Below, one piece after another: positions 1 through 64,000 of a stretch of DNA of 64,000 nt. Within the stretch, counting starts at the first letter, position 1, and each line of letters begins with the position of its first letter. The translations under genes and the position numbers were made by a program. This DNA is from Deltaproteobacteria bacterium (lineage in GTDB: Bacteria > Myxococcota_A > Polyangia > Polyangiales > JADJMO01): positions 1 through 64,000 of the forward strand of contig JALHOE010000015.1 of NCBI GenBank assembly GCA_022843175.1, in the 5' to 3' direction. The notes under the pieces were generated by a model. The model was not told where the DNA came from. It worked only from the letters and a program-made list of their open reading frames with translations, and did not search any database.

Positions 1-479
1 TGGTGGCGCGGGCGCGCGCGCCGGTGCACACCTGGGCGCGGCCGAGCCGGCGGTTCCCCGGCCGGGTCGGCGAGGTCCCCGGGCGCATCTGGGCGCCGCG
101 TCCGGTGCTCCGTCCGTCGCTCCTCGTCGCGATCGACACCTCGATGAGCATGAGCGAGCGCGAGCTGTCGGAGATCGCCAAGCAGCTCGAGCGCGTCGCC
201 GAGCACGCGCGGATCACCGTCGCCGAGTGCGACGTCGAGATCACCCGGATCTATCCGTTCGAGGGCGCGCTCGCGACGGTGAAGGGCAGGGGCGGCACCG
301 ATCTCCGGCCGGTGTTCGAGCAGCTCGCCGGCTTCGACGGCGTGGTGTACTTCACCGACGGACAGGGAAAGTTCCCCGCCGCGCCGCCCGCGATCCCGGT
401 GCTGTGGGTGTTGACCAAGCCGACCGCGTTCGAGTGTCCGTGGGGCGATCGCGCCAAGATGGAGCTACCTCGCCGATGA
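1..479 (+). CDS. VWA-like metallopeptidase-domain protein, C-terminal part
   Basis: The gene runs off the left edge, so only about the last 158 residues are visible. They contain a VWA-like beta strand with a MIDAS-type DTSMSMSE motif and a later YFTDGQG segment, as in the C-terminal half of the DUF2201 (putative metallopeptidase/VWA-like) family. In known members this half follows a metallopeptidase-like N-terminal region and the gene usually sits beside a MoxR-type AAA ATPase; both would lie left of the window and cannot be checked. The stop overlaps the next start (ATGA), which suggests co-transcription with the hydrolase. Family assignment is good, function unknown. Confidence 0.75.
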   Translation, partial: VARARAPVHTWARPSRRFPGRVGEVPGRIWAPRPVLRPSLLVAIDTSMSMSERELSEIAKQLERVAEHARITVAECDVEITRIYPFEGALATVKGRGGTDLRPVFEQLAGFDGVVYFTDGQGKFPAAPPAIPVLWVLTKPTAFECPWGDRAKMELPRR

Positions 480-1279
480 AGTTCCTCGACACGCCGCGCG
501 GTAGGTTTGCGTACTTCTCGCGGGGCCCTGCGGAAGGGCCGCTGGTCCTCTTCCTCCACGGCTTCCCCGACACGCCGCACGCGTGGCTGCCGGTGATGGA
601 GCGGATGGCGGGCTATCGCTGCGTCGCGCCGTTCCTCCGTGGCTACGCGCCGTCGGTGCTCGAGGGGCCGTTCGACATCGACTCGCTCGCGGCCGACGTG
701 CGCGCGCTCGGCGACGCGCTGTCTCCATCGACTCCTTATGCAATCGTCGGCCACGACTGGGGCGCGATGCTCACCTATCTCGCCGCGGGGTCGCGGACCG
801 CGGCGGCGGTCACGCTCTCGGTGCCGCACCCGTCGTCGTTCGCGCGCGCGCTCCTCGAGGATCCGGCCCAGCTCCGGCGCAGCTGGTACATGTTCTTCTT
901 CCAGCTGCCGTTCGCCGAGCGAATCGTGGCGCGCAACGACTGGGCGTTCGTCGACCGGTTGTTTCGCACCTGGTCGCCCTCGCTCCGCGCCGACACCCGC
1001 GAGGTGAAGCAGGCGCTCCGCCCGGCCGCGCTCGAGTACTACCGCGCGATGCTGCGCCATGCTGCGCGCAAGTGGCCGCGAATTGCGACGCCGACGCTCT
1101 ACCTCGTCGGGCGCGAGGACGGGTGCATCGGGGCGGACGTCGGGCGGGATCAGCACCGCTACTTCGACGGGCCCTTTGCGCGGGAGACGATCGAGGGGGC
1201 GGGGCACTTTCTCCAGTGGGAGAAGCCCGAGCTCGTCGCAGAGCTCGTGCGCGGGTGGCTCGCGGCGCACAGGCAGTGA
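476..1279 (+). CDS. Alpha/beta hydrolase (epoxide hydrolase/dehalogenase-like)
   Basis: This 267-residue protein is a complete cytosolic alpha/beta hydrolase. It has the oxyanion HGFPD motif at residues 28-32, an aspartate nucleophile in GHDWG (D94), a likely acid D215 in GRED and the catalytic H244 in GAGH. An Asp nucleophile, rather than Ser, places it in the epoxide hydrolase/haloalkane dehalogenase branch; the substrate cannot be read from the sequence. The start is the ATG overlapping the upstream stop. Downstream comes a repeat-rich spacer with an inverted pair of REP-like elements. Confidence 0.88.
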   Translation: MKFLDTPRGRFAYFSRGPAEGPLVLFLHGFPDTPHAWLPVMERMAGYRCVAPFLRGYAPSVLEGPFDIDSLAADVRALGDALSPSTPYAIVGHDWGAMLTYLAAGSRTAAAVTLSVPHPSSFARALLEDPAQLRRSWYMFFFQLPFAERIVARNDWAFVDRLFRTWSPSLRADTREVKQALRPAALEYYRAMLRHAARKWPRIATPTLYLVGREDGCIGADVGRDQHRYFDGPFARETIEGAGHFLQWEKPELVAELVRGWLAAHRQ

Positions 1280-1306
1280 GCTGCGCCTGCGCCTGCGCCT
1301 GCGCGT

Positions 1307-1330
1307 AGGCGCTCGCTGACGCGCGCGCCT
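1307..1330 (-). repeat. REP-like hairpin repeat, inverted copy
   Basis: This 24-bp element is the exact reverse complement of the copy at 1397-1420. On its own strand it has two 10-nt arms, AGGCGCGCGC and GCGAGCGCCT, around a GTCA loop, pairing with a single G.A mismatch. It lies 28 bp after the hydrolase stop. Confidence 0.75.
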
Positions 1331-1336
1331 GTGTGT

Positions 1337-1390
1337 GCGCCTGCGCCTGCGCCTGCGCCTGCGCCTGCGCCTGCGCGTGCGCCTGCGCCT
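1337..1390. repeat. GCCTGC hexanucleotide microsatellite
   Basis: An almost pure run of the 6-bp unit GCCTGC fills the space between the two inverted REP-like elements; a shorter run precedes the first element at about 1283-1305. It is non-coding as far as can be seen. The same hexamer recurs inside the coding sequence at 12,016-12,131. Confidence 0.8.
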
Positions 1391-1396
1391 CCGGAT

Positions 1397-1420
1397 AGGC
1401 GCGCGCGTCAGCGAGCGCCT
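1397..1420 (+). repeat. REP-like hairpin repeat, direct copy
   Basis: Reference copy of the family: arms AGGCGCGCGC and GCGAGCGCCT around a GTCA loop. Together with the inverted copy at 1307-1330 it forms a BIME-like doublet. Identical or near-identical copies lie at 15,611, 41,910 and 46,061. Confidence 0.75.
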
Positions 1421-1507
1421 GACCCGTAAGGGCTCTTGCCCGGGCTCTCCCCATCGTCGCGGGGGGCGAGCCCTCTGCGGTGGTGCGGGCGGCGATTCAA
1501 GGAGCGC

Positions 1508-1560
1508 GCGCGGCCGAGCGGGAGGCTTGAAGGCGGAGCCGCTTGGACTTCTATCCCCCT
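1508..1560 (+). repeat. 53-bp dispersed repeat, copy 1
   Basis: The stretch matches 4599-4652 with three substitutions and one inserted T. It begins GCGCGGCCGAGCGGGAGGCT and ends in CCGCTTGGACTTCT then ATCCCCCT. AGCGG and CCGCT can pair, so it may fold. It ends 28 bp short of the following convergent gene and has no coding potential that I can see. Confidence 0.7.
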
Positions 1561-1588
1561 TCGCATGTGTGACGCAGGCGAATGAGCG

Positions 1589-2602
1589 TCAGTCTTGGCA
1601 GATCGTCGCCGAGAAGCTGCCGGCGAACTTCGCCTTACCGGCGGAAGAGAAGCTCTTCGGCTCGACGGAGAGTGCGCCCTTCAGGGTGCCGCCCGCTCGG
1701 AGCTCGACTGCATCGATGCGGATCCATCCCTCGTCGAGTTGGACGTAGTCGTCCGCCGCCGCCGCATACGAGAACACCATCGGTATCGTCGTTCCAAGGT
1801 ACTGGCGTCGGCTGGTGACGCCGAGGCGATGGGGCAAGAGGAGGCGCGGTCGGCGCGTCGTCTTCGCCGTGTCGGCGTCCGCGCACGTCACTTCACTGGA
1901 ATAGAACGACAGGTCGTCGATGTAGTCGATGTTGTTCTGTTCGTCGTGGCGAAGCGTGGCGATGGCGTTCTTCGCGACAAAGGTTCCGCCTCCCGCGGAG
2001 CCCACGAGGGGGCCCGTGTCTTTCGGTTCGGCAAGCGCCACGAGGGTCCCCGTCTCGCAAACCAGGGCGTCGAACGTTCCAGAGCCCTGATACGCCTTTC
2101 CACCTTGCCGGAAGTCGAACTCCAGCCGTCCCTTGACGTGCTCGCCCTTGGTGATGGTCGCGCCCTTGTCCAGCTGGAGCTCGAGGTACGGGGACATGAT
2201 GCGGTAGATGTCGACGAACTTCTTCGGCGGCTCCAGCTGGATCATGTCGAGAGGGTACGGGTCCCCCGCAAACAGACGACCGCCCGGCCCAGCGTGAAGC
2301 GTGAGCTCGATGCGGAGCGCGTCGTCGCCCCCTCCACACGATTGCGTGCCCGCCGAGAGGACGAGGGTCGCCATCTCATAGGTATTGATGCGCTCTGGCT
2401 TCACCCACGCGCTCTTGAACACGAAATGGGTGCCCGCGAGCGTCGCCGAGAACGGTCCGCTCGGCTTCGGCGCTTCGATCGACTTCGCCCCGGTCGGCGG
2501 GTTGCTCTTCTGCACGCCGGATGCGGCTGCGAGTTCTTGCTTCTTCTGGCAAGCAGCGCAAATCGACACGAGCGCCATCCCGAAGGCGACCACCGAACGC
2601 AT
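1589..2602 (-). CDS. Secreted or lipoprotein, unknown function
   Basis: The protein is 337 residues long. I chose the ATG at 2602 because it gives a good export signal (MRSVVAFGMALVSICAAC followed by charged QKK), with a weak lipobox ending at Cys18. The mature part has no recognised domain; it is rich in beta-prone segments and contains isolated Cys residues, which fits a periplasmic or surface beta protein. It stands alone between two repeat-rich or empty spacers. I do not recognise the family. Confidence 0.65.
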   Translation of the reverse strand: MRSVVAFGMALVSICAACQKKQELAAASGVQKSNPPTGAKSIEAPKPSGPFSATLAGTHFVFKSAWVKPERINTYEMATLVLSAGTQSCGGGDDALRIELTLHAGPGGRLFAGDPYPLDMIQLEPPKKFVDIYRIMSPYLELQLDKGATITKGEHVKGRLEFDFRQGGKAYQGSGTFDALVCETGTLVALAEPKDTGPLVGSAGGGTFVAKNAIATLRHDEQNNIDYIDDLSFYSSEVTCADADTAKTTRRPRLLLPHRLGVTSRRQYLGTTIPMVFSYAAAADDYVQLDEGWIRIDAVELRAGGTLKGALSVEPKSFSSAGKAKFAGSFSATICQD

Positions 2603-3059
2603 CGTCCGATGATAGAGCGTGCGCGAATGGAAAGCCCGAGGAGCGCGAGCCGATCGGGGGTCGGCGAGAGCTTCGTCACGCACGAGTCGCGCGCGCTCTG
2701 GGGGATCTCACTCGGCAAGCGAGCCGAGGCGCTCACCCACTCGGGTCACGGGGGGAGGCCGCGGAGATCCCCGTCGCGTTGGCGAAGGATCTCGAGGCGC
2801 TCGAGGCGCTCGATCTGCGTCGCCGGGGCGGCCGAGCAGTTCATGTGCAGCGGTCGCATGAGATCCCGAGCTTCCCCGGACGACGCGGGAAGGCCCGACG
2901 GCTCGGGCGCTTGGACGCAGTTCTTGCGAGAGGCCGCCGCCGATTGCGCGATCCGCCCGGCCGAGGTCGCCCCCTCTTCGACCCGACCCGCGGCTCGAGC
3001 GAGCGCTGCCGCAGGCGCGGTTCGTGCGAGACCGATCGGCGTCGAACGGCAGGTGACCC
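2603..3059. other. 457-bp spacer with no recognisable gene
   Basis: Open frames cross this stretch on both strands, but all are Arg/Pro/Ser-rich, as expected of shadows in GC-rich DNA. None has a good start with ribosome binding site or a recognisable domain. It probably holds the promoters of the two divergent flanking genes. Confidence 0.5.
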
Positions 3060-3542
3060 ATGAACGCGCGATTCCTCCTCACGGGGCTGTTGACCTCGGC
3101 GCTCAACCTCCTCCTCCACGCGGGGCTGTTCGTGCTCTTCCTGAAGGACTTCTTCGCCGCGCACCCCGCCGGTCCACCCGAGTTCCTGCGCCAGCTCAAC
3201 CGGGGCCTCGATGAGCTGGTGCCCTGGGCCCTCATCGCGTCCGCGCTCGCACTTGGCTTCTTCATCACGGTCGTCGTGAGGTGGTCCGGCGCGAAGGGCG
3301 TGGTCTCCGGCCTCGAGTCCGGCGCCATCATGGGCTCGCTCTACTGGGCGGGGATCAACTTCGGCCTCTACGCTTCGTCACGCAACTTCTCTCTTCCGAG
3401 CACGATCGCCGATCTGGTCTGCAGCGCCCTTTGCATGACGCTCTCTGCGGGCTTCGCGGCGTGGATGCTGAATCGGCCGAGCACGCACCGGACGGTCGTC
3501 AAGACGAGCGAGGTCCACGCGCCGGCCCCGGGCCCGTTGTGA
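3060..3542 (+). CDS. Small integral membrane protein
   Basis: The 160-residue protein has about four hydrophobic helices: residues 5-27, 52-75, 80-105 and 115-140. The first begins right after the N-terminal MNAR. The C-terminal 20 residues are polar and proline-rich. No catalytic motif or known family is evident, and the role is unknown. It is followed 48 bp later by an OmpA-type lipoprotein gene in the same direction. Confidence 0.65.
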   Translation: MNARFLLTGLLTSALNLLLHAGLFVLFLKDFFAAHPAGPPEFLRQLNRGLDELVPWALIASALALGFFITVVVRWSGAKGVVSGLESGAIMGSLYWAGINFGLYASSRNFSLPSTIADLVCSALCMTLSAGFAAWMLNRPSTHRTVVKTSEVHAPAPGPL

Positions 3543-3590
3543 GCTCGCGGGGTCGCGTTGGCGACGCGGCGGCGTACGCTCCGGGTAGTG

Positions 3591-4412
3591 ATGCGCGTGT
3601 GGCTCAGCATGGTGCTCTTGCTCGGCTGCGTGACGCCGCCGGCACGCGCCCCCTCGTTCGCGCCGCGGCCGGCCGAGACCGACAGCGACGGAGACGGGAT
3701 CCCCGACGTGCGCGACAAGTGTCCCCACGAGCCCGAGGACTGCGATGGCTTCGCCGATGACGATGGCTGTCCGGATCCCGACAACGACGCCGACGGCATC
3801 GCCGACACGTGTGATGTCTGTCCCAACGAGAAGGAGGTCTACAACGGCTGGGGGGATCGCGACGGGTGCCCGGACAGCTCCGCGGACATCCATCGGTATC
3901 GCAATCACCCAACCCACGTATACGCGGCGCCGATCGCGTCGGTCTCGTTCGCGGTCGACTCGGCAAAGGTGAGCGCGACAGAGCTGGACGACATCGCGAG
4001 CGAGGTTCGCGCAGACGGTGACATCGAGTCGATCCTGTGTGTGGCGCAGACGACCAAGAGCGAGAAGCTGCCGCCCGCGTTGTCGAGGGCGCGCGCCGAG
4101 GCGGTGTGCAAAGGGTTGCTCGCGCGCGGTCTCGGCAAGGTGGTCGTGGACGGCGCGTTCGGCGTCGGCAGCGGGGTGATGCGCGACATCGATCCGGAGC
4201 GACTCTGGGAGTCGAGCGCGCTCGCCTTCGTCCTCGTCACGCGCGGCAGGGGACACCAGATCTGGAAGTGGAACGGGACGGTCGTGGAGCGTGCCGAGGT
4301 GCCGCCGGTGAACGTCGAGCCGGGGCCGAGGGATCCGGCGTGCACCGACACCTATTCGCCGCCGCCGCCGAAGCCACCCGCGGGAGGATGCCTCGCCGCG
4401 GGGGCGCCATGA
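3591..4412 (+). CDS. OmpA-like lipoprotein with thrombospondin type 3 repeats
   Basis: The ATG at 3591 gives a 273-residue protein with a lipoprotein signal (MRVWLSMVLLLGC, lipobox LLGC). Residues about 30-95 carry Ca2+-binding type 3 repeats of the form DSDGDGIPD and DNDADGIAD with paired Cys. The C-terminal half resembles an OmpA/MotB-like peptidoglycan-binding domain (a SVSFAVDSAKVS strand and an SRARAEAV helix), but the usual GHTD motif is missing, so binding may be lost. The tail is Pro-rich with Cys residues. Probably outer-membrane anchored. Related in design to the protein at 20,663-21,763. Confidence 0.75.
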   Translation: MRVWLSMVLLLGCVTPPARAPSFAPRPAETDSDGDGIPDVRDKCPHEPEDCDGFADDDGCPDPDNDADGIADTCDVCPNEKEVYNGWGDRDGCPDSSADIHRYRNHPTHVYAAPIASVSFAVDSAKVSATELDDIASEVRADGDIESILCVAQTTKSEKLPPALSRARAEAVCKGLLARGLGKVVVDGAFGVGSGVMRDIDPERLWESSALAFVLVTRGRGHQIWKWNGTVVERAEVPPVNVEPGPRDPACTDTYSPPPPKPPAGGCLAAGAP

Positions 4413-4422
4413 CCGGGGCCGG

Positions 4423-4465
4423 GCCACGAGAGACAAGCGCACAGCTCTCGCGGTACCCGGCGGGA
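4423..4465 (+). repeat. 43-bp dispersed hairpin repeat, copy 1
   Basis: It matches 5261-5303 at 41 of 43 positions. CGAGAG and CTCTCG arms around a 12-nt loop can form a hairpin, followed by GCGGTACCCGGCGGGA. The two copies bracket the lipoprotein gene at 4643-5230 in direct orientation. Confidence 0.7.
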
Positions 4466-4598
4466 TCAGCGTGTGCTTCGCACAAGAACTAGTAGGTATC
4501 TACGAGCACTTGGAGTTGACCCTGCTGCCGCCGCCTCTTCAGGTCAACCTCCTCGAGTTCGCGACGTCGCGCGAGACGGTTCGGCACGCTTGGAGTGT

Positions 4599-4652
4599 GC
4601 GCGGCCGAGCGGGAGGCTCGAAGGCTGATCCGCTTGGACTTCTTATCCCCCT
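4599..4652 (+). repeat. 53-bp dispersed repeat, copy 2
   Basis: Second copy of the element at 1508-1560. Its end covers the last few codons and the stop of the convergent lipoprotein gene, as copy 1 also lies at the 3' side of a minus-strand gene. Confidence 0.7.
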
Positions 4653-5230
4653 AAGCCGCGGTCGTCCGGGAGAACAGTCAACACAAACGTGAAATCGCCA
4701 ATCGACAGCGGCGCCTCAGCGTTGTCTTCGGCGGGTGCTGCGGGCATCCGGCAGAGGCCGCGGCCGGTGATAAGATTCCGCCGCTCCGGCGTGAATGTGC
4801 ACACATTTGACTCAATGATCATGTCGCATGCGCCTTTAGGTGTCGTCCACGACCGAAGCCCAGCTTCCGTCCGTGCAACGATGGTGATGGCACTCAGGGG
4901 AGCGTCTCCAGTTTCGCCCTCACACAACGGTCGGCGCAAATGGAACGACACCGCCGCGATATCGGCCGTTGCGATCAGCGAGTCAGCGATGTGTGAGCAG
5001 CTGTCGCCAGTCGCTCGCGCGACCACCGTTCGGGCGCCGGTCAGAGGCATCGTGAGCGCACAACGCACGGTTGCGTCGTCGGCCAAGCGGCACGGCGCTG
5101 CGTCGAAGGCGCAGGCCGAGTCCGGCGATACTGCGTCGTCGGTCGTGGGCCGGCAGCTCGCAGCGCTAATCGCTGCCCAGATCGTCAGTGCGATCAGCCG
5201 TGTGCCTTCGTCATAGGCCATCGGGGCCAT
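4643..5230 (-). CDS. Putative lipoprotein, unknown function
   Basis: Up to 195 residues with an export signal near the start and a lipobox-like AASC. The start is either the ATG at 5230 or the one at 5221 (MAYDEGTRLIAL...); both precede the signal. The mature part has eight or so Cys, suggesting disulfides, and no recognised domain. The gene is flanked by two direct copies of the 43-bp repeat and overlaps the 53-bp repeat at its 3' end, so it may belong to a repeat-bounded unit. Confidence 0.6.
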   Translation of the reverse strand: MAPMAYDEGTRLIALTIWAAISAASCRPTTDDAVSPDSACAFDAAPCRLADDATVRCALTMPLTGARTVVARATGDSCSHIADSLIATADIAAVSFHLRRPLCEGETGDAPLSAITIVARTEAGLRSWTTPKGACDMIIESNVCTFTPERRNLITGRGLCRMPAAPAEDNAEAPLSIGDFTFVLTVLPDDRGLGG

Positions 5231-5260
5231 GGGTAAGTGTGCGCTCGTGCGGAGCGGCGT

Positions 5261-5303
5261 GCCACGAGAGACAAGCGTACGGCTCTCGCGGTACCCGGCG
5301 GGA
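5261..5303 (+). repeat. 43-bp dispersed hairpin repeat, copy 2
   Basis: Direct copy of 4423-4465 with two differences, located 31 bp upstream of the minus-strand lipoprotein start. Confidence 0.7.
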
Positions 5304-5742
5304 ATCGCGGTAGCTCCGCGCGATCGTCATCCGGCGGCAGGTGGAGCCAGCCTGCCGGCCGGTCGCTCGCTCGCCAGCACGCGCAGCAAGGGGAGCAACA
5401 CCAGCGACCGTTCGCGCAAGTCACGGGGGGGCTGGGCGGAGGATCGCGTCGCACCGAACGTCATCATCGAGCTCACCCCCGAGACGACGGAGGAGATCGA
5501 CCGCGGCCCCACGATGCGCATCTAAGGTCGGCTGCTCCGCGTGCCGTCGTACCGCACCGTGGCTTCGGTGGATCGACGACAACGGTCGAGCGCTTCCGCA
5601 TCCCTCGGAGGTTGCCGACCTCACGCGCGGATATTGACTGCGATCCCGAGGGCCCGCCCGCGAGGTCGCTCGACCTCGCCGACGAGCTCGGGCGACTGCG
5701 CGCCGTACGTCGCGACGCGAAGGGGCAGTCTGTTCTCGATAT
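5304..5742. other. Spacer without a convincing gene
   Basis: Short frames exist on both strands, for example a plus-strand stretch reading APNVIIELTPETTEEIDRGP near 5450-5515 that looks protein-like but has no clear start. It could be the remnant of a decayed gene. No RNA gene was seen. Confidence 0.4.
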
Positions 5743-6108
5743 TCAGTAGGCGAGCACCGCCGTGGGCATCGGCAGCACGGGCTGCCACTCGACCCTCTCC
5801 TCCGTTGTCGTCTTCGTGCACGTTTGGCGGCAGTCCGTGCTGCCATAATCGCACTGCGCCGTCTCGCCGCTGTGCTCGCAATAGCAATTCTTGTAGAGGT
5901 CGCACACGTAGTTGCCGGAGCGAACGCTGTGCATCTGGCCGCTGCCGTCCTTCTTGCAAACTGAGATGTAGCAGCCGTTGCGAACCGTGGTTCGGATCCT
6001 CGTTGCCTGCTCCGTGGTCCCCACCGCCTCCTCTTCGAGCGATTCGGGGGCGACTGCGCAGCCGGTGGCGAACAGCATGGCGAACATGACAAGGGTGCGA
6101 GCGAGCAT
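5743..6108 (-). CDS. Small Cys-rich lipoprotein
   Basis: The 121-residue precursor starts with MLARTLVMFAMLFATGC, a clear lipoprotein signal with lipobox ATGC. The mature part has nine further cysteines (CYISVC, CDLYKNCYC, CDYGSTDCRQTC), which suggests a disulfide-stabilised extracytoplasmic fold. No family was recognised and the role is unknown. It has its own spacer upstream, with a purine-rich AGGAGG ribosome binding site just before the ATG. Confidence 0.7.
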   Translation of the reverse strand: MLARTLVMFAMLFATGCAVAPESLEEEAVGTTEQATRIRTTVRNGCYISVCKKDGSGQMHSVRSGNYVCDLYKNCYCEHSGETAQCDYGSTDCRQTCTKTTTEERVEWQPVLPMPTAVLAY

Positions 6109-6251
6109 GGGACCTCCTGCCCCCCCTTACGCCGCGACGCAACTGCATCTGACAGGGGAGATAGCTCACATCAAGTTCACTCGGGACAGCGGGACGAAGC
6201 CGTTGTTGACCGTGATGCCCGGGTCCTTCGGCGGCATATCAGCCGCAGCGT

Positions 6252-6683
6252 TCAGAACGACCGAAACGCGCTCACGATCGTCCCGAGCGTCGCCACCAGC
6301 AGCGTCAACCCCGCCGAGCACACGAACGCCAGGTGCGCCGCGCGCTGCCGCGGCTCGCTGTCGCGTGACGAGAGGTGGAGCAGGCACCCGGCCCACGCGA
6401 GCGCGATCGCCGCGAACGCCAGGTGCTCCTTGCGCTCGAAGAGGAGGCCGTGGCGGAGCGACGCCATGTACACCGCGCGCCGCACCAGCTTGCTGTACGA
6501 CGGGTAGATGAACGCGCCGAACGCGCCGCTCAGCGTGACGAGCGCGGCGGCCAGCGTCACCGAGAGCGGCGCGCGCCGGTTCCTGCGCCGGAGGAGGATC
6601 GCCGGATGCACGAGCGCCGCCGCGGCGAGCCAGCCGAGGTGCCCGTGCACGCGTTCGAGGAGCCGCAGCGTCTCGACCGTCAC
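6252..6683 (-). CDS. His-rich four-helix membrane protein
   Basis: I start it at the GTG of a GTGA overlap with the upstream gene, giving 143 residues. Four hydrophobic helices carry several histidines (H13, H15, H26, H78, H87, H103, H117) at positions that could bind heme or metal; this is inference from spacing only. It is the last gene of the six-gene operon that includes the radical SAM enzyme and the 58-residue peptide, so it may take part in handling or exporting the modified product or supply electrons. Confidence 0.65.
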   Translation of the reverse strand: MTVETLRLLERVHGHLGWLAAAALVHPAILLRRRNRRAPLSVTLAAALVTLSGAFGAFIYPSYSKLVRRAVYMASLRHGLLFERKEHLAFAAIALAWAGCLLHLSSRDSEPRQRAAHLAFVCSAGLTLLVATLGTIVSAFRSF

Positions 6684-6967
6684 GGCAGGAACACTCCCTG
6701 GAGCGCGGTCGCGATCGCGGTGACCAAGATCAGCTGGCCGATCCGCGCGTCGACGGTCGAGGGGCGCAGGGCCGCGGCGCCGAGCGTCGCGAGGGTGCCG
6801 GCGTAGAACGCGACCCACGCGCGCCAGAAGAAGCCGATCCGGGTCGGCACGGCGATGGTGCGCGGGTCGGGTTCGGGGAACAGCCACACCTGCACCGCGC
6901 GCGACGTCGCGTACGCGAGCGCCGCGACGCACGCGCCGATCGCGAGCGCTGCGAGCCAACGCTTCAT
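6680..6967 (-). CDS. Small membrane protein in the radical SAM operon
   Basis: A 95-residue protein with an N-terminal helix (about residues 5-25), a second around 46-67 and a third at 77-94. No motif is recognised. Both ends overlap neighbours by four bases (ATGA with the radical SAM stop, GTGA with the downstream start), so it is almost certainly co-translated with them. Confidence 0.65.
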   Translation of the reverse strand: MKRWLAALAIGACVAALAYATSRAVQVWLFPEPDPRTIAVPTRIGFFWRAWVAFYAGTLATLGAAALRPSTVDARIGQLILVTAIATALQGVFLP

Positions 6968-8037
6968 GACGCGCGGACTCGCGGGCACTCCGGATCGGGC
7001 GCGAAGCGGTCGCCCGCGACGTGCTCCGACACCACGCGGCAGCCGCCGCGGCACACCGCGCGCACCGGGCACGAGGCGCACGGCTCGGCGACCGGCGGCC
7101 GCGTGTCGCCGGCCATGAAGCTGCACGGCTTGCTCTGCCCCTCGACGTCCACGGCGGAGAGGCCCCGACCCGCCTCGCAGCCCATGACGCCGAGCGCGAG
7201 GAGCTCGTCGACGCGCGCGAACGAGAGCAGGGGCACGAGCGCGCAGTCGATCCGCACGCCGGGGACGAGCTGCTCCAGCAACGAGGGAAGGAGCGCGATC
7301 TGCGCCGGGGTCAGCCGGCGCATCAGGTATTCGAGCGAGGCCGCGCGCCCGGCCGGCTTGTAGCGGAGCAGCTGGATCTCTCGCGCGCCGAGCGCCCGCA
7401 CGCGCGCGGCGAGCTCGAGCAGACCGCGCCCGTCGTCGCCGAGGAGCTGCCGGGTGAGCACCACGTTGACGCCGACCCCTACGCCCTCGGCCACGAGCAG
7501 CGCGATCGCCCGCTCGGCGACGCCCGCGCCATCGAAGCCGCGCACCTCGGCGTAGGCGTCGATCCCATCGTGGCTCACGTTGACCTGCGCGAAGTCGGAG
7601 AGGGCGCGCGCGCGTTCGGCGTTGAGGCCGATGCCGCTGGTGGTGACGACGGGCGTGAGGCCGAGCGCGCGCGCCTGGCGGGCGATGCGCGGCAGCTCGG
7701 GGTGGAGCATCGGCTCGCCGCCGCCGAACGCGACGGTGAACGCGCCTCCGGCCGCGACCTCGTCGAGCGTCGCGGCGATCGCCTCGAACGGGCGGTGTTG
7801 CCCGTCGGCGCGCGCGTCGAGGTAGCAGCCGTCGCACCCCGCGGGGCAGCGCGAGGTGACCGCGACGTGGACCTCGAGCGGCCGCTCGGTCTGATCGACG
7901 AGCCCGCGCGACGGCTCGCTCCACCGCGCTCCCCCGTCGACGCCGAAGCGGCGCGCCAGCGTGCGGTCGACGGCGAGCAGGGTGCGATCGTCGACGCGCA
8001 CCCACGCCCCGAACGTCTCGGCGCGCGCGCGGATCAC
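6964..8037 (-). CDS. Radical SAM/SPASM enzyme, probable peptide maturase
   Basis: This 357-residue protein starts at a GTG overlapping the stop of the 58-residue peptide gene. An N-terminal segment of about 55 residues precedes the core and could be a small recognition domain. The [4Fe-4S] motif is C64-x3-C68-x2-C71 and a GGEP motif follows. The C-terminus has a textbook SPASM pattern: C287-x12-G300-x4-C305, then C320-x2-C323-x5-C329-x3-C333, then C351, expected to bind two auxiliary clusters. SPASM proteins mostly modify ribosomal peptides (sactisynthases, PqqE, mycofactocin MftC) or act as sulfatase maturases. The adjacent peptide gene makes the peptide role more likely; the actual chemistry is unknown. 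Confidence 0.9.
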   Translation of the reverse strand: MIRARAETFGAWVRVDDRTLLAVDRTLARRFGVDGGARWSEPSRGLVDQTERPLEVHVAVTSRCPAGCDGCYLDARADGQHRPFEAIAATLDEVAAGGAFTVAFGGGEPMLHPELPRIARQARALGLTPVVTTSGIGLNAERARALSDFAQVNVSHDGIDAYAEVRGFDGAGVAERAIALLVAEGVGVGVNVVLTRQLLGDDGRGLLELAARVRALGAREIQLLRYKPAGRAASLEYLMRRLTPAQIALLPSLLEQLVPGVRIDCALVPLLSFARVDELLALGVMGCEAGRGLSAVDVEGQSKPCSFMAGDTRPPVAEPCASCPVRAVCRGGCRVVSEHVAGDRFAPDPECPRVRAS

Positions 8038-8210
8038 TTCTTGTCCTCCGGGTCGGGGAGGGCCGCTGCGATCGCGGCGTAGACGACGCTCGCGAGCACC
8101 GCGGTGCCGAAGAGCAGATCGATGACGCTCCCGATCGACGAGCAGTTGGCGCCGGGCCCCGCGCGCACCGCGAGCACGCCCTCGGGGAGCTGCGGCTGTT
8201 CGTCGTCCAT
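8034..8210 (-). CDS. 58-residue peptide, candidate substrate of the radical SAM enzyme
   Basis: It starts at ATG 8210 and its TGA overlaps the GTG of the radical SAM gene. The acidic N-terminal 20 residues (MDDEQPQLPEGVLAVRAGPG) resemble a leader. They are followed by ANCSSIGSVID, a hydrophobic stretch to about residue 51, and a charged LPDPEDKK end. The only cysteine (C23) sits in a Gly/Ser-rich motif, a plausible site for modification. The position directly before a SPASM enzyme is typical of RiPP precursors. A plain single-helix membrane protein is the alternative. Confidence 0.6.
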   Translation of the reverse strand: MDDEQPQLPEGVLAVRAGPGANCSSIGSVIDLLFGTAVLASVVYAAIAAALPDPEDKK

Positions 8211-8217
8211 GCTCGAT

Positions 8218-9186
8218 CTATAGCCCGAATCCCTCGAGCAGCGGCACGCCGTAGGCCTCGCCGCGCTCGAGCACCAGGTACGCGGCGGCCACCACGCACA
8301 GCGCGGCGGTCACGCTGCCGGCCACGCGCACGCCGAGCGCGCGGTCGCCGAACGCTCCGCGCCACGCGGACACGAGCAGGTGGACGAGCGCGAGCGCGAA
8401 GCCGAACGGGAAGAACGCGGTGCCCATGCCGTGATCCCACGCGTTGGCGAGGAGCCCGGCCATCAGCGGCGTCACGACGACGAACGCGAGCGCGATTGGG
8501 TTCTGCAAGAGCGTCAACACCAGCGACAGCCGCTGGCGACGCGCGGCGACCCCGAGCGCGAACAGCGACAGCCCGCCGCCGAGCCCTGCGATCGCCGTCG
8601 ACGCGCGGTGGAGGCTCCGCCGACGCACCTCGCGCCGCACGCGCGCGCGGATCGGCTCCGGTGCGCGCGGATCGTTGGCGATCTCTCGCTCGGCGCGGGC
8701 GACGTCGCTCCGCAGCGCGGCGTAGGCCAGATCCCACGCGGCGCCGCGCTGCACCGGATCGGCGTCCGAGCGCGCGACGGCGAGGGCGGGCTCGACCGCG
8801 CGCGACGGATCGTGGAGACGTCCGACGAACGCCTCGGCGACGAACAGCTGCGCATCGGCCCACACCCGGCCCCTCCACGATTTCGACGTCCTCGCCAGGG
8901 CGTCGATGGCGGCGGCGTCGGCGTTCGGGCTGCGGCGGACGGCGTCGAGCTCGGCCAGCTCGGCGAAGCTGCCCTCGTAGAGCGAGAGCACGTCGATGCG
9001 CGCGCGCGCCGCGCCGGCGAACCAGTGCCCCGGATCGATCTTCAGCACCTCGCGGTAGTGGCCGAGGGCGTCTTGGTAGCGACGCTCTCGCTCGGCGGTC
9101 TCTCCGGCCGCGAACGCCGCGCGCGCCTCGCTGTTCGCGTCCGCCCGAGCGGGGGCCGCGAACGCGACGAGCGCGACGACGGTCAG
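8218..9186 (-). CDS. TPR-containing multi-pass membrane protein
   Basis: The protein has 322 residues if translation starts at the CTG at 9186, which overlaps the upstream stop (CTGA). No ATG, GTG or TTG occurs nearby in frame, and this start gives a proper signal sequence ending APARADA. Residues about 20-55 form a TPR-like helix pair (AAGETAERERRYQDALGHYREVL). The C-terminal half has about four membrane helices. The function is unknown. It lies seven bases before the peptide gene, so it may be a partner or transporter-like component of the same system. Confidence 0.65.
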   Translation of the reverse strand: MTVVALVAFAAPARADANSEARAAFAAGETAERERRYQDALGHYREVLKIDPGHWFAGAARARIDVLSLYEGSFAELAELDAVRRSPNADAAAIDALARTSKSWRGRVWADAQLFVAEAFVGRLHDPSRAVEPALAVARSDADPVQRGAAWDLAYAALRSDVARAEREIANDPRAPEPIRARVRREVRRRSLHRASTAIAGLGGGLSLFALGVAARRQRLSLVLTLLQNPIALAFVVVTPLMAGLLANAWDHGMGTAFFPFGFALALVHLLVSAWRGAFGDRALGVRVAGSVTAALCVVAAAYLVLERGEAYGVPLLEGFGL

Positions 9187-10445
9187 GAGATGATGCCGAA
9201 TTGCTTGCCGACCTTCTGGAAGGCCTCGAGGCCCCGGTCGAGATGGTGCTTCTCGTGCGTCGCCATGTAGCTGGTGCGCAACAGGGAGTTCTTCGGCGGC
9301 ACACCCGGCGGGATGAACGGGTTGACGTAGATGCCGTGGTCCTCGAGGAGCGCCTTCCAGAACGCGACCGTCGTCAGCTCCTGGCGGATGTAGATCGGCA
9401 CGATCGCCGTGTCGGTCGGGCCCGTCTCGAAGCCCATCTTGCGCAGCTCGTCGCGCATGTACTTCGCGTTCTCGCGCACCTTGGTGATGCGCCAGGTCTC
9501 TTCCTGCATGATCTCGAACGCGGCCATCGCGGCGGCCACGCTCGGCGGCGGACACGACGCGGCGAACATGAACGACGGCGCGAAGTGCTGGATGTAATCG
9601 AGCGCCTTGCGCGGCCCGACGAGCCAGCCGCCGATCGACGCGAGCGACTTGGAGAACGTGCCGCCGATCATGTCGACCTCGTCCTGGACGCCGAGGTGGT
9701 CGCAGACGCCGCGCCCCTTCTCGCCGAGGACGCCGAGGCCGTGCGCGTCGTCGACGAGCATGCGGACGCCGTGCTTCTTGGCGGCCTTCACCATGCCGGG
9801 GAGGTCTGCGATCTCGCCCTCGGTGGAGAACACGCCGTCGGTGATCACGAGCGCGCCCTCGTCGGGCTGGAGCGCCTCGAGGCGGCGATCGAGGTCCTCG
9901 GCGTTGTTGTGGTGGAAGCGGACCATCTGCGCGCCGTTGGCCTGCGCGAGGCGCACGCCGTCGTAGATCGACGCGTGACACATCTTGTCCATCACCGCGA
10001 CGGACTTCTTGTTGGAGAGGAGCCCGGAGAGCGTGGCGAGGTTCACCTGGTAGCCGGTGGTGAAGACGATCGCCGCTTCCTTGTTCATGAAGTGGGCGAG
10101 CTTCTCCTCGAACTCGTGATGAAGGCGGAGCGTGCCGTTCACGAGGCGCGAGCCGGTCATCGAGGGGCCGTACTCGCGGAGCGCGTTGGCCGCAGCCTCG
10201 CGCACCTTGGGGTGCATCGTGAGGCCGAGGTAGTTGTTGGAGCCGAACATGATGACCGGCTTGCCCTCGAGGATCGCCTCGGGGCCCTGGTTCATGTCGA
10301 GCGCGCGGAAGTAGGGATACATCCCCATCGCACGCGCTTCGTCGGTGAGCGTCCACTGGGTGGTCTTGGTGAAGATGTCCTTCCCGCCCATCCGCGACAG
10401 CGCGGCGCGCCCTGCGATCCCCGAGGCCAGACTCTCGTTCGACAT
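9183..10445 (-). CDS. Alpha-oxoamine synthase (serine palmitoyltransferase or KBL-like)
   Basis: A 420-residue PLP enzyme of the family that condenses an amino acid with an acyl-CoA. The PLP lysine is K266 in GGTFSKSLAS. H157 (CHASIYDG) stacks on the cofactor, and D232/H235 lie in VDDAHG. The N-terminal MFGSNNYLGL block and YPYFRALD lead me to favour serine palmitoyltransferase (first step of sphingolipid synthesis) over glycine C-acetyltransferase or BioF, but sequence alone does not settle it. No threonine dehydrogenase or biotin gene is adjacent. It is the first gene of the operon that ends at 6252, with a palindrome in its upstream region. Confidence 0.85.
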   Translation of the reverse strand: MSNESLASGIAGRAALSRMGGKDIFTKTTQWTLTDEARAMGMYPYFRALDMNQGPEAILEGKPVIMFGSNNYLGLTMHPKVREAAANALREYGPSMTGSRLVNGTLRLHHEFEEKLAHFMNKEAAIVFTTGYQVNLATLSGLLSNKKSVAVMDKMCHASIYDGVRLAQANGAQMVRFHHNNAEDLDRRLEALQPDEGALVITDGVFSTEGEIADLPGMVKAAKKHGVRMLVDDAHGLGVLGEKGRGVCDHLGVQDEVDMIGGTFSKSLASIGGWLVGPRKALDYIQHFAPSFMFAASCPPPSVAAAMAAFEIMQEETWRITKVRENAKYMRDELRKMGFETGPTDTAIVPIYIRQELTTVAFWKALLEDHGIYVNPFIPPGVPPKNSLLRTSYMATHEKHHLDRGLEAFQKVGKQFGIIS

Positions 10446-10506
10446 GCGGCGCGAATTAGCACGCTTCGCGCCGTACTCCCACTCACGGGGAAAGCTGCGT
10501 CGGCCG

Positions 10507-10521
10507 ACTGGTTAGACCAGT
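10507..10521. promoter_or_regulatory. Palindrome in divergent promoter region
   Basis: ACTGGT-TAG-ACCAGT is a perfect 6+3+6 palindrome about 61 bp before the oxoamine synthase start and about 61 bp before sua5. Its TGGT-n3-ACCA core is the type bound by FadR-subfamily GntR regulators. A related palindrome is at 43,544-43,562. Confidence 0.4.
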
Positions 10522-10581
10522 TCGCCCGCGTAATTCTCTACGCGCTTTGCAGCCCGCGCTTCGCGCGCTCAAAGGAGCGGC

Positions 10582-11514
10582 GTGCCGCGCGTGCTACCCG
10601 CCGAAGCCCCCGGGGCGATCGCCGAGGCGATCATGATCCTCCGCGCCGGCGGGCTCGTCGCTATCCCCACGGAGACCGTCTACGGCCTCGCCGCGCACGC
10701 GCTCGATCCGGCGGCCGTGGCGAAGATCTTCGCGGCCAAGGGGCGCCCGGCGACCAACCCCCTGATCGTCCACGTCGCCACGGTCGAGCAGGCGCGCGCG
10801 CTGTCCTCCGCGTGGCCGGCGCGCGCCGACGCGCTCGCCGCGGCGTTCTGGCCGGGCCCGGTGACGGTGGTGGTCCCGCGCGCCGCGCACGTCCCCGACG
10901 TGGTGACGGCCGGGGGCGACACCGTCGCGATCCGGATCCCGGCCCACCCGGTCGCGCTCGCGATCCTGCGCTCGGGCCTGCCGCTCGCGGCGCCGAGCGC
11001 CAACCGCTCCAACGCGATCTCGCCGACCACCGCGGCGCACGTCACGCTCGACGTCGAGCTGGTGATCGACGGCGGCCCCACCGCCGCCGGGATTGAGTCG
11101 ACCGTGGTCCACCTCGGCGAGGATCCGCCGCGCCTGCTCCGGCCCGGGGTGATCACGCCCGCGCAGCTCGAGGCCGTGCTCGGGCCGATCGCGCGCGGCG
11201 GCCAGCACGACGCGGTGCTCCCCTCGCCGGGGATGATGGAGCGGCACTACGCGCCGCGCGCGGTCCTCGAGGTGCGCGACGACGACGCCGCCCGCGTCGC
11301 CGAGCTCCGCGCCGCCGGCGTGAGCGTCGGGTGGATCGGGTTCGCGGGGGCCGACGTGAACCTCCCGCGCGACGCGCGCGCTTATGCATCACGTCTCTAT
11401 GCAGTCCTCCACGACCTCGACGCCGCCGGGGTCGAGCGGATCGTCGTCGCGACGCCCCCCGCGAGCGACGAGTGGCTCGGCGTCCGCGATCGGCTGACGC
11501 GCGCGTCGCGGTGA
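10582..11514 (+). CDS. tsaC: L-threonylcarbamoyladenylate synthase (Sua5/TsaC)
   Basis: The 310-residue enzyme makes threonylcarbamoyl-AMP from Thr, bicarbonate and ATP, the first step of the universal tRNA t6A37 modification. The N-terminal YrdC/TsaC domain (about 1-200) shows PTETVYGL, the KGRP loop and SANRS. The linker SPGMMERHYAP and the shorter C-terminal domain identify the Sua5 (long) form. The start is GTG at 10582, preceded by AAAGGAG. It is a single gene, divergent from the oxoamine synthase operon. Confidence 0.93.
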   Translation: MPRVLPAEAPGAIAEAIMILRAGGLVAIPTETVYGLAAHALDPAAVAKIFAAKGRPATNPLIVHVATVEQARALSSAWPARADALAAAFWPGPVTVVVPRAAHVPDVVTAGGDTVAIRIPAHPVALAILRSGLPLAAPSANRSNAISPTTAAHVTLDVELVIDGGPTAAGIESTVVHLGEDPPRLLRPGVITPAQLEAVLGPIARGGQHDAVLPSPGMMERHYAPRAVLEVRDDDAARVAELRAAGVSVGWIGFAGADVNLPRDARAYASRLYAVLHDLDAAGVERIVVATPPASDEWLGVRDRLTRASR

Positions 11515-11582
11515 CGACTATCTCGGTAGTGCCCTTGGCGCGCCGTTGAACGAAGCGGCATCGTCCGGGAACAGACCCGCAA

Positions 11583-13121
11583 ATGTCGCTCTCGCTTCTC
11601 CTTCGTCGCTCGCTCGTCGCCGGCCTCGTCGCGCTGCTGCCGGTCTCGGTCGTCCTCGTCGCGTCGCGAGCGGGCGCCGAGGTCGCGGCGGCGGACGCGA
11701 GGCTGGTGCTCCGGATCGACGGGTCGATCAACGGCGTCACCCCCGAGCAGCTCCGCGCCGCGATCTCCGCCGAGCTCGGCGTGCGCGTCGATCTCGAGGC
11801 GCCGGGCGTGCAGGGGCGCGGGGTCGTGGTCGTCCGCTTCCAGGGCACCAACGCGGTCGTGACGTTCGAGAGCGGGGGGCACGGGGTGACCCGGACCATT
11901 CCGTTGCCCAAGGCGTCGGCGCAGGTGAGCGTCGCGGTGGCGCTGCTGGTGGGGAACCTTGCGCGTGACGAGGCGGCGGAGTTGCTCGCGGAGCTGCAGA
12001 TCAGCGTGAGCGTGGGTGCGTCTGCGTCTGCGTCTGCGTCTGCGCCTGCGTCTGCGTCTGCGCCTGCGCCTGCGTCTGCGTCTGCGCCTGCGCCTGCGCC
12101 TGCGCCTGCGCCTGCGCCTGTGCCTGTGCCCGTTCGTCCGCTGCCGGCCGGGTCACGATGCACTTGGGCCGGTGCGACGCTCGGCGCCGACTTCGTTCCC
12201 GGGCTCGGCAGCTCCACCACCGAGAAGGGGCGCAGCGCCGTGCGTATCGCCTCGCTCAACGGCATCGGCGGCGTGTCGCGCGGGCTCGTCGGGGTCGAGG
12301 TCGGCGGCGCGTTCAACATCCAGACGGAGTTCATGTGCGGCGCGCAGCTCGCCGGCGCGGTCAACGTGGTCACCGGCTCGATCGCCGGCGTGCAGCTCGC
12401 GGGCGGCGCCAACATCGCGCTCGACGGCAAGGGCGTGCAGGTCTCCGGTGGCTTCAACTACGCGCGCGATCTCTACGGCGTGCAGCTCACCGGCGGCCTC
12501 AACCTCGCGCACAACGTCTACGGCGTGCAGCTCGCGCCGGTCAACGTCACCGTCGGCCGCGTGCACGGCGTGCAGCTCGGCGTCTTCAACTACGCCGACG
12601 ACGTCGACGTGCCGATCGGCGTGCTGAGCATCGTGCGCAATGGCCGCACCCACATCGACGTGTTCACCAACGACTCGCTGATGTCGCAGATCGCGATCGT
12701 TCACGGCGGCCGCCGCGTGCACAACATCTGGGGGCTCGGCGTCCAGCCGGGGTTCGGCGAGAAGGCGCGCCTCGCGGCGACCTACGGCATCGGCATCCGC
12801 GCCGCGTCGTCGGGCTCGTTCACGCTCGACATCGACGCCCTCTTCACCTCGCTCACGCGGTTCCGCGGCACCGGTGAGCGCACGATGGAGTTCTTCACCT
12901 TCCAGAACGAGCTCCGCGCGTTGTTCGGCGTGCCGCTCGTCGCCAACATGCAGCTGATCTTCGGGCCGAGCGTCCGCGTGCTCGTCAGCAGCGATCCCGA
13001 GACCAAGCCCGTCGGTCCGCTGAGCGGCACCAAGCTGCACGACGAACGCGGCGCCGCCCCGTACTCGAACGGCACCGCCACGTGGCTCAGCACCGGCGTC
13101 ACCGTGGGCCTACGGTTCTGA
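11583..13121 (+). CDS. Secreted surface-repeat protein (LA_2272-like repeats)
   Basis: The 512-residue protein has a signal peptide (residues 1-33), a small alpha/beta domain (about 36-135), and a low-complexity Ala-Ser then Ala-Pro linker (about 145-183) encoded by a hexanucleotide repeat. Then follow short beta repeats of the type GVQLAGGANIA, GVQLTGGLNLAHN and GVQLGVFNYADD, as found in the LA_2272 surface family. The C-terminal region is beta-rich and ends in TVGLRF, a terminal aromatic as in outer-membrane beta barrels. Probably surface exposed; function unknown. Confidence 0.75.
   Translation: MSLSLLLRRSLVAGLVALLPVSVVLVASRAGAEVAAADARLVLRIDGSINGVTPEQLRAAISAELGVRVDLEAPGVQGRGVVVVRFQGTNAVVTFESGGHGVTRTIPLPKASAQVSVAVALLVGNLARDEAAELLAELQISVSVGASASASASAPASASAPAPASASAPAPAPAPAPAPVPVPVRPLPAGSRCTWAGATLGADFVPGLGSSTTEKGRSAVRIASLNGIGGVSRGLVGVEVGGAFNIQTEFMCGAQLAGAVNVVTGSIAGVQLAGGANIALDGKGVQVSGGFNYARDLYGVQLTGGLNLAHNVYGVQLAPVNVTVGRVHGVQLGVFNYADDVDVPIGVLSIVRNGRTHIDVFTNDSLMSQIAIVHGGRRVHNIWGLGVQPGFGEKARLAATYGIGIRAASSGSFTLDIDALFTSLTRFRGTGERTMEFFTFQNELRALFGVPLVANMQLIFGPSVRVLVSSDPETKPVGPLSGTKLHDERGAAPYSNGTATWLSTGVTVGLRF
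12016..12131 (+). repeat. In-frame hexanucleotide repeat (Ala-Ser/Ala-Pro linker)
   Basis: Units GCGTCT and GCGCCT alternate within the coding region. Changes in copy number would keep the frame and only alter linker length. Confidence 0.8.
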
Positions 13122-13132
13122 TCGCCGCGGTT

Positions 13133-13552
13133 TCAGCTCGGGTCGTGGATCGTGACCGTCACCGCGCAGTTGGTGCCCTGCTTGCTCTTGCACTGCTCGA
13201 CGGCCTGGGTCTTCGCCTCGTCGGCGCTGCCCGCGCAGGTCTTGAGCCCGACGACCTTCGCCTGCTTGTCCTCGGCGATCGCGAGGTAGCCCTTGCAGTT
13301 CCACGGCGCGACCGTGGGCGTGGCGTTGCCGCCCTGCTGCTTGAACTTGTCGCGGGCGCACGCCTCGGCTTCCGCCTGGGTCTCCTTGTCGATGCAGAAC
13401 ATCTGCAAGAGCGCGCCGGTGCTCGCGTGGTCGCCGACGGCGATCGCACCCCACTGGTCCTTCTTGTTCTTCTTCGGTCCCTGCGCCGACGCCTCGGGCG
13501 CAACGAAGAGAGCAACGAGAGCGAGGGTGAACAACGAGGGGATGACGCGCAT
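13133..13552 (-). CDS. DUF4189 domain secreted protein
   Basis: The 139-residue precursor has a signal peptide (MRVIPSLFTLALVALFVAPEASA). The mature part begins with the WGAIAVGD motif and contains repeated A..C patterns (six Cys), as in the DUF4189 family of small exported proteins of unknown function. It is convergent with the surface-repeat protein, with 11 bp between the stops. A GGAAAGG stretch 6-12 bases before the ATG is a good ribosome binding site. Confidence 0.75.
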   Translation of the reverse strand: MRVIPSLFTLALVALFVAPEASAQGPKKNKKDQWGAIAVGDHASTGALLQMFCIDKETQAEAEACARDKFKQQGGNATPTVAPWNCKGYLAIAEDKQAKVVGLKTCAGSADEAKTQAVEQCKSKQGTNCAVTVTIHDPS

Positions 13553-13620
13553 GAGCCTTTCCTTCTGTGATCGACTTCTTGTCCAGTAAGACGGTCTTCG
13601 CCGGTCGCCTATTCTGAGCG

Positions 13621-14376
13621 CTACGGCTTCACGAATTTCAGCACGAAGCGATCGCTTGTTCCGCGCTTGTCGCCGGATTTCGTGGGAGAGGCGTTCCAGT
13701 CCCGCGCGTCCTCCGCGTTACGGAAGAAGCCCGCGTCGGCGACGAGCTTGAACCCCGCGGCGGTCACTTCGTCGCGGACGCTCTTCTCGTCGATGCGGTG
13801 TAACGTCTGCACGTCCTCGAGACCGCTGCCCTCGCGCGCCGAGTGGTCGATGACGCCGAACACACCGCCCGGCTTGAGCGCGCGGAACACGCCCGCGTTC
13901 ATCTTGGCGCGGTCGACCTTGAGCCACACCGTATCGTGGTAGGTGAACATCATCAGCACCACGTCGAGGTTCCTCGCCTCGTCGGGGAGCGGGTCGTCGA
14001 GCTCGCGATCGACGCGCACCACCTGCCGCATCACCTTCTTCTGGAGGCGGGCGCTCCACGCGGTCTCGGCGAACTTCTCGAGGATGAACTTGGGGTTCTG
14101 CGCGTAGACGAGGCCCTGCTCGCCGACCACGCGCGCGAGCAGCTCGGTCGTGTAGCCGGTGCCGGCGGTGAGCTCGGCGACGTGCTGCCCGCCGGAGATG
14201 CCGAAGAACCGGAGCACCTCGCCGGGCTTGCGTCCCTTGTCGAGCGCGCGATCGACCGGATCGCGCTCCTTGCTCGCGAGCACCGTGTCGATCGAGGGAG
14301 GTGGCGCGGCCGCGGGCTTGGGCGGCGGCGCGGCCGAGCAGGCAGAGAGCAGCGCGACGAACGCGAGGAGCCGCAT
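13621..14376 (-). CDS. Predicted exported SAM-methyltransferase-like lipoprotein
   Basis: The 251-residue protein begins MRLLAFVALLSAC, a lipoprotein signal with lipobox LSAC, and then has a Pro/Ala linker. From about residue 60 it has a Rossmann-type methyltransferase fold with motif I VAELTAGTGYTTELLA and later GGVFGVIDHSAREG, as in the COG4798 'predicted methyltransferase' group. Export of a SAM-dependent enzyme is odd because SAM is cytosolic, but signal-bearing members are common in this group. The stop/start overlap (TGATG) couples it to the crotonase gene. Confidence 0.78.
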   Translation of the reverse strand: MRLLAFVALLSACSAAPPPKPAAAPPPSIDTVLASKERDPVDRALDKGRKPGEVLRFFGISGGQHVAELTAGTGYTTELLARVVGEQGLVYAQNPKFILEKFAETAWSARLQKKVMRQVVRVDRELDDPLPDEARNLDVVLMMFTYHDTVWLKVDRAKMNAGVFRALKPGGVFGVIDHSAREGSGLEDVQTLHRIDEKSVRDEVTAAGFKLVADAGFFRNAEDARDWNASPTKSGDKRGTSDRFVLKFVKP

Positions 14377-15155
14377 CAAGCGCCCTTGAAGCTCGCCGGG
14401 CGCTTGTCGAGGAAGGCGGCCATACCCTCTTGCTGATCGGCGGTGCCGAACAGCATCGCGAACGCCTGCGCCTCGAGCTCGTTGGCCGCGGGGAGCGACG
14501 GATCGCCGCGGCGCATGACGACCTTCGCCTGCGCGATCGCCAACGGCCCCTTCTTGGCGATCTTGTCGGCGACCTTGCGCACGTGGGCCTGTAGCTCGGC
14601 CGCCGGCACCACCGCCTCGCAGAGGCCGATGCGGTGCGCCTCGGCGGCGTCGATGATGTCGCCGGTGTAGACGAGCTCGCGAGCCTTGCCGACCCCGACG
14701 CGTCGGGAGAGCCGCTGCGTGCCGCCGAAGCCGGGGATGACCCCGAGGTTGACCTCGGGCTGACCGAACTTCGCCTTGTCGCTCGCGTAGACGAGATCGC
14801 ACGCCATCGCGAGCTCGCAGCCGCCGCCGAGGGCGAAGCCGTTGACGGCCGCGAGGACGGGGAAGGGGAGCGACTCGATGAGGTCGCCCACGCGGTGGCC
14901 GAGATCGGCGAAGGCCTTGGCCTCGGCCGTGGTGAGCGTGCGCATCGAGGCGATGTCGGCGCCCGCCACGAACGCTTTGTCGCCGGCGCCGGTGACGATC
15001 GCGCAGCGCACGTCGGTCGCGGCGCGGAGCTCGGTGAAGGCGCGGTAGAGGTGCTCGAGCACCTCACGGTTGAGCGCGTTCAGCTTGTCGGGACGGTTGA
15101 CGGTGAGGAGCGCGACGGCGCCGTCGCGGCTGAGGAGGACCGGGGCGTCTGACAT
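14376..15155 (-). CDS. Enoyl-CoA hydratase/isomerase (crotonase family)
   Basis: At 259 residues this is a standard single-domain crotonase. It has the oxyanion-hole segment AFVAGADIASM, GFALGGGCELAMACD with the first catalytic Glu, and QPEVNLGVIPGFGGTQRL with the second, which fits a short-chain hydratase for beta-oxidation or a crotonyl-CoA type step. The exact CoA substrate cannot be assigned. It is first in a two-gene unit with the methyltransferase-like gene and divergent from fmdB. Confidence 0.88.
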   Translation of the reverse strand: MSDAPVLLSRDGAVALLTVNRPDKLNALNREVLEHLYRAFTELRAATDVRCAIVTGAGDKAFVAGADIASMRTLTTAEAKAFADLGHRVGDLIESLPFPVLAAVNGFALGGGCELAMACDLVYASDKAKFGQPEVNLGVIPGFGGTQRLSRRVGVGKARELVYTGDIIDAAEAHRIGLCEAVVPAAELQAHVRKVADKIAKKGPLAIAQAKVVMRRGDPSLPAANELEAQAFAMLFGTADQQEGMAAFLDKRPASFKGA

Positions 15156-15218
15156 GGGCGCGGATGGTACTGCCGTTGACCGGCTCTCGCGCGATGATTA
15201 CGAGCCCAGACGACACCC

Positions 15219-15569
15219 ATGCCGACTTACGAGTACGCCTGCCGGGCCTGCGGCCACACGTTCGAAGAGATCCAGAAGATCAGCGAGCCCGCGATCGATG
15301 TCTGCCCCAAGTGCGGGCAGCGCCAGGCCCAGCGCCTGATCTCGCAGGGCAACTTCATTCTCAAGGGTGGCGGCTGGTACACCACCGGCGGCTACGGCTC
15401 GTCGAGCAAGCCCAGCGGCGGCGGTGGCGACGACGGTGGAGGCTCGTCCTCCTCCTCCTCCTCCTCCCCCACCAAAACCGAGACGAAGACCGAGACGAAG
15501 ACCGACACCGGGTCGTCGTCGGGTTCCTCGGGCGGCGGCTCCACCGGCGGCACCAAGAGCGCCGCCTAG
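15219..15569 (+). CDS. FmdB-type zinc ribbon protein
   Basis: The 116-residue protein starts MPTYEYACRACGHTFE, the FmdB signature, with a Cys4 zinc ribbon from C8, C11, C29 and C32. Known family members are small putative regulators, described near formamidase or amidase genes. Here the domain is followed by a long Gly/Ser and Thr/Lys low-complexity tail, longer than usual. The function is not established. Confidence 0.85.
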   Translation: MPTYEYACRACGHTFEEIQKISEPAIDVCPKCGQRQAQRLISQGNFILKGGGWYTTGGYGSSSKPSGGGGDDGGGSSSSSSSSPTKTETKTETKTDTGSSSGSSGGGSTGGTKSAA

Positions 15570-15577
15570 AGCGACGT

Positions 15578-15599
15578 AAGCTCGCTCACGCGCGCGCCC
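15578..15599 (-). repeat. REP-like hairpin repeat, degenerate inverted copy
   Basis: Reverse-strand version of the 24-bp element with imperfect ends and loop GTGA instead of GTCA. It lies 9 bp after the fmdB stop. Confidence 0.6.
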
Positions 15600-15610
15600 A
15601 ACGTCTGAAT

Positions 15611-15634
15611 AGGCGCGCGCGTCAGCGAGCGCCT
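15611..15634 (+). repeat. REP-like hairpin repeat, direct copy
   Basis: Identical to 1397-1420. With the degenerate copy at 15,578 it forms an inverted doublet between two convergent genes. Confidence 0.75.
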
Positions 15635-15658
15635 GGACCAGCGCGAACCCCAGCTCCG

Positions 15659-17236
15659 TCAGGTCCAGGCCTGCGGCAGCTCCTCGCGCAGCGACGCGAG
15701 GAAGTCGTCCCGCTCGCACAGGTCGGCGAGGCGGCGATCGTCGACGTCTCCGTGCTCGATCATGCCGAGGAGATCTCGGAGCCGCGCCGCGTGGGCGCGC
15801 GCGCGGGCAAGCGCGTAGCCCTCGGCCGTGCGCGTCTGCAGGATGAACGGCCAGTCCGACGCCTGCAGCAGGAGCAGCTCGGCGGCCGCCTGCTCGATCG
15901 CGCCGCCGTGGCGTTGGCCCGCGACGCGCGCGAGCTCGCGGCTCGCGTGATGGACGTGCCGCCACATCCACGCGTTGGGGTGGTCCATCCACACCGCGGA
16001 GTGGCCGCGCGCGCCCCACGTGGAGGCGGCCGGTGTCGCGCGCACCATCCGCGGGTGCTGATGCAGGTAGCCGCGGAGCGTGATCGCCGAGATGTCGCTC
16101 TGCTGCGCGAGCCGGCGGAACACGCCCTCGAGGAACCACGGGCCCTCGAACCACCAGTGACCGAACAGCTCGGCGTCGTAGGGCGCGCAAACGATCGGCG
16201 TGGTCGCGTCGCCGAGCGCGCGCGACACGCCCTCGAGCTGCGCGCGTCGGCTGTCGACGAAGTGACCGGCGTGGACCCACGCGCGCTCCTTGGCGACGTG
16301 CGGGTTCCAGCCCGCCTTGTCGGCGAGGTCGAGGCCGGGCGCGGTGACGCGGTGGTACTTGAGGCCGGTGTTCACGCGCGCGCCGTAGGGGCCGATGTCT
16401 CCGAGCAGCTCGTGCTCGTGCAGATCGAACCCGATGTCGCGGTAGAACTCGCGGTACCACGGGTCGCCGGGGTAGCCCTCGTCGCGCGACCACACCTGAC
16501 GGCCCGAGGGGAGATCGCGCGCGAAGAACGCGACGCCCGAGGGCGAGGCGATCGGCGCGTAGGTGGCGGCGGGCGGTCGCGGACGCGCGTAGTTGAGCCC
16601 GTGCTCTTCGACGATCGTGAAGCGCACGCCCTCCTCGCCGAGCACGTGATCGAACGACGGATCGTAGGCGCACTCGGGGAGCCAGAACCCGACCGGCGCG
16701 AGACCGGTCTGCTCGCGGAACGCCTGCAGACCGATGCGCACCTGCGCGCGCAGGGACTTGGGCTCGGGCATCAGGCCGGGGAGGAACGCGTGCGTGGCCG
16801 CGGAGGCGAGCAGGTCGAGGCGGCCCGCGCGTTGGTGCGAGACCAACGCCCCGACGAGATCGCCCCGATGGCGCTCCCACGTGGCGCGCGCCTCGGCGAG
16901 CCAGGGGCCATAGAAACGCACGGCCTCGCCGTGCTCGCCGTCGCTGCCGACGCGGAGGAGCTCCTTGCGCTGCAGCGATTGTAGGCGCGTGAGGTAGCTC
17001 TCGAAGCGCGCTCGCAAGAGGTCGTCCTGCAGCATGTCGGCGAGCGTTGGCGTCAGCGACATCGTCAGCTGAACCGGGATGCCGTCGGCCCCGAGGCGGT
17101 CGAGGACGCCGATCAGCGGCAGGTAGCACTCGACGATCGCCTCGAAGAGCCAACGCTCCTCGAGATGGCGCGCGTGCTCGGGATGACGGACGAACGGGAG
17201 ATGTGCGTGGAGGACGATCGCGAGGTGGCCACCCAT
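15659..17236 (-). CDS. GH57 family glucan branching enzyme-like protein
   Basis: The 525-residue protein has the GH57 motifs in order: HAHLPFVRHPE (residues 10-20), the nucleophile E188 in GFWLPECAYDP, and the acid D354 in APYDAELFGHWWFEGP. A helical C-terminal domain contains the QASDWPF motif typical of GH57 1,4-alpha-glucan branching enzymes. It probably introduces alpha-1,6 branches into glycogen in the cytosol. It stands alone, with no other glycogen gene in the window, and is divergent from lexA. Confidence 0.87.
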   Translation of the reverse strand: MGGHLAIVLHAHLPFVRHPEHARHLEERWLFEAIVECYLPLIGVLDRLGADGIPVQLTMSLTPTLADMLQDDLLRARFESYLTRLQSLQRKELLRVGSDGEHGEAVRFYGPWLAEARATWERHRGDLVGALVSHQRAGRLDLLASAATHAFLPGLMPEPKSLRAQVRIGLQAFREQTGLAPVGFWLPECAYDPSFDHVLGEEGVRFTIVEEHGLNYARPRPPAATYAPIASPSGVAFFARDLPSGRQVWSRDEGYPGDPWYREFYRDIGFDLHEHELLGDIGPYGARVNTGLKYHRVTAPGLDLADKAGWNPHVAKERAWVHAGHFVDSRRAQLEGVSRALGDATTPIVCAPYDAELFGHWWFEGPWFLEGVFRRLAQQSDISAITLRGYLHQHPRMVRATPAASTWGARGHSAVWMDHPNAWMWRHVHHASRELARVAGQRHGGAIEQAAAELLLLQASDWPFILQTRTAEGYALARARAHAARLRDLLGMIEHGDVDDRRLADLCERDDFLASLREELPQAWT

Positions 17237-17357
17237 GGTCGGGCTCGCAGGCTACTCCTGCGACACCCCTGCACAACGCCCCGGCCGCGGCCCGAGCGCG
17301 ATTTTTCGCGAAACCCGAGCGGCAGCGACGCTGCTTACCCACAGCGCTGCCACAAGT

Positions 17358-17386
17358 TTGACACCCCTCCGTCTGTTCAGTAATTT
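17358..17386 (+). promoter_or_regulatory. lexA promoter with embedded GTTCAG half-site
   Basis: TTGACA (17,358-17,363) and TAATTT (17,381-17,386) are separated by exactly 17 bp. GTTCAG at 17,375-17,380 sits in the spacer next to the -10; it is the conserved half of the LexA box reported for Myxococcus-type LexA. This would let LexA repress its own gene. Confidence 0.5.
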
Positions 17387-17481
17387 CAGCGCCGCGCCCT
17401 TTCTTTGGGCGTCGCCGTGTCGTCCCATTCCCGGTGCAGGGAGGGGGCTGCGCGGCCGCGACCGGCCACGGAGGATCTCGC

Positions 17482-18171
17482 ATGCAGGGGCTGACTCATC
17501 GGCAGCAGATGGTGCTCGAATACATCCGTCGTTCGATCACCGATCGCGGCTACCCGCCCACGCTGCGCGAGATCGGCGCGTTCATGGGCATTCGCTCCAC
17601 CAACGGTGTCAACGACCACCTCCGCGCGCTCGAGCGCAAGGGCTACCTCACGCGCGAGGACATGAAGTCGCGCGCCCTCCGGCCCGCCTCGATGACCCCG
17701 GGCAGCAACGGCACCGTCAAGGTCGAAGCCGCCAACGACGGCGATCCCGGCGAGGTCACGCGCGGCACCGACGACGACCGCTTGGTCGAGGTCCCCGTCA
17801 TCGGCCGCGTCGCCGCGGGTCTCCCGATCCTCGCCGAGCAGAACGTCGTCGACACCGTCCGCATCGACAAAATGCTCGTGCGCGGCGGCAAAGACGTGTT
17901 CGCCCTCCGCGTGCAGGGCGAGTCGATGATCGAAGCCGGCATCCACGACGGCGATTACATCTTCGTCCGCAAGCAGCCGAGCGCCTCCCGCGGCGACATC
18001 GTCGTCGCGCTCCTCGGCGACGAAGCGACGGTCAAGTACTACTTCCCCGAGAAGGAGCACGTCCGCCTGCAGCCCGCCAACGCGGCGATGGCCCCGATCT
18101 ACGTGCGCGCCACCGACTTCCGCCAGAGCATGATCCTCGGCATCGTCGTCGGCGTCTACCGCAAGCTCTGA
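17482..18171 (+). CDS. lexA: LexA repressor, SOS regulator
   Basis: At 229 residues this is a full LexA. An N-terminal winged helix (about 1-65, MQGLTHRQQMVLEYI...YPPTLREIG) binds the SOS box. A longer than usual linker (about 66-100) precedes the self-cleavage site A112-G113. The serine/lysine dyad is S148 (GESMIEAGIHDGDY) and K185 (EATVKYYF). RecA-stimulated autocleavage derepresses SOS genes. The ATG at 17,482 follows a GGAGGA ribosome binding site. The last base of its stop is the first base of the 28-bp repeat array. Confidence 0.95.
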   Translation: MQGLTHRQQMVLEYIRRSITDRGYPPTLREIGAFMGIRSTNGVNDHLRALERKGYLTREDMKSRALRPASMTPGSNGTVKVEAANDGDPGEVTRGTDDDRLVEVPVIGRVAAGLPILAEQNVVDTVRIDKMLVRGGKDVFALRVQGESMIEAGIHDGDYIFVRKQPSASRGDIVVALLGDEATVKYYFPEKEHVRLQPANAAMAPIYVRATDFRQSMILGIVVGVYRKL

Positions 18172-18310
18172 GCCGCGCGCGTCAGCGAGCGGGTACAGAG
18201 CCGCGCGCGTCAGCGAGCGGGTACAGAGCCGCGCGCGTCAGCGAGCGGGTACTGAGCCGCGCGCGTCAGCGAGCGGGTGCAGAGCCGCGCGCGTCAGCGA
18301 GCGGGTTGTA
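18171..18310 (+). repeat. Five tandem 28-bp REP-type units
   Basis: Units start at 18,171, 18,199, 18,227, 18,255 and 18,283. Each contains GCGCGCGTCAGCGAGCG, the core of the dispersed 24-bp hairpin repeat, followed by GGGT. They differ only near their last five bases. The array starts at the final base of the lexA stop and its last unit contains the stop codon of the convergent RAYT gene. Confidence 0.9.
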
Positions 18311-18824
18311 GAGCGTGCCAACGAGCCATCGGCACCCCCTGCTCGTAGAGCACGTAGTCGCAGGCCGCCCGCACGCCATCCCCGTCAAAAAGCCGCGCGC
18401 CGTTCCCGCCGCGGGCCCAGACCGGCTGCGTCGGATCGACGTGACCGCCCTCCCGAAGCCTTCGCGTGCACCACGCCTTCATCGCGCTGATCGCGCGCCT
18501 CGGCGGAACGTCGAACCACGCAACGGCGTGAACATGCTCGGTCCGCGCATGGATGGCATTGAGTAGCCACTGATGATGGTCGCAGACCTCGCGCACGGTG
18601 TGCACGACCAGCTCGCGCGCGACGCTGTCGAGCACGATGGGTGAGGCTCGCATGATCGAGCGTTCGTAGCTCTCGAGTGCCCCGTTCTTCCCGTGAAAGC
18701 CTCCGCCGTGCTCATGGCTTCCGCGGGGATCACCGTGAAGGCGCGTTCCGTAGGTGCTGAAGGTGATCAGGTGGGCGAGGGGGGTTGGTAGGGACAACCC
18801 GCTCGCTGACGCTCGCGGCTCCAT
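18294..18824 (-). CDS. RAYT: REP-associated tyrosine transposase (Y1 family)
   Basis: The protein is 176 residues from the ATG at 18,824, or about 167 if the TTG nine codons later is used. The IS200-like Y1 transposase domain begins LITFSTYGTRLHG. It has the HUH motif H97-V-H99 (TEHVHAVAWF), a basic helix (ISAMKAWCTRRL) and a candidate catalytic tyrosine at 157 or 160 (CDYVLYEQG). RAYTs are single-copy nucleases that nick and disperse REP hairpins. Here the coding ends lie inside REP sequence on both sides, in inverted orientation, as expected for a RAYT unit. The first ten codons are themselves repeat-derived (MEPRASASG). Confidence 0.85.
   Translation of the reverse strand: MEPRASASGLSLPTPLAHLITFSTYGTRLHGDPRGSHEHGGGFHGKNGALESYERSIMRASPIVLDSVARELVVHTVREVCDHHQWLLNAIHARTEHVHAVAWFDVPPRRAISAMKAWCTRRLREGGHVDPTQPVWARGGNGARLFDGDGVRAACDYVLYEQGVPMARWHALQPAR
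18794..18821 (-). repeat. REP-type unit flanking the RAYT gene, inverted
   Basis: Reverse complement of the 28-bp unit, closest to the fifth unit of the array (both continue GGGTTGT). It spans the 5' end of the RAYT reading frame. Confidence 0.85.
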
Positions 18825-18917
18825 GCGCCCTGTCGGCGGGGGGACGGTCCTGGTTGCGTGCGCTCCCGTCCCTGGCCGTAGCTTGAAGCGCGGGCGGCGC
18901 GGCCGCACACCGCGGCG

Positions 18918-20357
18918 ATGGCGGGACGGATCGAGAAGGACACCTTCGGCCCCATCGAGGTGCCGGCCGAGCGGCTGTGGGGCGCGCAGACCCAGCGGAG
19001 CCTGCTGAACTTCCGCATCGTCGCGCCGGACAACCGCATGCCGCGCGAGCTGCTCCACGCGCTCGCCCTTGTGAAGAAGGCGGCCGCGCTCGTCAACCAG
19101 GACCTCGGCGCGCTCGACGCAGCCAGGGCCGACGCGATCGTGCGCGCGGCCGACGAGGTGCTCGACGGCAAGCACTGGGACGAGTTCCCCCTCGTCGTCT
19201 GGCAGACCGGCTCGGGCACCCAGACCAACATGAACATGAACGAGGTCCTCGCGAACCGCGCGAGCGAGCTCCTCGGCGGCGAGCGCGGAGAGCAGCGCAG
19301 GGTCCACCCCAACGACGACGTCAACCGCGGCCAGTCCTCGAACGACGTCTTCCCCACGGCGATGTCGGTCGCCGCGATTCACATGGTCACGCGCGTCACC
19401 GCGGCCGTTCGCGCGCTCCGCGACGTGCTCGCCGAGAAATCTCGCGCGTTCATGGACGTGGTGAAGATCGGGCGCACCCACCTCCAGGACGCGACGCCGA
19501 TCACGCTCGGCCAGGAGATGAGCGGTTGGGTCGCGCAGCTCGACCACGGCCTCGCGCACCTCGCGTCGGCCGTCCCCCACCTCTCGGAGCTCGCCCTCGG
19601 CGGCACCGCCGTGGGCACCGGTCTCAACGCGCACCCCGAGTACGCCACGCGCGTCGCCGACAAGCTCTCCGAGCTCACCGGCCACGAGCTCGTGACCGCG
19701 CCCAACAAATTCGAGTCGCTCGCCGCCAACGACGCGATCGTCTTCGCCCACGGCGCGTTCAAGACGCTCGCGGCGTCGCTGATGAAGATCGCCAACGACG
19801 TGCGCTGGCTCGCGAGCGGCCCGCGCTCCGGCATCGGGGAGCTCACCATCCCCGAGAACGAGCCCGGCTCGTCGATCATGCCCGGCAAGGTGAACCCGAC
19901 GCAGAGCGAGGCCATGACGATGCTGTGCGCGCAGGTGCTCGGCAACGACGTCGCGATCAACGTCGGCGGCGCGATGGGCAACTTCGAGCTCAACGTCTTC
20001 AAGCCGCTCCTCATCCACAATTTCGTGCACAGCGCGCGGCTCCTGGCGGACGGCTGCGACTCGTTCCGCGAGCACTGCGCCGTGGGGATCGAGCCGAACC
20101 GCAAGCGGATCGCCCAGCTGCTCTCCGAGTCGCTCATGCTCGTGACCGCGCTCAACCCACACATCGGCTACGACCGGGCCGCGCAGATCGCCAAGAAGGC
20201 GCACCGGGAGGGCACGACCCTCCGCGACGCCGCCGTCGCCTCGGGCCACGTCACGGGCGAGCAGTTCGACGCCTGGGTTCGGCCCGAAGAAATGGTTGGA
20301 TCGACCGCTAGCGCTGACCGATCAGGGACGTTGACGCGACCAGCGCGAGAGCGATAG
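18918..20357 (+). CDS. fumC: Class II fumarate hydratase
   Basis: The 479-residue enzyme hydrates fumarate to L-malate in the TCA cycle. It carries [13 protein letters not shown], the [14 protein letters not shown] block, [18 protein letters not shown] and the superfamily signature [11 protein letters not shown] with the catalytic serine loop. The fold and length match FumC, apart from about 15 extra C-terminal polar residues ([18 protein letters not shown]). The start is ATG 18,918. A short spacer separates it from the divergent RAYT. Confidence 0.95.
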
Positions 20358-20366
20358 CGTCTCACC

Positions 20367-20666
20367 GTGCGTCTCCTCACGGTTTGCTGTGCGATCGTCG
20401 CCCTGTCGTCCACCGGATGCGGCGGCGTTTGGTACTCGGCCCGCGCCAACACCGTCGCCGGCAAGGTCGAGCAGGCCAAAGAGGTCGGCGCCGAGTCGGC
20501 GTCGCCCTACGAGTACTACTCGGCCAAGGAGCGCATGACGAAGGCAATGGAAGAGGCCTCCCGCGCCGACTACAGCGACGCGATCGACCTGCTCGACGAG
20601 GCGGAGGAGTTCGCCGACAAGGCCATCTCGCAGGCCACCGCAGTGCGCAAGGGAGCCGGTCGATGA
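20367..20666 (+). CDS. DUF4398-type lipoprotein
   Basis: The 99-residue precursor starts at GTG 20,367 with the lipoprotein signal MRLLTVCCAIVALSSTGC. The mature part is an alpha-helical pair (EYYSAKERMTKAMEEASRADYSDAIDLLDEAEEFADKA in two helices), as in DUF4398 proteins that precede OmpA genes. It ends in an ATGA overlap with the following ompA-type gene, so the two are likely one envelope module. Confidence 0.8.
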   Translation: MRLLTVCCAIVALSSTGCGGVWYSARANTVAGKVEQAKEVGAESASPYEYYSAKERMTKAMEEASRADYSDAIDLLDEAEEFADKAISQATAVRKGAGR

Positions 20667-21763
20667 TCAAGCGAGCGCTGCTCGCCGTGGGGACGGTGGT
20701 CACGCTGTCGGTCACGTGGTCCTGCGCCGGTCCCGCGCAGCAGGCCGGCCGCCTCACCGGCCTCGATCAGACGATCGAGCAGGCCAAGGCCAACGGCGCG
20801 CTCCGCTGCGCGCCCCGGGAGCTCGCCCTCGCCGAGTCCCACGCGAAATTCGCCCGCATCGAGCTCGAACAGGGCTTCATTTCCCGCGCCGACGAGCACC
20901 TCGCGATCGCGATCCCCAACGCGCACGCGGCGCTCGAGAACTCGCCGGCCGAGAAGTGCAGCGACCGCCCGGTGGTCGTCGCCAAGGCCAAGCCCAAGCC
21001 CGGCGACCGGGACGGCGACGGCTTCAAGGACCCGGAGGACAAGTGCCCCGACGTCCCCGAGACGTTCAACGGCTACCTCGACGACGACGGCTGCCCGGAC
21101 GACCCGGACACCGACGGAGACGGCATCGCCGACAGCAAGGATTCCTGTCCCAACCTCGCCGAGGACAAGGACGGCTACCTCGACGACGACGGCTGCCCCG
21201 ACCCGGACAACGACGGCGACGGGATCCTCGACAAGGCCGACAAGTGCCCCGACCAGCCCGAGGACCCGGACGGCTTCGAGGACGCCGACGGCTGTCCCGA
21301 GCCCGACAACGACAAGGACGGCGTGGTCGACCTCGACGACGCCTGCCCGATCGACCCCGGCCCCGCCGACAACAAGGGTTGCCCCAAGAAGCCGGCCCTG
21401 GTGGTCGTGACCTCGTCACAGATCAAGATCACCCAGCAGATCCACTTCGAGTTCGACAAGGCGAAGATCAAGCCGGACAGCTTCCCGATCCTCAACGCCG
21501 TCGCCCAGGTCCTCAAGGACAACCCGGACATCACCCTCGAGATCCAGGGTCACACCGACAACAAGGGCAAGCCGGCCTACAACCAGAAGCTCTCCGAGGA
21601 CCGCGCCGCCTCCGTGCGCACCTACCTGATTCAACAGGGAATCAGCGCCGGCCGGCTCACCTCGAAGGGCTACGGGCAGGACGTCCCGATCGACTCCAAC
21701 GCCACCGACGCCGGCCGCGCCAAGAACCGCCGCGTCGAATTCGTACGCACCGACGCCAAGTAA
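20663..21763 (+). CDS. OmpA family lipoprotein with thrombospondin type 3 repeats
   Basis: The 366-residue protein has a lipoprotein-like signal (residues 1-21, ending WSCAG), a helical DUF4398-like region (about 30-95), and then about five Ca2+-binding repeats with DGDGF/DNDGDGI and paired Cys-Pro (about 110-240). A complete OmpA domain follows: IHFEFDKAKIKPDSF, GHTDNKG and AKNRRVEF. It should tether the outer membrane to peptidoglycan through the OmpA domain, with the repeats as a Ca2+-stiffened spacer. It is coupled to the DUF4398 lipoprotein. Confidence 0.9.
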   Translation: MIKRALLAVGTVVTLSVTWSCAGPAQQAGRLTGLDQTIEQAKANGALRCAPRELALAESHAKFARIELEQGFISRADEHLAIAIPNAHAALENSPAEKCSDRPVVVAKAKPKPGDRDGDGFKDPEDKCPDVPETFNGYLDDDGCPDDPDTDGDGIADSKDSCPNLAEDKDGYLDDDGCPDPDNDGDGILDKADKCPDQPEDPDGFEDADGCPEPDNDKDGVVDLDDACPIDPGPADNKGCPKKPALVVVTSSQIKITQQIHFEFDKAKIKPDSFPILNAVAQVLKDNPDITLEIQGHTDNKGKPAYNQKLSEDRAASVRTYLIQQGISAGRLTSKGYGQDVPIDSNATDAGRAKNRRVEFVRTDAK

Positions 21764-21864
21764 CGCGACGCGACGCGCATTTCGGGCGTTTCACCCGCGC
21801 CCTTCTGTAGTATGCACGCCGCGCTCGCGCGTCCCGCGCGCCCTTATCTAAGGAGCATCTCCCG

Positions 21865-23583
21865 ATGCGTCGGTCCTTCCGCAACGTCGCGATCCTCATC
21901 AGCGTCCTTGGCATCGGCACTTTCGTTTCGCTGGCGGGCGCTGACCCGAAGACCGAGGGCGAGGCGAAGAAGCTCCAGGGCGACGCGATGGACGTCGACT
22001 ACCTCTCGCTCGACTACAAGGGCGCGCAGAAGAAGCTCGACGAGGCGATCAAGAAGTGCGGCGGCGGCAAGTGCAGCGACGCGGTCGTCGCCACGCTCCA
22101 CCGCGACATGGGCATCGTCCACGCGACGAACAAGAAGCCGGCCGACGCGAAGAAGTCCTTCGACGCCGCCTTCGCCGCCGATGCGAGCGTCACGATCGAC
22201 AAGTCCTTCCTCGCCAACGCCGACGTGGCCAAGGCGTGGAATGCGAGCAAGGGCTCCGCGGGCACGGCGCCCACCGCCACCGCCACCGCGACGGCCACCG
22301 CCACCGCCACCGCGACCTCGAAGCCCCCGCCCAGCGGCGGCAGCGCCGAGGGCAACATCGAGGTCAAGACGAAGGAAGCGCCGATCGGCTACCCGCTGCC
22401 GGTCATCATCGAGCCGCCCGACGGCCTCGACGCCGACGTCATCAAGTTCTCCTACAAGACCGCGGCGATGGAGAAGTACAAGACCATCGACGCCAAGAAG
22501 GACTCGGGCAAATACGTCATCACGATCGGCTGCGAGGACACGCAGTTCGTCGGCATCATCAAGTACTACGTGCGCGCCTACGACGGCGACAAGAACGAGG
22601 TCGAGCACTACGGCACGCTGAAGAAGCCCGCCGAGCTCAAGCTCGTCGAGAAGCTCGCCGACGACGTCGAGGCCCCGAGCTACCCCGGCGGCAAGGAGCC
22701 GGAGAAGTGCGTCGACAAGGGCGACTGCCAGCCGGGCTTCCCGTGCGACAAGGGCGGCAACAAGAAGCCGCAGGGCTCGGGCTGCGAGGCCGACGAGGAG
22801 TGCGAGACCGGCCTCTCCTGCGTCGAGAACGAGAACGGCAAGAAGTGGTGCTACGACGCCGGCGACCGCCCCACCAAGCCCAAAGAGGGCGGCAAGAAGA
22901 TCTGGTTCGGCGCCGACATCCAGCAGGACGCGCTGTTCATCTCCGGCGCCGACAACATCTGTAAGGAGTCGACCTGGGCCTGCACCAAGGGCGGCCAGGA
23001 CATCGGCGTCAGCGACGAGAAGGGCACCCAGGTCGCCGAGGGCGGCGGCGGCAAGACCAGCGGCGGTCCGGCGCTCGCCACCACCCGCGCCTTCCTCGGC
23101 CTCGACTACTTCGTCAACGACAAGATCTCGATCGGTGGCCGTGTCGGCTACGCCTTCATCGGCGGCAACCCCACGACCAACGCCAAGTTCTTCCCCTGGC
23201 ACCTCGAGGCGCGCCTCCAGTATTTCTTCTCGCCCCCGAAGGACAGCGGCGCGCGCTTCTACGGCATGATCGCCGGCGGTCTCGCCGAGTTCGACGCGCT
23301 CGTCCCCAACATCGTGGCGGTCCCCTTCACCCCCGAGAAGGCGGACGACGGCGCCGCCTGCGCCACGGCCGTCCGCGACAACAACATCGACGAGCGCAAC
23401 AAGGTCTGCCGGATCACCGGCATCAAGGCCTACCGCCTCGCCGGCCAGAGCTTCATCGCCCCCGGCGGCGGCGCGTGGATCATGCTGGGCCCGAAGCTCG
23501 CGATCAACGTGGCCGGAAAGATCCTCCTCCCGCTGCCGACGTTCTCGCCGGGCTTCGCGCTCGAAGCCGGCATCAAGTTCTAA
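21865..23583 (+). CDS. Large exported outer-membrane protein, tandem paralog 1
   Basis: The 572-residue protein has a signal peptide (MRRSFRNVAILISVLGIGTFVSLAGA), a helical TPR-like N-domain (about 27-125), a Thr-Ala/Pro linker (about 133-155) and an Ig-like beta domain (about 165-270). A disulfide-rich module (C..GDCQPGFPC...DEECETGLSC) comes next. The C-terminal region of about 250 residues has amphipathic strands and ends in KF, as in an outer-membrane barrel. It is closely related along its whole length to the next gene. The function is unknown; myxobacterial proteins of this layout are usually annotated only as hypothetical. Confidence 0.75.
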   Translation: MRRSFRNVAILISVLGIGTFVSLAGADPKTEGEAKKLQGDAMDVDYLSLDYKGAQKKLDEAIKKCGGGKCSDAVVATLHRDMGIVHATNKKPADAKKSFDAAFAADASVTIDKSFLANADVAKAWNASKGSAGTAPTATATATATATATATSKPPPSGGSAEGNIEVKTKEAPIGYPLPVIIEPPDGLDADVIKFSYKTAAMEKYKTIDAKKDSGKYVITIGCEDTQFVGIIKYYVRAYDGDKNEVEHYGTLKKPAELKLVEKLADDVEAPSYPGGKEPEKCVDKGDCQPGFPCDKGGNKKPQGSGCEADEECETGLSCVENENGKKWCYDAGDRPTKPKEGGKKIWFGADIQQDALFISGADNICKESTWACTKGGQDIGVSDEKGTQVAEGGGGKTSGGPALATTRAFLGLDYFVNDKISIGGRVGYAFIGGNPTTNAKFFPWHLEARLQYFFSPPKDSGARFYGMIAGGLAEFDALVPNIVAVPFTPEKADDGAACATAVRDNNIDERNKVCRITGIKAYRLAGQSFIAPGGGAWIMLGPKLAINVAGKILLPLPTFSPGFALEAGIKF

Positions 23584-23625
23584 GAACTAGCCGCAGACGC
23601 GCCCTCGTCCATAGAATGGGGGCGC

Positions 23626-25269
23626 GTGCCGCGCTCCTGGCTCAAACTGGTCGCCCTCGGGGCGGTGCTCGCGCTGGCGTCGCCCGCGCTCGCCAACGAC
23701 GCCAAGGTCGAGGGCGAAGCCAAGAAGCTGCAGGCCGACGCGATGGACTTCGACTTCCTCGCGCTCGACCACGCGAAGGCCAAGGACAAGCTCCAGAAGG
23801 CCCTCAAGAAGTGCGGCAAGGACAAGTGCAGCAAGGCCGTCCTCGCCGGTCTCCACCGCGATCTCGGCGTCGTGCAGATCAACGCGGGCGAGAACGGTGA
23901 CAAGGAGTTCGCCGCCGCCTTCACCAACGACCCCAACGTCTCGATCGCCAAGGACTACCTCGACAACGCCGCGGTGAAGAAGGCGTGGGAGGCCGCGAAG
24001 AAGAAGAAGGGTGGCGGCGGCGGCGGCACCGAGCCCGATCCGGGCGGTAGCGAGAAGCCCCCGAGCGCCGAGGGCGGCCTCACCGTCACCGCGTCGGTCG
24101 CGCCGATCGGCTTCGAGCTCCCGATCGTCGTCGGCGCGCCGAGCGGCCTCGACGTCGCGTCGGTGAAGGTCTCCTACAAGACCGACTCGATGGAGAAGTA
24201 CAAGGCCGTCGACGCCAAGAAGCAGAAGGACAAGTGGATCGTGATCCTCCCGTGCGACGTCACGGGCAAGGCCACCACCATCAAGTTCTTCGTGAAGGCC
24301 TTCGACGACTCGAGCGGTGAGGTCGAGCACTACGGCACCATCAAGAAGCCCGGCCAGATCAAGCTCGTCGACTCGATGCCCGACGACCAGGAGGCGCCGA
24401 CGCTCCCCGGCGGCAAGGATCCGAAGGAGTGCGGCGAGGGCGGCGGCGGCGGCGGCAAGATCGAGGACCAGTCCTGCAGCGACGACGACGAGTGCGGCAA
24501 GGACCTCATCTGCCGCGAGAACGACGTCGGCAAGAAGGTCTGCAAGCCGGGCGAGAAGAAGGACAAGGCGGCGGCTGCCGACTACCCGAAGCTGTGGGTC
24601 GGCGCCGACTTCCAGTTCGACATGGTCTTCCTCGGCTCCGAGCGCGACATCTGCAAGCTCAATACGTGGACGTGCAGCGTCGACGCCGACGGGGGCCGTA
24701 AGGACATCACGACCACCGACAGCGGCGGTGGCATCCGCGTAGGTCCCACGGGCGGCAAGACCGACGGCGGGATGGCGTTCGCGACCAAGCGCTTCAACCT
24801 CTCGCTCGACTACTTCGTCGCCCCGCGGATCTCGCTCGGCGCGCGGCTCGGCTACGCGATCGGTGGCAACCCCACCAGCGCGGCGAAGTTCGTCCCGCTC
24901 CACGCCGAGGCGCGCCTCCAATACTTCATCACCGACGGCAGCTTCCGCCCGTTCTTTCTCGTCAACGGCGGCTACGGCATGTTCGACGCGCCGGTCCCCA
25001 ACGTGATCATTCAGCCGCAGGATCCGGCTGGCTTCTACAACGGCTGCAAGGACGGCTCGCCGCCCGAGACGTGCCCCGAGGAAAACCGCGTGATCAAGGG
25101 CGTCACCGCCTACAAGCTCACCGGACCGTTCTTCGTCGGGCTCGGGCTCGGCGCGTGGTTCCACCCCACGCCGAAGGTCGCGATCAGCGCGGCGGTGAAG
25201 GTGCTCTTCCCGCTCCCGGTGTTCGCCCCGGTCATCGCGCCCGAGCTCGGCCTCAAGTTCTCGTTCTAG
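23626..25269 (+). CDS. Large exported outer-membrane protein, tandem paralog 2
   Basis: 547 residues, starting at GTG 23,626, with signal peptide MPRSWLKLVALGAVLALASPALA. The domain order is the same as in the upstream paralog: helical domain with CGKDKCSKAVLAGLHRDLGVV, Lys/Gly linker, Ig-like domain ending EVEHYGTIKKPGQIKLV, Cys module (CSDDDECGKDLIC) and a beta-barrel-like C-terminus ending in SF. Its last 17 bases overlap the convergent methyltransferase gene. Probably arose by tandem duplication. Confidence 0.75.
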   Translation: MPRSWLKLVALGAVLALASPALANDAKVEGEAKKLQADAMDFDFLALDHAKAKDKLQKALKKCGKDKCSKAVLAGLHRDLGVVQINAGENGDKEFAAAFTNDPNVSIAKDYLDNAAVKKAWEAAKKKKGGGGGGTEPDPGGSEKPPSAEGGLTVTASVAPIGFELPIVVGAPSGLDVASVKVSYKTDSMEKYKAVDAKKQKDKWIVILPCDVTGKATTIKFFVKAFDDSSGEVEHYGTIKKPGQIKLVDSMPDDQEAPTLPGGKDPKECGEGGGGGGKIEDQSCSDDDECGKDLICRENDVGKKVCKPGEKKDKAAAADYPKLWVGADFQFDMVFLGSERDICKLNTWTCSVDADGGRKDITTTDSGGGIRVGPTGGKTDGGMAFATKRFNLSLDYFVAPRISLGARLGYAIGGNPTSAAKFVPLHAEARLQYFITDGSFRPFFLVNGGYGMFDAPVPNVIIQPQDPAGFYNGCKDGSPPETCPEENRVIKGVTAYKLTGPFFVGLGLGAWFHPTPKVAISAAVKVLFPLPVFAPVIAPELGLKFSF

Positions 25270-25897
25270 TGCCCACGTAGGCGCGGGCCTGGACGCGCCC
25301 GCCCTCGCGGAGCTCGACGGTCGACGGCTTGAAGCCGGCCGCCGCGAGCTGCGCGGGAAACGCCGGGACGGCGTAGCCGCTCCACACCGCGTACGAACCG
25401 CCGGGGCAGAGGGCCGCGTACGCGGCGCGCAGACCGCGCTCGTCGTAGAGCCCCGCGTTTTCGTGGAACGATGCCCACTCCGGGCCGTTGTCGACGTCGA
25501 GGAGGATCGCGTCGAGATCCTTCTCGCGGGCGATCTCCCTCGCCACGTCGCCGCGCACGAGCCGCACGCGGGGATCGTCGAGCGCGTGCTCGGCCAGGTG
25601 CGCGAGCTCGCCGCGAAGGAGCCGCACCACCGTCTTGAGCCGCTCGACCACGATGAGCTCGCCGCGTGGCAGCACTTCGAGCGCGCCGAGCAGCGTGGAG
25701 CCGAAGCCGAGCCCGCCGATGAGCACGCGCGCGTCGTCGCGGGTCTTCAGGGTCCCCGCGAGCCGCCCGAAGTCCCGCTCGGTGCCGAGGACCTTGCTCG
25801 AGAGGAGCGGCACGTTCCCGATCATCAGCTCGTGGTGGGTGCCGTGATCGAGCAGGGTCAGCGTCGCGCCCTCTTCGTGGAAGGTGCGCTTCTTCAA
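25253..25897 (-). CDS. Spermidine-synthase-like methyltransferase-fold protein
   Basis: The protein has 214 residues from the TTG at 25,897, which overlaps the upstream stop (TTGA). It has a Rossmann fold of the polyamine synthase/class I methyltransferase type: RVLIGGLGFGSTLLGALEV, acidic VVERLKTV, and DAILLDVDNGPEW, where spermidine synthase would have its catalytic Asp region. It lacks the typical N-terminal beta domain motifs, so the substrate is uncertain. It is translationally coupled to the phosphoesterase gene upstream. Confidence 0.72.
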   Translation of the reverse strand: MKKRTFHEEGATLTLLDHGTHHELMIGNVPLLSSKVLGTERDFGRLAGTLKTRDDARVLIGGLGFGSTLLGALEVLPRGELIVVERLKTVVRLLRGELAHLAEHALDDPRVRLVRGDVAREIAREKDLDAILLDVDNGPEWASFHENAGLYDERGLRAAYAALCPGGSYAVWSGYAVPAFPAQLAAAGFKPSTVELREGGRVQARAYVGTRTRT

Positions 25898-28593
25898 TCG
25901 TCGTCTTCTTCCGGCGGGGCGCCCGCGGCCTTCGCGGCGATGCGCGCGCGCGCCGCCGCCTCGATCGCCGGTGGCAGCGACATCAGCGGCTTTTCGCGGA
26001 GCCAGCGCTCGATCTGGCGGTTGAGCCCCGGGCTCTCGTCGACGCGGTCGAGATCGAACGACTCGGTGAGGAGCGCCTCGGCCTTGGACGCGGTGGCGCC
26101 GCACGTGATCGGGTAGTCGCGCTTCTTGCGGTTCCACGGGCGGAAGTCCGGCGTGGAGGTGAACGCGTCCCACGGGATCGCTGCGCCCTCGACCTGCACG
26201 TTGGGGTAGGGCAGCCCGTAGACGTGGGCGAAGATCTTGTGGAGCGAGCTCACGTCGATGTGGGTCTTGCTCACGTAGCCGCGCTTGATCCACGGCGACA
26301 CGAGCACCACCGGCACGCGGTGGATGTCGACGTGCTCGCCGCCGTTGGCCGGATCGTCCTCGGTGATGATGATCAGCGACTTCGGCCAGTAGGTGCTCTT
26401 GCTGATCCCATCGACCAGCATGCCGGTCGCCTCGTCGTTCACCGCGATCATCGCGTCGGGCGTGGGAGACTTGGGCGAGACGCCGACCGTGTGGTCGTTG
26501 GGCAGCGTGATGTACGCGAACGAGCGCACGTCGCAGAGCACGCGCACCCGGCCGAGCAGGTGACACGATTTCTCGACGTCCGGGTGCCCCATGCTCTGAA
26601 TGAAGCCGCCGGGGTAGTTCGCGTCGACCGGCGTGCGGCCGGGGATCTTCTCGTGCGGCAGACCGAGCGCCTCGCCGAAGATCTCGAAGCCGATGCCGCC
26701 GCGCGCGAGCCAGTCGAACGACGAGCCCTCGACCGGCTGCCCGATGTCGAGCACGCCGCCGCTCGGAAGAGGCAGGCCGCGGATGTTGCGCGTGTAGCCG
26801 TCGACGGCCCACGTGCGCTCGTTGTAGTCGCTCGAGCGCCCGTACACCGTCCAGAAGTGCCCCTGCTGTGACAGCTCGGCGCCGGTGTACGCGTTGTCGG
26901 AGTGGGCGAAGTCGCGCGCCAGCGCGCGGAGGTTGCCCCAGATTCGCTCCTGGGTCGCCGCGTCCTTCGCCATGATCAGGTCGGGCTTGCCGTTCACGCC
27001 CGGCATGTCGCCGAAGAGCCCGTCGAAGGTCTTGTTCTCGCGGACCACGAAGAAGATGTGCTCGATCTGCTTGGAGCGGCCCTCGGTGTTGGTGCGCGGG
27101 ATCGGGAAGTCCCACGGCGCGCCGCCGCACTCGACCTTCGGCGAGCCGGCCAGCGCGGCCACGTCGTTGTTCGCGCGGACCTCCGCCTCGCCGGTCGTGA
27201 GCTCGGCGGCGCTCGGCGGCGGGACGCTCTGGAACGAGCCGTAGGTGCGACCCATCACGTCGCCGTCGTCGATGGCGGGGTAGACCGTGGGGTTCGGGCC
27301 GATGAACGCGGCGCGCATGTTGGCGATCGCCAGCGTGCCGTCGTCGGCGACCGCGACGGCGCCCGGCCACCACCCGGTGGGGATGCGGCCGACCGGTTTG
27401 ACCAGCGTCGCCGCGGTGTCGACCTCGAACGCCGCGATCGCGTTGAAGCCGGCGAGCGTCGCGTAGAGGCGCTTGCGGGGCGCGTCGTAGGCGAGGCTCG
27501 ACGGGTCGAAGCCGTGCGTCTTGCGGGTGTCGATCGGGATCGCCGTCACGCTCCCGGCGACGCGGTCGACGAGCGAGATGGTGTCGCCGTGCGAGTTGGC
27601 CACCGCGAGCCAGCGCGCGTCGAGGAAGGCCATGCCCTGCGGGTTCTTGTCGGTCGCGAACTTGCGCACGCCGCCCGTCGCGAGATCGATCTCGGCCACC
27701 GCGCGCGAGCCCCACAGCGACACGTACGCGTGCGCGGAGTCGAGCGGATCGAACGCGACCGCGAACGTCTCGCCGGCGCCGAGGTCGACCTCGCTGACCT
27801 TCTCGCGCGTGGTCAGGTCGTAGACGAGCGCGCGCTTCTCGAGCACGGCGCCGATGACCAACCGCTTGCCGTCGGGCGACGCGGCGAGCGACGCGGTGTG
27901 CCACGCGATCGTGCCCCCGTCGCGCGCCTTCGCCGGGGGCAGCTTGATGGTGCGGGCCTCGTCGAGCGTGAGCGCACCCGTGGGGTCGATCTTGATCGCC
28001 TGCGCGACGCCCTCGCTCGTGGCGACGTAGAGGAGATCGGGGGCGACGAACGTGACGCCGCTGTTGAGCGTCTTCGGACGGTTGAACGCGAGCTTGCCGA
28101 CCACGGTCATCGAGTCGAGGTCGATCGCGCGAACCATGTGCGCGCCGTACCCGGTGTCGACGGTGACGGCGCGGCGCGTGCCGGGCAGCACGATCACCGC
28201 CGTCGGCAGGCCGCCCGTCGCGTCGGTGAACGCGAGCTCCTTGCCGGCCGGCTTCACCCGGCGGCCGTCGGGGAGGATCTTCGTCGCGCCGTCGACGCCG
28301 GTGTATTTCGCCGCCTCGCCGGTGGGCGCGCTCGCCGCGCACTTCCCGGTCACCGGCGCGGGGGTGGTGAGCGCGGGGCACTCCTCGGCGTGCGGGAGCT
28401 GCCCCCACTCGCCGAGGCTCGGGCAGGCGTAGCCCGCGTCGAGCTCTTTACAGTCGGTCTGGGGGCAGTCGTAGATGCAGGTGCGCGGCGCCCGCGCGTA
28501 CTCGAAGGGATCGCCGGCGTCGGCCGGCGCGGGCGCGTCGTCTGCGCCGCTGGAGCAACCGAGGGCGAGGACGACCAGCGCGAGCCGATGCAT
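25894..28593 (-). CDS. Lipoprotein with beta-propeller and phosphoesterase domain
   Basis: The 899-residue precursor starts MHRLALVVLALGC (lipobox ALGC). After a Cys-containing segment, residues about 100-440 form a YncE-like beta-propeller (repeats such as LAVANSHGDTISLVD). The C-terminal half is a PF04185-type phosphoesterase (alkaline phosphatase superfamily), with HIFFVVRENKTFDGLFGD, HSDNAYTGAELSQQGHFW, NDHTVG and ITEDDPANGGEHVDIHR. Such enzymes hydrolyse phosphate esters outside the cytoplasm; the substrate is unknown. The start codon shares one base with the rodA stop. Confidence 0.87.
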   Translation of the reverse strand: MHRLALVVLALGCSSGADDAPAPADAGDPFEYARAPRTCIYDCPQTDCKELDAGYACPSLGEWGQLPHAEECPALTTPAPVTGKCAASAPTGEAAKYTGVDGATKILPDGRRVKPAGKELAFTDATGGLPTAVIVLPGTRRAVTVDTGYGAHMVRAIDLDSMTVVGKLAFNRPKTLNSGVTFVAPDLLYVATSEGVAQAIKIDPTGALTLDEARTIKLPPAKARDGGTIAWHTASLAASPDGKRLVIGAVLEKRALVYDLTTREKVSEVDLGAGETFAVAFDPLDSAHAYVSLWGSRAVAEIDLATGGVRKFATDKNPQGMAFLDARWLAVANSHGDTISLVDRVAGSVTAIPIDTRKTHGFDPSSLAYDAPRKRLYATLAGFNAIAAFEVDTAATLVKPVGRIPTGWWPGAVAVADDGTLAIANMRAAFIGPNPTVYPAIDDGDVMGRTYGSFQSVPPPSAAELTTGEAEVRANNDVAALAGSPKVECGGAPWDFPIPRTNTEGRSKQIEHIFFVVRENKTFDGLFGDMPGVNGKPDLIMAKDAATQERIWGNLRALARDFAHSDNAYTGAELSQQGHFWTVYGRSSDYNERTWAVDGYTRNIRGLPLPSGGVLDIGQPVEGSSFDWLARGGIGFEIFGEALGLPHEKIPGRTPVDANYPGGFIQSMGHPDVEKSCHLLGRVRVLCDVRSFAYITLPNDHTVGVSPKSPTPDAMIAVNDEATGMLVDGISKSTYWPKSLIIITEDDPANGGEHVDIHRVPVVLVSPWIKRGYVSKTHIDVSSLHKIFAHVYGLPYPNVQVEGAAIPWDAFTSTPDFRPWNRKKRDYPITCGATASKAEALLTESFDLDRVDESPGLNRQIERWLREKPLMSLPPAIEAAARARIAAKAAGAPPEEDDD

Positions 28594-29738
28594 CAGGCAA
28601 ATGTATGCCGACGCATGCTCACGTTCATCAACAACCCGACGCCGATCAGCACCGTGGTCACGCTCGACCCGCCGTAGCTGAACAGCGGCAACGGAACGCC
28701 GACGACCGGGAGCACGCCGGTCACCATCCCGATGTTGAAGAACGCGTGCCAGAAGATCATGGCCGAGATGCCCACCGCGAGGGCCGCGCCGAACCGGTCC
28801 TTGGCCTGGGAGGCGATCCGCAGTCCCCACAGCACGACGAACGAGTAGAGCCCGATCATCACCAGGCCGCCGATGAAGCCCCAGTCCTCGGCGAAGACCG
28901 GGAACGGGAAGTCGGACTGCTGCTCGGGCAGGAACAGGTAGTGATTCTGCGTGCCCTTCATGTAGCCGGTGCCGAACAGCCCGCCGTTGCCGATCGCGAC
29001 GCGCGCGTGGTGCGAGTGCCAATTGGCGCCGCGGATGTCGAGCTCGGGGTTGATGAACGAGTAGACGCGCCGCTTCTGGTAGTCGTGGAGGATGTAGTTC
29101 CACGCGACCCACGAGAACGCCGTGAGCCCGACCACGAGGGTGACGAGCGACTGCCAGCGCATCTTCCCGAGCGCCATGATCGACACGAAGATGCCGGCGA
29201 GGATGAGCGCGGTGCCGAGGTCCGGCTGCTTGGCGACGAGCGCGAAGGGGATGCCGGCGAGCACGGCCGGGACCACCAGATCCTTGAGCGTGCGGCCGCC
29301 GCCCGAGGGGCCGACCGGCACCTTGGGATCGTCATGGAGATACTTCGCGAGCGAGACCGCGAGGATGATCTTCATGAACTCCGACGGCTGGAAGCGGAAC
29401 CCCCGCTGCTTGCCGCCGATGTCGATCCACCGCGCGGCGCCGTGGATGTCTCGGCCGAGAATGAACACCAGCAGCAGCAGCAGGATGCCGCCGCCGTAGA
29501 TGACGTAGGCGAGCCGCTCGAAGTGCCGATAGTCGATGGCAGCGACCACCACCGCGGCGATGCCGCCGGCCACGAGCCAGTAGATCTGGGTGACGTAGAG
29601 ATCGGCGAGGCCGCCCTTGGCGACGCTCGTCGCGCTGTAGAGGTTCACCACGCCGACGAGCCCGATCAGCAGCACGGCCACGAGCAACGGCCAGTCGATG
29701 ACGTCGCGCGCGCGAACGGTGACGCCGCGGCCCATCAT
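28593..29738 (-). CDS. rodA: RodA, SEDS peptidoglycan glycosyltransferase
   Basis: The 381-residue polytopic protein (about ten helices) has the SEDS signatures: FQPSEFMKI, QPDLGTALI, the loop VYSFINPELDIRGANWH with the catalytic-type Asp, PVFAEDWGFIGG and PLPLFSYGGSS. RodA polymerises glycan strands for cell elongation, paired with the transpeptidase PBP2, whose gene lies directly upstream with a four-base overlap. The start is ATG 29,738 (another ATG follows directly). Confidence 0.94.
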   Translation of the reverse strand: MMGRGVTVRARDVIDWPLLVAVLLIGLVGVVNLYSATSVAKGGLADLYVTQIYWLVAGGIAAVVVAAIDYRHFERLAYVIYGGGILLLLLVFILGRDIHGAARWIDIGGKQRGFRFQPSEFMKIILAVSLAKYLHDDPKVPVGPSGGGRTLKDLVVPAVLAGIPFALVAKQPDLGTALILAGIFVSIMALGKMRWQSLVTLVVGLTAFSWVAWNYILHDYQKRRVYSFINPELDIRGANWHSHHARVAIGNGGLFGTGYMKGTQNHYLFLPEQQSDFPFPVFAEDWGFIGGLVMIGLYSFVVLWGLRIASQAKDRFGAALAVGISAMIFWHAFFNIGMVTGVLPVVGVPLPLFSYGGSSVTTVLIGVGLLMNVSMRRHTFA

Positions 29739-31738
29739 GGCTTCACCGCGCTGACGGGGGAGGTGGGCACCGAGGGCTTGGGGTGCGCGGCCTGCTCGCG
29801 GGCCGGCTTGATCTTGAGGAACCAGTCCTCGAGCACGCGCATCGCGATCGGCGCCGCGTTGTGACCGCCGCCGCCGCCGTGTTCGACGAGCACCACCACG
29901 GCGATCTCCGGGTCGTCGTAGGGCGCCATGCCGGCGAACCACGCGTGATCGCGGTTGAAGTACCAGATCGAACGCGGGTCCATGCCGCTCTTCTGGGTGA
30001 CCTTCGAGACCTGCGCCGTACCCGTCTTGCCGGCCACGTCGATCTTGGTGGAGCGCTCTTTGTACGCGGTGCCGCCCGGCTCGTTGACGACGCCGTGCAT
30101 GCCCTCGAGCACCGCCTTGAGGTTCTCGGGCACGAGGTTGATCTTGCGGCGGATGCGCGGCGCGAAATCGATCTCGACGCCGCCGCCCGCGTCGGTGGTG
30201 GTGGCCGGCGACTCGATCGAGCGCACGATCTGCGGCGCGTAGAGCGTGCCGCCGTTGGCGAGCGCGGCGTAGGCCATCGCCAGCTGGAGCACGGTGACCT
30301 TGGTGTTGCCCTGACCGATCGCCGCGTTGAGCGTGAAGCCGAGGCGGAACTGGCCGCCGTAGTGTTGGTTGTACCAAGCCTTCGTCGGCACCAGGCCGGG
30401 CACCTCGTGGTTGATGCCGACGCCGGTGCGCTGGCCGAAGCCGAAGTCACCGTTGAGCGCCGCCATCGCGTCGATGCCGGTCTTCTCGCCGAGGTGGTAG
30501 AAGAAGATGTTGCAGGAGTGGACGATCGCGTCGTGCAGCGCCGTCTGCCCGTGGAAGCCCTCGCACTTGAAGCGGGTCTTGCCGAGCACGTAGATGTGCT
30601 CGCACATCTCGCGCGTGTGCGGCGTGATGGCGTTCGTTTGCAGCGCCGCGAGCGCCGAGAACGGCTTCATCGTCGAGCCGGGGAAGTACGCCTCGTACAT
30701 CGTCTTGTCGATGAGCGGATGAAGCGGGTTGGCGAGGATGCCCTCGGCCTGCTTCGGCGTGAGGCCGGCGACGAAGTCGTTGGGGTCGACGCCCGGCTTG
30801 CTGTAGACCGCGAGCAGCCGCCCCGTCTTCACCTCAACGACGACGACCGAGCCGGCGAGCTGGCCGGCGAAGGCGCGGCGCGCCGAGGCGATGAGGTCGG
30901 CGTCGACGGTGAGCCGCACGTCGCGGCCGGGGATCGGGCTCTGCTCGTGGGGCGCGTCGATCTGCGCGAGATCTTCCTTGGCGTTGCGCCGGTTGCCGCG
31001 CGCGTCGAGCACGACCTTCTTCCAGCCGCGCTGCCCGCGGAGGTAGGACTCCCACGCCTTCTCGATGCCGCTGCGGCCGACGCGATCGCCGGCCTGCAGG
31101 GTGGTGCCCCACTCCTTCTTCTCGCCGCCGTTGAGCGCGGCGGCCTGCGCGTCGAGGTCCTCTTTGCTGACCTCGTTGACGTACCCGAGCAGATGGAACG
31201 TGAGCTCCTTGGTCGGGTAGTAGCGCATCGGCACCGAGATCCAGTTGACCGCGTTGAGCTCGGGCTTGCGGGTCTCGAGCGCGCCGACGATGTCGCGCGA
31301 GATGTCCTCGCGGACGATCGCCTCGTGGATGCGGTGCTTGGGGTTCTGGCGGAGCGCAGCGAGGTCGGCGTCGCGCTGAGCGCGCAAGCGCTGCTCGATG
31401 GTGGCGCGCTCGACGGGGCCGAGGCCGAGCAGCTCGGCGAGGCGCGGCCAGGTCTTCTCGAGATCGAGGCGCGCCGGGACGACGTAGACGTTCCACGACT
31501 CGCGGCTCGCGGCGAGGATGACCCCGTTCTTGTCGCGCACGACGCCGCGCGAGGTGGCGAGCGTGACGCGGTGAACGATGTTGTCGTGGGCGATCGCGGC
31601 GAACTCGTTGTGCCGGGCGATCTGCAGGTGCACGAGCTTGCCCACAAGCACGAGCATCAGCACCATGACCGTCAGCGCCATCCACTTGTAGCGCTTGCGG
31701 AACTCACCGACGTCGGTGCGTTGACCGAGGAGGCTCAC
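29735..31738 (-). CDS. mrdA: Penicillin-binding protein 2 (elongation transpeptidase)
   Basis: The 667-residue protein has one N-terminal membrane helix (about 18-38), a pedestal domain (about 60-270) and a transpeptidase domain. Active-site motifs are S355-T-M-K358, S408-C-N410 and K571-T-G573, all intact. It crosslinks peptidoglycan with RodA in the elongasome. Translation starts at a GTG overlapping the mreD stop, preceded by GAGGAGGGG. A Pro-rich tail ends the protein. Confidence 0.94.
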   Translation of the reverse strand: MSLLGQRTDVGEFRKRYKWMALTVMVLMLVLVGKLVHLQIARHNEFAAIAHDNIVHRVTLATSRGVVRDKNGVILAASRESWNVYVVPARLDLEKTWPRLAELLGLGPVERATIEQRLRAQRDADLAALRQNPKHRIHEAIVREDISRDIVGALETRKPELNAVNWISVPMRYYPTKELTFHLLGYVNEVSKEDLDAQAAALNGGEKKEWGTTLQAGDRVGRSGIEKAWESYLRGQRGWKKVVLDARGNRRNAKEDLAQIDAPHEQSPIPGRDVRLTVDADLIASARRAFAGQLAGSVVVVEVKTGRLLAVYSKPGVDPNDFVAGLTPKQAEGILANPLHPLIDKTMYEAYFPGSTMKPFSALAALQTNAITPHTREMCEHIYVLGKTRFKCEGFHGQTALHDAIVHSCNIFFYHLGEKTGIDAMAALNGDFGFGQRTGVGINHEVPGLVPTKAWYNQHYGGQFRLGFTLNAAIGQGNTKVTVLQLAMAYAALANGGTLYAPQIVRSIESPATTTDAGGGVEIDFAPRIRRKINLVPENLKAVLEGMHGVVNEPGGTAYKERSTKIDVAGKTGTAQVSKVTQKSGMDPRSIWYFNRDHAWFAGMAPYDDPEIAVVVLVEHGGGGGHNAAPIAMRVLEDWFLKIKPAREQAAHPKPSVPTSPVSAVKP

Positions 31739-32319
31739 TTCCCCTCCTCGGCGGGCTCGGGACGAGCGGTGACCAGGCGGCCCTCGAGCTTGCGTTGCTC
31801 GGGCGCGCGGTTCGGATCGAGGAAGCCGCCGGCGAGGCTCTGCACCCGCTGCGCGGCGCGGAACACCAGCGGCGCGATCACCGCGGTGGCGAGGGCGTGC
31901 GGCAGCACCAGCTTGGCCATCGCGCGGGGCACGTACGGGCTCTTGCCGAAGATGGCGAGGAGCACGAGCACGATCACCGCCGAGAGCGCCGCGAAGGCGC
32001 CGGCGAGGAGCGCGCGGGCGAAGCCGCCCTGGGTGACGACGCGGAAGCCGGCGATGCGCGCGAGGGCGACGGTGGCGACGGACGCGAACGTGTAGAGGCC
32101 GATCGGCGCGCCGCCCACGACGTCGAGCACGTAGCCGAGGAGGAACGCGACGCACGCGCCGAGCGCGAGGTTGGTCTCGGTGACGCCGAGGAACACCAGG
32201 AGCGGGACGAGCAGCGACGGACGAAACCCCTTGGCCGCGAGCGGACCGAGCACGAGGTACATCTCGCCCTGCAGCACGATCAGGAGGAGCCCGAGGAGAA
32301 GGAACGCCGTGTACCGCAT
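31735..32319 (-). CDS. mreD: MreD, rod-shape determining membrane protein
   Basis: 194 residues with five to six membrane helices; it starts MRYTAFLLLGLLLIVLQ and contains the family's LGYVLDVVGGAPIGLYTF segment. Its place between mreC and mrdA confirms the call, as MreD sequences are poorly conserved. The C-terminal 30 residues are charged, longer than in many homologs. One base separates it from the mreC stop. Confidence 0.9.
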   Translation of the reverse strand: MRYTAFLLLGLLLIVLQGEMYLVLGPLAAKGFRPSLLVPLLVFLGVTETNLALGACVAFLLGYVLDVVGGAPIGLYTFASVATVALARIAGFRVVTQGGFARALLAGAFAALSAVIVLVLLAIFGKSPYVPRAMAKLVLPHALATAVIAPLVFRAAQRVQSLAGGFLDPNRAPEQRKLEGRLVTARPEPAEEGK

Positions 32320-32320
32320 G

Positions 32321-33193
32321 TCACTTCTTGGGCGCGGGGGCCGGCTTGGGATCGTGGGCCTGGTCGCCGCCCACCGGCGGCACGACGATGGCCTCCTCGA
32401 GGCGGGAGAACGACACCACCGGCTCGGCCTCGACCTCCTGGAACTCGCCGAAGCCGCGGTTGTAGATCTTGGTGATGCGGGCCACCGGGATGCCCTTTTT
32501 GAAGCGCGCGCCGACGCCGCTGGTGACGAGCAGATCGCCGACGGCGACCTCGTCGCTCCGCTTCATGTACTCGACCTTGCACGCGTACTTGTCGACGTCG
32601 GAGGTGCCGCGGGCGATGCCGCGCGCGCCGGTGCGCTCGTCGACCACGTCGATCGCGAGCTGCGGGTCGATCGCGAGCTGCACCTCGAGCCGGTCTCCGT
32701 CCGCGCGGAGGATCACCCCGACCACGCCCTCGTCGGTGAGGACCGGCCAGCCGGGCTTCACCTCGTTGCTCGGGCGGTCGAGGGTGAGGCTCGCGACGCG
32801 GAACTCGAGGACGTCCTTGGCGATGACCTGCGCGGTGAGCGCCTCGGGCCCGATCTGCTCCTTGAGTCCGAGCAGCCGGCGCAGGCGCCGGTTCTCGATG
32901 TCCATCACCTCGAGCTTGCGCACCTTCTCGCGGAGCACGGTGTTCTCGTGCTGCAGCTCGTCGTTCTTGGCCTTCACGTCCACGAGGTAGACGTACGAGC
33001 CGACGATGGAGGAGATTCCACGGCCGACCAGCGAGCCGACGTATTGGAGCGGCGCCGACACCCGGAGGACCAACCGGTCGAGCGCGTTGAGCTTGCGCGG
33101 ATCGCGGACGTTCGAGCGCAGAACGAAGAACGGCAGCGCGAGGAGCAGGATGACGACGGCAGCGTCGCGGCCGCGGCGGAAGGTGCTGGTCAT
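32321..33193 (-). CDS. mreC: MreC, periplasmic elongasome scaffold
   Basis: The 290-residue protein has one N-terminal helix (about 11-26), a coiled coil (about 70-110, VKAKNDELQHENTVLREKVRKLE) and the double beta-barrel domain (VIAKDVLEF...LTLDRPSNEVKPGWPVLTDEG...VGDLLVTSGVGARFKKGIPVARI in pieces). It links MreB to PBP2 in the periplasm. The C-terminal tail is Pro/Lys-rich. A 151-bp spacer with tandem repeats separates it from mreB. Confidence 0.94.
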   Translation of the reverse strand: MTSTFRRGRDAAVVILLLALPFFVLRSNVRDPRKLNALDRLVLRVSAPLQYVGSLVGRGISSIVGSYVYLVDVKAKNDELQHENTVLREKVRKLEVMDIENRRLRRLLGLKEQIGPEALTAQVIAKDVLEFRVASLTLDRPSNEVKPGWPVLTDEGVVGVILRADGDRLEVQLAIDPQLAIDVVDERTGARGIARGTSDVDKYACKVEYMKRSDEVAVGDLLVTSGVGARFKKGIPVARITKIYNRGFGEFQEVEAEPVVSFSRLEEAIVVPPVGGDQAHDPKPAPAPKK

Positions 33194-33208
33194 CGGAGCG
33201 CCTTCGGC

Positions 33209-33341
33209 GGTCGACCGTCGACAGTCGACAGTTGACAGTGCGTTGTCGCTGCTCGCACGAGCGCTGCCGTTTCGACGCTATGGACTGACTGCGCCTTCAT
33301 CTTCTCGCCTCGAACGGTCGACGGTCGACGGTCGACGGTCG
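33209..33341. repeat. GTCGAC-rich short repeats in the mreB-mreC spacer
   Basis: Four 7-bp units ACGGTCG lie at 33,314-33,341, and a looser cluster of GTCGAC/GACAGTC at 33,209-33,238 runs in the opposite sense, so the two can pair. Between them is about 75 bp without features. Confidence 0.6.
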
Positions 33342-33344
33342 ACG

Positions 33345-34538
<1,194 letters not shown>

Positions 34539-34634
34539 TTACGAGGTGGGATAATGGACTACACCAACGATCGACCAAGAGGCTCCCGAACGCTGCCCGG
34601 TGATGGGTGATTCCTTGCTACCGTCGTTCGCCGA

Positions 34635-35732
34635 GTGGCCTCGCGCATCATCCCGCTCGAAGCGGTCCGAACCGATGGTTGGTTCGAGCGGATCGGCGAG
34701 AGCATCGGCAGCTTCCAAGCGCTCTGCGACATCGTCGGTGAGCGGTTCTTCGCGTTCTCGCTGGTCGCGGGCGTGCGCATCACCGCGCTCACCGTCGATC
34801 GCCGGACGCCCGACGCGACGGTCGTGGAGTTCGTCGCCGGCGACGAGGAGCCCGCGCGCAAGGCCTCGCTCCCCGAGTTCCGCCGCCAGCTCGTCGGCGC
34901 GCTGCTCACCCAGGAGCCGGTCGGTCCGGCGCCGTATCGCGAGACCGACACCGACGCGATCCAGAAGCACATCGGCGTCCGCTACCTCCTGCTCGCCCCG
35001 ATCTTCGGGATCAGCCTTCGCCGCCTGGTCTGCGAGGACAAGCAGTCGCTCGTCGTGCTCCAACGAGACGGCTTCGAAGAGACGCTCACCGTCGACGAGC
35101 TCCGCTCCGGCATCAGCGTCCTCATTCGCCAGGAGCTCGAGCGCGCGGGCACCGGCGCGCGCGGCGCGATCGATCTGAGCAAGGTCGCCGAGGCCGAGAC
35201 GGCGGCGCAGAAGGGCGACAACGCGCGCGTCCTCACGCTCCTCGGCTCCTGGCCAGCCCCGCTCGCCATCTTCCTCCGCACGCCCGAGGGACAGAGCCTC
35301 CCCTCCGACACCCGCGCGCTCATCGCCAAGGGGCTCGCGCTCCTCGGCACCGCGTGCGCGCGGCTCGGCGAGTCGCCGCAGGCCGAGGAGATCCTCCGCC
35401 TCGGCATCCAGTGGGCGGGCGAGGGGGCGCTCGCGGGCGACATCTTCCGCCGCCTCGGCGAGGCGTATCTCACCGACGGTCGACCGGGCGAGGCGATCGC
35501 CCCGTTTCGGCGCGCGCTGGTGTTCGGGGCGCCGCCTCGCGAGGTCGCGCCCCTGCTTGCGCGCGCTCTGATGCGTCGCAACAAGCACGTCGCCGCGATG
35601 GCCTGCCTGCGCAAGGCGATGGCCGATGGTGCTACCGAGGCCGACATCGCGGTCGAGCTGCAACAACTCGAGCGCGCGCTCGGGGTCGCGCTCACGCGTT
35701 GGCGTGCGTTGCTCGCCTCTCCGCCCGCGTGA
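34635..35732 (+). CDS. TPR-like protein, unknown function
   Basis: 365 residues, starting at GTG 34,635. The N-terminal half (about 1-170) has no recognised fold. Residues about 215-345 form tetratricopeptide-like helices (ALLGTACARLGESPQAEEILRLG, LGEAYLTDGRPGEAIAPFRRAL), probably for protein binding. No signal or membrane segment, so likely cytosolic. It is divergent from mreB over a 255-bp spacer, and a lipoprotein gene follows 16 bp later. Confidence 0.68.
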   Translation: MASRIIPLEAVRTDGWFERIGESIGSFQALCDIVGERFFAFSLVAGVRITALTVDRRTPDATVVEFVAGDEEPARKASLPEFRRQLVGALLTQEPVGPAPYRETDTDAIQKHIGVRYLLLAPIFGISLRRLVCEDKQSLVVLQRDGFEETLTVDELRSGISVLIRQELERAGTGARGAIDLSKVAEAETAAQKGDNARVLTLLGSWPAPLAIFLRTPEGQSLPSDTRALIAKGLALLGTACARLGESPQAEEILRLGIQWAGEGALAGDIFRRLGEAYLTDGRPGEAIAPFRRALVFGAPPREVAPLLARALMRRNKHVAAMACLRKAMADGATEADIAVELQQLERALGVALTRWRALLASPPA

Positions 35733-35748
35733 GATATGCTGAGCAGCG

Positions 35749-36420
35749 ATGAGGCTGCGTTCGCTCTCGTACGCCGCGCGCACGGCGCGGACGGCCGTGA
35801 TGCTGAGCCTGATCGTGGCGCCGGCGGCGCTCGGCCTCGCCTGGCTCGGCTGCGCCACGGCGGGTGAGGACGTCGACGCGGCGCCCAAGCGGCCGCCGAA
35901 GGCCGACACCGGGATCGGCAGCACCGACGAGACGTCCACCCCCAATCCCGACGGCGGCGGCGCGCTCTGCACCAACCCCACCGCCGCCTCCAACTCGTGC
36001 GCCACCGCCACCGATCTCGGCACCCTCAACGCTGGCGGCACCAAGACGCTCGACGAGGGCATCGCCGAGGTCGCCGGAGATCTCTGGTACAAGGTCACGT
36101 TCGCCGACCTGGAGAAGGTCGCGGCGCACCCGCGCGTGCTGCTCACCTCGCCCGACGCCAACGTCTTCATGGAGGTCAACAAGACCTGCGCCGGCGAGCT
36201 CGCGGCGTGCGGCGAAGAGGGCACCACCGCCACCAAGGTGAAGGACTACGAGGTGCGCTACGCGTGGGACGCCGGGGTCGCGCCCGAGGCCGGCGGGCCG
36301 GAGGCCGGCGTGTTCAAGCCCATTCAGGTCGGCGAGGGCGGCAGCGTGTACATCCACGTCTTCCGGGCGCCCGACGGCCCCAAGACCGGCTGCACCTTCA
36401 AGCTCGAGATCACGAACTGA
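35749..36420 (+). CDS. Putative lipoprotein, unknown function
   Basis: The 223-residue precursor has a long N-terminal signal ending LAWLGC (Cys35), then an Asp/Pro/Gly-rich linker (about 40-75) and a beta-rich domain (LWYKVTFADLEKV, VYIHVFRAP, CTFKLEITN) that resembles the C-terminal pre-peptidase-type beta sandwich of secreted proteins, a weak resemblance. Its last 11 bases overlap the convergent lgt-like gene. Confidence 0.65.
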   Translation: MRLRSLSYAARTARTAVMLSLIVAPAALGLAWLGCATAGEDVDAAPKRPPKADTGIGSTDETSTPNPDGGGALCTNPTAASNSCATATDLGTLNAGGTKTLDEGIAEVAGDLWYKVTFADLEKVAAHPRVLLTSPDANVFMEVNKTCAGELAACGEEGTTATKVKDYEVRYAWDAGVAPEAGGPEAGVFKPIQVGEGGSVYIHVFRAPDGPKTGCTFKLEITN

Positions 36421-37224
36421 GCTTCGGGGCCGGCGTCTCGCCGATGATCGGCTGGGTGCGCGAGCGCTGGAGCAGGTAGACGCCGACGCCGAACAGCGCG
36501 AGCGACAGCCACTGCGCCGGCGTCAGGCCCGCGTAGCGCGCGTCGGCGCCGTGGATGTCGGTGGCTCGGAGCGCGTCGAGCGGGAAGCGCATGGGCGCGT
36601 AGAGCACGCAGAGCAGCCCGGTGATCGCGCCGGCGCGCCGCGGTTTGCGCGCGAACCACAGCATCACGAGCGCGAGCGGGATCGTCAGCAGCATCTCGAT
36701 CAGACCGAGATCGAAGCGCGCACCGCTCGGCGCCGGGTCGAACATGCCGTCGGGGAACGCGATCGCGAGCGGGGAGTTGGAGAGCTTGCCGACGTGATCG
36801 TGGGCGGTGGCGCAGCCGGCGCGGCCGAAGATCCACGCGACGGGGAAGATCGCGGACACCTGGTCGCCATACGGAAGGATCGGCTCCTTCTTGACGAGCT
36901 TCCACAGGTAGCAGCCGACCACGCAGCCGATGAACCCGCCGTAGGACGAGATGCCCTTCCACAGCATGAGCAGCTCGAGCGGGTTGCGGAGCGCCTCGCG
37001 CGGTCGATACATCAGCACGTCGAGCACGTGCGCGAGGATGAACCCGGTGAGCAGGATGTAGCTCGCGAGCGACTCCATCCGCGCGCGCGGCAGGCCGCGC
37101 TGCACGGCGCGCCGCACCGCGAGGAACGAGCCGATGAGCACGGCGCTCGAGACAAGGATCCCGAACGGCGCGACCGTCAGCCTCCCGATCGGTATCTCGC
37201 GGGGCTCGAAGTAGGGCAGCGGCA

Positions 37225-37225
<1 letters not shown>
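36410..37225 (-). CDS. lgt: Prolipoprotein diacylglyceryl transferase-like protein
   Basis: The 271-residue protein starts at GTG 37,225, sharing one base with the htrA-like stop. It has about seven membrane helices and the Lgt layout (IPIGRLTVAPFGILV, YGGFIGCVVG, FGRAGCATAHDHVGK, R-MRFPLDALR). It differs from E. coli-type Lgt in the HGG motif (Tyr replaces His) and in the GR-x-GC-x4-HDH variant, so it is a divergent member. Lgt attaches diacylglycerol to lipobox Cys; this genome has many lipoproteins. Whether it is the main Lgt is uncertain. Confidence 0.78.
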
Positions 37226-38433
<1,208 letters not shown>

Positions 38434-38435
38434 CG

Positions 38436-38732
38436 CTACTTCTTCTCCCCGGAAGCGGCCTTGGACACCTCGACGAAGCGCATGCGCAGGTCGTAGAGGA
38501 TCTGATCGATCAACGTCTCCTCCGAGCCGGTGAGGTTGCCCTTGGTCTTCTCCTGGAGCATCCCGAGCATGTCGATCGTCTGACGCGCGAGCGGCAGGTT
38601 TCGTTGGTGCGCGGCGCCCTCGGGGGCCTCGGGATCCGGGGCCTCGCCGAGGTGGACGAGCGCGGTCTGCGACAACGACAGGATCAACATGCTGAAGTCG
38701 ATCGTCGGCAGCTGCTGCTCCGTGCCGGGCAT
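38436..38732 (-). CDS. DUF1844 protein
   Basis: The 98-residue protein carries the DUF1844 pattern: PTIDFSMLILSLSQTALVHLGE, then NLPLARQTIDMLGMLQEKTKGNLT and EETLIDQILYDLRMRFVEV. Small cytosolic family of unknown function, common in deltaproteobacterial-type genomes. It is part of a close minus-strand series from slyD to lgt. Confidence 0.82.
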   Translation of the reverse strand: MPGTEQQLPTIDFSMLILSLSQTALVHLGEAPDPEAPEGAAHQRNLPLARQTIDMLGMLQEKTKGNLTGSEETLIDQILYDLRMRFVEVSKAASGEKK

Positions 38733-38736
38733 GGGC

Positions 38737-38949
38737 TCAGCCCTCCTCGCCGTCGCCGTCGTCTTCGTCCTCGTCGCGCTCGAAGCCTCGGAGGCTCGTG
38801 TCGAACGGCTGGGCCTTCGCCGCGACGTCCGGCAGGCCGGCGAAGTGGCCCTTCACGTCCTCGGGGGAGAGGCTGCCGTCGGCGGCGTTGCGCTGGATGA
38901 CGCGGGTGTCGAACACCGCGGGGCTCTTCGTCGATTTCGTGGTCGCCAT
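38737..38949 (-). CDS. Small acidic-tailed hypothetical protein
   Basis: 70 residues with a Thr/Lys-rich start (MATTKSTKSPAVFDTRVIQRN) and a strongly acidic C-terminus (ERDEDEDDGDGEEG). No family was recognised. It lies four bases from the DUF1844 gene and 15 bases from slyD, so it is probably real and co-transcribed. An AAGGACG ribosome binding site precedes the ATG. Confidence 0.6.
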   Translation of the reverse strand: MATTKSTKSPAVFDTRVIQRNAADGSLSPEDVKGHFAGLPDVAAKAQPFDTSLRGFERDEDEDDGDGEEG

Positions 38950-38964
38950 GGTCGTACGTCCTTC

Positions 38965-39546
38965 TTACTGTTCGTCGTCGAGCTCTTGGGGCAGCTCGGG
39001 CTTCTTCGTTAACCGCTCTTGCCCCGGAGGGGTACTCCTCTCGGAATCCTCGGGCTGCGAGAGCCTCAGCCGCGGCTTCGGGGCGTTGCGGCGGACGTCG
39101 GAGAGCTCGGCCGGGGTGGCCGGGCGGACGGAGCGGACCATGACCTCGAAGCGGAGGGGCTCACCCGCGAGCGGGTGATTGGCATCGACCAGCAGCGCGT
39201 CATCTGCGAGTTCAACCACTCGGAGCGTGATCTGTTCCCCGTGCTCGTCCTCGGCCTCGAACTCGTCGTCGAGCGCGACATCGGGCGGAAAGTCCGAGCG
39301 ATCGACCCAGTGCTCGAGCGCCTCGTCGTGCGGGCCATACCCCTGCTCGGGCGGTACGACGATCTCCTTGGTGTCGCCGGCCGCCATGCCGACGATGCCG
39401 TCCTCGAGCCCAGCGACGAGCGTGCCGTAGCCGTGGACGAAGCCGATCGGGCGGCCGCCCTCGTCGTCGGTGGGCTCGATGACGTCGCCGTCCTCGTCGT
39501 AGAGGACGTAGTCGAGGACCACGTAGGCATCGCGCACGATCCGCAT
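38965..39546 (-). CDS. slyD: SlyD-like FKBP peptidyl-prolyl isomerase
   Basis: The 193-residue protein has the SlyD layout: a split FKBP domain (VLDYVLYDEDGDVIEPT, FVHGYGTLVAGLEDGIVGMAAGD, VVPPEQGYGPHDEA), an inserted IF chaperone domain (about 75-125) and a return to FKBP (VDANHPLAGEPLRFEVMV). The tail lacks the His/Cys-rich metal-binding segment of E. coli SlyD and is charged instead. It acts as a cytosolic folding catalyst/chaperone. Confidence 0.9.
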   Translation of the reverse strand: MRIVRDAYVVLDYVLYDEDGDVIEPTDDEGGRPIGFVHGYGTLVAGLEDGIVGMAAGDTKEIVVPPEQGYGPHDEALEHWVDRSDFPPDVALDDEFEAEDEHGEQITLRVVELADDALLVDANHPLAGEPLRFEVMVRSVRPATPAELSDVRRNAPKPRLRLSQPEDSERSTPPGQERLTKKPELPQELDDEQ

Positions 39547-39597
39547 CGGAAGCGGGAGTCTTAGCGCGCAAGCAGCGGTGCGGAGTCAACATTCTTC

Positions 39598-41328
39598 TTG
39601 CGCGCCCCTCAAAAAGTCACAAATCTGTCACCGTCAGAGTTGGCCAATCCCCTCCCGTCGCCCTCGACCAGGCCCGGTCCCGCGCCGCCCGATCCGGACG
39701 ACGACGAGAAGGGTGCGAGGTGGAAGCCCAAGGCTCAGCTCCGCGCGCTGTTCCCCGGGAACCGCGGCGAACGCGAGCAGGCGCCGGTCTCGGACTGGGC
39801 GTCGCTGTTCGGCGATCTCACGCGCTCGCCCTCCACGGCGGACGCGGGCGAGGCGGTCGAGTGGCGCATCCACGACAAGACGCACCTCGAGTTCGCGATC
39901 GACTACCCGCTCGGTAAGGAGGGCAAGAAGCGCGTCTGGGAGGCGTACTTCTTCGTCCCCGAGAGCTTCCGCATCCACGAGGCCACCTACAGCAAGAAGG
40001 CGATCTACGAGGATCTCCAGTCGTACATTCGCTACGCGGTGCCCGAGCCCCCGTTCGAGGAGCTCGGCAAGACGAGCGAGGGGAGCTTCCTCCATCGCGT
40101 CGACAACGCGCTCGTGAAAGCGGTCGGCGCGCCCGCGGGCAGCGTCGAGGTCCGCGACGCGACGCGCGAGCTGCGCCTCTGGGTGTGCCTCGTCCGCGCG
40201 TGCGGCCTCGTCGCCATGCGCGGGGTCGAGCAGCAGCTCAAGGGGCCGATCGAGCCGGAGCGCATCCGTCGCGAGTCGCTCGGCTTCGCGATCAGCTGCA
40301 ACGAGGTCTCGCGTCGCTTCCACGCGGTCGTCGACAAGCGCCGCGGCGACAACCTCGCCGACGAGGTCCGCTTCGCGCTCGACTGGTGCGACGAGGCGAG
40401 CTCCATCGCGGTCGAGACGCTCTGCGCCGACCTCGCGCTCCGCCTCGAGAACGACGCGCGGGTCGAGGCGGCCCACCCCGATCTGGCCGAGCACGTCGCG
40501 GCCGCCGCCGTGGCCGAGGCGCGCCACCGCGAGGAGAAGGGCTTCGACTCGGTCGGTCGCGCGGGCGCCAGCGAGCGCGACATCGAGCACCTCGAGTTCC
40601 GGCGTCACGTGCTCAAGCGGTTCACCGCGTCGGTGCTGTGGCTCTCGCTCGAGGTGCGCGAGGGCGCGCTGTGGGTCGTTCACGTGCTCTACGCGGTCGC
40701 GGCGATGCTCGCGATGGCCTTCGCGGTCGTCGCTGCCCTGAACATGACGCACCTGAGCGACAACGTCTTCCGCTACGCGCTCCTCGTCGTGCTCGCCTAC
40801 GCGGTGAAGGACCGCATGAAGGCGGTGCTCCAAGAGGTCTTCAACAAGTGGATCTCCAAGCGGTTCCCCGACCGTCTGTGGGTGATCCGCGACCAGGAGC
40901 GCAAAGAGAGCCTCGGCTTCGTGCGCGAGCGCGCGGGCTTCGTCCCGTTCAAGCAGGTGCCCGAGGGTGTCCTCGCCAAGCGTCGGCTCACGCGCGAGCA
41001 CTCCCTCGAGGAGAGCGCGCGGCCCGAGCGCGTGCTGTGGCACACCAAAGAGGTCGCGATCGAGGCCGAGGACTCGACCTTCCCGATGCTCACCGAGATC
41101 TTCCGCCTCAACGTCGACCACTGGCTCTCGCACACCGACGACCCGAAGCGCCGCGTGCTCTTCGCCGACCCGGGCGACGAGAGCATCTACGCGGCGATCG
41201 CGCGTCGCGTGTACAACGTGAGCGTCGTCTACCGCATGCGCGGAGAGAACGAGCCGGATGCGCCGTGGCACCGCATCCGTGTGGTCGTGAGCCGCAAGGG
41301 CATCCTCAGGATCGAGCCGATCTGCTGA
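39598..41328 (+). CDS. Large membrane-associated protein, unknown function
   Basis: Up to 576 residues if it starts at the TTG at 39,598; no ATG or GTG lies near, and a later TTG about 14 codons in is possible. The N-terminus is Pro-rich; the middle is soluble and helical. A hydrophobic hairpin at about 350-400 (ALWVVHVLYAVAAMLAMAFAVVAALN and YALLVVLAYAVKD) marks a two-helix membrane anchor, followed by a soluble domain of about 170 residues. I do not recognise the family. The TerB-like gene follows 13 bp later. Confidence 0.65.
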   Translation: MRAPQKVTNLSPSELANPLPSPSTRPGPAPPDPDDDEKGARWKPKAQLRALFPGNRGEREQAPVSDWASLFGDLTRSPSTADAGEAVEWRIHDKTHLEFAIDYPLGKEGKKRVWEAYFFVPESFRIHEATYSKKAIYEDLQSYIRYAVPEPPFEELGKTSEGSFLHRVDNALVKAVGAPAGSVEVRDATRELRLWVCLVRACGLVAMRGVEQQLKGPIEPERIRRESLGFAISCNEVSRRFHAVVDKRRGDNLADEVRFALDWCDEASSIAVETLCADLALRLENDARVEAAHPDLAEHVAAAAVAEARHREEKGFDSVGRAGASERDIEHLEFRRHVLKRFTASVLWLSLEVREGALWVVHVLYAVAAMLAMAFAVVAALNMTHLSDNVFRYALLVVLAYAVKDRMKAVLQEVFNKWISKRFPDRLWVIRDQERKESLGFVRERAGFVPFKQVPEGVLAKRRLTREHSLEESARPERVLWHTKEVAIEAEDSTFPMLTEIFRLNVDHWLSHTDDPKRRVLFADPGDESIYAAIARRVYNVSVVYRMRGENEPDAPWHRIRVVVSRKGILRIEPIC

Positions 41329-41341
41329 TACCCTGGCCGCC

Positions 41342-41815
41342 ATGGCCAACCCGCTCGAGACCTTCGCCGCGTCGCTCAACGAAGAGGAGCGCGCGCTGTT
41401 CCACTCGTCTGTCGCGTTCGTGCTCCGCGTCGTCGCCTTCGCCGACAGCGTCGTCGACAAGAAGGAAGCGAGCGCCGTCGAGCGCGCCAATGAGATCGTG
41501 CGCGAGCGGTTCGGCGCGGCGTTCGCCGGCGCCGAGATCGCCGAGTCGACGGCCGCGGCCAACGACCCCGATTGGCCGCAATCGCCCTACGTGCGGAAGA
41601 TCGGTGCGCTCGTGCGCCGGATGCCGGCCGAGGCGCGCGCCGTCTTCGACGCGGGGATCCTCGAGCTCGCGCTCACGGTGGCGGGGGCGTCGGGCGGCGT
41701 CCTCGGCTTCGGCGACAAGCTGAGCAAGGACGAGAAGTACGCGCTGCGTCGCGTGATCTCGGCGTTCGACCTCCACGTCGAGGACGAGAAGGTCAAGGCG
41801 AGCCTCGGGTTCTAG
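41342..41815 (+). CDS. TerB-like (DjlA N-terminal type) protein
   Basis: The 157-residue protein is all-helical, with an acidic ADSVVDKKEASAVERA segment that matches the metal-binding first helix pair of TerB/DjlA-N domains, and LSKDEKYALRRVISAFD near the end. Family members appear in tellurite resistance and stress contexts; nothing here proves that role. It is likely co-transcribed with the membrane protein upstream. An inverted REP doublet follows its stop. Confidence 0.65.
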   Translation: MANPLETFAASLNEEERALFHSSVAFVLRVVAFADSVVDKKEASAVERANEIVRERFGAAFAGAEIAESTAAANDPDWPQSPYVRKIGALVRRMPAEARAVFDAGILELALTVAGASGGVLGFGDKLSKDEKYALRRVISAFDLHVEDEKVKASLGF

Positions 41816-41827
41816 AGAATCGGCGTC

Positions 41828-41933
41828 AGGCGCTCGCTCACGCGCGCGCCTATTCCGACGACGCGGATACGGACGCCGCGAACACGGACGACACGGGCGA
41901 CGCGTAGATAGGCGCGCGCGTAAGCGAGCGCCT
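41828..41933. repeat. Inverted doublet of REP-like repeats
   Basis: An inverted copy (41,828-41,851; loop GTGA on its own strand) and a direct copy (41,910-41,933; loop GTAA) have perfect outer arms and face each other across 58 bp of GAC-rich sequence. The doublet lies between the convergent terB-like and phoD genes. The variation is confined to the loop. Confidence 0.75.
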
Positions 41934-41949
41934 AACCCGCCCGGGCCCC

Positions 41950-43482
41950 CTACGCCGCCGGCGGCGAGTTCGCCGGCGCCGGCGCCTCGGTGTCGGCGAC
42001 CAGCGTCTTGGTCCCGGCCCTCACCGACCACGACGCGGTGTACTTCGGCGTCGCCACCTTCTCGGCGACCTCGATGTAGTGGTACCAGGAGCTCTGCACG
42101 CGCTCGGGGGTGATGTCGAGCACGACGTACCCGCGCTGGTTCACGTCGGCGAACTTGAGGTGCCGGTTGTCCTGCACGAGGCCCTTCGCGACGTTGGCGA
42201 GCTGGTCGGGGAAGCCGGGCGAGGTGACGCCGGGCACCACGATCTCGACGCCGAGCGAGCCCTTGCCGGTCATCGGATCGTACTCCGGGCTCGCCGGATC
42301 GCGCGGCAGCTCGAAGCCGAAGGACATGTGAATGTCGCCGGTGAGCACGACGACGTTCTTTGCGGCGTTGGTCTCGAGCATCTTGTAGAAGCGCTCGCGC
42401 GGGCCGGGGTAGCCGTCCCACGCGTCGCCGTTGAAGAAGACGGGGAACGACGCGACCACCACCTGCTGGCCGATGAGCTGCCACTTGGCCGTCGACGAGG
42501 CGACGCGGGTGTTCAGCCAGGTCTCCTGCTCGGCGCCGAGGAGCTCGCGGGTCATGTCCGCGTAGCCCGGGTCGGTCTTCTTCTCGATCTGTTTGGCGCG
42601 GCCGGCGATGCGGGTGTCGAGCATGATCAGCTCGACCAGGTCGCCGTAGCGGAGCGCGCGGTAGATCTTGCCGCCCTCCTGATCGCGGATCGGCATCCAC
42701 TCCGAGTACGCCTTCGCGGCGGCGGCCTTGCGGGCGCCGTAGTCGCCCTCGCTGTCCTGATGGTTCTCCGCGCCACCCGACCACGAGTTGTCGGCGGTCT
42801 CGTGGTCGTCCCAGATGGCGATGAAGGGGAACTGCTTGTGGATCGCCGCGAGATCGGGATCGCGGCGATACTGCGCGTAGCGCATGCGGTAGTCGGCGAG
42901 GCTCACGATCTCGCGCAGCGGCTCGTACTTGCGGACGTCGCCGTACTCGCGGTCGCCGTACTCGTAGATGTAGTCGCCGAGGTGGAGGATCGCGTCGAGG
43001 TCGGTGCGCGTCGCGAGGTGGCGGTAGGCGTGGAAGTACCCGTGCGCGAGGCTCGAGCACGACACGACGCCGAACCGTAGGCGCGACACGCCGCCGGTGG
43101 GCGCGGTGCGCGTGCGGCCGATCGGCGAGGTCTTATCGAGCGCCCGGAAGCGGTAGTAGTACGTGGTGCCGGCGGTGAGGCCCGTGGCGTCGACCTTCAC
43201 CGTGTAGTCGCGATCGGCGTTCGTCGTCGTGCTGCCCGACGCGTCGATCTTCGCGAAGTCGCGCGTCGTCGACAGCTCCCACTTCACCTCGACGGGCGAG
43301 CTCGCGGTGACGCGCGTCCACAGGATCACCGCGGTCTCGAGCGGATCGCCGGAGGCGATGCCCTCTTTGAACGGAGAGTCCTCGGTCGGGGCGTCGTCCG
43401 GGCTGCTGCACCCGAGGGGCAGCGTCGCGGCGGCGCCGAGCAAGCCGAGGTTGTGGAGGAGCTCGCGACGGGAGAGCGACAT
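41950..43482 (-). CDS. phoD: PhoD-type alkaline phosphatase D
   Basis: The 510-residue precursor starts with a Tat-like signal (MSLSRRELLHNLGLLGAAATLPLGC), which also offers a lipobox. A fibronectin-like N-domain (about 35-125) precedes the PhoD metallophosphatase domain: FGVVSCSSLAHGYFHAYRHL, HLGDYIYEYG, IWDDHETADNSW and LTGDIHMSFGFEL supply the Fe/Ca ligands. It releases phosphate from esters outside the cytoplasm. Export via Tat fits a cofactor-loaded enzyme. Divergent from the GntR regulator. Confidence 0.92.
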   Translation of the reverse strand: MSLSRRELLHNLGLLGAAATLPLGCSSPDDAPTEDSPFKEGIASGDPLETAVILWTRVTASSPVEVKWELSTTRDFAKIDASGSTTTNADRDYTVKVDATGLTAGTTYYYRFRALDKTSPIGRTRTAPTGGVSRLRFGVVSCSSLAHGYFHAYRHLATRTDLDAILHLGDYIYEYGDREYGDVRKYEPLREIVSLADYRMRYAQYRRDPDLAAIHKQFPFIAIWDDHETADNSWSGGAENHQDSEGDYGARKAAAAKAYSEWMPIRDQEGGKIYRALRYGDLVELIMLDTRIAGRAKQIEKKTDPGYADMTRELLGAEQETWLNTRVASSTAKWQLIGQQVVVASFPVFFNGDAWDGYPGPRERFYKMLETNAAKNVVVLTGDIHMSFGFELPRDPASPEYDPMTGKGSLGVEIVVPGVTSPGFPDQLANVAKGLVQDNRHLKFADVNQRGYVVLDITPERVQSSWYHYIEVAEKVATPKYTASWSVRAGTKTLVADTEAPAPANSPPAA

Positions 43483-43537
43483 GCCCGGTAGCTACGCGAG
43501 CCGGCTTGGAGCGGCGAGTCCGCGGCCTATATCCCCC

Positions 43538-43566
43538 TTGACTTAACTGGGTCACCCAGTTATGGA
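43538..43566 (+). promoter_or_regulatory. Promoter and 19-bp palindromic operator of the GntR operon
   Basis: TAACTGGGTCACCCAGTTA (43,544-43,562) is a perfect palindrome. TTGACT (43,538-43,543) and TATGGA (43,561-43,566) are 17 bp apart, so the palindrome fills the -35/-10 spacer. This suggests autorepression by the adjacent regulator. The -10 touches the annotated ATG, so a leaderless start, perhaps at GTG 43,575, is possible. Confidence 0.55.
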
Positions 43567-44246
43567 TGAGGCCTGTGCATGCCTCCGACGACGTCTTCGA
43601 CCGCCTCGCCGCCGCGATCTTCCGCGGTCACTACCCGTGCGGGTCGGCGCTGCCGTCGGAGCGCGCGCTCACCGGAGAGCTGGGGGTGTCGCGCGCCACC
43701 ATTCGTCAGGCCATCCACCGGCTGGCGGAGCTCGGGCTGGTGCACGTCAAGCAGGGCGGGGCGACGCTCGTTCAACGCGTCGACGACGCGACGGACGTGC
43801 GGGTCATCGGCCTGCTCTACCGCCTGCGCGGTCCGGACGCCGAGCTGCTCCGCGTCGTGCGCGAGAAGCAGTTCATGCAGGGCTTCGCGATCATCGACAT
43901 CGCCGCGCGGCGCGCGCGCCCCGAGCAGCTCGAGGAGGTGCGCGAGCTCGTCGAGCGGTGGGCCTCGCACGAGCACCCGATGGCCGCGTTCGACGCGTTC
44001 GAGGAGTCCTTCTGGCGCGCGCTCGCGAGCGCCGGCGGCAACCGCATCTACGTGCTCGAGCTCTCGTGGTGGTACCAGCTGCTCCGCGAGCACCCCGCGC
44101 TTCGCTACGCGCCCGCCACGCCGCCGCCCCTGCTCATCGCGTTCTATCGGGAGGTCGCGCGCCGCCTCGCCGACGGCGAAGAGCCGGCTCGCTACTACCA
44201 CCAAGTGATCACGGCGCTGTTCGCCGAGTTGGAGAAGAAGCCATGA
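43566..44246 (+). CDS. GntR family regulator (FadR-like)
   Basis: 226 residues from ATG 43,566, or three fewer from the GTG at 43,575. The N-terminal winged helix (about 8-72) has the GntR signature ALPSERALTGELGVSRATIRQAIHRL in two parts, followed by LGLVHVKQGGATLV. The C-terminal helical domain (about 80-225) is of the FadR/FCD ligand-binding kind; its effector is unknown. It overlaps the following lipoprotein gene by four bases and probably regulates itself through the 19-bp palindrome. Confidence 0.85.
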   Translation: MRPVHASDDVFDRLAAAIFRGHYPCGSALPSERALTGELGVSRATIRQAIHRLAELGLVHVKQGGATLVQRVDDATDVRVIGLLYRLRGPDAELLRVVREKQFMQGFAIIDIAARRARPEQLEEVRELVERWASHEHPMAAFDAFEESFWRALASAGGNRIYVLELSWWYQLLREHPALRYAPATPPPLLIAFYREVARRLADGEEPARYYHQVITALFAELEKKP

Positions 44247-44869
44247 AATGGATCCTTGTGCTCGCGATGCTCGGTTGCTCGTCCTCGTCGTTCCCCATCG
44301 AAGAGAGCTCGGACTCGGGGCAGGACGCGGGGGGCGAGGCCGCGGTCGTCGACAGCGCGGTCGCCCTCGACACGCAGCCGGCACTCGATGCGGCAGGGCC
44401 CGACGAGCGGATCGATCCCATCGCCAACGGCTACTCGTGGACGTACGACGTGCAGATCTTCGGCACCTACCCCGGCTGCTCCGCCGGCACGCACACCGGC
44501 AAGGTGCTCCGCTCCGGCATGTACCAGGGGAGGAACGCGTTCGAGGTGCAGTCGTTCTGCCCCGGCTTCGGCGCGTCGTGGTACGCCGTCGAGGGCGACG
44601 TGGTCGACCTCTACTACAAGGCGTGGCTTCGTGTGGTCGATGCGCCGGTCAAGGCCGGGCACTCGTGGTCCAACGGCGCGGCCACGGTCACCTGGCGCGA
44701 CGAGGGCAAGGTCACCACCGCTGCCGGCACGTTCGAGGACTGCTTCCGTGCCGAGGTCTCGGCCTCGTCGTTCACGGTGTTCTGCCGCGGCGTCGGCCCC
44801 GTCCGCTGGTACGTGAAGGACGCCGCCGGCAACGGCTACGAGGCGAAGCTCGTCGCCAAGGGCTTCTGA
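44243..44869 (+). CDS. Putative lipoprotein in the GntR operon
   Basis: The 208-residue precursor starts MKWILVLAMLGC, a lipoprotein signal. After an Asp/Ala-rich linker (about 20-55), a beta domain with four Cys follows (NGYSWTYDVQIFGTYPGC, GYEAKLVAKGF at the end). No family was recognised. It overlaps both neighbours (ATGA with the regulator; TGATG with the copper-enzyme gene), so the three are one operon. Confidence 0.7.
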   Translation: MKWILVLAMLGCSSSSFPIEESSDSGQDAGGEAAVVDSAVALDTQPALDAAGPDERIDPIANGYSWTYDVQIFGTYPGCSAGTHTGKVLRSGMYQGRNAFEVQSFCPGFGASWYAVEGDVVDLYYKAWLRVVDAPVKAGHSWSNGAATVTWRDEGKVTTAAGTFEDCFRAEVSASSFTVFCRGVGPVRWYVKDAAGNGYEAKLVAKGF

Positions 44870-46062
44870 TGCGCGCCGCGGCGCTCATGCTGCTGCTGGC
44901 CTCGTGCGGGGAGCGCACCATCGGCGAGCGGTCGTCGTCCCCGGGCGAGGCGTGCGACGCCGAGCAGGTGCTCGAGACGCGCTGTCGCACCTGTCACGGC
45001 GCGTCGCCGAGGTTCGGCGCGCCGATGTCGCTCGTCACCCCGGCCGACGTGCGCGCGCGTCCGGTCAAGCAGCGCATCGCCGACGGCACGATGCCCCCGA
45101 GCGGGCCCCTGCCTGCGAGCGAGCGCGCCATCCTCGAGGCGTGGATCGATCGCGGCGCGCCGGCCGCGGAGGGATGCGCGACCGACGCCCCGCCCCCGAC
45201 GACGCTTTCGTGCAAGACCGACGTCGCGGTGCGGCCCGCCGCTCCCCACCCGGTGTCGAGCGCCAGCGGCGATGTATATGTGTGTTATGGGTTTGACCCG
45301 CCGGCCGGCGAAAAGCGGCACATCACGGGGATCGCGCCGCGCATCGACGCGGCGGCCGCGGTGCACCACCTCACGCTGCTCGTGTCCGACACCAGCGTGC
45401 CGTCCACGCCGGCGCCCTGTCCGATCGCGGGCTCGAGCGCGTGGCGGAGCGTGTTCGGCTGGGCGCCGGGCGGCAACAGCTTCGAGCTGCCGAAGGAGGC
45501 CGGCTTCGCGTTCGACGCGAACAGCCACTACGTGGTCCAGGTCCACTACTCGAACCCCACTGGCAAAGCGGGCCTCACCGACACGAGCGGCTTCGATCTC
45601 TGCACCACCGGGACGCTCCGCCCCAACGACGCCGACGTGATGGCGTTCGGCACCCACGCGTTCACCATCCCGCCGCGCGCGTCGCACGCGGTCTCGTGCA
45701 GCGTGCAGGTGCCGGCGTGGGGCGAGACGACGCACCTCATCGCCGCGTTCCCCCACATGCACACGCTCGGCGCGTCGATCGACAACACCGCCCACGCGCT
45801 CGACGGCTCCCGGCTCGCCGATCTCGGCAGCCGCGCCCGCTGGAACTTCCACGCGCAGACGTGGACGCCGCTCGACTTCACCCTCCGCCCCGGCGACATC
45901 GTGAAGACGCGCTGCGCGTGGAACAACACCACCGATTCGTTCGTGACCTTCGGCGAGAAGACGTCCGACGAGATGTGTTACGCGTTCGTCATGTACTACC
46001 CGCGCATCACCCACCCGAGCTGGCACTGGTCCTCGCCCGCCGTCTCCGCAATCTGCAACTAG
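44869..46062 (+). CDS. Cytochrome c / copper type II monooxygenase-like lipoprotein
   Basis: The 397-residue precursor has the lipoprotein signal MRAAALMLLLASC, then a heme c motif C-R-T-C-H (RCRTCHGASP) with a distal TMPPSGPL loop. From about residue 120 a PHM/dopamine beta-monooxygenase-like region follows: AVHHLTLLV (CuA-type His pair), NSHYVVQVHYSNP, FPHMHTLGAS and CYAFVMYYP (candidate Met ligand). It may oxidise a substrate outside the cytoplasm, with the heme passing electrons; substrate unknown. The stop codon overlaps a REP-like element. Confidence 0.8.
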   Translation: MRAAALMLLLASCGERTIGERSSSPGEACDAEQVLETRCRTCHGASPRFGAPMSLVTPADVRARPVKQRIADGTMPPSGPLPASERAILEAWIDRGAPAAEGCATDAPPPTTLSCKTDVAVRPAAPHPVSSASGDVYVCYGFDPPAGEKRHITGIAPRIDAAAAVHHLTLLVSDTSVPSTPAPCPIAGSSAWRSVFGWAPGGNSFELPKEAGFAFDANSHYVVQVHYSNPTGKAGLTDTSGFDLCTTGTLRPNDADVMAFGTHAFTIPPRASHAVSCSVQVPAWGETTHLIAAFPHMHTLGASIDNTAHALDGSRLADLGSRARWNFHAQTWTPLDFTLRPGDIVKTRCAWNNTTDSFVTFGEKTSDEMCYAFVMYYPRITHPSWHWSSPAVSAICN

Positions 46063-46084
46063 GCGCGCGCGTCAGCGAGCGCCT
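46061..46084 (+). repeat. REP-like hairpin repeat, single direct copy
   Basis: Identical to the copy at 1397-1420. Its first two bases are the AG of the upstream TAG stop. It lies between convergent genes; no partner copy is nearby. Confidence 0.75.
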
Positions 46085-46099
46085 AAACGCCGCAGAGAT

Positions 46100-47956
46100 C
46101 TACCGCTTCAACCCGTCCAACACCTCGAGCGCGAGATCGTACTTGCCGAGCGGCGGCATGAGATACGCGCCCTGCACCTTGTCGCGCACCGCGAAGAGCA
46201 TCTCGCGCGCGATCTGCACGCCCTCTTTGCGGGCCTCGGCGCCGGGCGTGGCCTTGCGCATGCGCTCGCGGATCGGCTCCGGGATTTGCATGCCGGGCAC
46301 CTCGTTGTGGAGGAACTCGGCGTTCTTGTAGCTCACGAGCGGGAGCACGCCGACGAGCACCGGCATGTTGAGGTGCTTGGTGCGCTCGAGCATCTTCTCG
46401 AGGAGCTCCTGCTGGAACACCGGCTGGGTCATCACGAAGTCGGCGCCGGCGTGGCGCTTGAGCTCGAGGCGGTGGACCTCTTTCTCGAAGTCGGGCGCGC
46501 CGGGCTCGAAGCCGGTGGCGCAGACGAACTGCGTCTTGCCGCCGGCGAGGGGCTTGCCGGCCGGATCGATGCCGCGGTTCATGTTGGAGGCCATCTGGAG
46601 GAGGCCGATCGCGTCGAGGTCGTAGACCGCCGTCGCTTCCGGGTAGTCGCCGACCTTGGGCGGATCGCCGGTGATGACGACGAGGTTGTGCAGGCCGATG
46701 GCGTGGGCGCCGATGAGGTGGGCCATCTGCGCGAGGAGGTTTCGGTCGCGGCCGCAGACGTGGAGCATCGGCTCGATGCCGTAGTCGCGGAGGAGCAGCG
46801 CGCAGAAGGCGAGGTTGGACATGCGCGCCATCGCGCGCGGGCCGTCGGCCACGTTGACGATGTCGACGCCGTGCTCGAGGAGCATCTTCGACGCCTCGAG
46901 CGCGGGCTTCGGGTTGAGGCCGGGCGCCGGGTTGACCTCGACCGAGACGACGAACTTCCCCTCGGCGAGCTTCTTGGCGAAGGGGCTGCGCTCGGCGAGG
47001 GGCATCGGCGCGACGCCTACGGGCGCGTCGGAGGGGTGGCGCGGGCGCACCGTGACCACCGGGCTGTGGCCGCCGCCGAGCATGCGCGCGCTCTTGGCCA
47101 TCCACCGCACGTGCTCGGGCGTGGTGCCGCAACACCCGCCGACCATGCGCGCGCCGGCCTGGATGATGCGGCGCGCGAAGACGTCGAAGTATTCGGGCGT
47201 GGCCATGTAGAGCTGGCGGCCGTCGACGGTGCGCGGGAGCCCGGCGTTGGGCTGCACGCACAAGGGGAGCTCGGTGTTGAAGCGCTCGGCCATCGCGAGC
47301 GCCATCTGCGGGCCATCGCCGTGGTTGATGCCGATCGCGTCGACGCCCATCGCCTGCACACGCTCGGCGACCTTCTCGGGGCCGGAGCCGTCGGCCACGG
47401 TGCCGGGCTCGTCGAAGGTGACCATCGCGAGGATCGGGATGTCCTTGCTCACGCGGCGCGCGGCCTTGATGGCGATCTCGAGCTCGTCGAGGTGGCGAAA
47501 CGTCTCGATCGCGAAGAGGTCGACGCCGCCCTCGGCGAGCGCGCTGGCCTGCTCGTAGTAGACCTTCGCGATCTCTTCTTCGTTCCACTCGCGGGAGACG
47601 CCGGGGACGAGGCCGGTCGGTCCGATCGAGCCGGCGACGTACGCGGACTCGCCGGCGACCTCGCGCGCGAGCTTGGCGCCCGCGAGGTTGAACGCGCGGA
47701 CCTCGCCGACGAGGCCGTGCTTCTCGAGGATGACGCGGTTGCCGCCGAAGGTGTTGGTCTGGAGGACCTGGGCGCCGGCCTCGAGGTAGTCGCTGTGGAT
47801 CTTGCGCACGACGTCGGGCCGCGTGACGTTGAGCTGCTCGAAGTTCTGGGTGACGAAGATGCCGCGCTCGTAGAGCAGCGAGCCCATCGCGCCGTCGAAC
47901 ACGAGGATGTGACTGCGGACGGCGTCGAGGAACGGAACCGCGGGGTGACCCGACAT
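46100..47956 (-). CDS. Bifunctional homocysteine S-methyltransferase / methylenetetrahydrofolate reductase
   Basis: The 618-residue protein has an N-terminal methyltransferase barrel (about 1-290) with DGAMGSLLYERG, TNTFGGNR and the zinc-site pair C275-C276 (MVGGCCGTTPEH). A MetF-type barrel follows (about 325-600; PVLVGVLPLVSYKNAEFLHNEVPGM). Together they would reduce methylene-THF and use methyl donors for methionine synthesis. Oddly, the position that is usually Cys in the GxNC motif is His (GINHGDGP, H212), while an extra Cys (C233) lies nearby. Single gene, convergent with the copper-enzyme gene. Confidence 0.9.
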   Translation of the reverse strand: MSGHPAVPFLDAVRSHILVFDGAMGSLLYERGIFVTQNFEQLNVTRPDVVRKIHSDYLEAGAQVLQTNTFGGNRVILEKHGLVGEVRAFNLAGAKLAREVAGESAYVAGSIGPTGLVPGVSREWNEEEIAKVYYEQASALAEGGVDLFAIETFRHLDELEIAIKAARRVSKDIPILAMVTFDEPGTVADGSGPEKVAERVQAMGVDAIGINHGDGPQMALAMAERFNTELPLCVQPNAGLPRTVDGRQLYMATPEYFDVFARRIIQAGARMVGGCCGTTPEHVRWMAKSARMLGGGHSPVVTVRPRHPSDAPVGVAPMPLAERSPFAKKLAEGKFVVSVEVNPAPGLNPKPALEASKMLLEHGVDIVNVADGPRAMARMSNLAFCALLLRDYGIEPMLHVCGRDRNLLAQMAHLIGAHAIGLHNLVVITGDPPKVGDYPEATAVYDLDAIGLLQMASNMNRGIDPAGKPLAGGKTQFVCATGFEPGAPDFEKEVHRLELKRHAGADFVMTQPVFQQELLEKMLERTKHLNMPVLVGVLPLVSYKNAEFLHNEVPGMQIPEPIRERMRKATPGAEARKEGVQIAREMLFAVRDKVQGAYLMPPLGKYDLALEVLDGLKR

Positions 47957-47974
47957 GGCTCCCCCTTTAGCGCG

Positions 47975-49825
<1,851 letters not shown>

Positions 49826-49876
49826 CGAACGCGCTCGGCGAACGTAACACCCCGGGGCGGGGCAGTTGCCGAGTTC

Positions 49877-51832
49877 TCACTCCGGTGCTGCGAGGCGGCC
49901 GGCGATGGCGCTCGCCGCGACGACGAGCGGTGAGGCGAGATAGACCTTTCCGGGACCGCTGCGCCCCGGGAAGTTGCGGTTGATCGCGCTGATGGTGACC
50001 TGGTCCGGCTTGTCCGACACGCCCGGTCCGGCCTTGATGCACGCGCCGCACGACGGGTCGACGAGGTGGGCGCCGGCCTTCTCGAAGATCTCGAGGTAGC
50101 CCTGCTCCTCGGCGTATTTGCGGATGCGCTGACTCCCGAACTGGATGTAGAGCTGCACGCCGTCGGCGACGCGCTGGCCCTTGTCGACGGCGCGCTTCAA
50201 CACCGAGGCGTACATGTCCATGTCGGCCTTCTTGCCGCCGGTGCACGAGCCGCCGTACGCGATGTCGAGCTTCACGCTCTCGCTGTGGAGAAGCTTCTGC
50301 AGGGGGACGCCGTTGCGCGGATCGCCGGGCGTCGCGACCATCGGCTCGACGGCGTCGAGGTCGATGGCGAAGGTGGCAAAGAACTTCGCGTCGGGGTCGC
50401 TCTTGACGATTCGCTTGCGGATCTCGTCCTTGCTCGTGCCGCGCATGGCGTGGATGTAGTCGACGACGACGTCGTCGGCCTCGATCACGCCGGTGAAGCC
50501 GCCCGCCTCGACCGCCATGTTGGTGAGGGTGGCGCGCTCGTCGAGCTCCATCGCGAGGACGCCGGGGCCCTGGAACTCGAGCACCTTGCCGATGCCGTCG
50601 CCGCCGCGGAAGAAGGGCTGCGAGAGGATGTGCAGCATGACGTCCTTGGCGCACACGCCCGGCTTCATCTTGCCGGTGAGGCGGAAGAGGACCGTCTCGG
50701 GGACCTTCACGCGCACGTCGCGGGTGAACCACGCGTTGGCCATGTCGGTGCTGCCGACGCCGAACGCGAACGCGCCGAGCGCGCCGCCCATGCAGGTGTG
50801 GCTGTCGGTGCCGGTGATGATGTCGCCCGGCATGCCGAGCTCTTCGATCACCATGTTGTGGCAGATGGCCTCCGAGCCGACGAGCTGCCCGTCGCGGTGG
50901 ACCTCGCCGTAGAGCTTGAGGCCCATCTCGTCGGCGAACTGCTGCTGCACGTCGGCGAGCTTGCTCGCCTGCTTGTCGAGGCCCATGTCCTTGTGGGCGC
51001 GCGGCATGATCAGGTCGAGGAAGGTGAGGTGGTCGCGGAAGGCGAACACGCTCTCGGGGTGCTGCACCTTCTCGCCCGCGAAGCCCTGGCGGAAGAGCGC
51101 CGCGGCCATCGGGGTGACGTACTCGTGGGAGAAGCGGACGTCGGTGCGGACGAAGAGCGCGTCGCCAGGCTTCACCGCGGGGACGCCGAGCTTGTTGGCC
51201 TTGGCGTCGACCACCGCATGCTGCGCGATGATCTTCTCGACGATCGTCATCGGGCGCTTCGGCGTATCGACGACCGGCGGCGCGGTGCGGCCGGCCATGC
51301 GCTCCTTGTTGTACGCAAACAGGCCGCCCGCCTCGACGATGGCGGCGCTGATCGCGTCGAGCCCCTTGGTGAACTCGCTGATCGGGATCTCCTCGCCGCG
51401 CTCGATGCGCTCGAGGATGGAGAAATCGGTGGTGGTGAGGAGGCCGATGTTCTGGCAGTTCTGGCCGTAGATCTTCTCGATCGACTGCGCGACCACGAGC
51501 TTGATGCCGGCGACCTGCTCCGCGTAGGGCGCCTGCTCGCGCGAGGAGCCGCAGCCCTTGGAGCGACCGCTCACGACGACCTCGAACCCGCCCTCCTTGA
51601 TGCCGCCCTGCGGGACCACGCCGCCGCGGAGACCGATGAGCGCGTACTTCGCGAGCGTCTCGTCGTAGTAGTAACAAACCCAGCCGGGCGTGATCTCGTC
51701 GGTGGAGATGCTGTCGACGAGCTTGCGCGCGGGGTCGAGCTTCAAACTCTCGCCCGCGAACTGCTTCTTCACGAGCTCGGGATCTTCGGCGAGGTGGAGG
51801 ACGCGACCGGTGATTTTGAGGTTGTTGGGCAT
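49877..51832 (-). CDS. Aconitase family hydratase with N-terminal swivel domain
   Basis: In this 651-residue protein the small swivel domain comes first (GRSKGCGSSREQAPYAEQVAG, about 90-110), followed by the LeuC-like catalytic domains (about 195-650) with TGTDSHTCMGGALGAFAFGVG, GGSCTGGKKADM and DPSCGACIKAGPG; the Cys residues bind the [4Fe-4S] cluster. This order is the reverse of AcnA/AcnB and looks like a fused LeuD-LeuC arrangement. It probably serves as aconitase or a homolog (isopropylmalate or homoaconitate type). Substrate not decided by sequence. Single gene. Confidence 0.85.
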   Translation of the reverse strand: MPNNLKITGRVLHLAEDPELVKKQFAGESLKLDPARKLVDSISTDEITPGWVCYYYDETLAKYALIGLRGGVVPQGGIKEGGFEVVVSGRSKGCGSSREQAPYAEQVAGIKLVVAQSIEKIYGQNCQNIGLLTTTDFSILERIERGEEIPISEFTKGLDAISAAIVEAGGLFAYNKERMAGRTAPPVVDTPKRPMTIVEKIIAQHAVVDAKANKLGVPAVKPGDALFVRTDVRFSHEYVTPMAAALFRQGFAGEKVQHPESVFAFRDHLTFLDLIMPRAHKDMGLDKQASKLADVQQQFADEMGLKLYGEVHRDGQLVGSEAICHNMVIEELGMPGDIITGTDSHTCMGGALGAFAFGVGSTDMANAWFTRDVRVKVPETVLFRLTGKMKPGVCAKDVMLHILSQPFFRGGDGIGKVLEFQGPGVLAMELDERATLTNMAVEAGGFTGVIEADDVVVDYIHAMRGTSKDEIRKRIVKSDPDAKFFATFAIDLDAVEPMVATPGDPRNGVPLQKLLHSESVKLDIAYGGSCTGGKKADMDMYASVLKRAVDKGQRVADGVQLYIQFGSQRIRKYAEEQGYLEIFEKAGAHLVDPSCGACIKAGPGVSDKPDQVTISAINRNFPGRSGPGKVYLASPLVVAASAIAGRLAAPE

Positions 51833-51894
51833 CGCGGGGAGTTCTCGGGGGCTCGAAACTTAGGATGCACCGAGGCCGCGCGGCAACGCGGGCC

Positions 51895-51922
51895 TTGCCG
51901 TTCGCCCGATTTCCGCTAGAGT
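51895..51922 (+). promoter_or_regulatory. Candidate promoter for the 55-residue basic protein
   Basis: TTGCCG (51,895-51,900) and TAGAGT (51,917-51,922) are 16 bp apart; 36 bp further on is the ATG. Confidence 0.35.
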
Positions 51923-51958
51923 TCGCCCCCCCCTTCAATTCCGGGAGTTCTGACAGCG

Positions 51959-52126
51959 ATGGCGAATCGGGCGATCTGGTCGATGCGTAAGCGGCACGAA
52001 TGGCTTGCGACCCCCCTCAAGGGCAAGAAGATGAAGCGCTCGGGCCGTCTCCGGATCGGTCTGCAGGACGCGCTCGACCGCAAGCACGGCACCGAGCCCG
52101 CCGAGGGCACGCCGCCCCAGAGCTGA
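51959..52126 (+). CDS. 55-residue basic protein
   Basis: The frame encodes MANRAIWSMRKRHEWLATPL, continues with KGKKMKRSGRLRIGLQDALDR, and ends in a Pro/Gly-rich tail. It is strongly basic (about 14 Lys/Arg) and shaped like a small ribosome- or nucleic-acid-binding protein, but I do not recognise the family. It has its own promoter-like sequence and a GGGAG element before the ATG. It is a short gene, but its composition and position just before tRNA-Leu support it. Confidence 0.6.
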   Translation: MANRAIWSMRKRHEWLATPLKGKKMKRSGRLRIGLQDALDRKHGTEPAEGTPPQS

Positions 52127-52190
52127 GCCCACCGCTCATTCCCGGAGGTCCGCGCTCACAGGCCCGGACCTTCGTGTACTTTTGTCGAAC

Positions 52191-52272
52191 GCGACGGTGG
52201 CGGAACTGGCATACGCACTGGGTTTAGGTTCCAGCGCCGAAAGGCATGCGGGTTCAACTCCCGCCCGTCGCA
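52191..52272 (+). tRNA. tRNA-Leu (anticodon UAG)
   Basis: 82-nt class II tRNA. The acceptor stem GCGACGG pairs with CCGTCGC, with A as discriminator. The anticodon stem CTGGG/TCCAG frames the loop TTTAGGT (anticodon TAG). A short variable arm (CGCC GAAA GGC) and a T arm CGGGT TCAACTC CCGCC follow. CCA is not encoded. The phage-like region begins directly after it. Confidence 0.93.
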
Positions 52273-52298
52273 CTCTGCACGAGAAAAACAAGGGTGAA

Positions 52299-52535
52299 GT
52301 GCACTCCGCCGAGGTGGCGGATTCTGCGATCGTAGAACGGTCCGCAGACACTTCGCAGACACTTCGCCCGGCCGGCTCGCCCGACGATGCGGTGTCGATC
52401 CTCCGACGGAAGGCCGCGGAGCTGGTCCTCGCCGGGCGCATCGACGCCGCGCGGAAGGTGCTCGAAGCGCTCGAGGCGATCACCCCGGCCGCCGAGGTCC
52501 TCGACCTCGCGCGCGAGCGGGAGCGTCGGCGCTAG
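52299..52535 (+). CDS. Small helical hypothetical protein
   Basis: 78 residues from GTG 52,299 (VHSAEVADSAIVERSADTSQ...), with AAGGGTGAA just before it. The C-terminal half is a helical repeat (AAELVLAGRIDAARKVLEALEAI) of TPR-like character. First frame after the tRNA. The call is uncertain, as the frame also runs through the tRNA gene. Confidence 0.4.
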   Translation: MHSAEVADSAIVERSADTSQTLRPAGSPDDAVSILRRKAAELVLAGRIDAARKVLEALEAITPAAEVLDLARERERRR

Positions 52536-52600
52536 GCTCCACACGTAGGAGCGCCTCGCCGGCTGGTACCCGACGAGGCGCGGAAGGACACGGTTGCAAC

Positions 52601-53524
52601 GTGGCCCCGAAGACGAACGGTACGCCGAAGAGGACGAAGAGCAAGGCGACGTCGCGCGAGCCTGCGGCGACGACGGTGGAGCAGATCGCCGCGCAGCTCT
52701 TGGCGAATGCGGAGCTCACGGTGGAGCAACTCTTTGCCGATGCGGAGGCCGAGGCGGCAGCGCTCCCACCTCCTCCACGTCCAGCCGGCCCCAGCGACGA
52801 CGAGTATGAGCGGGCCTGCAGAGTCATCTCTTCCGCGGTCCTCGCCGACCCATCGCGCCTCGTGGCCGCGACCAGCCACGTGCTGTCGCTCTGGCGACTC
52901 GGTCGACTCAGCGAGGACGAGATCCCCGTTGCGCGGATCCTTTTGGCTACTTGGTTCGCGTACGCGGACGACGACCGACGCTGGCTGAAGGAGATCGCGA
53001 CGAAGTCAAAGACGCTGCTCGAAGCGCACGCAGGTGAACATCGGCTCCGCATGTCGCCGCGCGCGCCGGCGACGGGGCCGAGCCTCAACCTGATCTCAGG
53101 GCGCGGCGGCGACCTTGTTCGTGACCGCGACGACGATCTCCGCGCGCTGCGCAGCTACGCGATCCGCGTGTTGGCCGACGACTGGCTGCGCGACAACTGG
53201 TCCGACGAGGCGAACGAGTCAATCGCCCGATCCGTTGCGACGTGGATCTCTACGACCGGATTCGCCATCGACGGCACCACGATCGCCAATCCGCGCGATC
53301 CGGCGTTTCGGCGCGCGTGTCGCGACGAGGTTGCCGGCGCGCGCAAGCACGCTCGCAATGACGAGGAGACGCGCTCGCGCGAGCGGATTGCTGAGGATGT
53401 CGTGCGCGCCGTGCTCCGGGCCGTGCTCCGAGCCGCGGGCCGGTCAACGGCGGAGGCGGCCGCGAAGGCGAAGAACGTGTTCGCGAATTTGAACAAGGAT
53501 AAGAAGCGGACCCGAGTCGGCTAA
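52601..53524 (+). CDS. Hypothetical protein of the element
   Basis: 307 residues from GTG 52,601. The N-terminus is Lys/Thr-rich (APKTNGTPKRTKSKATSREP), the rest is mainly alpha-helical with charged surfaces, ending in a basic KNVFANLNKDKKRTRVG segment. No domain was recognised. Codon use is slightly less GC-extreme than in the chromosomal genes. It precedes the block of small phage-like genes and could be a regulatory or cargo gene. Confidence 0.6.
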   Translation: MAPKTNGTPKRTKSKATSREPAATTVEQIAAQLLANAELTVEQLFADAEAEAAALPPPPRPAGPSDDEYERACRVISSAVLADPSRLVAATSHVLSLWRLGRLSEDEIPVARILLATWFAYADDDRRWLKEIATKSKTLLEAHAGEHRLRMSPRAPATGPSLNLISGRGGDLVRDRDDDLRALRSYAIRVLADDWLRDNWSDEANESIARSVATWISTTGFAIDGTTIANPRDPAFRRACRDEVAGARKHARNDEETRSRERIAEDVVRAVLRAVLRAAGRSTAEAAAKAKNVFANLNKDKKRTRVG

Positions 53525-53585
53525 CCGTTCGGAGATTGGTTAGCGCACTCAGCGAGTGCGCGGGTGACGACGTACACCAGTCGTC

Positions 53586-53780
53586 ATGTCACGACGTACC
53601 GAGACGCCGCCGCAGACGCGGCCGATGCGACTTCCCACGACCTCGCTCGATCGCGTGCGACAACTCGCCGTCGATCTGACCGTCGAGCGCGGACGACCGG
53701 TCCCCGAGTCAGAGGCGGCAGCGTTCGCGCTCGACCGCGGCCTCGACGCTCTCTTGCCGACCGCCAGGCCGATCCGCTGA
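53586..53780 (+). CDS. Small ribbon-helix-helix-like protein
   Basis: 64 residues: MSRRTETPPQTRPMRLPTTS, then LDRVRQLAVDLTVERGRPVPES and EAAAFALDRGLDAL. A short beta-prone start followed by two helices is the pattern of ribbon-helix-helix DNA-binding proteins; the match is by pattern only. Possible regulator of the element. Confidence 0.5.
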   Translation: MSRRTETPPQTRPMRLPTTSLDRVRQLAVDLTVERGRPVPESEAAAFALDRGLDALLPTARPIR

Positions 53781-53842
53781 AAGCGGCGCACCCGCGCGGC
53801 TGGCAGGCCTAACGCGGGTGCTCTGCACCGGAGCTCCATCCG

Positions 53843-54202
53843 ATGCGTACCCCCAAGATGACCGCGGCCTCCGAAGGTCGCAAGCACCGACCGCCGCGCG
53901 CCGAGCTCGTGCGCGCCGCCCTCGAGCAGCTCACCGAAGCGCTCGCTCCCGAGCAGTCCTCACCGGCGTGGGATTGGATCCGCTGGCCGGCGTGGGCCCG
54001 CTCACCGGAGCATGCGCGACGCCTCGGCGAACGCGAAGGCATCCGCCTCACGAAGATCGGCCGCGACCTCTACGGCCACCGCGCCGACCTCGATGCGCTC
54101 GCCGACAGGAACGCGATCGCCGCTGGTGCCGCGAACGATGGCGGCGACGACGAGATCGATCCCGAGGTCGCGGCCGCGTTCGCGTCGGTGGGCCGACGAT
54201 GA
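53843..54202 (+). CDS. Helix-turn-helix/excisionase-like protein
   Basis: 119 residues with a helical N-terminus and a WPAWARSPEHARRLGEREGI segment followed by RLTKIGRDLYGHRADLDALA, which resembles a small winged-helix or excisionase-type DNA-binding domain. The C-terminus is acidic. It overlaps the next gene by ATGA, starting a run of four coupled small genes. The function is a guess from shape. Confidence 0.5.
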   Translation: MRTPKMTAASEGRKHRPPRAELVRAALEQLTEALAPEQSSPAWDWIRWPAWARSPEHARRLGEREGIRLTKIGRDLYGHRADLDALADRNAIAAGAANDGGDDEIDPEVAAAFASVGRR

Positions 54203-54402
54203 GCCGCTCGACTTCCCCGCGCGGGCTCGCCGCGTACGCGCCGGACGCGTGTCCCACGATCGACTCGGCGCGACGCCGAGCGCGCGTTCGACGCCGGCAG
54301 CGAGAGATCGAGGACGCGCGCGAGCCGCGAGTCGTGGCCGTGCGCTACGTCGACGGCGCCGAGCCCGTGATCGTGCACGAGGGCGGGGAGCGCAGCCGAT
54401 GA
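54199..54402 (+). CDS. Small basic hypothetical protein
   Basis: 67 residues, Arg-rich in the middle (RRRARVRRRQREIEDAREPR), followed by VVAVRYVDGAEPVIVHEG, a strand pair. No family was recognised. Four-base overlaps at both ends (with the genes at 53,843 and 54,399) argue that it is translated. Confidence 0.55.
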   Translation: MSRSTSPRGLAAYAPDACPTIDSARRRARVRRRQREIEDAREPRVVAVRYVDGAEPVIVHEGGERSR

Positions 54403-54641
54403 GCGCGCAGAAGATCCGTTGCCGCTCGTGCGGCGAGCACGTCGAGGGCGAGCTCGCGCAGATCGATCACGCGCTGTCGGCCTCGTCGCACTCCACGGGC
54501 GAGATCCGCACCATCTACACCGCGGTCGGGCGCACGCTCCTCGACCGCCTCACCGCGGAGCTCGAGGTGCGTCGCCGATCGCTCGAGTCCATCGAGGCCG
54601 AGATCGCCCGCGTCGCGCGCCTCAGCGCGGAGGGCAAGTAG
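54399..54641 (+). CDS. Small protein with N-terminal Cys pair
   Basis: 80 residues. It starts MSAQKIRCRSCGEHVEGELA, a half zinc-ribbon (C-x2-C), and continues as one long helix (LLDRLTAELEVRRRSLESIE...), probably a coiled coil. Coupled to its neighbours. Unknown role within the phage-like block. Confidence 0.55.
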   Translation: MSAQKIRCRSCGEHVEGELAQIDHALSASSHSTGEIRTIYTAVGRTLLDRLTAELEVRRRSLESIEAEIARVARLSAEGK

Positions 54642-54827
54642 ATGGACCGCGACACGAGGGCGCCGACCATCGCGCAGATCCGACACCCGCGCGAGAGGGC
54701 CGAGCACGCCACGTCGCCGCGCGTCCGCGCGCTCCACGCTCGGATCGCCCGCGACCGGATCGCCGAGCTCCGTGCCCTGCTCGACGTTGAGGAGCGGGCC
54801 CTCGACGCGCTCGAAGGTGCCTCATGA
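54642..54827 (+). CDS. Small helical hypothetical protein
   Basis: 61 residues, starting directly after the preceding stop. Mostly one amphipathic helix (VRALHARIARDRIAELRALL, then DVEERALDALEGA). Its end overlaps the next gene's ATG. No family. Confidence 0.5.
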   Translation: MDRDTRAPTIAQIRHPRERAEHATSPRVRALHARIARDRIAELRALLDVEERALDALEGAS

Positions 54828-55420
54828 GCTGGTACGTGGTGCCCCCGGGCGCCGACGGCATGGTCATGGCGCACGCCACGCTCCCGGTCCGCTACCTCGT
54901 CGGCGGGCTCATCCGCGCGCGTGATCGGTATCGCGGCGTCGACGTTCTCGCCGAGGAGATCGCCACGTCGCTCGCCGAGGCGACGCGGATCGCGATCGGC
55001 CTCGTGCTGACGATCGACATGCAGGAGGACGCGAGGCGCGAGCTCGAGGCCCGCGAGCGCGATCGGCGTCGCGGCTACACGCGCGACCGCGTTGCCGATC
55101 GCGACGTGGTGCGCGAGCTCCGGCGCCGCCTCGACGATCCCGCGCGCGTCGTCCATGCCCTCGGGCTCGAGAAGGGGGCGCGTCGACAGCCGCGAGGCGT
55201 GACCGTGCTGTGCCCCTGGCACGACGAGCGCACGCCCTCGTGCTCCGTGCGCGTCGCCGACGACGGGACGATCGCGTGCCGGTGCCACGGCTGCGGCGCG
55301 ACCGCCGACGTCCTCGGCCTCGTCGCCGCGGTGCACGGGCTCGACCCTCGGCGCGAGTTCCGCCGCGTCCTCGAGACGGCGGCCGCGATCGCCGGCGTCA
55401 CCCTCGCGAGGGCGTCTTGA
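54824..55420 (+). CDS. CHC2 zinc-finger (primase-type) protein
   Basis: 198 residues. The N-terminal part (about 1-110) is helical and unassigned. The C-terminal part has a DnaG-like CHC2 zinc finger: C130-P-W-H133 (VLCPWHDERTPSCSVR) and later C154-x2-C157 (IACRCHGCGATADVLGLV). No TOPRIM domain follows, so it would be a finger-only protein acting with another replication factor. It overlaps the RepA-like ATPase gene by four bases, which supports a DNA replication role for the pair. Confidence 0.75.
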   Translation: MSWYVVPPGADGMVMAHATLPVRYLVGGLIRARDRYRGVDVLAEEIATSLAEATRIAIGLVLTIDMQEDARRELEARERDRRRGYTRDRVADRDVVRELRRRLDDPARVVHALGLEKGARRQPRGVTVLCPWHDERTPSCSVRVADDGTIACRCHGCGATADVLGLVAAVHGLDPRREFRRVLETAAAIAGVTLARAS

Positions 55421-56571
55421 GCACGCCCTACGACGACGCGCTCGCGCAGGCCGAGCGAGGTGGCGACGCGGAGGGCGAACCCATGGACGCGGCGCACGTC
55501 GCCGCCCTGTTCGCCGACAACGGCAGCGCCGCGCCGACCTCGGCGAAGATCATCCGTCCCAACTTCGCGTTGTTGAGCGCGGTGCCGCCGTTCGCGCTCG
55601 TCGGGCCGGAGCAGGGGCTGTGGGGGCCGCTCGAGCCGCTGGCGTACGCGGTCGCGGGCATCATCCCGGCGTCGTCGCTCACCTTGCTCTCGGGCTACTC
55701 GAGCTCGCTCAAGTCGTGGCTCGCGCTCCACATGGGCTTCGCGAAGGGCGCCGGGCTCCCGTGGCTTGGTCATGAGCCGTTCGCGGCCGAGCGCGGGCCC
55801 GTCTCCTACTTCGATCGCGAGGCCGGCCTGCACGAGCTGCGTCGGCGCCTGCACGCGATCCGGCGGCCGCTCGGCATCATGGACGACCCGCTGCTCGACG
55901 TCTGCTCGTTCCCCGTCGGCGGCAACATCTTCTCCCGCGAGTTCATGGCGCGGCTTCGCGAGCTCGCGCACCAGCGCGACCTCATCGTGCTCGATACGCT
56001 CGTCGCGTTCGCGGCCGGCGCCGACGAGAACAGCGCACAGATGGCGGAAGGGCTCGGCGCCTGCTCCGAGTCGATCGCCGGGACCAAGTGCGCGATGGTC
56101 GTCGTCGCGCACGAGAAGAAGAAGGGCGCGAACGGCGACGTCGACCCGCGCGAGCGAGTCCGCGGCTCGTCGGCGATCTTCGGCGCCGTCGACGTCGTGC
56201 TCTCGTGTCAGCGGTCCGCACCGCGCGAGCCGGTCGAGGTCGTCCAGACGAAGGCGCGCAACGGGCGCGAGGCCGAGCCCTTCGCCGTCTCGATGCTCGA
56301 CGCGCCCGACGGGGGAGTCACGTTCGCCGTCGCCGGCAAGACCGAGCCGCGCGAGCTGACCCCCACGGAGCGCCTCGACCTCGAGGTGGACCGCGTGGTC
56401 GACGTCGTGCGCGACAACCCGAGGTGCTCCGGCGCCGTCGTCCAAGAGGCGCTCAGGATCCGCAAGGCGTCGGTGGGCGTCCTCGTCGCCCGCGCGATCG
56501 AACAGGGGCGCATCCGCAACCTGGGCAACGAGAAGGCGCCGGCCCTCGTCGCCCTCGAGGGCACGCGATGA
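55417..56571 (+). CDS. RepA-like AAA ATPase (hexameric helicase type)
   Basis: 384 residues from the TTG in a TTGA overlap. Walker A is SGYSSSLKS (G93 to K99-S100) and Walker B is LIVLDTL (D193). An AHEKKK sensor-like segment and an RGSSAIFGAVDVV stretch follow, as in RepA/DnaB-related ATPases of plasmids and phages (AAA_25 type). The C-terminal 60 residues look like a winged helix. It probably unwinds or loads at the element's origin; ten direct repeats start 64 bp after its stop. Confidence 0.78.
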   Translation: MSTPYDDALAQAERGGDAEGEPMDAAHVAALFADNGSAAPTSAKIIRPNFALLSAVPPFALVGPEQGLWGPLEPLAYAVAGIIPASSLTLLSGYSSSLKSWLALHMGFAKGAGLPWLGHEPFAAERGPVSYFDREAGLHELRRRLHAIRRPLGIMDDPLLDVCSFPVGGNIFSREFMARLRELAHQRDLIVLDTLVAFAAGADENSAQMAEGLGACSESIAGTKCAMVVVAHEKKKGANGDVDPRERVRGSSAIFGAVDVVLSCQRSAPREPVEVVQTKARNGREAEPFAVSMLDAPDGGVTFAVAGKTEPRELTPTERLDLEVDRVVDVVRDNPRCSGAVVQEALRIRKASVGVLVARAIEQGRIRNLGNEKAPALVALEGTR

Positions 56572-56600
56572 CCCCGACGCTGCCCTCGACCTCCCGCCCT

Positions 56601-56753
56601 GTGGTTCCGGTTCCCCCTCATAGAGAGGGGGGAACGGGAACCACGGGTGACGGGAACCACGGGAACCACGGCGGGAACCACTCGGGAACCACCGGGAACC
56701 ACTCGGGAACCACACCCCCCCGGGAACCACTCGGGAACCACCTCGGGAACCAC
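56601..56753 (+). repeat. Long hairpin followed by ten CGGGAACCAC direct repeats
   Basis: 56,601-56,644 can fold into a stem of about 18 bp (GTGGTTCCGG... against ...CGGGAACCAC) with a loop of about 7 nt. Exact copies of CGGGAACCAC start at 56,635, 56,651, 56,660, 56,672, 56,683, 56,693, 56,704, 56,721, 56,732 and 56,744, mostly 9-12 bp apart. This resembles an iteron cluster. A reading frame from ATG 56,568 passes through it (Gly-Asn-His repeats), but it looks like a shadow. Confidence 0.85.
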
Positions 56754-56841
56754 GCTCGGCGCGCCCCGCTGACGCCTCCCCGGGACCACGACGACCACGC
56801 GGGCGACGGCCGCCCGCTCCGCACGACCGAACAGGAGACCC

Positions 56842-57024
56842 ATGGAGCAGGAGCAGGACACCAAGCCCGGGAAGCAGTGCACGGAGTGCCGCAACGTGGT
56901 GCGCCCGCCGCTCCACTCGCTGTGCATGCGTTGCTGCGCGAACGCGGTTCGCGGGAACGAGAAGGGGCTCGAGGCCCTGGCACTGCGGCCCGACGGCTCG
57001 ACGCGGCCCCGCCGCCGCGTCTGA
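56842..57024 (+). CDS. Small zinc-ribbon protein
   Basis: 60 residues with two Cys pairs, C-T-E-C (KQCTECRNVV) and C-M-R-C-C (LCMRCCANAV), a minimal zinc-binding module. Basic C-terminus (RPRRRV). Common style in phage genomes; role unknown. An AACAGGAGA ribosome binding site precedes its ATG. Confidence 0.6.
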   Translation: MEQEQDTKPGKQCTECRNVVRPPLHSLCMRCCANAVRGNEKGLEALALRPDGSTRPRRRV

Positions 57025-57295
57025 GCTCGAGCCCGTCGGCGCGGTCGCTCGCCCTCGCATCCGCCGCACCGTCGCCCCGCTCGACGCGCGTGGAGCCGAG
57101 ACAGGTCGACGGGCACCGACGCATCCACGGGGCGCTGAGGGGCGCGCAGGGGCGTCGCGCTCCTGCGGCACTGGTCGCCGCTCAATGGCGGATGGTCGAT
57201 GCCTTCAATGCATGTAGTCGGCGGGCCGCCGAGCCGAGAGGCGGGCGGGCAAGGACGGCGAAGCGCATCCGGTCTTTGACGGATCGGTCAGGCAC

Positions 57296-57322
57296 AAGTG
57301 TGTGTAGCCGGTATACACACTT
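57296..57322. promoter_or_regulatory. Palindrome upstream of gene 57,415, likely operator
   Basis: AAGTGTGT and ACACACTT are perfect arms, extending to 11 bp with one mismatch around GCCGG. Part of a 390-bp gene-free stretch (57,025-57,414) that also has CCGGAA-TCCGCG-TTCCGG at 57,377-57,394, two inverted repeats expected of a regulated promoter. Confidence 0.45.
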
Positions 57323-57414
57323 CGCTTCTGCGGCAATCGAGGGCGCTCTGCACGCTGGTTGCGAAGTTTTTGATCCCGGAATCCGCGTTCCGGATCCCAC
57401 TTTGGAGGCGTTCC

Positions 57415-58059
57415 ATGCGTGAACCGCTGAAAGAGCGCGTCATCGCCGAGGCGAAGCGTTTGCGTGATGCGGGCGCGACGTGGCCCGAGGTCACCGAACG
57501 GGTGTCGCGGACCGCCAACCGACCGCGCGGGAAGCCCTTCGACGAGTCGACGGTGCGCAAGATGGTTCGGGACGCGGACGCCGCGCCGCTCGCTCCGCGC
57601 TTCCCCACCCCCACACGCCAGCTTCGGGCACCCGTTGGGATGCTCGCCGTCGCCTTCGACGACGCGTGGAGGCAGCGCCTCGACGAATTGGAAGCTGCCC
57701 GCGAGGACCTCGAGACCGCGGCGGAGCTCCGCGCCAACGATCTCGAGATCTACAAGCACGAGCACCCCGAGTTCGCCGCCTGGCTCGCCTACCCATCGGT
57801 CAACGGCGACGTCGTCGACGCGCTGGTTGAGATGGGGAACGGCGCGCCGCTGTGGCTGCTGCACACGCCGGAGGCGATCGCGTCCCTCGCGTCGCTCGTC
57901 ACTGACACGCCCTACGTGGGCGACGAGCGGGGGCTGCGCCGTGCTCAACGTCGCGATCGGGCGCGAGCGATCTCGCTTCTCGAGCGCGCCGTCGAGGTGC
58001 TGCGTGCAAGGCCCGTCGATTGGACGCCGCGATCCGAAGCTCGCGAAGGGAGCGATTGA
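57415..58059 (+). CDS. HTH-containing phage-type protein
   Basis: 214 residues from ATG 57,415; a strong GGAGG six bases upstream decides this start. The N-terminus (ERVIAEAKRLRDAGATWPEV, then TERVSRTANRPRGKPFDESTVRKMVRDAD) looks like the HTH found in recombinase-associated and phage regulatory proteins. The rest is helical and unassigned. The two inverted repeats before the gene could be its own operators. Function uncertain. Confidence 0.62.
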   Translation: MREPLKERVIAEAKRLRDAGATWPEVTERVSRTANRPRGKPFDESTVRKMVRDADAAPLAPRFPTPTRQLRAPVGMLAVAFDDAWRQRLDELEAAREDLETAAELRANDLEIYKHEHPEFAAWLAYPSVNGDVVDALVEMGNGAPLWLLHTPEAIASLASLVTDTPYVGDERGLRRAQRRDRARAISLLERAVEVLRARPVDWTPRSEAREGSD

Positions 58060-58060
58060 G

Positions 58061-58462
58061 ATGCCGCCGACCGAATCACTGTCGGAAACGGAGCAGAATG
58101 CCCCCGCAAACGACCTGGAAAACCAGGCGTTTCCCGCACGACGCACGAGCCGAGCCCATACCGAATTGCAGGGGTCCGCGTACCAGATCGTCTCGAGCGG
58201 CACGCGGCTGGTCGAGACCGCGGTGGTGCGTTTCGAAGACGACGCCCGGCGGGGCCTTGTGCTTCAGATCCGCGAGAAGCGAACCGTCCGGGCCGGCCGA
58301 CCGGCCATCGCGATCGACCTTCCGGCGACCGCCATCGACGCGGCGATCGAGGCGCTCTGCAGAGCGCGCGAAGCCGTCGTCGCCGAGCTCGGCCCGGGGG
58401 CAACACAGCGCCGCAACGCGCCGATGCACGGCACGTGGATCGGGAAGCGAGGTGGACGGTGA
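58061..58462 (+). CDS. Hypothetical phage-type protein
   Basis: 133 residues, starting two bases after the previous stop. The middle part is a beta-strand-rich fold (AYQIVSSGTRLVETAVVRFED, LVLQIREKRTV), followed by a helix rich in Ala (AIDAAIEALCRAREAVVAEL). No family. Overlaps the next gene through GTGA. Confidence 0.55.
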   Translation: MPPTESLSETEQNAPANDLENQAFPARRTSRAHTELQGSAYQIVSSGTRLVETAVVRFEDDARRGLVLQIREKRTVRAGRPAIAIDLPATAIDAAIEALCRAREAVVAELGPGATQRRNAPMHGTWIGKRGGR

Positions 58463-58707
58463 TCTGGCTCGACCGGACGGCAACCCCGCTCGACGAGCTG
58501 CGCCTCGAGTTCTCGGTCGCGTCCTCGGCCGCCTCCGAGGCGGAGAGACTGGCGACCGAGAGCGGCTCGCCCGAATCGATCGCTGCACACGCGATCGCCG
58601 CGGCGCGTGCACACGAGCTCGCCGGGCGCGTCGTCGCACTCGAGGAGCGAATTCGTGACCTGTTGAGCGATTGCGCTTCAGCGATCGCATTGAAAAAGGA
58701 GAACTGA
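58459..58707 (+). CDS. Small helical phage-type protein
   Basis: 82 residues from the GTG in the overlap (VIWLDRTATPLDELRLEFSV). Predicted all-helical, Ala-rich with heptad-like spacing (AHELAGRVVALEERIRDLL). No family. AAGGAGAAC at its 3' end is the ribosome binding site for the next gene. Confidence 0.5.
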   Translation: MIWLDRTATPLDELRLEFSVASSAASEAERLATESGSPESIAAHAIAAARAHELAGRVVALEERIRDLLSDCASAIALKKEN

Positions 58708-58709
58708 CC

Positions 58710-59594
58710 ATGACGAAGACGAAGACGACCACGCACAAGGTGAAGCAGGCCGAGACGCAGCTCGCGGAAGCAACCGCGGCCCTCGAGGCGCACGCGACTG
58801 TCGCAAGCGATCTCCACAGGCAGCACAGCGAAGCCGGGGCCATCGTCGCCGGTGCGAAGCCGGCAGCACTCGCAGCCACGGCGCCGACGGACGCCGCGGT
58901 GAAGCACTGGAACGAGCGCCGCGCGGCCGCCGACTGGTTGCTCGCGAAGGTGAAGGAAGCCGACGCCGAGACGGCGCGCCTGCAGGCTATCGTCGACGAG
59001 AAGCGCGCGACCCTCGAGCACGAGATCGAGGCTGTGCGGCTCGCGCAGATCCGCGCCGCGAACGAGGCAAGGCTCGGCGAGCTCCTCCCCGCGATCGCGC
59101 GCTCGCGAGAGCAGATGGCCGCGAAGCACGTGGCGAGCTTCCTCGCGGTCGAGAGGCAGATGTCAGCCGCCGAGGCGGAGCTGCAAAGCGACATCGCCAG
59201 CGATGCCGCGCTGCGTGCCGAAGCGACTCGCGTCGCAGCGCACCTCGGCGTCGAGATCGCTCTGCCGCCGGAGACGGTCCGGGCTCACGTGTTGGCGCTC
59301 GTCGCGGTCGCCGAAGACCGAGCGCCGGTGCACGCGTTCGTCCAGCTGCCGCGCGCGCCGGAGCAGCCGCACAAGCGGCTCGAGCACCTCTGTTCGCTGC
59401 TCTCCGAGCAGCACACTCCCTTCTTCGAAAAAGAATGGCCCTTCGCCGATCGCATCGGCGCGGTCTTGGCTTTCGATGGGACGTATCGCGCGCGCGTGTC
59501 GGCTCTCAAGGCTGCGCGCTCGGCCGAAACCAGGCGCATCGCCGCTGTTGGAGATGCGCCGTTCCGCGGCGGGAAGTTCGCTTTCGGGCGGTGA
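58710..59594 (+). CDS. Coiled-coil protein
   Basis: 294 residues from ATG 58,710, chosen for the AAGGAGAACTGACC leader. Residues about 10-175 are nearly continuous coiled coil (VKQAETQLAEATAALEAHAT, AETARLQAIVDEKRATLEHE). The last 100 residues form a smaller domain. Directly precedes the Mu-type protease, where scaffold-like proteins sometimes sit, but a scaffold normally follows or is nested in the protease gene. Role unknown. Confidence 0.6.
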   Translation: MTKTKTTTHKVKQAETQLAEATAALEAHATVASDLHRQHSEAGAIVAGAKPAALAATAPTDAAVKHWNERRAAADWLLAKVKEADAETARLQAIVDEKRATLEHEIEAVRLAQIRAANEARLGELLPAIARSREQMAAKHVASFLAVERQMSAAEAELQSDIASDAALRAEATRVAAHLGVEIALPPETVRAHVLALVAVAEDRAPVHAFVQLPRAPEQPHKRLEHLCSLLSEQHTPFFEKEWPFADRIGAVLAFDGTYRARVSALKAARSAETRRIAAVGDAPFRGGKFAFGR

Positions 59595-60451
59595 TGACCA
59601 TGAACACCAACACGAACAAGGGTCAGATCGTCCGCCTCGGCGCCGCCGTCGCGTTCAGCGGCAACGGCCCGCCCACGGAGTTCCGTCTGTTCAAGGCGGG
59701 CCCGAACGACACCGCTAAGGGCGTGTTCCTCTTCGACGCGCGCGCCGCCGCTCTCGTGATGGCTGCGGCGAACAGGTGGGGTGTCGACCTCATGATCGAC
59801 CTCGAGCACCGGTCGCTCGACTCCGGTGTCAACCACGACCCCGACGCGCGCGGCTGGTTCCGGCTCGCCCTGCGCAATGGCGAGCTGTGGGCCGTCGACG
59901 TCCGTTGGACCCCTGACGGTGCGCGTCGTCTGAGCGATCGCACGCAGCGCTACATCAGCCCCGCCTTCGCGACCGACGACGCCGGGCGAGTCGTCGAGAT
60001 CGTCAACGTCGCGCTCGTCGCGATGCCCGCCACGCACAACACGCCCGCGCTCATCGCGGCGCACAGGAGACACACGACCATGCCGACCAAAGATCAGTTC
60101 ATCATCCGCCTCGCCGCCTCGAAGCGGAGGATCACTCAGCTCGCCGAGGACGGCGCCGACACCGGCGATGGGAAATTCGCAGCGGTCCAGGAAGCAGCGA
60201 ATAAGATCGAGAAAGCCCTCGCCGAGCTCGACGCCGCGAGAACCGATCCGGTCGTCGCCGCGGGCGTCACGGAAGCCTGCCAGGCGCTCGAGGCCGCGAT
60301 CGATGCCCTCTACAGCGTCGAGTTGCGGACGTTCACGACACAGGTCGGGCGCGTGACGCTCACGAAGAACCAGATGCAGGAGTGCGCACGCGCGGGCGTT
60401 GACCCCGCGGCCTACGCGGAGAGAACCGCGCGCCAATACTGGGTGAGGTGA
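59594..60451 (+). CDS. Mu-type phage protease (gpI-like)
   Basis: 285 residues from ATG 59,594; a GTG three bases earlier and an ATG six bases later are alternatives. The N-terminal 150 residues match Mu I protein-like proteases: LMIDLEHRSLDSG, DARGWFRLALRNGELWAVDV, WTPDGARRLSDRTQRYISPAF and VALVAMPATHN. In Mu this protease matures the procapsid and its C-terminus gives the scaffold. The helical tail here (about 165-285) fits a scaffold-like region. A stem without T-run follows its stop. Confidence 0.82.
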   Translation: MTMNTNTNKGQIVRLGAAVAFSGNGPPTEFRLFKAGPNDTAKGVFLFDARAAALVMAAANRWGVDLMIDLEHRSLDSGVNHDPDARGWFRLALRNGELWAVDVRWTPDGARRLSDRTQRYISPAFATDDAGRVVEIVNVALVAMPATHNTPALIAAHRRHTTMPTKDQFIIRLAASKRRITQLAEDGADTGDGKFAAVQEAANKIEKALAELDAARTDPVVAAGVTEACQALEAAIDALYSVELRTFTTQVGRVTLTKNQMQECARAGVDPAAYAERTARQYWVR

Positions 60452-60466
60452 CGGCGTCGCCGGCGA

Positions 60467-60508
60467 GCCGAGGGCGCGTTCGCAACGTCGCGAGCGGTCG
60501 CCCTCGGC
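60467..60508 (+). terminator. Strong stem after the protease gene
   Basis: GCCGAGGGCG and CGCCCTCGGC are perfect 10-bp arms with a 22-nt loop, 16 bp after the stop. No T-run follows, so it may end transcription only with help or protect the 3' end. The rest of the spacer to 60,685 holds nothing else recognised apart from an AGGAG ribosome binding site. Confidence 0.45.
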
Positions 60509-60685
60509 GGCGGCCACGGAAGTCAGACGCAACACAGCGCATGTTCAATCACAGATGATCTGCGAAGTGCGCGCCATATACCGCAGTAAGCGCCGCGTTT
60601 CGCCGCTGAAGCGCTACGGAAACCATGTTTGATGTGACGCGCTATCGCCACTGAATCCGACACCGAACGCAGGAGAAGCAGGACC

Positions 60686-61648
60686 ATGGCCGCGGTAAAT
60701 TGGGCAGCAACAAGCACGAGCCTCACGACGGCGATCGGCGGCGCGACCGGCACCGATCTTACGCTCCTCACCGACGTCCGCACGCGGCTCACCAGGGCCG
60801 GGACGCAATACGATGCTCTGTGGGCGGCTGTCTCCGGCGTCGACGCAGCGAAGACCACCTTCGACGCCGACTTCTCGGCCGCGCTGACCGCGTGGTGGAC
60901 TGCGTACGAGGCCGCGCACACCGACGCTGACCGTGCGGCGCGCTACGGCGAGTCGCTCGAGGCGGCGGCATCGGGCGCCTACCTCGCGCGCGTCGGCGAC
61001 GTGGCGATCGTCCTCGCGCCGGCGAGCGCCATCTCGTGGAGCGCGGACGAGACTCCGATCGCGAGCGCGTACAGGCATCTACTCGCCACGGCGACGCCAG
61101 CGCTGCGCGTGGTCGCGAAGGAGGCCGGCACGCCCGGCAACCGGATCGAGGTCAGGATCGACGACGCGACCTCGGGCGCGACAAGGTACAAGATCCGCGT
61201 CCGGCTCGGCTCCACGTACGAAGAGGCGTACGACGAGATCAATCCCGCGACGCCGACCGCCGCGAACGCGGCGAGCAACGGCGGCCACCTCCTGGCCGAG
61301 TGCAAGCAGCTGGGGACGACGAGGCCGGACTCGACGGGCGCGTGGCTCGCTCTCACCGGCGGCACCGGCGGATCGATCGCGGCCGCGGCGTTGCGACTGC
61401 AGCGGGCCATGCAACTGCCTGCGGCGATCGCGAAGGTCCCAGCGATGCAGCCCTATGCCGCGGCGCTCACCGCCGCCGCGAGCGGCATGCCGTCGCGTGC
61501 GGCCTACAACGACGGCGGCGCGTTCGCGGGTCGTGGCCGCATCGGTCAGCGCCTGATCGGCGCCCCGACGAGCGTCCTCGATCTCGAGGAGCAGGTCCTC
61601 ACCATCATCGCTGAAGCGACGCGACTCCTCGCGGTCGCCAGCTACTGA
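60686..61648 (+). CDS. Phage structural protein candidate
   Basis: 320 residues, Ala/Thr-rich, preceded by AGGAG. The middle part (VVAKEAGTPGNRIEVRIDDA, then KIRVRLGSTYEEAYDEINPA) resembles the beta domain of contractile tail sheath proteins (PGxxGN...V...E.), only by pattern. Yet the protein is shorter than a full sheath. It follows the protease, where head and tail genes are expected. A head protein is the other option. Confidence 0.5.
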   Translation: MAAVNWAATSTSLTTAIGGATGTDLTLLTDVRTRLTRAGTQYDALWAAVSGVDAAKTTFDADFSAALTAWWTAYEAAHTDADRAARYGESLEAAASGAYLARVGDVAIVLAPASAISWSADETPIASAYRHLLATATPALRVVAKEAGTPGNRIEVRIDDATSGATRYKIRVRLGSTYEEAYDEINPATPTAANAASNGGHLLAECKQLGTTRPDSTGAWLALTGGTGGSIAAAALRLQRAMQLPAAIAKVPAMQPYAAALTAAASGMPSRAAYNDGGAFAGRGRIGQRLIGAPTSVLDLEEQVLTIIAEATRLLAVASY

Positions 61649-61740
61649 ACGGGGCTACGAATGATCGGCGCGCACCCCACCGACGACGCCGCAGTAGCCC
61701 TCGCCCTCCACGTTCACGTAGCTCGTCGGCGGCAGCATCT

Positions 61741-61910
61741 AGGGTCGAGCCGCCGCCCGTATTGATGCTCCTCATATCGGCGGCGAACCCACGCAGACGC
61801 GCCGGGCCGCCCGCGAGCTCGAGGCCCGCGCCGTCGAGGCGCACGACCGGGGCGATCTCCGGCTCGCCCTCGAGCTCATGACCGAAGCCGCCGAGGCGCG
61901 CGCAGCATGA
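61741..61910 (+). CDS. Possible small helical protein, start unclear
   Basis: The frame encodes RRAARELEARAVEAHDRGDL and LALELMTEAAEARAA before a stop that overlaps the next ATG. Its helical, Ala/Glu-rich make-up is like its neighbours. No normal start codon is present between the upstream stop and this part, so it may be truncated or start at a rare codon. Confidence 0.3.
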
Positions 61911-62077
61911 CCGCCGCGGCTGTCGAGCGCTGGTCGCGCACCGTCGCGCGGCTCCTCACGGAGCTGCTCCCCGGGGCCTCCCGACCGCGGTTCTACGCCG
62001 CCGCGCGTGCCGTGCTCGCGAGGGTCGGCGGGATGCTGGACGAGGCCGAGCGGGCCGAGAGAGGGCGCGCAGCATGA
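61907..62077 (+). CDS. Small helical hypothetical protein
   Basis: 56 residues (MTAAAVERWSRTVARLLTEL, then LPGASRPRFYAAARAVLARV). Four-base overlaps on both sides suggest real translation in a coupled set. No family. Confidence 0.45.
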   Translation: MTAAAVERWSRTVARLLTELLPGASRPRFYAAARAVLARVGGMLDEAERAERGRAA

Positions 62078-62484
62078 GCACGCCCGACCTCGACGCCACG
62101 CTCGCGGCCCTCGGCGACGACGAGCGGCGGACCCTCGCCTACCTCGCGGGGCGCCTGCTCCTCGGCCAGCGCACGTACGGGGCGATCGATCTCGCGACCG
62201 ACCCGCGCGACTTCACCCGCGAGCGCGGCGAGGAGATCTCCGACTTGCTCGTCTACACCGCGTTCGCCGCGCTCCGCGCCGAGGTCGTGCGAGCGGCCAC
62301 GAGCGCGCTGGTGCTCACCGTCGCCGAGGACGAGGACGGGCACCGCGTCACCCGCATCGGCGTGCCCGACGTGTGGAGGCGCTCCCGTCGTCGTGCGCTC
62401 CGTGCGGCCGTCGAGGGCGCGCTCGAGGACGTGGTCGACGCGCTCGAGCGGGGCGAGGTCGTGCGGGTTGATGTGTCGCGATGA
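62074..62484 (+). CDS. Hypothetical phage protein, MazG-like motif
   Basis: 136 residues. A segment (RTYGAIDLATDPRDFTRERG, then EEISDLLVYTAFAAL) has the acidic EExxD helix spacing seen in MazG-like/phage nucleotide pyrophosphohydrolases, a weak pattern. The C-terminus is a charged helix. Last plus-strand gene of the block, facing the minus-strand genes. Confidence 0.5.
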   Translation: MSTPDLDATLAALGDDERRTLAYLAGRLLLGQRTYGAIDLATDPRDFTRERGEEISDLLVYTAFAALRAEVVRAATSALVLTVAEDEDGHRVTRIGVPDVWRRSRRRALRAAVEGALEDVVDALERGEVVRVDVSR

Positions 62485-62507
62485 CACGCGAGCGGAACGC
62501 CCACTGC

Positions 62508-63314
62508 TCAGTCCAGCAGGCGAGAGTCGATTCGGATGCACCATCGGCCTTTGTCGGCCCCCTCCGCGTAGGTATCGAAGTGCACGCCGAGAACCGCATC
62601 GAGGGGTACGACGCGGCCCTGTGTCCTCAAGATATCGATCCCGCCCAAGACGAGCGCGTTGCGCAGATCGTCCAAGCTCTCGAGCGTGTGGACGCCACCG
62701 GAGAAGCGCACCGCGTTGCTCGGAAGGAATGTGACGTGCACCTTCGCCTTCTCGGGGACTTGCCGCAGCATCGAGATCGTTCGTCGCAGGGAAGGGATCA
62801 TCAGCATCGCGGCTTGCTCCGGGTTCAACCAGATCGAGTCCTCACCCACACGCATCGGAAACAGGTACGCATCGACGTTCTTCCTATGGTCGCCGTCGTC
62901 GCATTCCGTTTGCTTCACGCGGACGCCGGTAGCCTGTCCGACGGTCGGATAGACGTTGAGCGCGACCACGTGAGTCCCATCGATCTCGATCGGTCGCGGC
63001 GCGACGATGGGCTGGGGCCGCAGGCGTTCGTTGACGACCGCGTGGAGCGCGTCGCAGAGCGCCGCCGCAGCGTGGGCGTCCTTCCCCTCGTACTTCTCGA
63101 GGCGGTGGTCCTTCTCGGTCGCGCCGAAGACGATCGTTCCTCCCGACGCGTTCGCGAAGGCCGCCACGTCCTTCGCGAGTTCGAGAGGCGCAGCGGTCGG
63201 ATCGATGTTGTGGTGCCAGGCCTTGAATTCGAGCACCTGCCCCTCGATGCCGTCAGGCGCGCCAGGTCGCGGGAGATCGCCACACGTGAGCCGCGGAATG
63301 AAGTGGACGGTCAT
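62508..63314 (-). CDS. AlbA_2/Schlafen-type DNA-binding domain protein
   Basis: 268 residues. The N-terminal domain (about 20-120) has the AlbA_2 pattern: EGQVLEFKAW, ELAKDVAAFANASGGTIVFGATE, and later VVALNVYPT. Such proteins occur as regulators, RNA/DNA-binding enzymes and in phage-defence or accessory islands. The C-terminal part is unassigned. It is one of three minus-strand genes and could be cargo of the element. Confidence 0.7.
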   Translation of the reverse strand: MTVHFIPRLTCGDLPRPGAPDGIEGQVLEFKAWHHNIDPTAAPLELAKDVAAFANASGGTIVFGATEKDHRLEKYEGKDAHAAAALCDALHAVVNERLRPQPIVAPRPIEIDGTHVVALNVYPTVGQATGVRVKQTECDDGDHRKNVDAYLFPMRVGEDSIWLNPEQAAMLMIPSLRRTISMLRQVPEKAKVHVTFLPSNAVRFSGGVHTLESLDDLRNALVLGGIDILRTQGRVVPLDAVLGVHFDTYAEGADKGRWCIRIDSRLLD

Positions 63315-63317
63315 GGT

Positions 63318-63638
63318 TCAGTCGATGACCCTCGCCCCTCGCGCGCTGTCGAGCGTGACGAGCAGCGAATGTGTGAGCGCCTCGGGCGCGGGCGAACCGT
63401 CCGGCCCCTCGCACTTCTGCCAGCTCGGCCCCCACGCGATGGATCCGACGTGCAGGTAGCGATCGGGCGACTCGGGCTCACCGACGGGGCGGTCAGGGTT
63501 GAGCCGGTAGATGCGATGCCATGTGAGCCCGTCGGGACGAACCTCGACGACGAGCCACCGCTTCTCGTTCTCGTGGTCAAACGCGCGCATGCTCTCCATG
63601 GCATCGAGGGTACCCGCGGCCGAAGCCATGAACATCAC
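63318..63638 (-). CDS. Hypothetical protein
   Basis: Up to 106 residues from the GTG at 63,638; ATG 63,635 or ATG 63,599 (MESMRAFDHENEKRWLVVEV) are alternatives and no ribosome binding site decides. The fold is beta-rich with several Trp (LTWHRIYRLN, IAWGPSWQKCEG). No family. It lies three bases before the AlbA_2 gene, so the two are probably one operon. Confidence 0.55.
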   Translation of the reverse strand: MMFMASAAGTLDAMESMRAFDHENEKRWLVVEVRPDGLTWHRIYRLNPDRPVGEPESPDRYLHVGSIAWGPSWQKCEGPDGSPAPEALTHSLLVTLDSARGARVID

Positions 63639-63728
63639 CCCGGAGGGGTGATTGACACGCGAGCTCCCTACGCGCTCGCCGGCTCGATGAGCAGCGCGAG
63701 CGCCTCGTCGACGGGAAGATCCATTGAT

Positions 63729-64000
63729 TCAGGTGATCGGACTGACCTTCGAGAGGTAGTCGATGCACACGTGCCAGCGCTCGTCGAGTCGATAGACGAG
63801 CCGAATCCCGTCGAGCGGAATCACGATCGGCGGAGTCGCTCGATCGGTCGGGTCCACGCCCAAGAACCGAGCGTAGTTTGCAAACTCGTTCGTCTCGACC
63901 AAGCGCATCGCGGTGCCGGCCGGCCGGTCTGGATGGGGGTCAGGCTCGAAGTGCTGTCGGTGCACCTGCACGGTGGCCTTTGGGTCGATCTGTCGAAGCA
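63729..64000 (-). CDS. Hypothetical protein, cut by the window edge
   Basis: The frame is open to the right edge; a GTG at 63,971 would give 80 residues, but the start may lie outside. Sequence: RLVETNEFANYARFLGVDPT, then PPIVIPLDGIRLVYRLDERW. No family was recognised. Same strand as the AlbA_2 pair. The 90 bp between it and the next gene hold only an 18-codon frame. Confidence 0.5.
   Translation of the reverse strand, partial: LRQIDPKATVQVHRQHFEPDPHPDRPAGTAMRLVETNEFANYARFLGVDPTDRATPPIVIPLDGIRLVYRLDERWHVCIDYLSKVSPIT

What the first reader, a model, noticed from the sequence alone, without database searches (positions are those of the whole stretch)
52191..64000. tRNA-Leu as left boundary of a phage-like element
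Chromosomal housekeeping genes end at the tRNA; directly after it, short overlapping genes of phage style begin. Integration at tRNA 3' ends is well known. The tRNA itself is intact, as after site-specific integration that restores the 3' end.
Basis: inference. Interest (0 to 1): 0.5.

Follow-up and report, generated by a model that had tools for sequence, protein, structure and literature searches.

The report
Integrase gene cut by its own insertion
A 16 kb phage-like element sits in a leucine tRNA gene of a myxobacterial relative, and the gene for the enzyme that inserts it runs across the crossover point, so insertion cuts off a conserved end of that enzyme; a dozen related elements examined in the same bacterial order have the same layout.

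Summary
tRNA-Leu(TAG) at 52191-52273 is the left end of a 16.24 kb element. A 52-nt copy of its 3' part (one mismatch) lies 16,238 bp to the right, outside the window, at the end of a tyrosine integrase gene. The element has short overlapping genes, a CHC2 zinc finger, an AAA_25 ATPase, a Mu-I-like protease and a weak tail-sheath match, but no terminase, portal or capsid match in 20 of 25 genes scanned: phage-like, not a complete phage.

The unexpected part: the integrase frame runs through att, and the same frame continues behind the tRNA for 86 codons. In the circular form attP lies inside int. Of 12 single-contig elements of this family (eight anticodons, both orientations), 11 show the in-frame continuation; the twelfth has a tail beside unresolved bases. 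The tails are homologous; a tail profile gives 109 matches at E<=1e-5 in 183 genomes of the order.

Myxophage Mx8 is the precedent, with an unrelated tail; archaeal SSV integrases split differently. A 2021 review calls gene-splitting integrases exclusively archaeal. What the tail does is untested; I infer that losing it lowers or redirects Int activity.

The parts
52191..52273 (+). tRNA-Leu(TAG), integration target, regenerated by the element
   Evidence: ARAGORN; found again in the joined empty site
52223..52274 (+). attL core: anticodon loop to one base past the 3' end of the tRNA, 52 nt. Its partner attR lies outside the window at C15:68461-68512 (+), at the end of the tyrosine integrase gene C15:66995-68728 (+), contig numbering equal to window numbering continued
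   Evidence: direct repeat D4, 98%; integrase PF00589 4.6e-11, PF22022 2.8e-6, phrog_1 4.7e-29
52275..52535 (+). severed C-terminal tail of the integrase (86 codons plus stop); linker then helical hairpin
   Evidence: same frame as int across att; leave-one-out profile 13.3 bits versus -1.9 and -2.0 in the other frames; predicted helices 36-52 and 56-85, block pLDDT 71-90
52601..53524 (+). 307-aa protein, unknown
   Evidence: no Pfam or PHROGs match
53843..54202 (+). 119-aa protein shared with both G001 elements (54-56% identity)
54824..55420 (+). CHC2 (DnaG-type) zinc-finger protein, primase-like
   Evidence: PF01807 4.6e-8; PHROG primases
55417..56571 (+). AAA_25 ATPase, helicase-like
   Evidence: PF13481 3.2e-24; PHROG primase/helicase families
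59594..60451 (+). Mu-like I protein, head maturation protease
   Evidence: PF10123 1.7e-25; phrog_328 4.5e-28; start read from the sequence
60686..61648 (+). possible tail-sheath relative (weak, below the Pfam cut-off)
   Evidence: PF17481 0.0025; structure model too poor to use
62508..63314 (-). Schlafen AlbA_2 domain protein
   Evidence: PF04326 6e-12
63729..64000 (-). second Schlafen AlbA_2 protein (its 5' part runs past the window, to C15:64538)
   Evidence: PF04326 2.4e-13

Best explanation
A 16.24 kb phage-like integrative element entered the tRNA-Leu(TAG) gene through its own tyrosine integrase. Computed from both ends: in the circular form int is one 592-codon frame with attP between the catalytic domain and a C-terminal tail. 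Integration therefore cuts the gene: the catalytic part stays at attR and gains a chromosome-encoded end (71 residues here), while the 86-codon tail is stranded behind the tRNA. The same layout was found in the related elements examined and, by the tail profile, is probably widespread in this order. Inferred: the tail is made and used only in the circular state, where full-length Int integrates efficiently. After integration the tail-less Int is weaker or changed, which stabilises the insert, and excision rebuilds the gene. Probabilities: split-gene architecture about 0.95; tail functional in the free form about 0.85; tail loss lowers or redirects activity, as in Mx8, about 0.55.
For: Both att copies and the integrase. 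Frame continuity across att into the other end in 11 of 12 single-contig elements, plus one element lying on two contigs. Held-out tails beat both other frames and all 100 shuffles in 11 of 12 tests. The tail of the twelfth element (L122) and a further one (L136) were found by a profile not built from them. 56 of 84 non-redundant integrase genes have a tRNA T-arm within 900 nt behind the catalytic end versus 13 of 625 control windows, and the int frame covers it in 50 of 56. Of the 30 tails with loci, 17 have a T-arm in the 450 nt before them versus 1 of 60 control windows. Truncated relics with int end, antisense tRNA and tail in one frame exist in two genomes of one genus. pN<pS in 251 of 251 tail pairs at 55% aa identity or more; +1-frame control 1 of the 23 equal-length pairs. 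Mx8 precedent.
Against: No free circular copy with an intact unsplit gene was seen. The int query hit 4 of 50,697 phage records, the best (Rctr16k) without a tail found in it, and no plasmid record; one tail was searched among phages without a match and tails were not searched among plasmids. None of the 30 tails shares an ORF with an integrase domain. The G117 tail failed the held-out test (-0.4 bits, below one wrong frame), and the tail profile A3 does not recover the G117 and G121:C225 (L133) tails. In 28 of 84 integrases no T-arm was found; for two of these (L080, L114) the att copy was cut off or lies in the tRNA 5' half. 13 of 30 tails had no T-arm in reach. A third locus, in G105, has int end and tail in different frames (L194). 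The tail pairs for pN/pS were picked by protein identity, which favours pN<pS. No functional data exist here.
Confidence: 0.86

Rival explanations
1. An ordinary tRNA-borne island: int happens to read through att because open frames are long in 70% GC DNA, and the frame behind the tRNA is noise.
For: Open frames are long here; other frames behind att are sometimes longer than the int frame (e.g. 156, 172 or 300 codons).
Against: The in-frame continuations are homologous to each other and the other frames are not (11 of 12); the tail profile finds 109 matches at E<=1e-5 in the order, enriched behind tRNA sequence; codon-level conservation; the own element and G001's read the same tRNA in different frames, each matching its own int.
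Confidence: 0.04
2. The tail is a separate small gene at the element's other end, never fused to Int.
For: It is physically separate in the integrated elements examined. Whether it has a start codon of its own was not tested.
Against: Frame agreement with int across att in the 11 scorable single-contig elements, with different tRNAs; relics with int end, att and tail in one frame.
Confidence: 0.04
3. Suicide variant: tail-less Int is inactive, so the element is trapped unless a related element supplies full-length Int.
For: Archaeal SSV-type integrases behave this way (passages); genomes here often hold several relatives, and G001 has two integrases facing one att.
Against: Here the whole catalytic domain survives integration, unlike in SSV; Mx8 Int with an altered end is described as less active, not inactive (passages).
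Confidence: 0.3
4. The element is a decayed prophage rather than a satellite-like or small mobile element.
For: Isolated Mu-like protease and sheath-like genes without terminase, portal or capsid matches (20 of 25 genes scanned).
Against: int, att sites and the replication-type genes look intact; the twelve family elements are 7.5-16.2 kb, although my 18 kb search reach biases against long ones.
Confidence: 0.35

Closest known systems
Myxococcus phage Mx8 Int (AF396866)
   Same: attP inside the int coding sequence; integration replaces the C-terminal end and leaves the catalytic part in place; host is Myxococcus, same phylum (and general knowledge).
   Different: Distant integrase (26% over 205 aa, 1e-4), tail not related, 49.5 kb complete phage, 112 residues replaced by 13 (passage).
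SSV1 / pTN3 / pT26-2 suicidal integrases of archaea
   Same: The recombination site lies inside the integrase gene, which splits on integration (passages).
   Different: There the N-terminal piece is parted from the catalytic piece; here only a C-terminal tail leaves. PF16795, named for them, was not among the Pfam matches.
Streptococcus ICEs in rumA with attR inside a serine integrase gene
   Same: The excised element encodes an integrase with another length and C-terminus (passage).
   Different: Serine integrase, protein-coding target.
Phages BPs, Brujita and Giles (integration-dependent immunity; recalled, only the reference seen)
   Same: attP inside a regulatory gene, so integration edits the protein end.
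   Different: The edited gene is the repressor, not the integrase.
Virus Rctr16k (KX853514)
   Same: Integrase 43% identical and a Mu-I-like protease 40% identical, 16.7 kb partial record.
   Different: 401-aa integrase as annotated; the tail profile found no tail in the record.

Membership tests
tRNA-targeted integrative element (genomic island) | intact tRNA at one end, displaced 3' fragment at the other | tested here: met
tRNA-targeted integrative element (genomic island) | integrase gene on board | tested here: met
tRNA-targeted integrative element (genomic island) | empty site in a relative | tested here: inconclusive
   own right flank not found at tRNA-Leu in the 4 other family genomes; joined flanks do give a tRNA
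Mx8-type integrase (attP inside int) | int frame spans attP | tested here: met
   computed from both ends; the circle itself was not seen
Mx8-type integrase (attP inside int) | new C-terminus after integration | tested here: met
   86-aa tail replaced by a 71-aa chromosomal end
Mx8-type integrase (attP inside int) | altered Int has lower or changed activity | not testable with these tools
   needs assays
Mx8-type integrase (attP inside int) | homology of the tail to the Mx8 tail | tested here: not met
   tail profile against Mx8 Int: 2.1 bits
SSV-type suicidal integrase | att inside the gene | tested here: met
SSV-type suicidal integrase | catalytic domain parted from the N-terminal part | tested here: not met
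   central and catalytic domains stay together, residues 131-413
SSV-type suicidal integrase | Phage_integr_3 domain (PF16795) | tested here: not met
   only PF00589 and PF22022 match at E<=0.1
complete tailed prophage | terminase, portal and major capsid genes | tested here: not met
   no such match among the 20 of 25 called genes that were scanned; five genes of 56-90 aa were not scanned
phage satellite (PICI, P4-like) | mobilised and packaged by a helper phage | not testable with these tools
   size and partial phage gene set are compatible only

The most novel reading that the evidence does not exclude
In Polyangiales the severed tail is a built-in directionality module. Only the circular element makes tailed Int, which integrates; insertion itself removes the tail and so locks the reaction, doing the job usually given to a separate directionality factor. 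Because any tRNA-derived att can sit between catalytic part and tail as long as the frame is kept, the family has switched among many tRNAs in both orientations. This would be a bacterial counterpart, at family scale, of the gene-splitting integrases described as exclusively archaeal.
Probability: 0.4. Interest if true: 0.78.

Novelty: new variant of a known kind. Interest (0 to 1): 0.62.

Why it matters
Bacterial integrases whose own gene holds the att site have been reported in very few elements, Mx8 being the tyrosine-integrase case named (passage), while a 2021 review calls integrases that disrupt their own gene exclusively archaeal (passage). A family with a conserved C-terminal module cut off at insertion makes the question of how integration is made one-way directly testable, gives a marker (the tail profile) for finding element ends in fragmented genomes, and implies that the annotated C-termini of such integrases are chromosome-encoded.

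Tried and rejected
Structure of the sheath-like protein 60686-61648: mean pLDDT 43, not used. Defence-system profiles: no match for 10 element proteins. Tail domain in Pfam: only single weak matches, E 0.014-0.09. Solved structures by sequence: no match for the catalytic part. A second tail in the own genome (C76) has no tRNA found on the stretch read and no convincing shared att with the C9 integrase: unexplained. Contig G104:C156 looked like a possible circular episome with an unsplit gene, but its ends do not overlap and its integrase is truncated, so I call it a relic. The IMG/VR scan with the integrase alignment found one distant relative, not followed further. The genome-contig scan found two loci, both from the same-genus MAG. 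Of 15 integrase loci with a repeat hit, three were dropped before the count of twelve: L092 (CRISPR-like array), L126 and L130 (23 and 31 nt, 91 and 87%). In one search one of 25 own genes was given in a wrong frame, so its comparison is void.

Literature: the original Mx8 and Mx9 papers tried are not held, so Mx8 facts come from passages of PMC6070905, PMC4383910 and PMC4701971. Seven paper searches listed no title or abstract reporting a split-integrase family in Polyangiales; for these I saw listings only, and most subscription papers are not in that library.

Full report
Observation. The window is G000:C15:1-64000 of a 9.75 Mb genome in 470 contigs. tRNA-Leu(TAG) lies at 52191-52273. It belongs to a 52-nt direct repeat with one mismatch: 52223-52274 inside the tRNA (from the anticodon loop to one base past the 3' end) and C15:68461-68512. 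The spacing is 16,238 bp. Joining the left flank to the right copy gives a tRNA-Leu again.

Taxonomy. One genome of the order has a single contig of 14,782,125 bases, the length given for Sorangium cellulosum So0157-2 in the abstract of PMC3696898 as listed. I infer order Polyangiales, phylum Myxococcota.

The element. From 53843 on, five of six successive junctions overlap by four bases. Family matches: CHC2 zinc finger, AAA_25 ATPase, Mu-like I protease, a weak tail-sheath match, two Schlafen AlbA_2 proteins and the integrase. Twenty of 25 called genes were scanned; none matched a terminase, portal or capsid family. Two related elements carry other cargo: the one in G001:C181 a terminase-like protein, a replication initiator and a topoisomerase-like protein, the one in G117:C24 a DUF927 primase/helicase (nine and three proteins scanned). 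So the integrase module is shared and the cargo varies. Besides int, tblastn of the own genes finds in the G001 pieces only a 119-aa protein (both), an 80-aa protein and a weak match of the sheath-like protein.

The split gene. The integrase frame does not stop before att: it reads LGSSAERHAGSTPARRT from the tRNA fragment and goes on into the chromosome. Behind the tRNA at the other end the same peptide frame continues for 86 codons. In the circular form these two halves are one 592-codon gene with attP inside. In G001 the related integrase enters the same tRNA-Leu in a different frame, and the frame behind its tRNA shifts with it (the two ends are on different contigs, so their linkage is assumed).

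The family. Searching 183 genomes of the order with the catalytic part gave matches in 55 at E<=1e-40. I fetched flanks of part of these hits and reduced 97 integrase loci to 84 non-redundant ones. Fifteen had a repeat between the int 3' region and the upstream DNA; twelve were att-like (three dropped, see Tried and rejected). The twelve lie at tRNA-Leu (TAG once, CAG twice, CAA three times, TAA once), Lys (twice), Phe, Arg and Pro genes, six read in sense and six in antisense; in two (L114, L140) the shared stretch is the tRNA's 5' half and in L122 nearly the whole tRNA. Sizes are 7.5-16.2 kb within an 18 kb reach. In eleven, the frame across att gives an 82-123 codon tail, which in ten of the eleven ends, by eye, in a motif like VVdL..eRaRR (not in L118). 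In the twelfth (L122) unresolved bases break the frame, but the profile finds its tail.

Tests. Held-out profiles, eleven of these tails plus G001's: in 11 of 12 the in-frame tail outscored both other frames and all 100 shuffles; the G117 tail did not. A tRNA T-arm lies within 900 nt behind the catalytic end in 56 of 84, against 13 of 625 control windows, and the int frame covers it in 50 of 56. The tail profile gave 109 listed matches at E<=1e-5 in the 183 genomes (my count of the rows; at most 36 candidates per genome were scored), but it missed two known tails, those of L080 and L133. In 377 genomes drawn across the phylum, all 13 matching genomes belong to the own order; how many of the 377 lie outside the order is not shown. 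Of the 30 tails with loci, 17 have a T-arm in the 450 nt before them (seven of them a full tRNA) against 1 of 60 control windows; among the 22 of these 30 not used to build the profile, 11 do; none shares an ORF with an integrase domain. Two truncated relics in sister genomes G104 and G105 keep int end, antisense tRNA and tail in one frame; a third locus, in G105, has int end and tail in different frames (L194). Among 35 distinct tails, pN<pS in 251 of 251 pairs at 55% aa identity or more, and in 1 of the 23 equal-length pairs read one base out of frame; the pair choice favours this outcome. The own tail models as a linker of low confidence and two helices.

Mechanism. Computed from sequence: the gene is divided by integration and the tail is conserved. 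Inferred: conservation of a piece that is cut off in the integrated copies means it works in the free form, as part of Int. By analogy with Mx8, where the altered Int is described as less active (passage) or changed in specificity (passage), I expect the tail to favour integration and its loss to stabilise the insert. The suicide variant of the archaea is the main functional rival (passages).

Known or new. Mx8 is the precedent for the principle; its integrase is only distantly related and its tail is not related. Islander's authors knew of integrases extending across attP and name Mx8 and SSV (passage). [quoted passage not shown] I therefore call this a new variant of a known kind: a bacterial family with its own conserved tail and many tRNA targets.

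Noticed in passing
L036/L077 (G001:C20) 6377-9210: Two integrase genes face each other across one att copy, as if two elements sat side by side at the tRNA-Leu hotspot.
   Followed up: partly
L092 (G002:C84), 6688-9152 in reverse orientation: A long array of 36-nt repeats with differing spacers (CRISPR-like) starts directly beside a tRNA-Leu(TAG) that an integrase reads into.
   Followed up: no
G000:C76:14273-14413 (L176): A second tail in the own genome without a recognised tRNA in front of it; its integrase partner was not found.
   Followed up: partly
L093 (G004:C323) and L097 (G174:C1): Integrase genes running in sense into a complete tRNA (Lys, Leu-TAA), perhaps integration at the 5' half of the tRNA.
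   Followed up: no
window 56665-56754: Four imperfect copies of a 29-nt GGGAACCAC repeat inside the element.
   Followed up: no
window 62508-63314 and C15:63729-64538: Two Schlafen AlbA_2 proteins close together on the minus strand of the element.
   Followed up: no
L078 9906-11780 and 14215-15261 (G001:C181): A 14.9 kb relative in tRNA-Leu(CAG) carries a terminase-like and a topoisomerase-like protein.
   Followed up: partly
L003:17942-19018: Right of the element, paired 69-79 nt repeats 851 bp apart lie around a minus-strand ORF that looks like a REP-associated transposase (name from memory).
   Followed up: no

Follow-up and report, generated by a model that had tools for sequence, protein, structure and literature searches.

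A hairpin-bearing iteron array behind a RepA-like helicase gene is a candidate replication origin of an integrated phage-related element

The array described here lies in an integrated mobile element of 16.24 kb (16,239 bp) that occupies a tRNA-Leu gene of a myxobacterium-like genome; the window, by which we mean the whole stretch of DNA that was analysed, is 64,000 nucleotides long. The left boundary of the element is attL, a 52-bp repeat (52223-52274, + strand) formed by the 3' part of the tRNA-Leu gene (52191-52273), and the right boundary is attR at contig positions 68461-68512, beyond the window, where 51 of the 52 positions are identical to attL. A tyrosine integrase (phrog_1, 4.7e-29) is encoded beside the right att copy, and its ORF reads into the attR repeat, so that both the att repeats and the integrase of an integrated mobile element are present. 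The element also encodes a Mu-like prophage I protein, the head maturation protease (59435-60451, +; PF10123, 1.7e-25; phrog_328, 4.5e-28), and none of its ORFs that were scanned could be recognised as a terminase, portal, or capsid gene. Taken together, the att repeats with the integrase, the Mu-like protease, and the absence of recognised terminase, portal, and capsid genes give the element the look of a satellite or a degraded prophage, judging from gene content. Two similar SLFN/AlbA_2 genes (62508-63314 and 63729-64538, the latter partly past the window) are found on the element's opposite strand (-), joined there by a DUF4145-like gene (L239:4707-5516), and all are cargo. PADLOC, run on five element genes including both AlbA_2 genes, returned no match. 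The first ORF past the array (56842-57024, +) encodes 60 amino acids with a CxxC...CxxC pattern, for which no family was found.

Two overlapping genes precede the array. The first encodes a 198-aa CHC2 zinc-finger protein (54824-55420, +; Pfam PF01807, 4.6e-8; PHROG DNA primase families) that consists of the primase finger only; we found no TOPRIM or PrimPol domain in it, and a catalytic primase domain is lacking; its same-family homologues reach 69% identity. The second encodes a RepA-like RecA-fold (SF4) ATPase of the hexameric-helicase type (55417-56571, +; AAA_25, 3.1e-24). It begins with a TTG start that shares the four bases TTGA with the CHC2 stop, so the original prediction was correct in describing the pair as coupled. 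The AlphaFold model of the ATPase has a pLDDT of 84.5, and its top PDB match is RSF1010 RepA (1nlf, E 2.3e-13), which, together with the AAA_25 match, places the RecA-fold core with the RSF1010 RepA-type (SF4) helicases. A protein scan of genome contigs with the ATPase as the query returned no relatives. Residues 315-378 (56362-56553, +) are modelled as a C-terminal winged helix of topology H-H-H-E-E, with helices at 315-332, 338-345, and 349-361 followed by two strands, at a pLDDT mostly between 92 and 97; when the last 70 residues are modelled alone, the pLDDT is 92.9. Among solved structures, those of MarR regulators and of the Z-alpha and FtsK-gamma domains come closest, with weak E-values but TM-scores of ∼0.6-0.7. 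On the strength of this model, we propose that the winged helix is probably the part of the ATPase that reads the iterons.

The iterons are ten exact copies of CGGGAACCAC (56635-56753), all on the + strand, with a main period of 10-12 bp. The copies start at 56635, 56651, 56660, 56672, 56683, 56693, 56704, 56721, 56732, and 56744, which gives spacings of 16, 9, 12, 11, 10, 11, 17, 11, and 12 bp that use every codon phase. No copy of CGGGAACCAC occurs elsewhere in the 64 kb, where 0.09 are expected and where 100 shuffles yield a maximum of 1. The most frequent 8-mer here is GGAACCAC, with 11 occurrences on the two strands combined, compared with a maximum of 4 in 1,000 dinucleotide shuffles. 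These are short tandem direct repeats at approximately helical-turn spacing near a rep gene, the arrangement by which iteron origins are recognised. Overlapping the start of the array is a hairpin (56597-56647, +; core 56601-56644) with an 18-bp core stem and the tip CCCTCATAGAGAGGG; folded as single-stranded DNA, it has an energy of -22.4 kcal/mol (z = -7.2). Its left arm carries an inverted repeat copy, GTGGTTCC, and its right arm contains the first exact CGGGAACCAC copy. The iterons and the hairpin together lie 30-182 bp beyond the ATPase stop (56571). The ten copies, a hairpin of about 18 bp, and a placement 30-180 bp past that stop had all been called beforehand from the letters of the sequence, and each of these calls stands.

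The composition of the region and the scans for other signals were as follows. The GC content of the array is 66-74%, and no AT-rich melting region lies beside it within the window, the lowest 40-bp GC after the stop being 0.625; in many relatives, the region after the helicase stop is AT-richer than here. There is no T-run at the hairpin on either strand, and a terminator scan of the region gave no call. A promoter scan detected no sigma-70-like promoter at the array, although a sigma-70 model may not fit this host. An Rfam search returned only sub-threshold microRNA-type hairpin matches and no family at the gathering score. We also considered a GC-skew switch as a sign of an origin; the skew minimum at 57.07 kb and the maximum 8 kb from it are suggestive, but the amplitude of ∼80 is below the random-walk expectation for this length, and GC skew was therefore not used.

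The closest relatives of the CHC2 protein show what is retained at this position and what is not. G051, which belongs to the same genus, encodes a CHC2 protein with 65% identity, and behind its gene come a RepA-like gene, six copies of GGTCGAGAT, and a hairpin with the tip CCCCTTTAGGGG. A genome of the same family (G050) has three CHC2 loci with CGGGACGA, GGACGAGGT, or GAATGGAG directly past the helicase stop; GGGACGA, GGACGAGGT, and GAATGGAG all serve as words within the family. Thus, an array stands right behind the helicase stop at all of the closest CHC2 loci in G051 and G050, while exact GGGAACCAC was not found at the array position in these close relatives, which have other words there. 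The original prediction had proposed conservation of the repeats in related elements as a check and their absence as a refutation. The position of the array passes this check and the literal word fails it, since words differ between lineages; the refuting condition as phrased is too literal, because the word changes while the array and the hairpin stay. At the third G050 locus, the RepA-like helicase is replaced by one of the DnaB type (PF03796, 2.1e-13), and the array still follows, so that the origin appears, from these loci, to travel with the helicase while its word is rewritten. As a separate observation, Microcystis phage MinS1 (L324), whose helicase is of the DnaB type, and a same-family element with a RepA-like helicase (L207) have the word GGACGAGGT in common despite their different helicases.

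The relationship between gene and array was approached from both sides. Starting from the word, we searched for three GGGAACCAC copies at a 10-12 bp period, with the letter-reversed triple as the control. In viral contigs, the triple was found in 18 stretches versus 1 for the reversed control, and a homologous helicase is present at the array in 17 of these 18, several of which are near-duplicates. The helicases are built in different ways: PrimPol fused to AAA_25, AAA_25 alone, or a DnaB type (Nocardioides). In genomes, the triple gave 22 stretches, mostly simple or coding repeats, and the module is clear only in the Prauserella and Nocardioides loci. Pairs of the 9-mer GGGAACCAC were dropped as evidence because they are at background (7 genomes versus 10 with reversed-control pairs, among 184 of the order) and many of those in databases, spaced by 9, 18, or 36, belong to coding repeats. 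A text search of the literature for the repeat word gave 203 matches, of which the 20 listed are unrelated by title.

Starting from the gene, homologues were gathered by protein sequence alone, with no reference to the repeat, and 118 of them had enough sequence for a 430-bp interval around and after the helicase stop to be compared with 1,332 control windows drawn from other parts of these loci. A single exact 8-mer is present four or more times in this interval in 49% of the homologues versus 1.8% of the controls, and five or more times in 27% versus 0.9%, with the qualification that the homologue loci are partly redundant. Strong hairpins are enriched about eightfold past the stop (45% versus 5.5%), and C[TC]NTAG caps a stem in 20% of homologues versus 0.3% of controls. 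Among the distinct arrays, 43 of 49 have a hairpin of at least 8 bp, and 30 of 49 have the iteron core in a hairpin arm. The words vary among homologues, including CGGGAACC, GCGAACCA, GGGGACAGC, GGTACATT, and many more. Approximately half of the 118 homologues have no exact 8-mer array in the tested interval, and in L201 and L203 the arrays are degenerate. No array was found after the helicase stop in a subfamily comprising L208, L209, L215, L224, L226, L229, L230, L234, and L236; L208 and L209, on contigs C56 and C84 of the genome that carries the present element, are two further ATPase paralogues of this 'VEHRxA...RNESL' subfamily. At locus L228, a helicase-like ORF is followed by an irregular and very long array of CGTCCACG/GTGGACG with the hairpin CCGTATATACTCTTAAGGAGTATACGG. 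Across the homologues, similarity of the word tracks similarity of the C-terminal tail beyond that of the helicase core (partial r 0.17, a value reached in 0 of 2,000 permutations), whereas core similarity beyond the tail gives 0.06; the tail effect is small, and the sequences are related.

The layout also occurs in named phages and plasmids: Microcystis phage MinS1, Idiomarinaceae phage 1N2-2, Alteromonas phage PB15, Salicola phage CGphi29, and Streptomyces phage mu1/6, in the last of which the array falls within the helicase gene, at its 3' end. Two circular plasmid records carry the module, plasmid III of Candidatus Promineifilum breve (40.8 kb, with genes for capsid, terminase, and protease) and plasmid p1 of Caenibius sp. 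WL (38.1 kb, with phage genes), which shows that the module occurs in extrachromosomal elements too. In the Promineifilum plasmid, most of whose genes are unnamed, we saw no further gene annotated for replication. With the finding that the present element is an integrated unit with att sites and an integrase, these records lend indirect support to the suggestion that it may replicate autonomously, as a phage-plasmid or a satellite.

These findings support the notion that the iterons and hairpin are the replication origin of the 16.24-kb integrative element, to which we assign a probability of roughly 0.8. This reading draws on the non-chance array and hairpin, the homologue survey, the viral triple search, the closest relatives, the predicted winged helix, the tracking of the C-terminal tail by the word, the circular phage-plasmids, and the PICI/SaPI precedents, and it supports the original prediction of a candidate origin behind the helicase, given that such arrays are common at this place in homologues and rare elsewhere in their loci. 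Points that speak against it are the homologues without an exact array, the lack of an AT-rich melting region beside the array in the window, the missing catalytic primase domain of the CHC2 protein, the partial redundancy of the homologue loci, and the small size of the word-tail correlation. We envisage that the element would excise and circularise, after which the winged helix of the helicase would bind the iterons and place a RepA hexamer immediately 3' of the gene that encodes it. With a stem made of iteron copies, the hairpin could offer a single-stranded or cruciform site at which unwinding and priming begin; its use as the priming site is possible but somewhat doubtful. The CHC2 finger protein, or the PrimPol domain of other members, might recruit the primase or form part of it, and host polymerases would then extend from the primed site. 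Because word and winged helix appear to change in step, each element would be expected to recognise only its own origin.

An unlikely alternative, though the best of those we weighed, is that the array is an operator at which the winged helix or another regulator controls the downstream genes or the rep operon, with replication starting elsewhere. MarR-type winged helices are mostly regulators and iteron arrays often serve as control sites too; however, the array is behind rather than before the operon, no copy lies elsewhere in the window, no sigma-70-like promoter was seen (a model that may be unsuited to the host), and arrays trail the helicase gene in phages and plasmids whose downstream genes differ. 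We consider it very improbable that the hairpin is only a terminator or RNA-stabilising element of the rep mRNA and that the repeats are by-products of slippage: the strong GC-rich stem just past a stop codon would fit a terminator, but the lack of a T-run on either strand and of a terminator call does not, nor does the presence of the lineage-specific repeat in the stem of 30 of the 49 distinct arrays, while slippage is at odds with the irregular spacing and with copies on both strands in many relatives, and an RNA element with the lack of an Rfam family at the gathering score. Scarcely credible is the reading of the repeats as a low-complexity tail that is translated, or as a chance or coding repeat. 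Coding GGGAACCAC pairs do occur in databases, such pairs are at background frequency in the order, and in phage mu1/6 and some PrimPol relatives the helicase frame overlaps the array at its 3' end; even so, the window copies use all three phases after the stop, contrary to the translated frame that the original prediction had named as a refutation, and triples at 10-12 bp exceed the control 18 to 1 in viral contigs.

Beyond the present element, the origin reading leads us to a broader proposal, which we hold at slightly less than even odds: that these loci represent a widespread, unnamed class of origin in phages, satellites, and plasmids. In this class, a swappable RecA-fold helicase (RepA or DnaB, with a CHC2 or PrimPol partner) would carry its own winged-helix reader and have its origin at the 3' side. 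The word would be freely rewritten while the iteron hairpin, often with a C-T-T/A-T-A-G tip, is kept and, in GC-rich members, serves as the site of melting and priming in place of an AT-rich stretch. If so, the origin of an uncultured element could be read from sequence, just past the helicase stop, and the layout would be a marker for origins in many unannotated phage contigs. The paired change of word and winged helix would provide a natural set for studying origin choice by a reader that is part of the helicase, as well as a route to predicting compatibility among phages, satellites, and phage-plasmids, and the conserved hairpin tip raises a testable question.

Several known systems share parts of this arrangement. 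The phage-inducible chromosomal islands (PICIs) have a pri-rep-ori order with iterons immediately 3' of rep, in two sets that flank an AT-rich stretch (PMC6092414), and SaPI Rep and SCCmec Cch2 are described as binding iterons through a C-terminal domain (PMC7581432). The present module resembles these in its primase gene, helicase gene, and lineage-specific iterons directly 3' of rep, in pri-rep-ori order on an integrative element of satellite size, and also in the predicted role of the helicase C-terminal domain as the iteron recogniser. It differs in that the helicase is of the RecA-fold RepA/SF4 (or DnaB) kind and not the SaPI Rep type, and in that an iteron-built hairpin is present while the window lacks an AT-rich stretch flanked by two sets of iterons. 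The oriV of RSF1010 (IncQ) employs RepA, the hairpin priming sites ssiA and ssiB for RepB', and a separate iteron binder, RepC (PMC4434180, PMC4234260). Shared features are the RepA fold, iterons, and single-strand hairpins, whose priming use is that of RSF1010; here, in contrast, the iteron reader appears to be fused to the helicase, CHC2 or PrimPol stands in the position of the primase, and no RepC- or RepB'-type gene was found among the scanned ORFs of the element, a set that covers its small ORFs in part. Plasmid pRN1 has an essential stem-loop downstream of its primase-helicase gene, with a winged helix at the C-terminus of the encoded protein, and no iterons (PMC4234260). A stem-loop just 3' of the rep gene and a C-terminal winged helix, here predicted, are likewise found in our module and link it to pRN1 and phage BIP-1, but pRN1 has an SF3 helicase, fused to PrimPol, and a stem-loop of ∼100 nt without iterons, whereas our element has a RecA-fold ATPase, a CHC2 protein, and ten iterons. 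The alpha protein of phage P4 is described as a helicase with a winged helix that binds origin repeats (PMC4234260); it is one TOPRIM-primase/helicase chain, whereas the CHC2 finger and the RecA-fold helicase are encoded here by separate genes. Among the open papers covered, we found no description of this combination of traits. An exact match to none of them, the present module unites traits of the PICI, RSF1010, and pRN1 origins.
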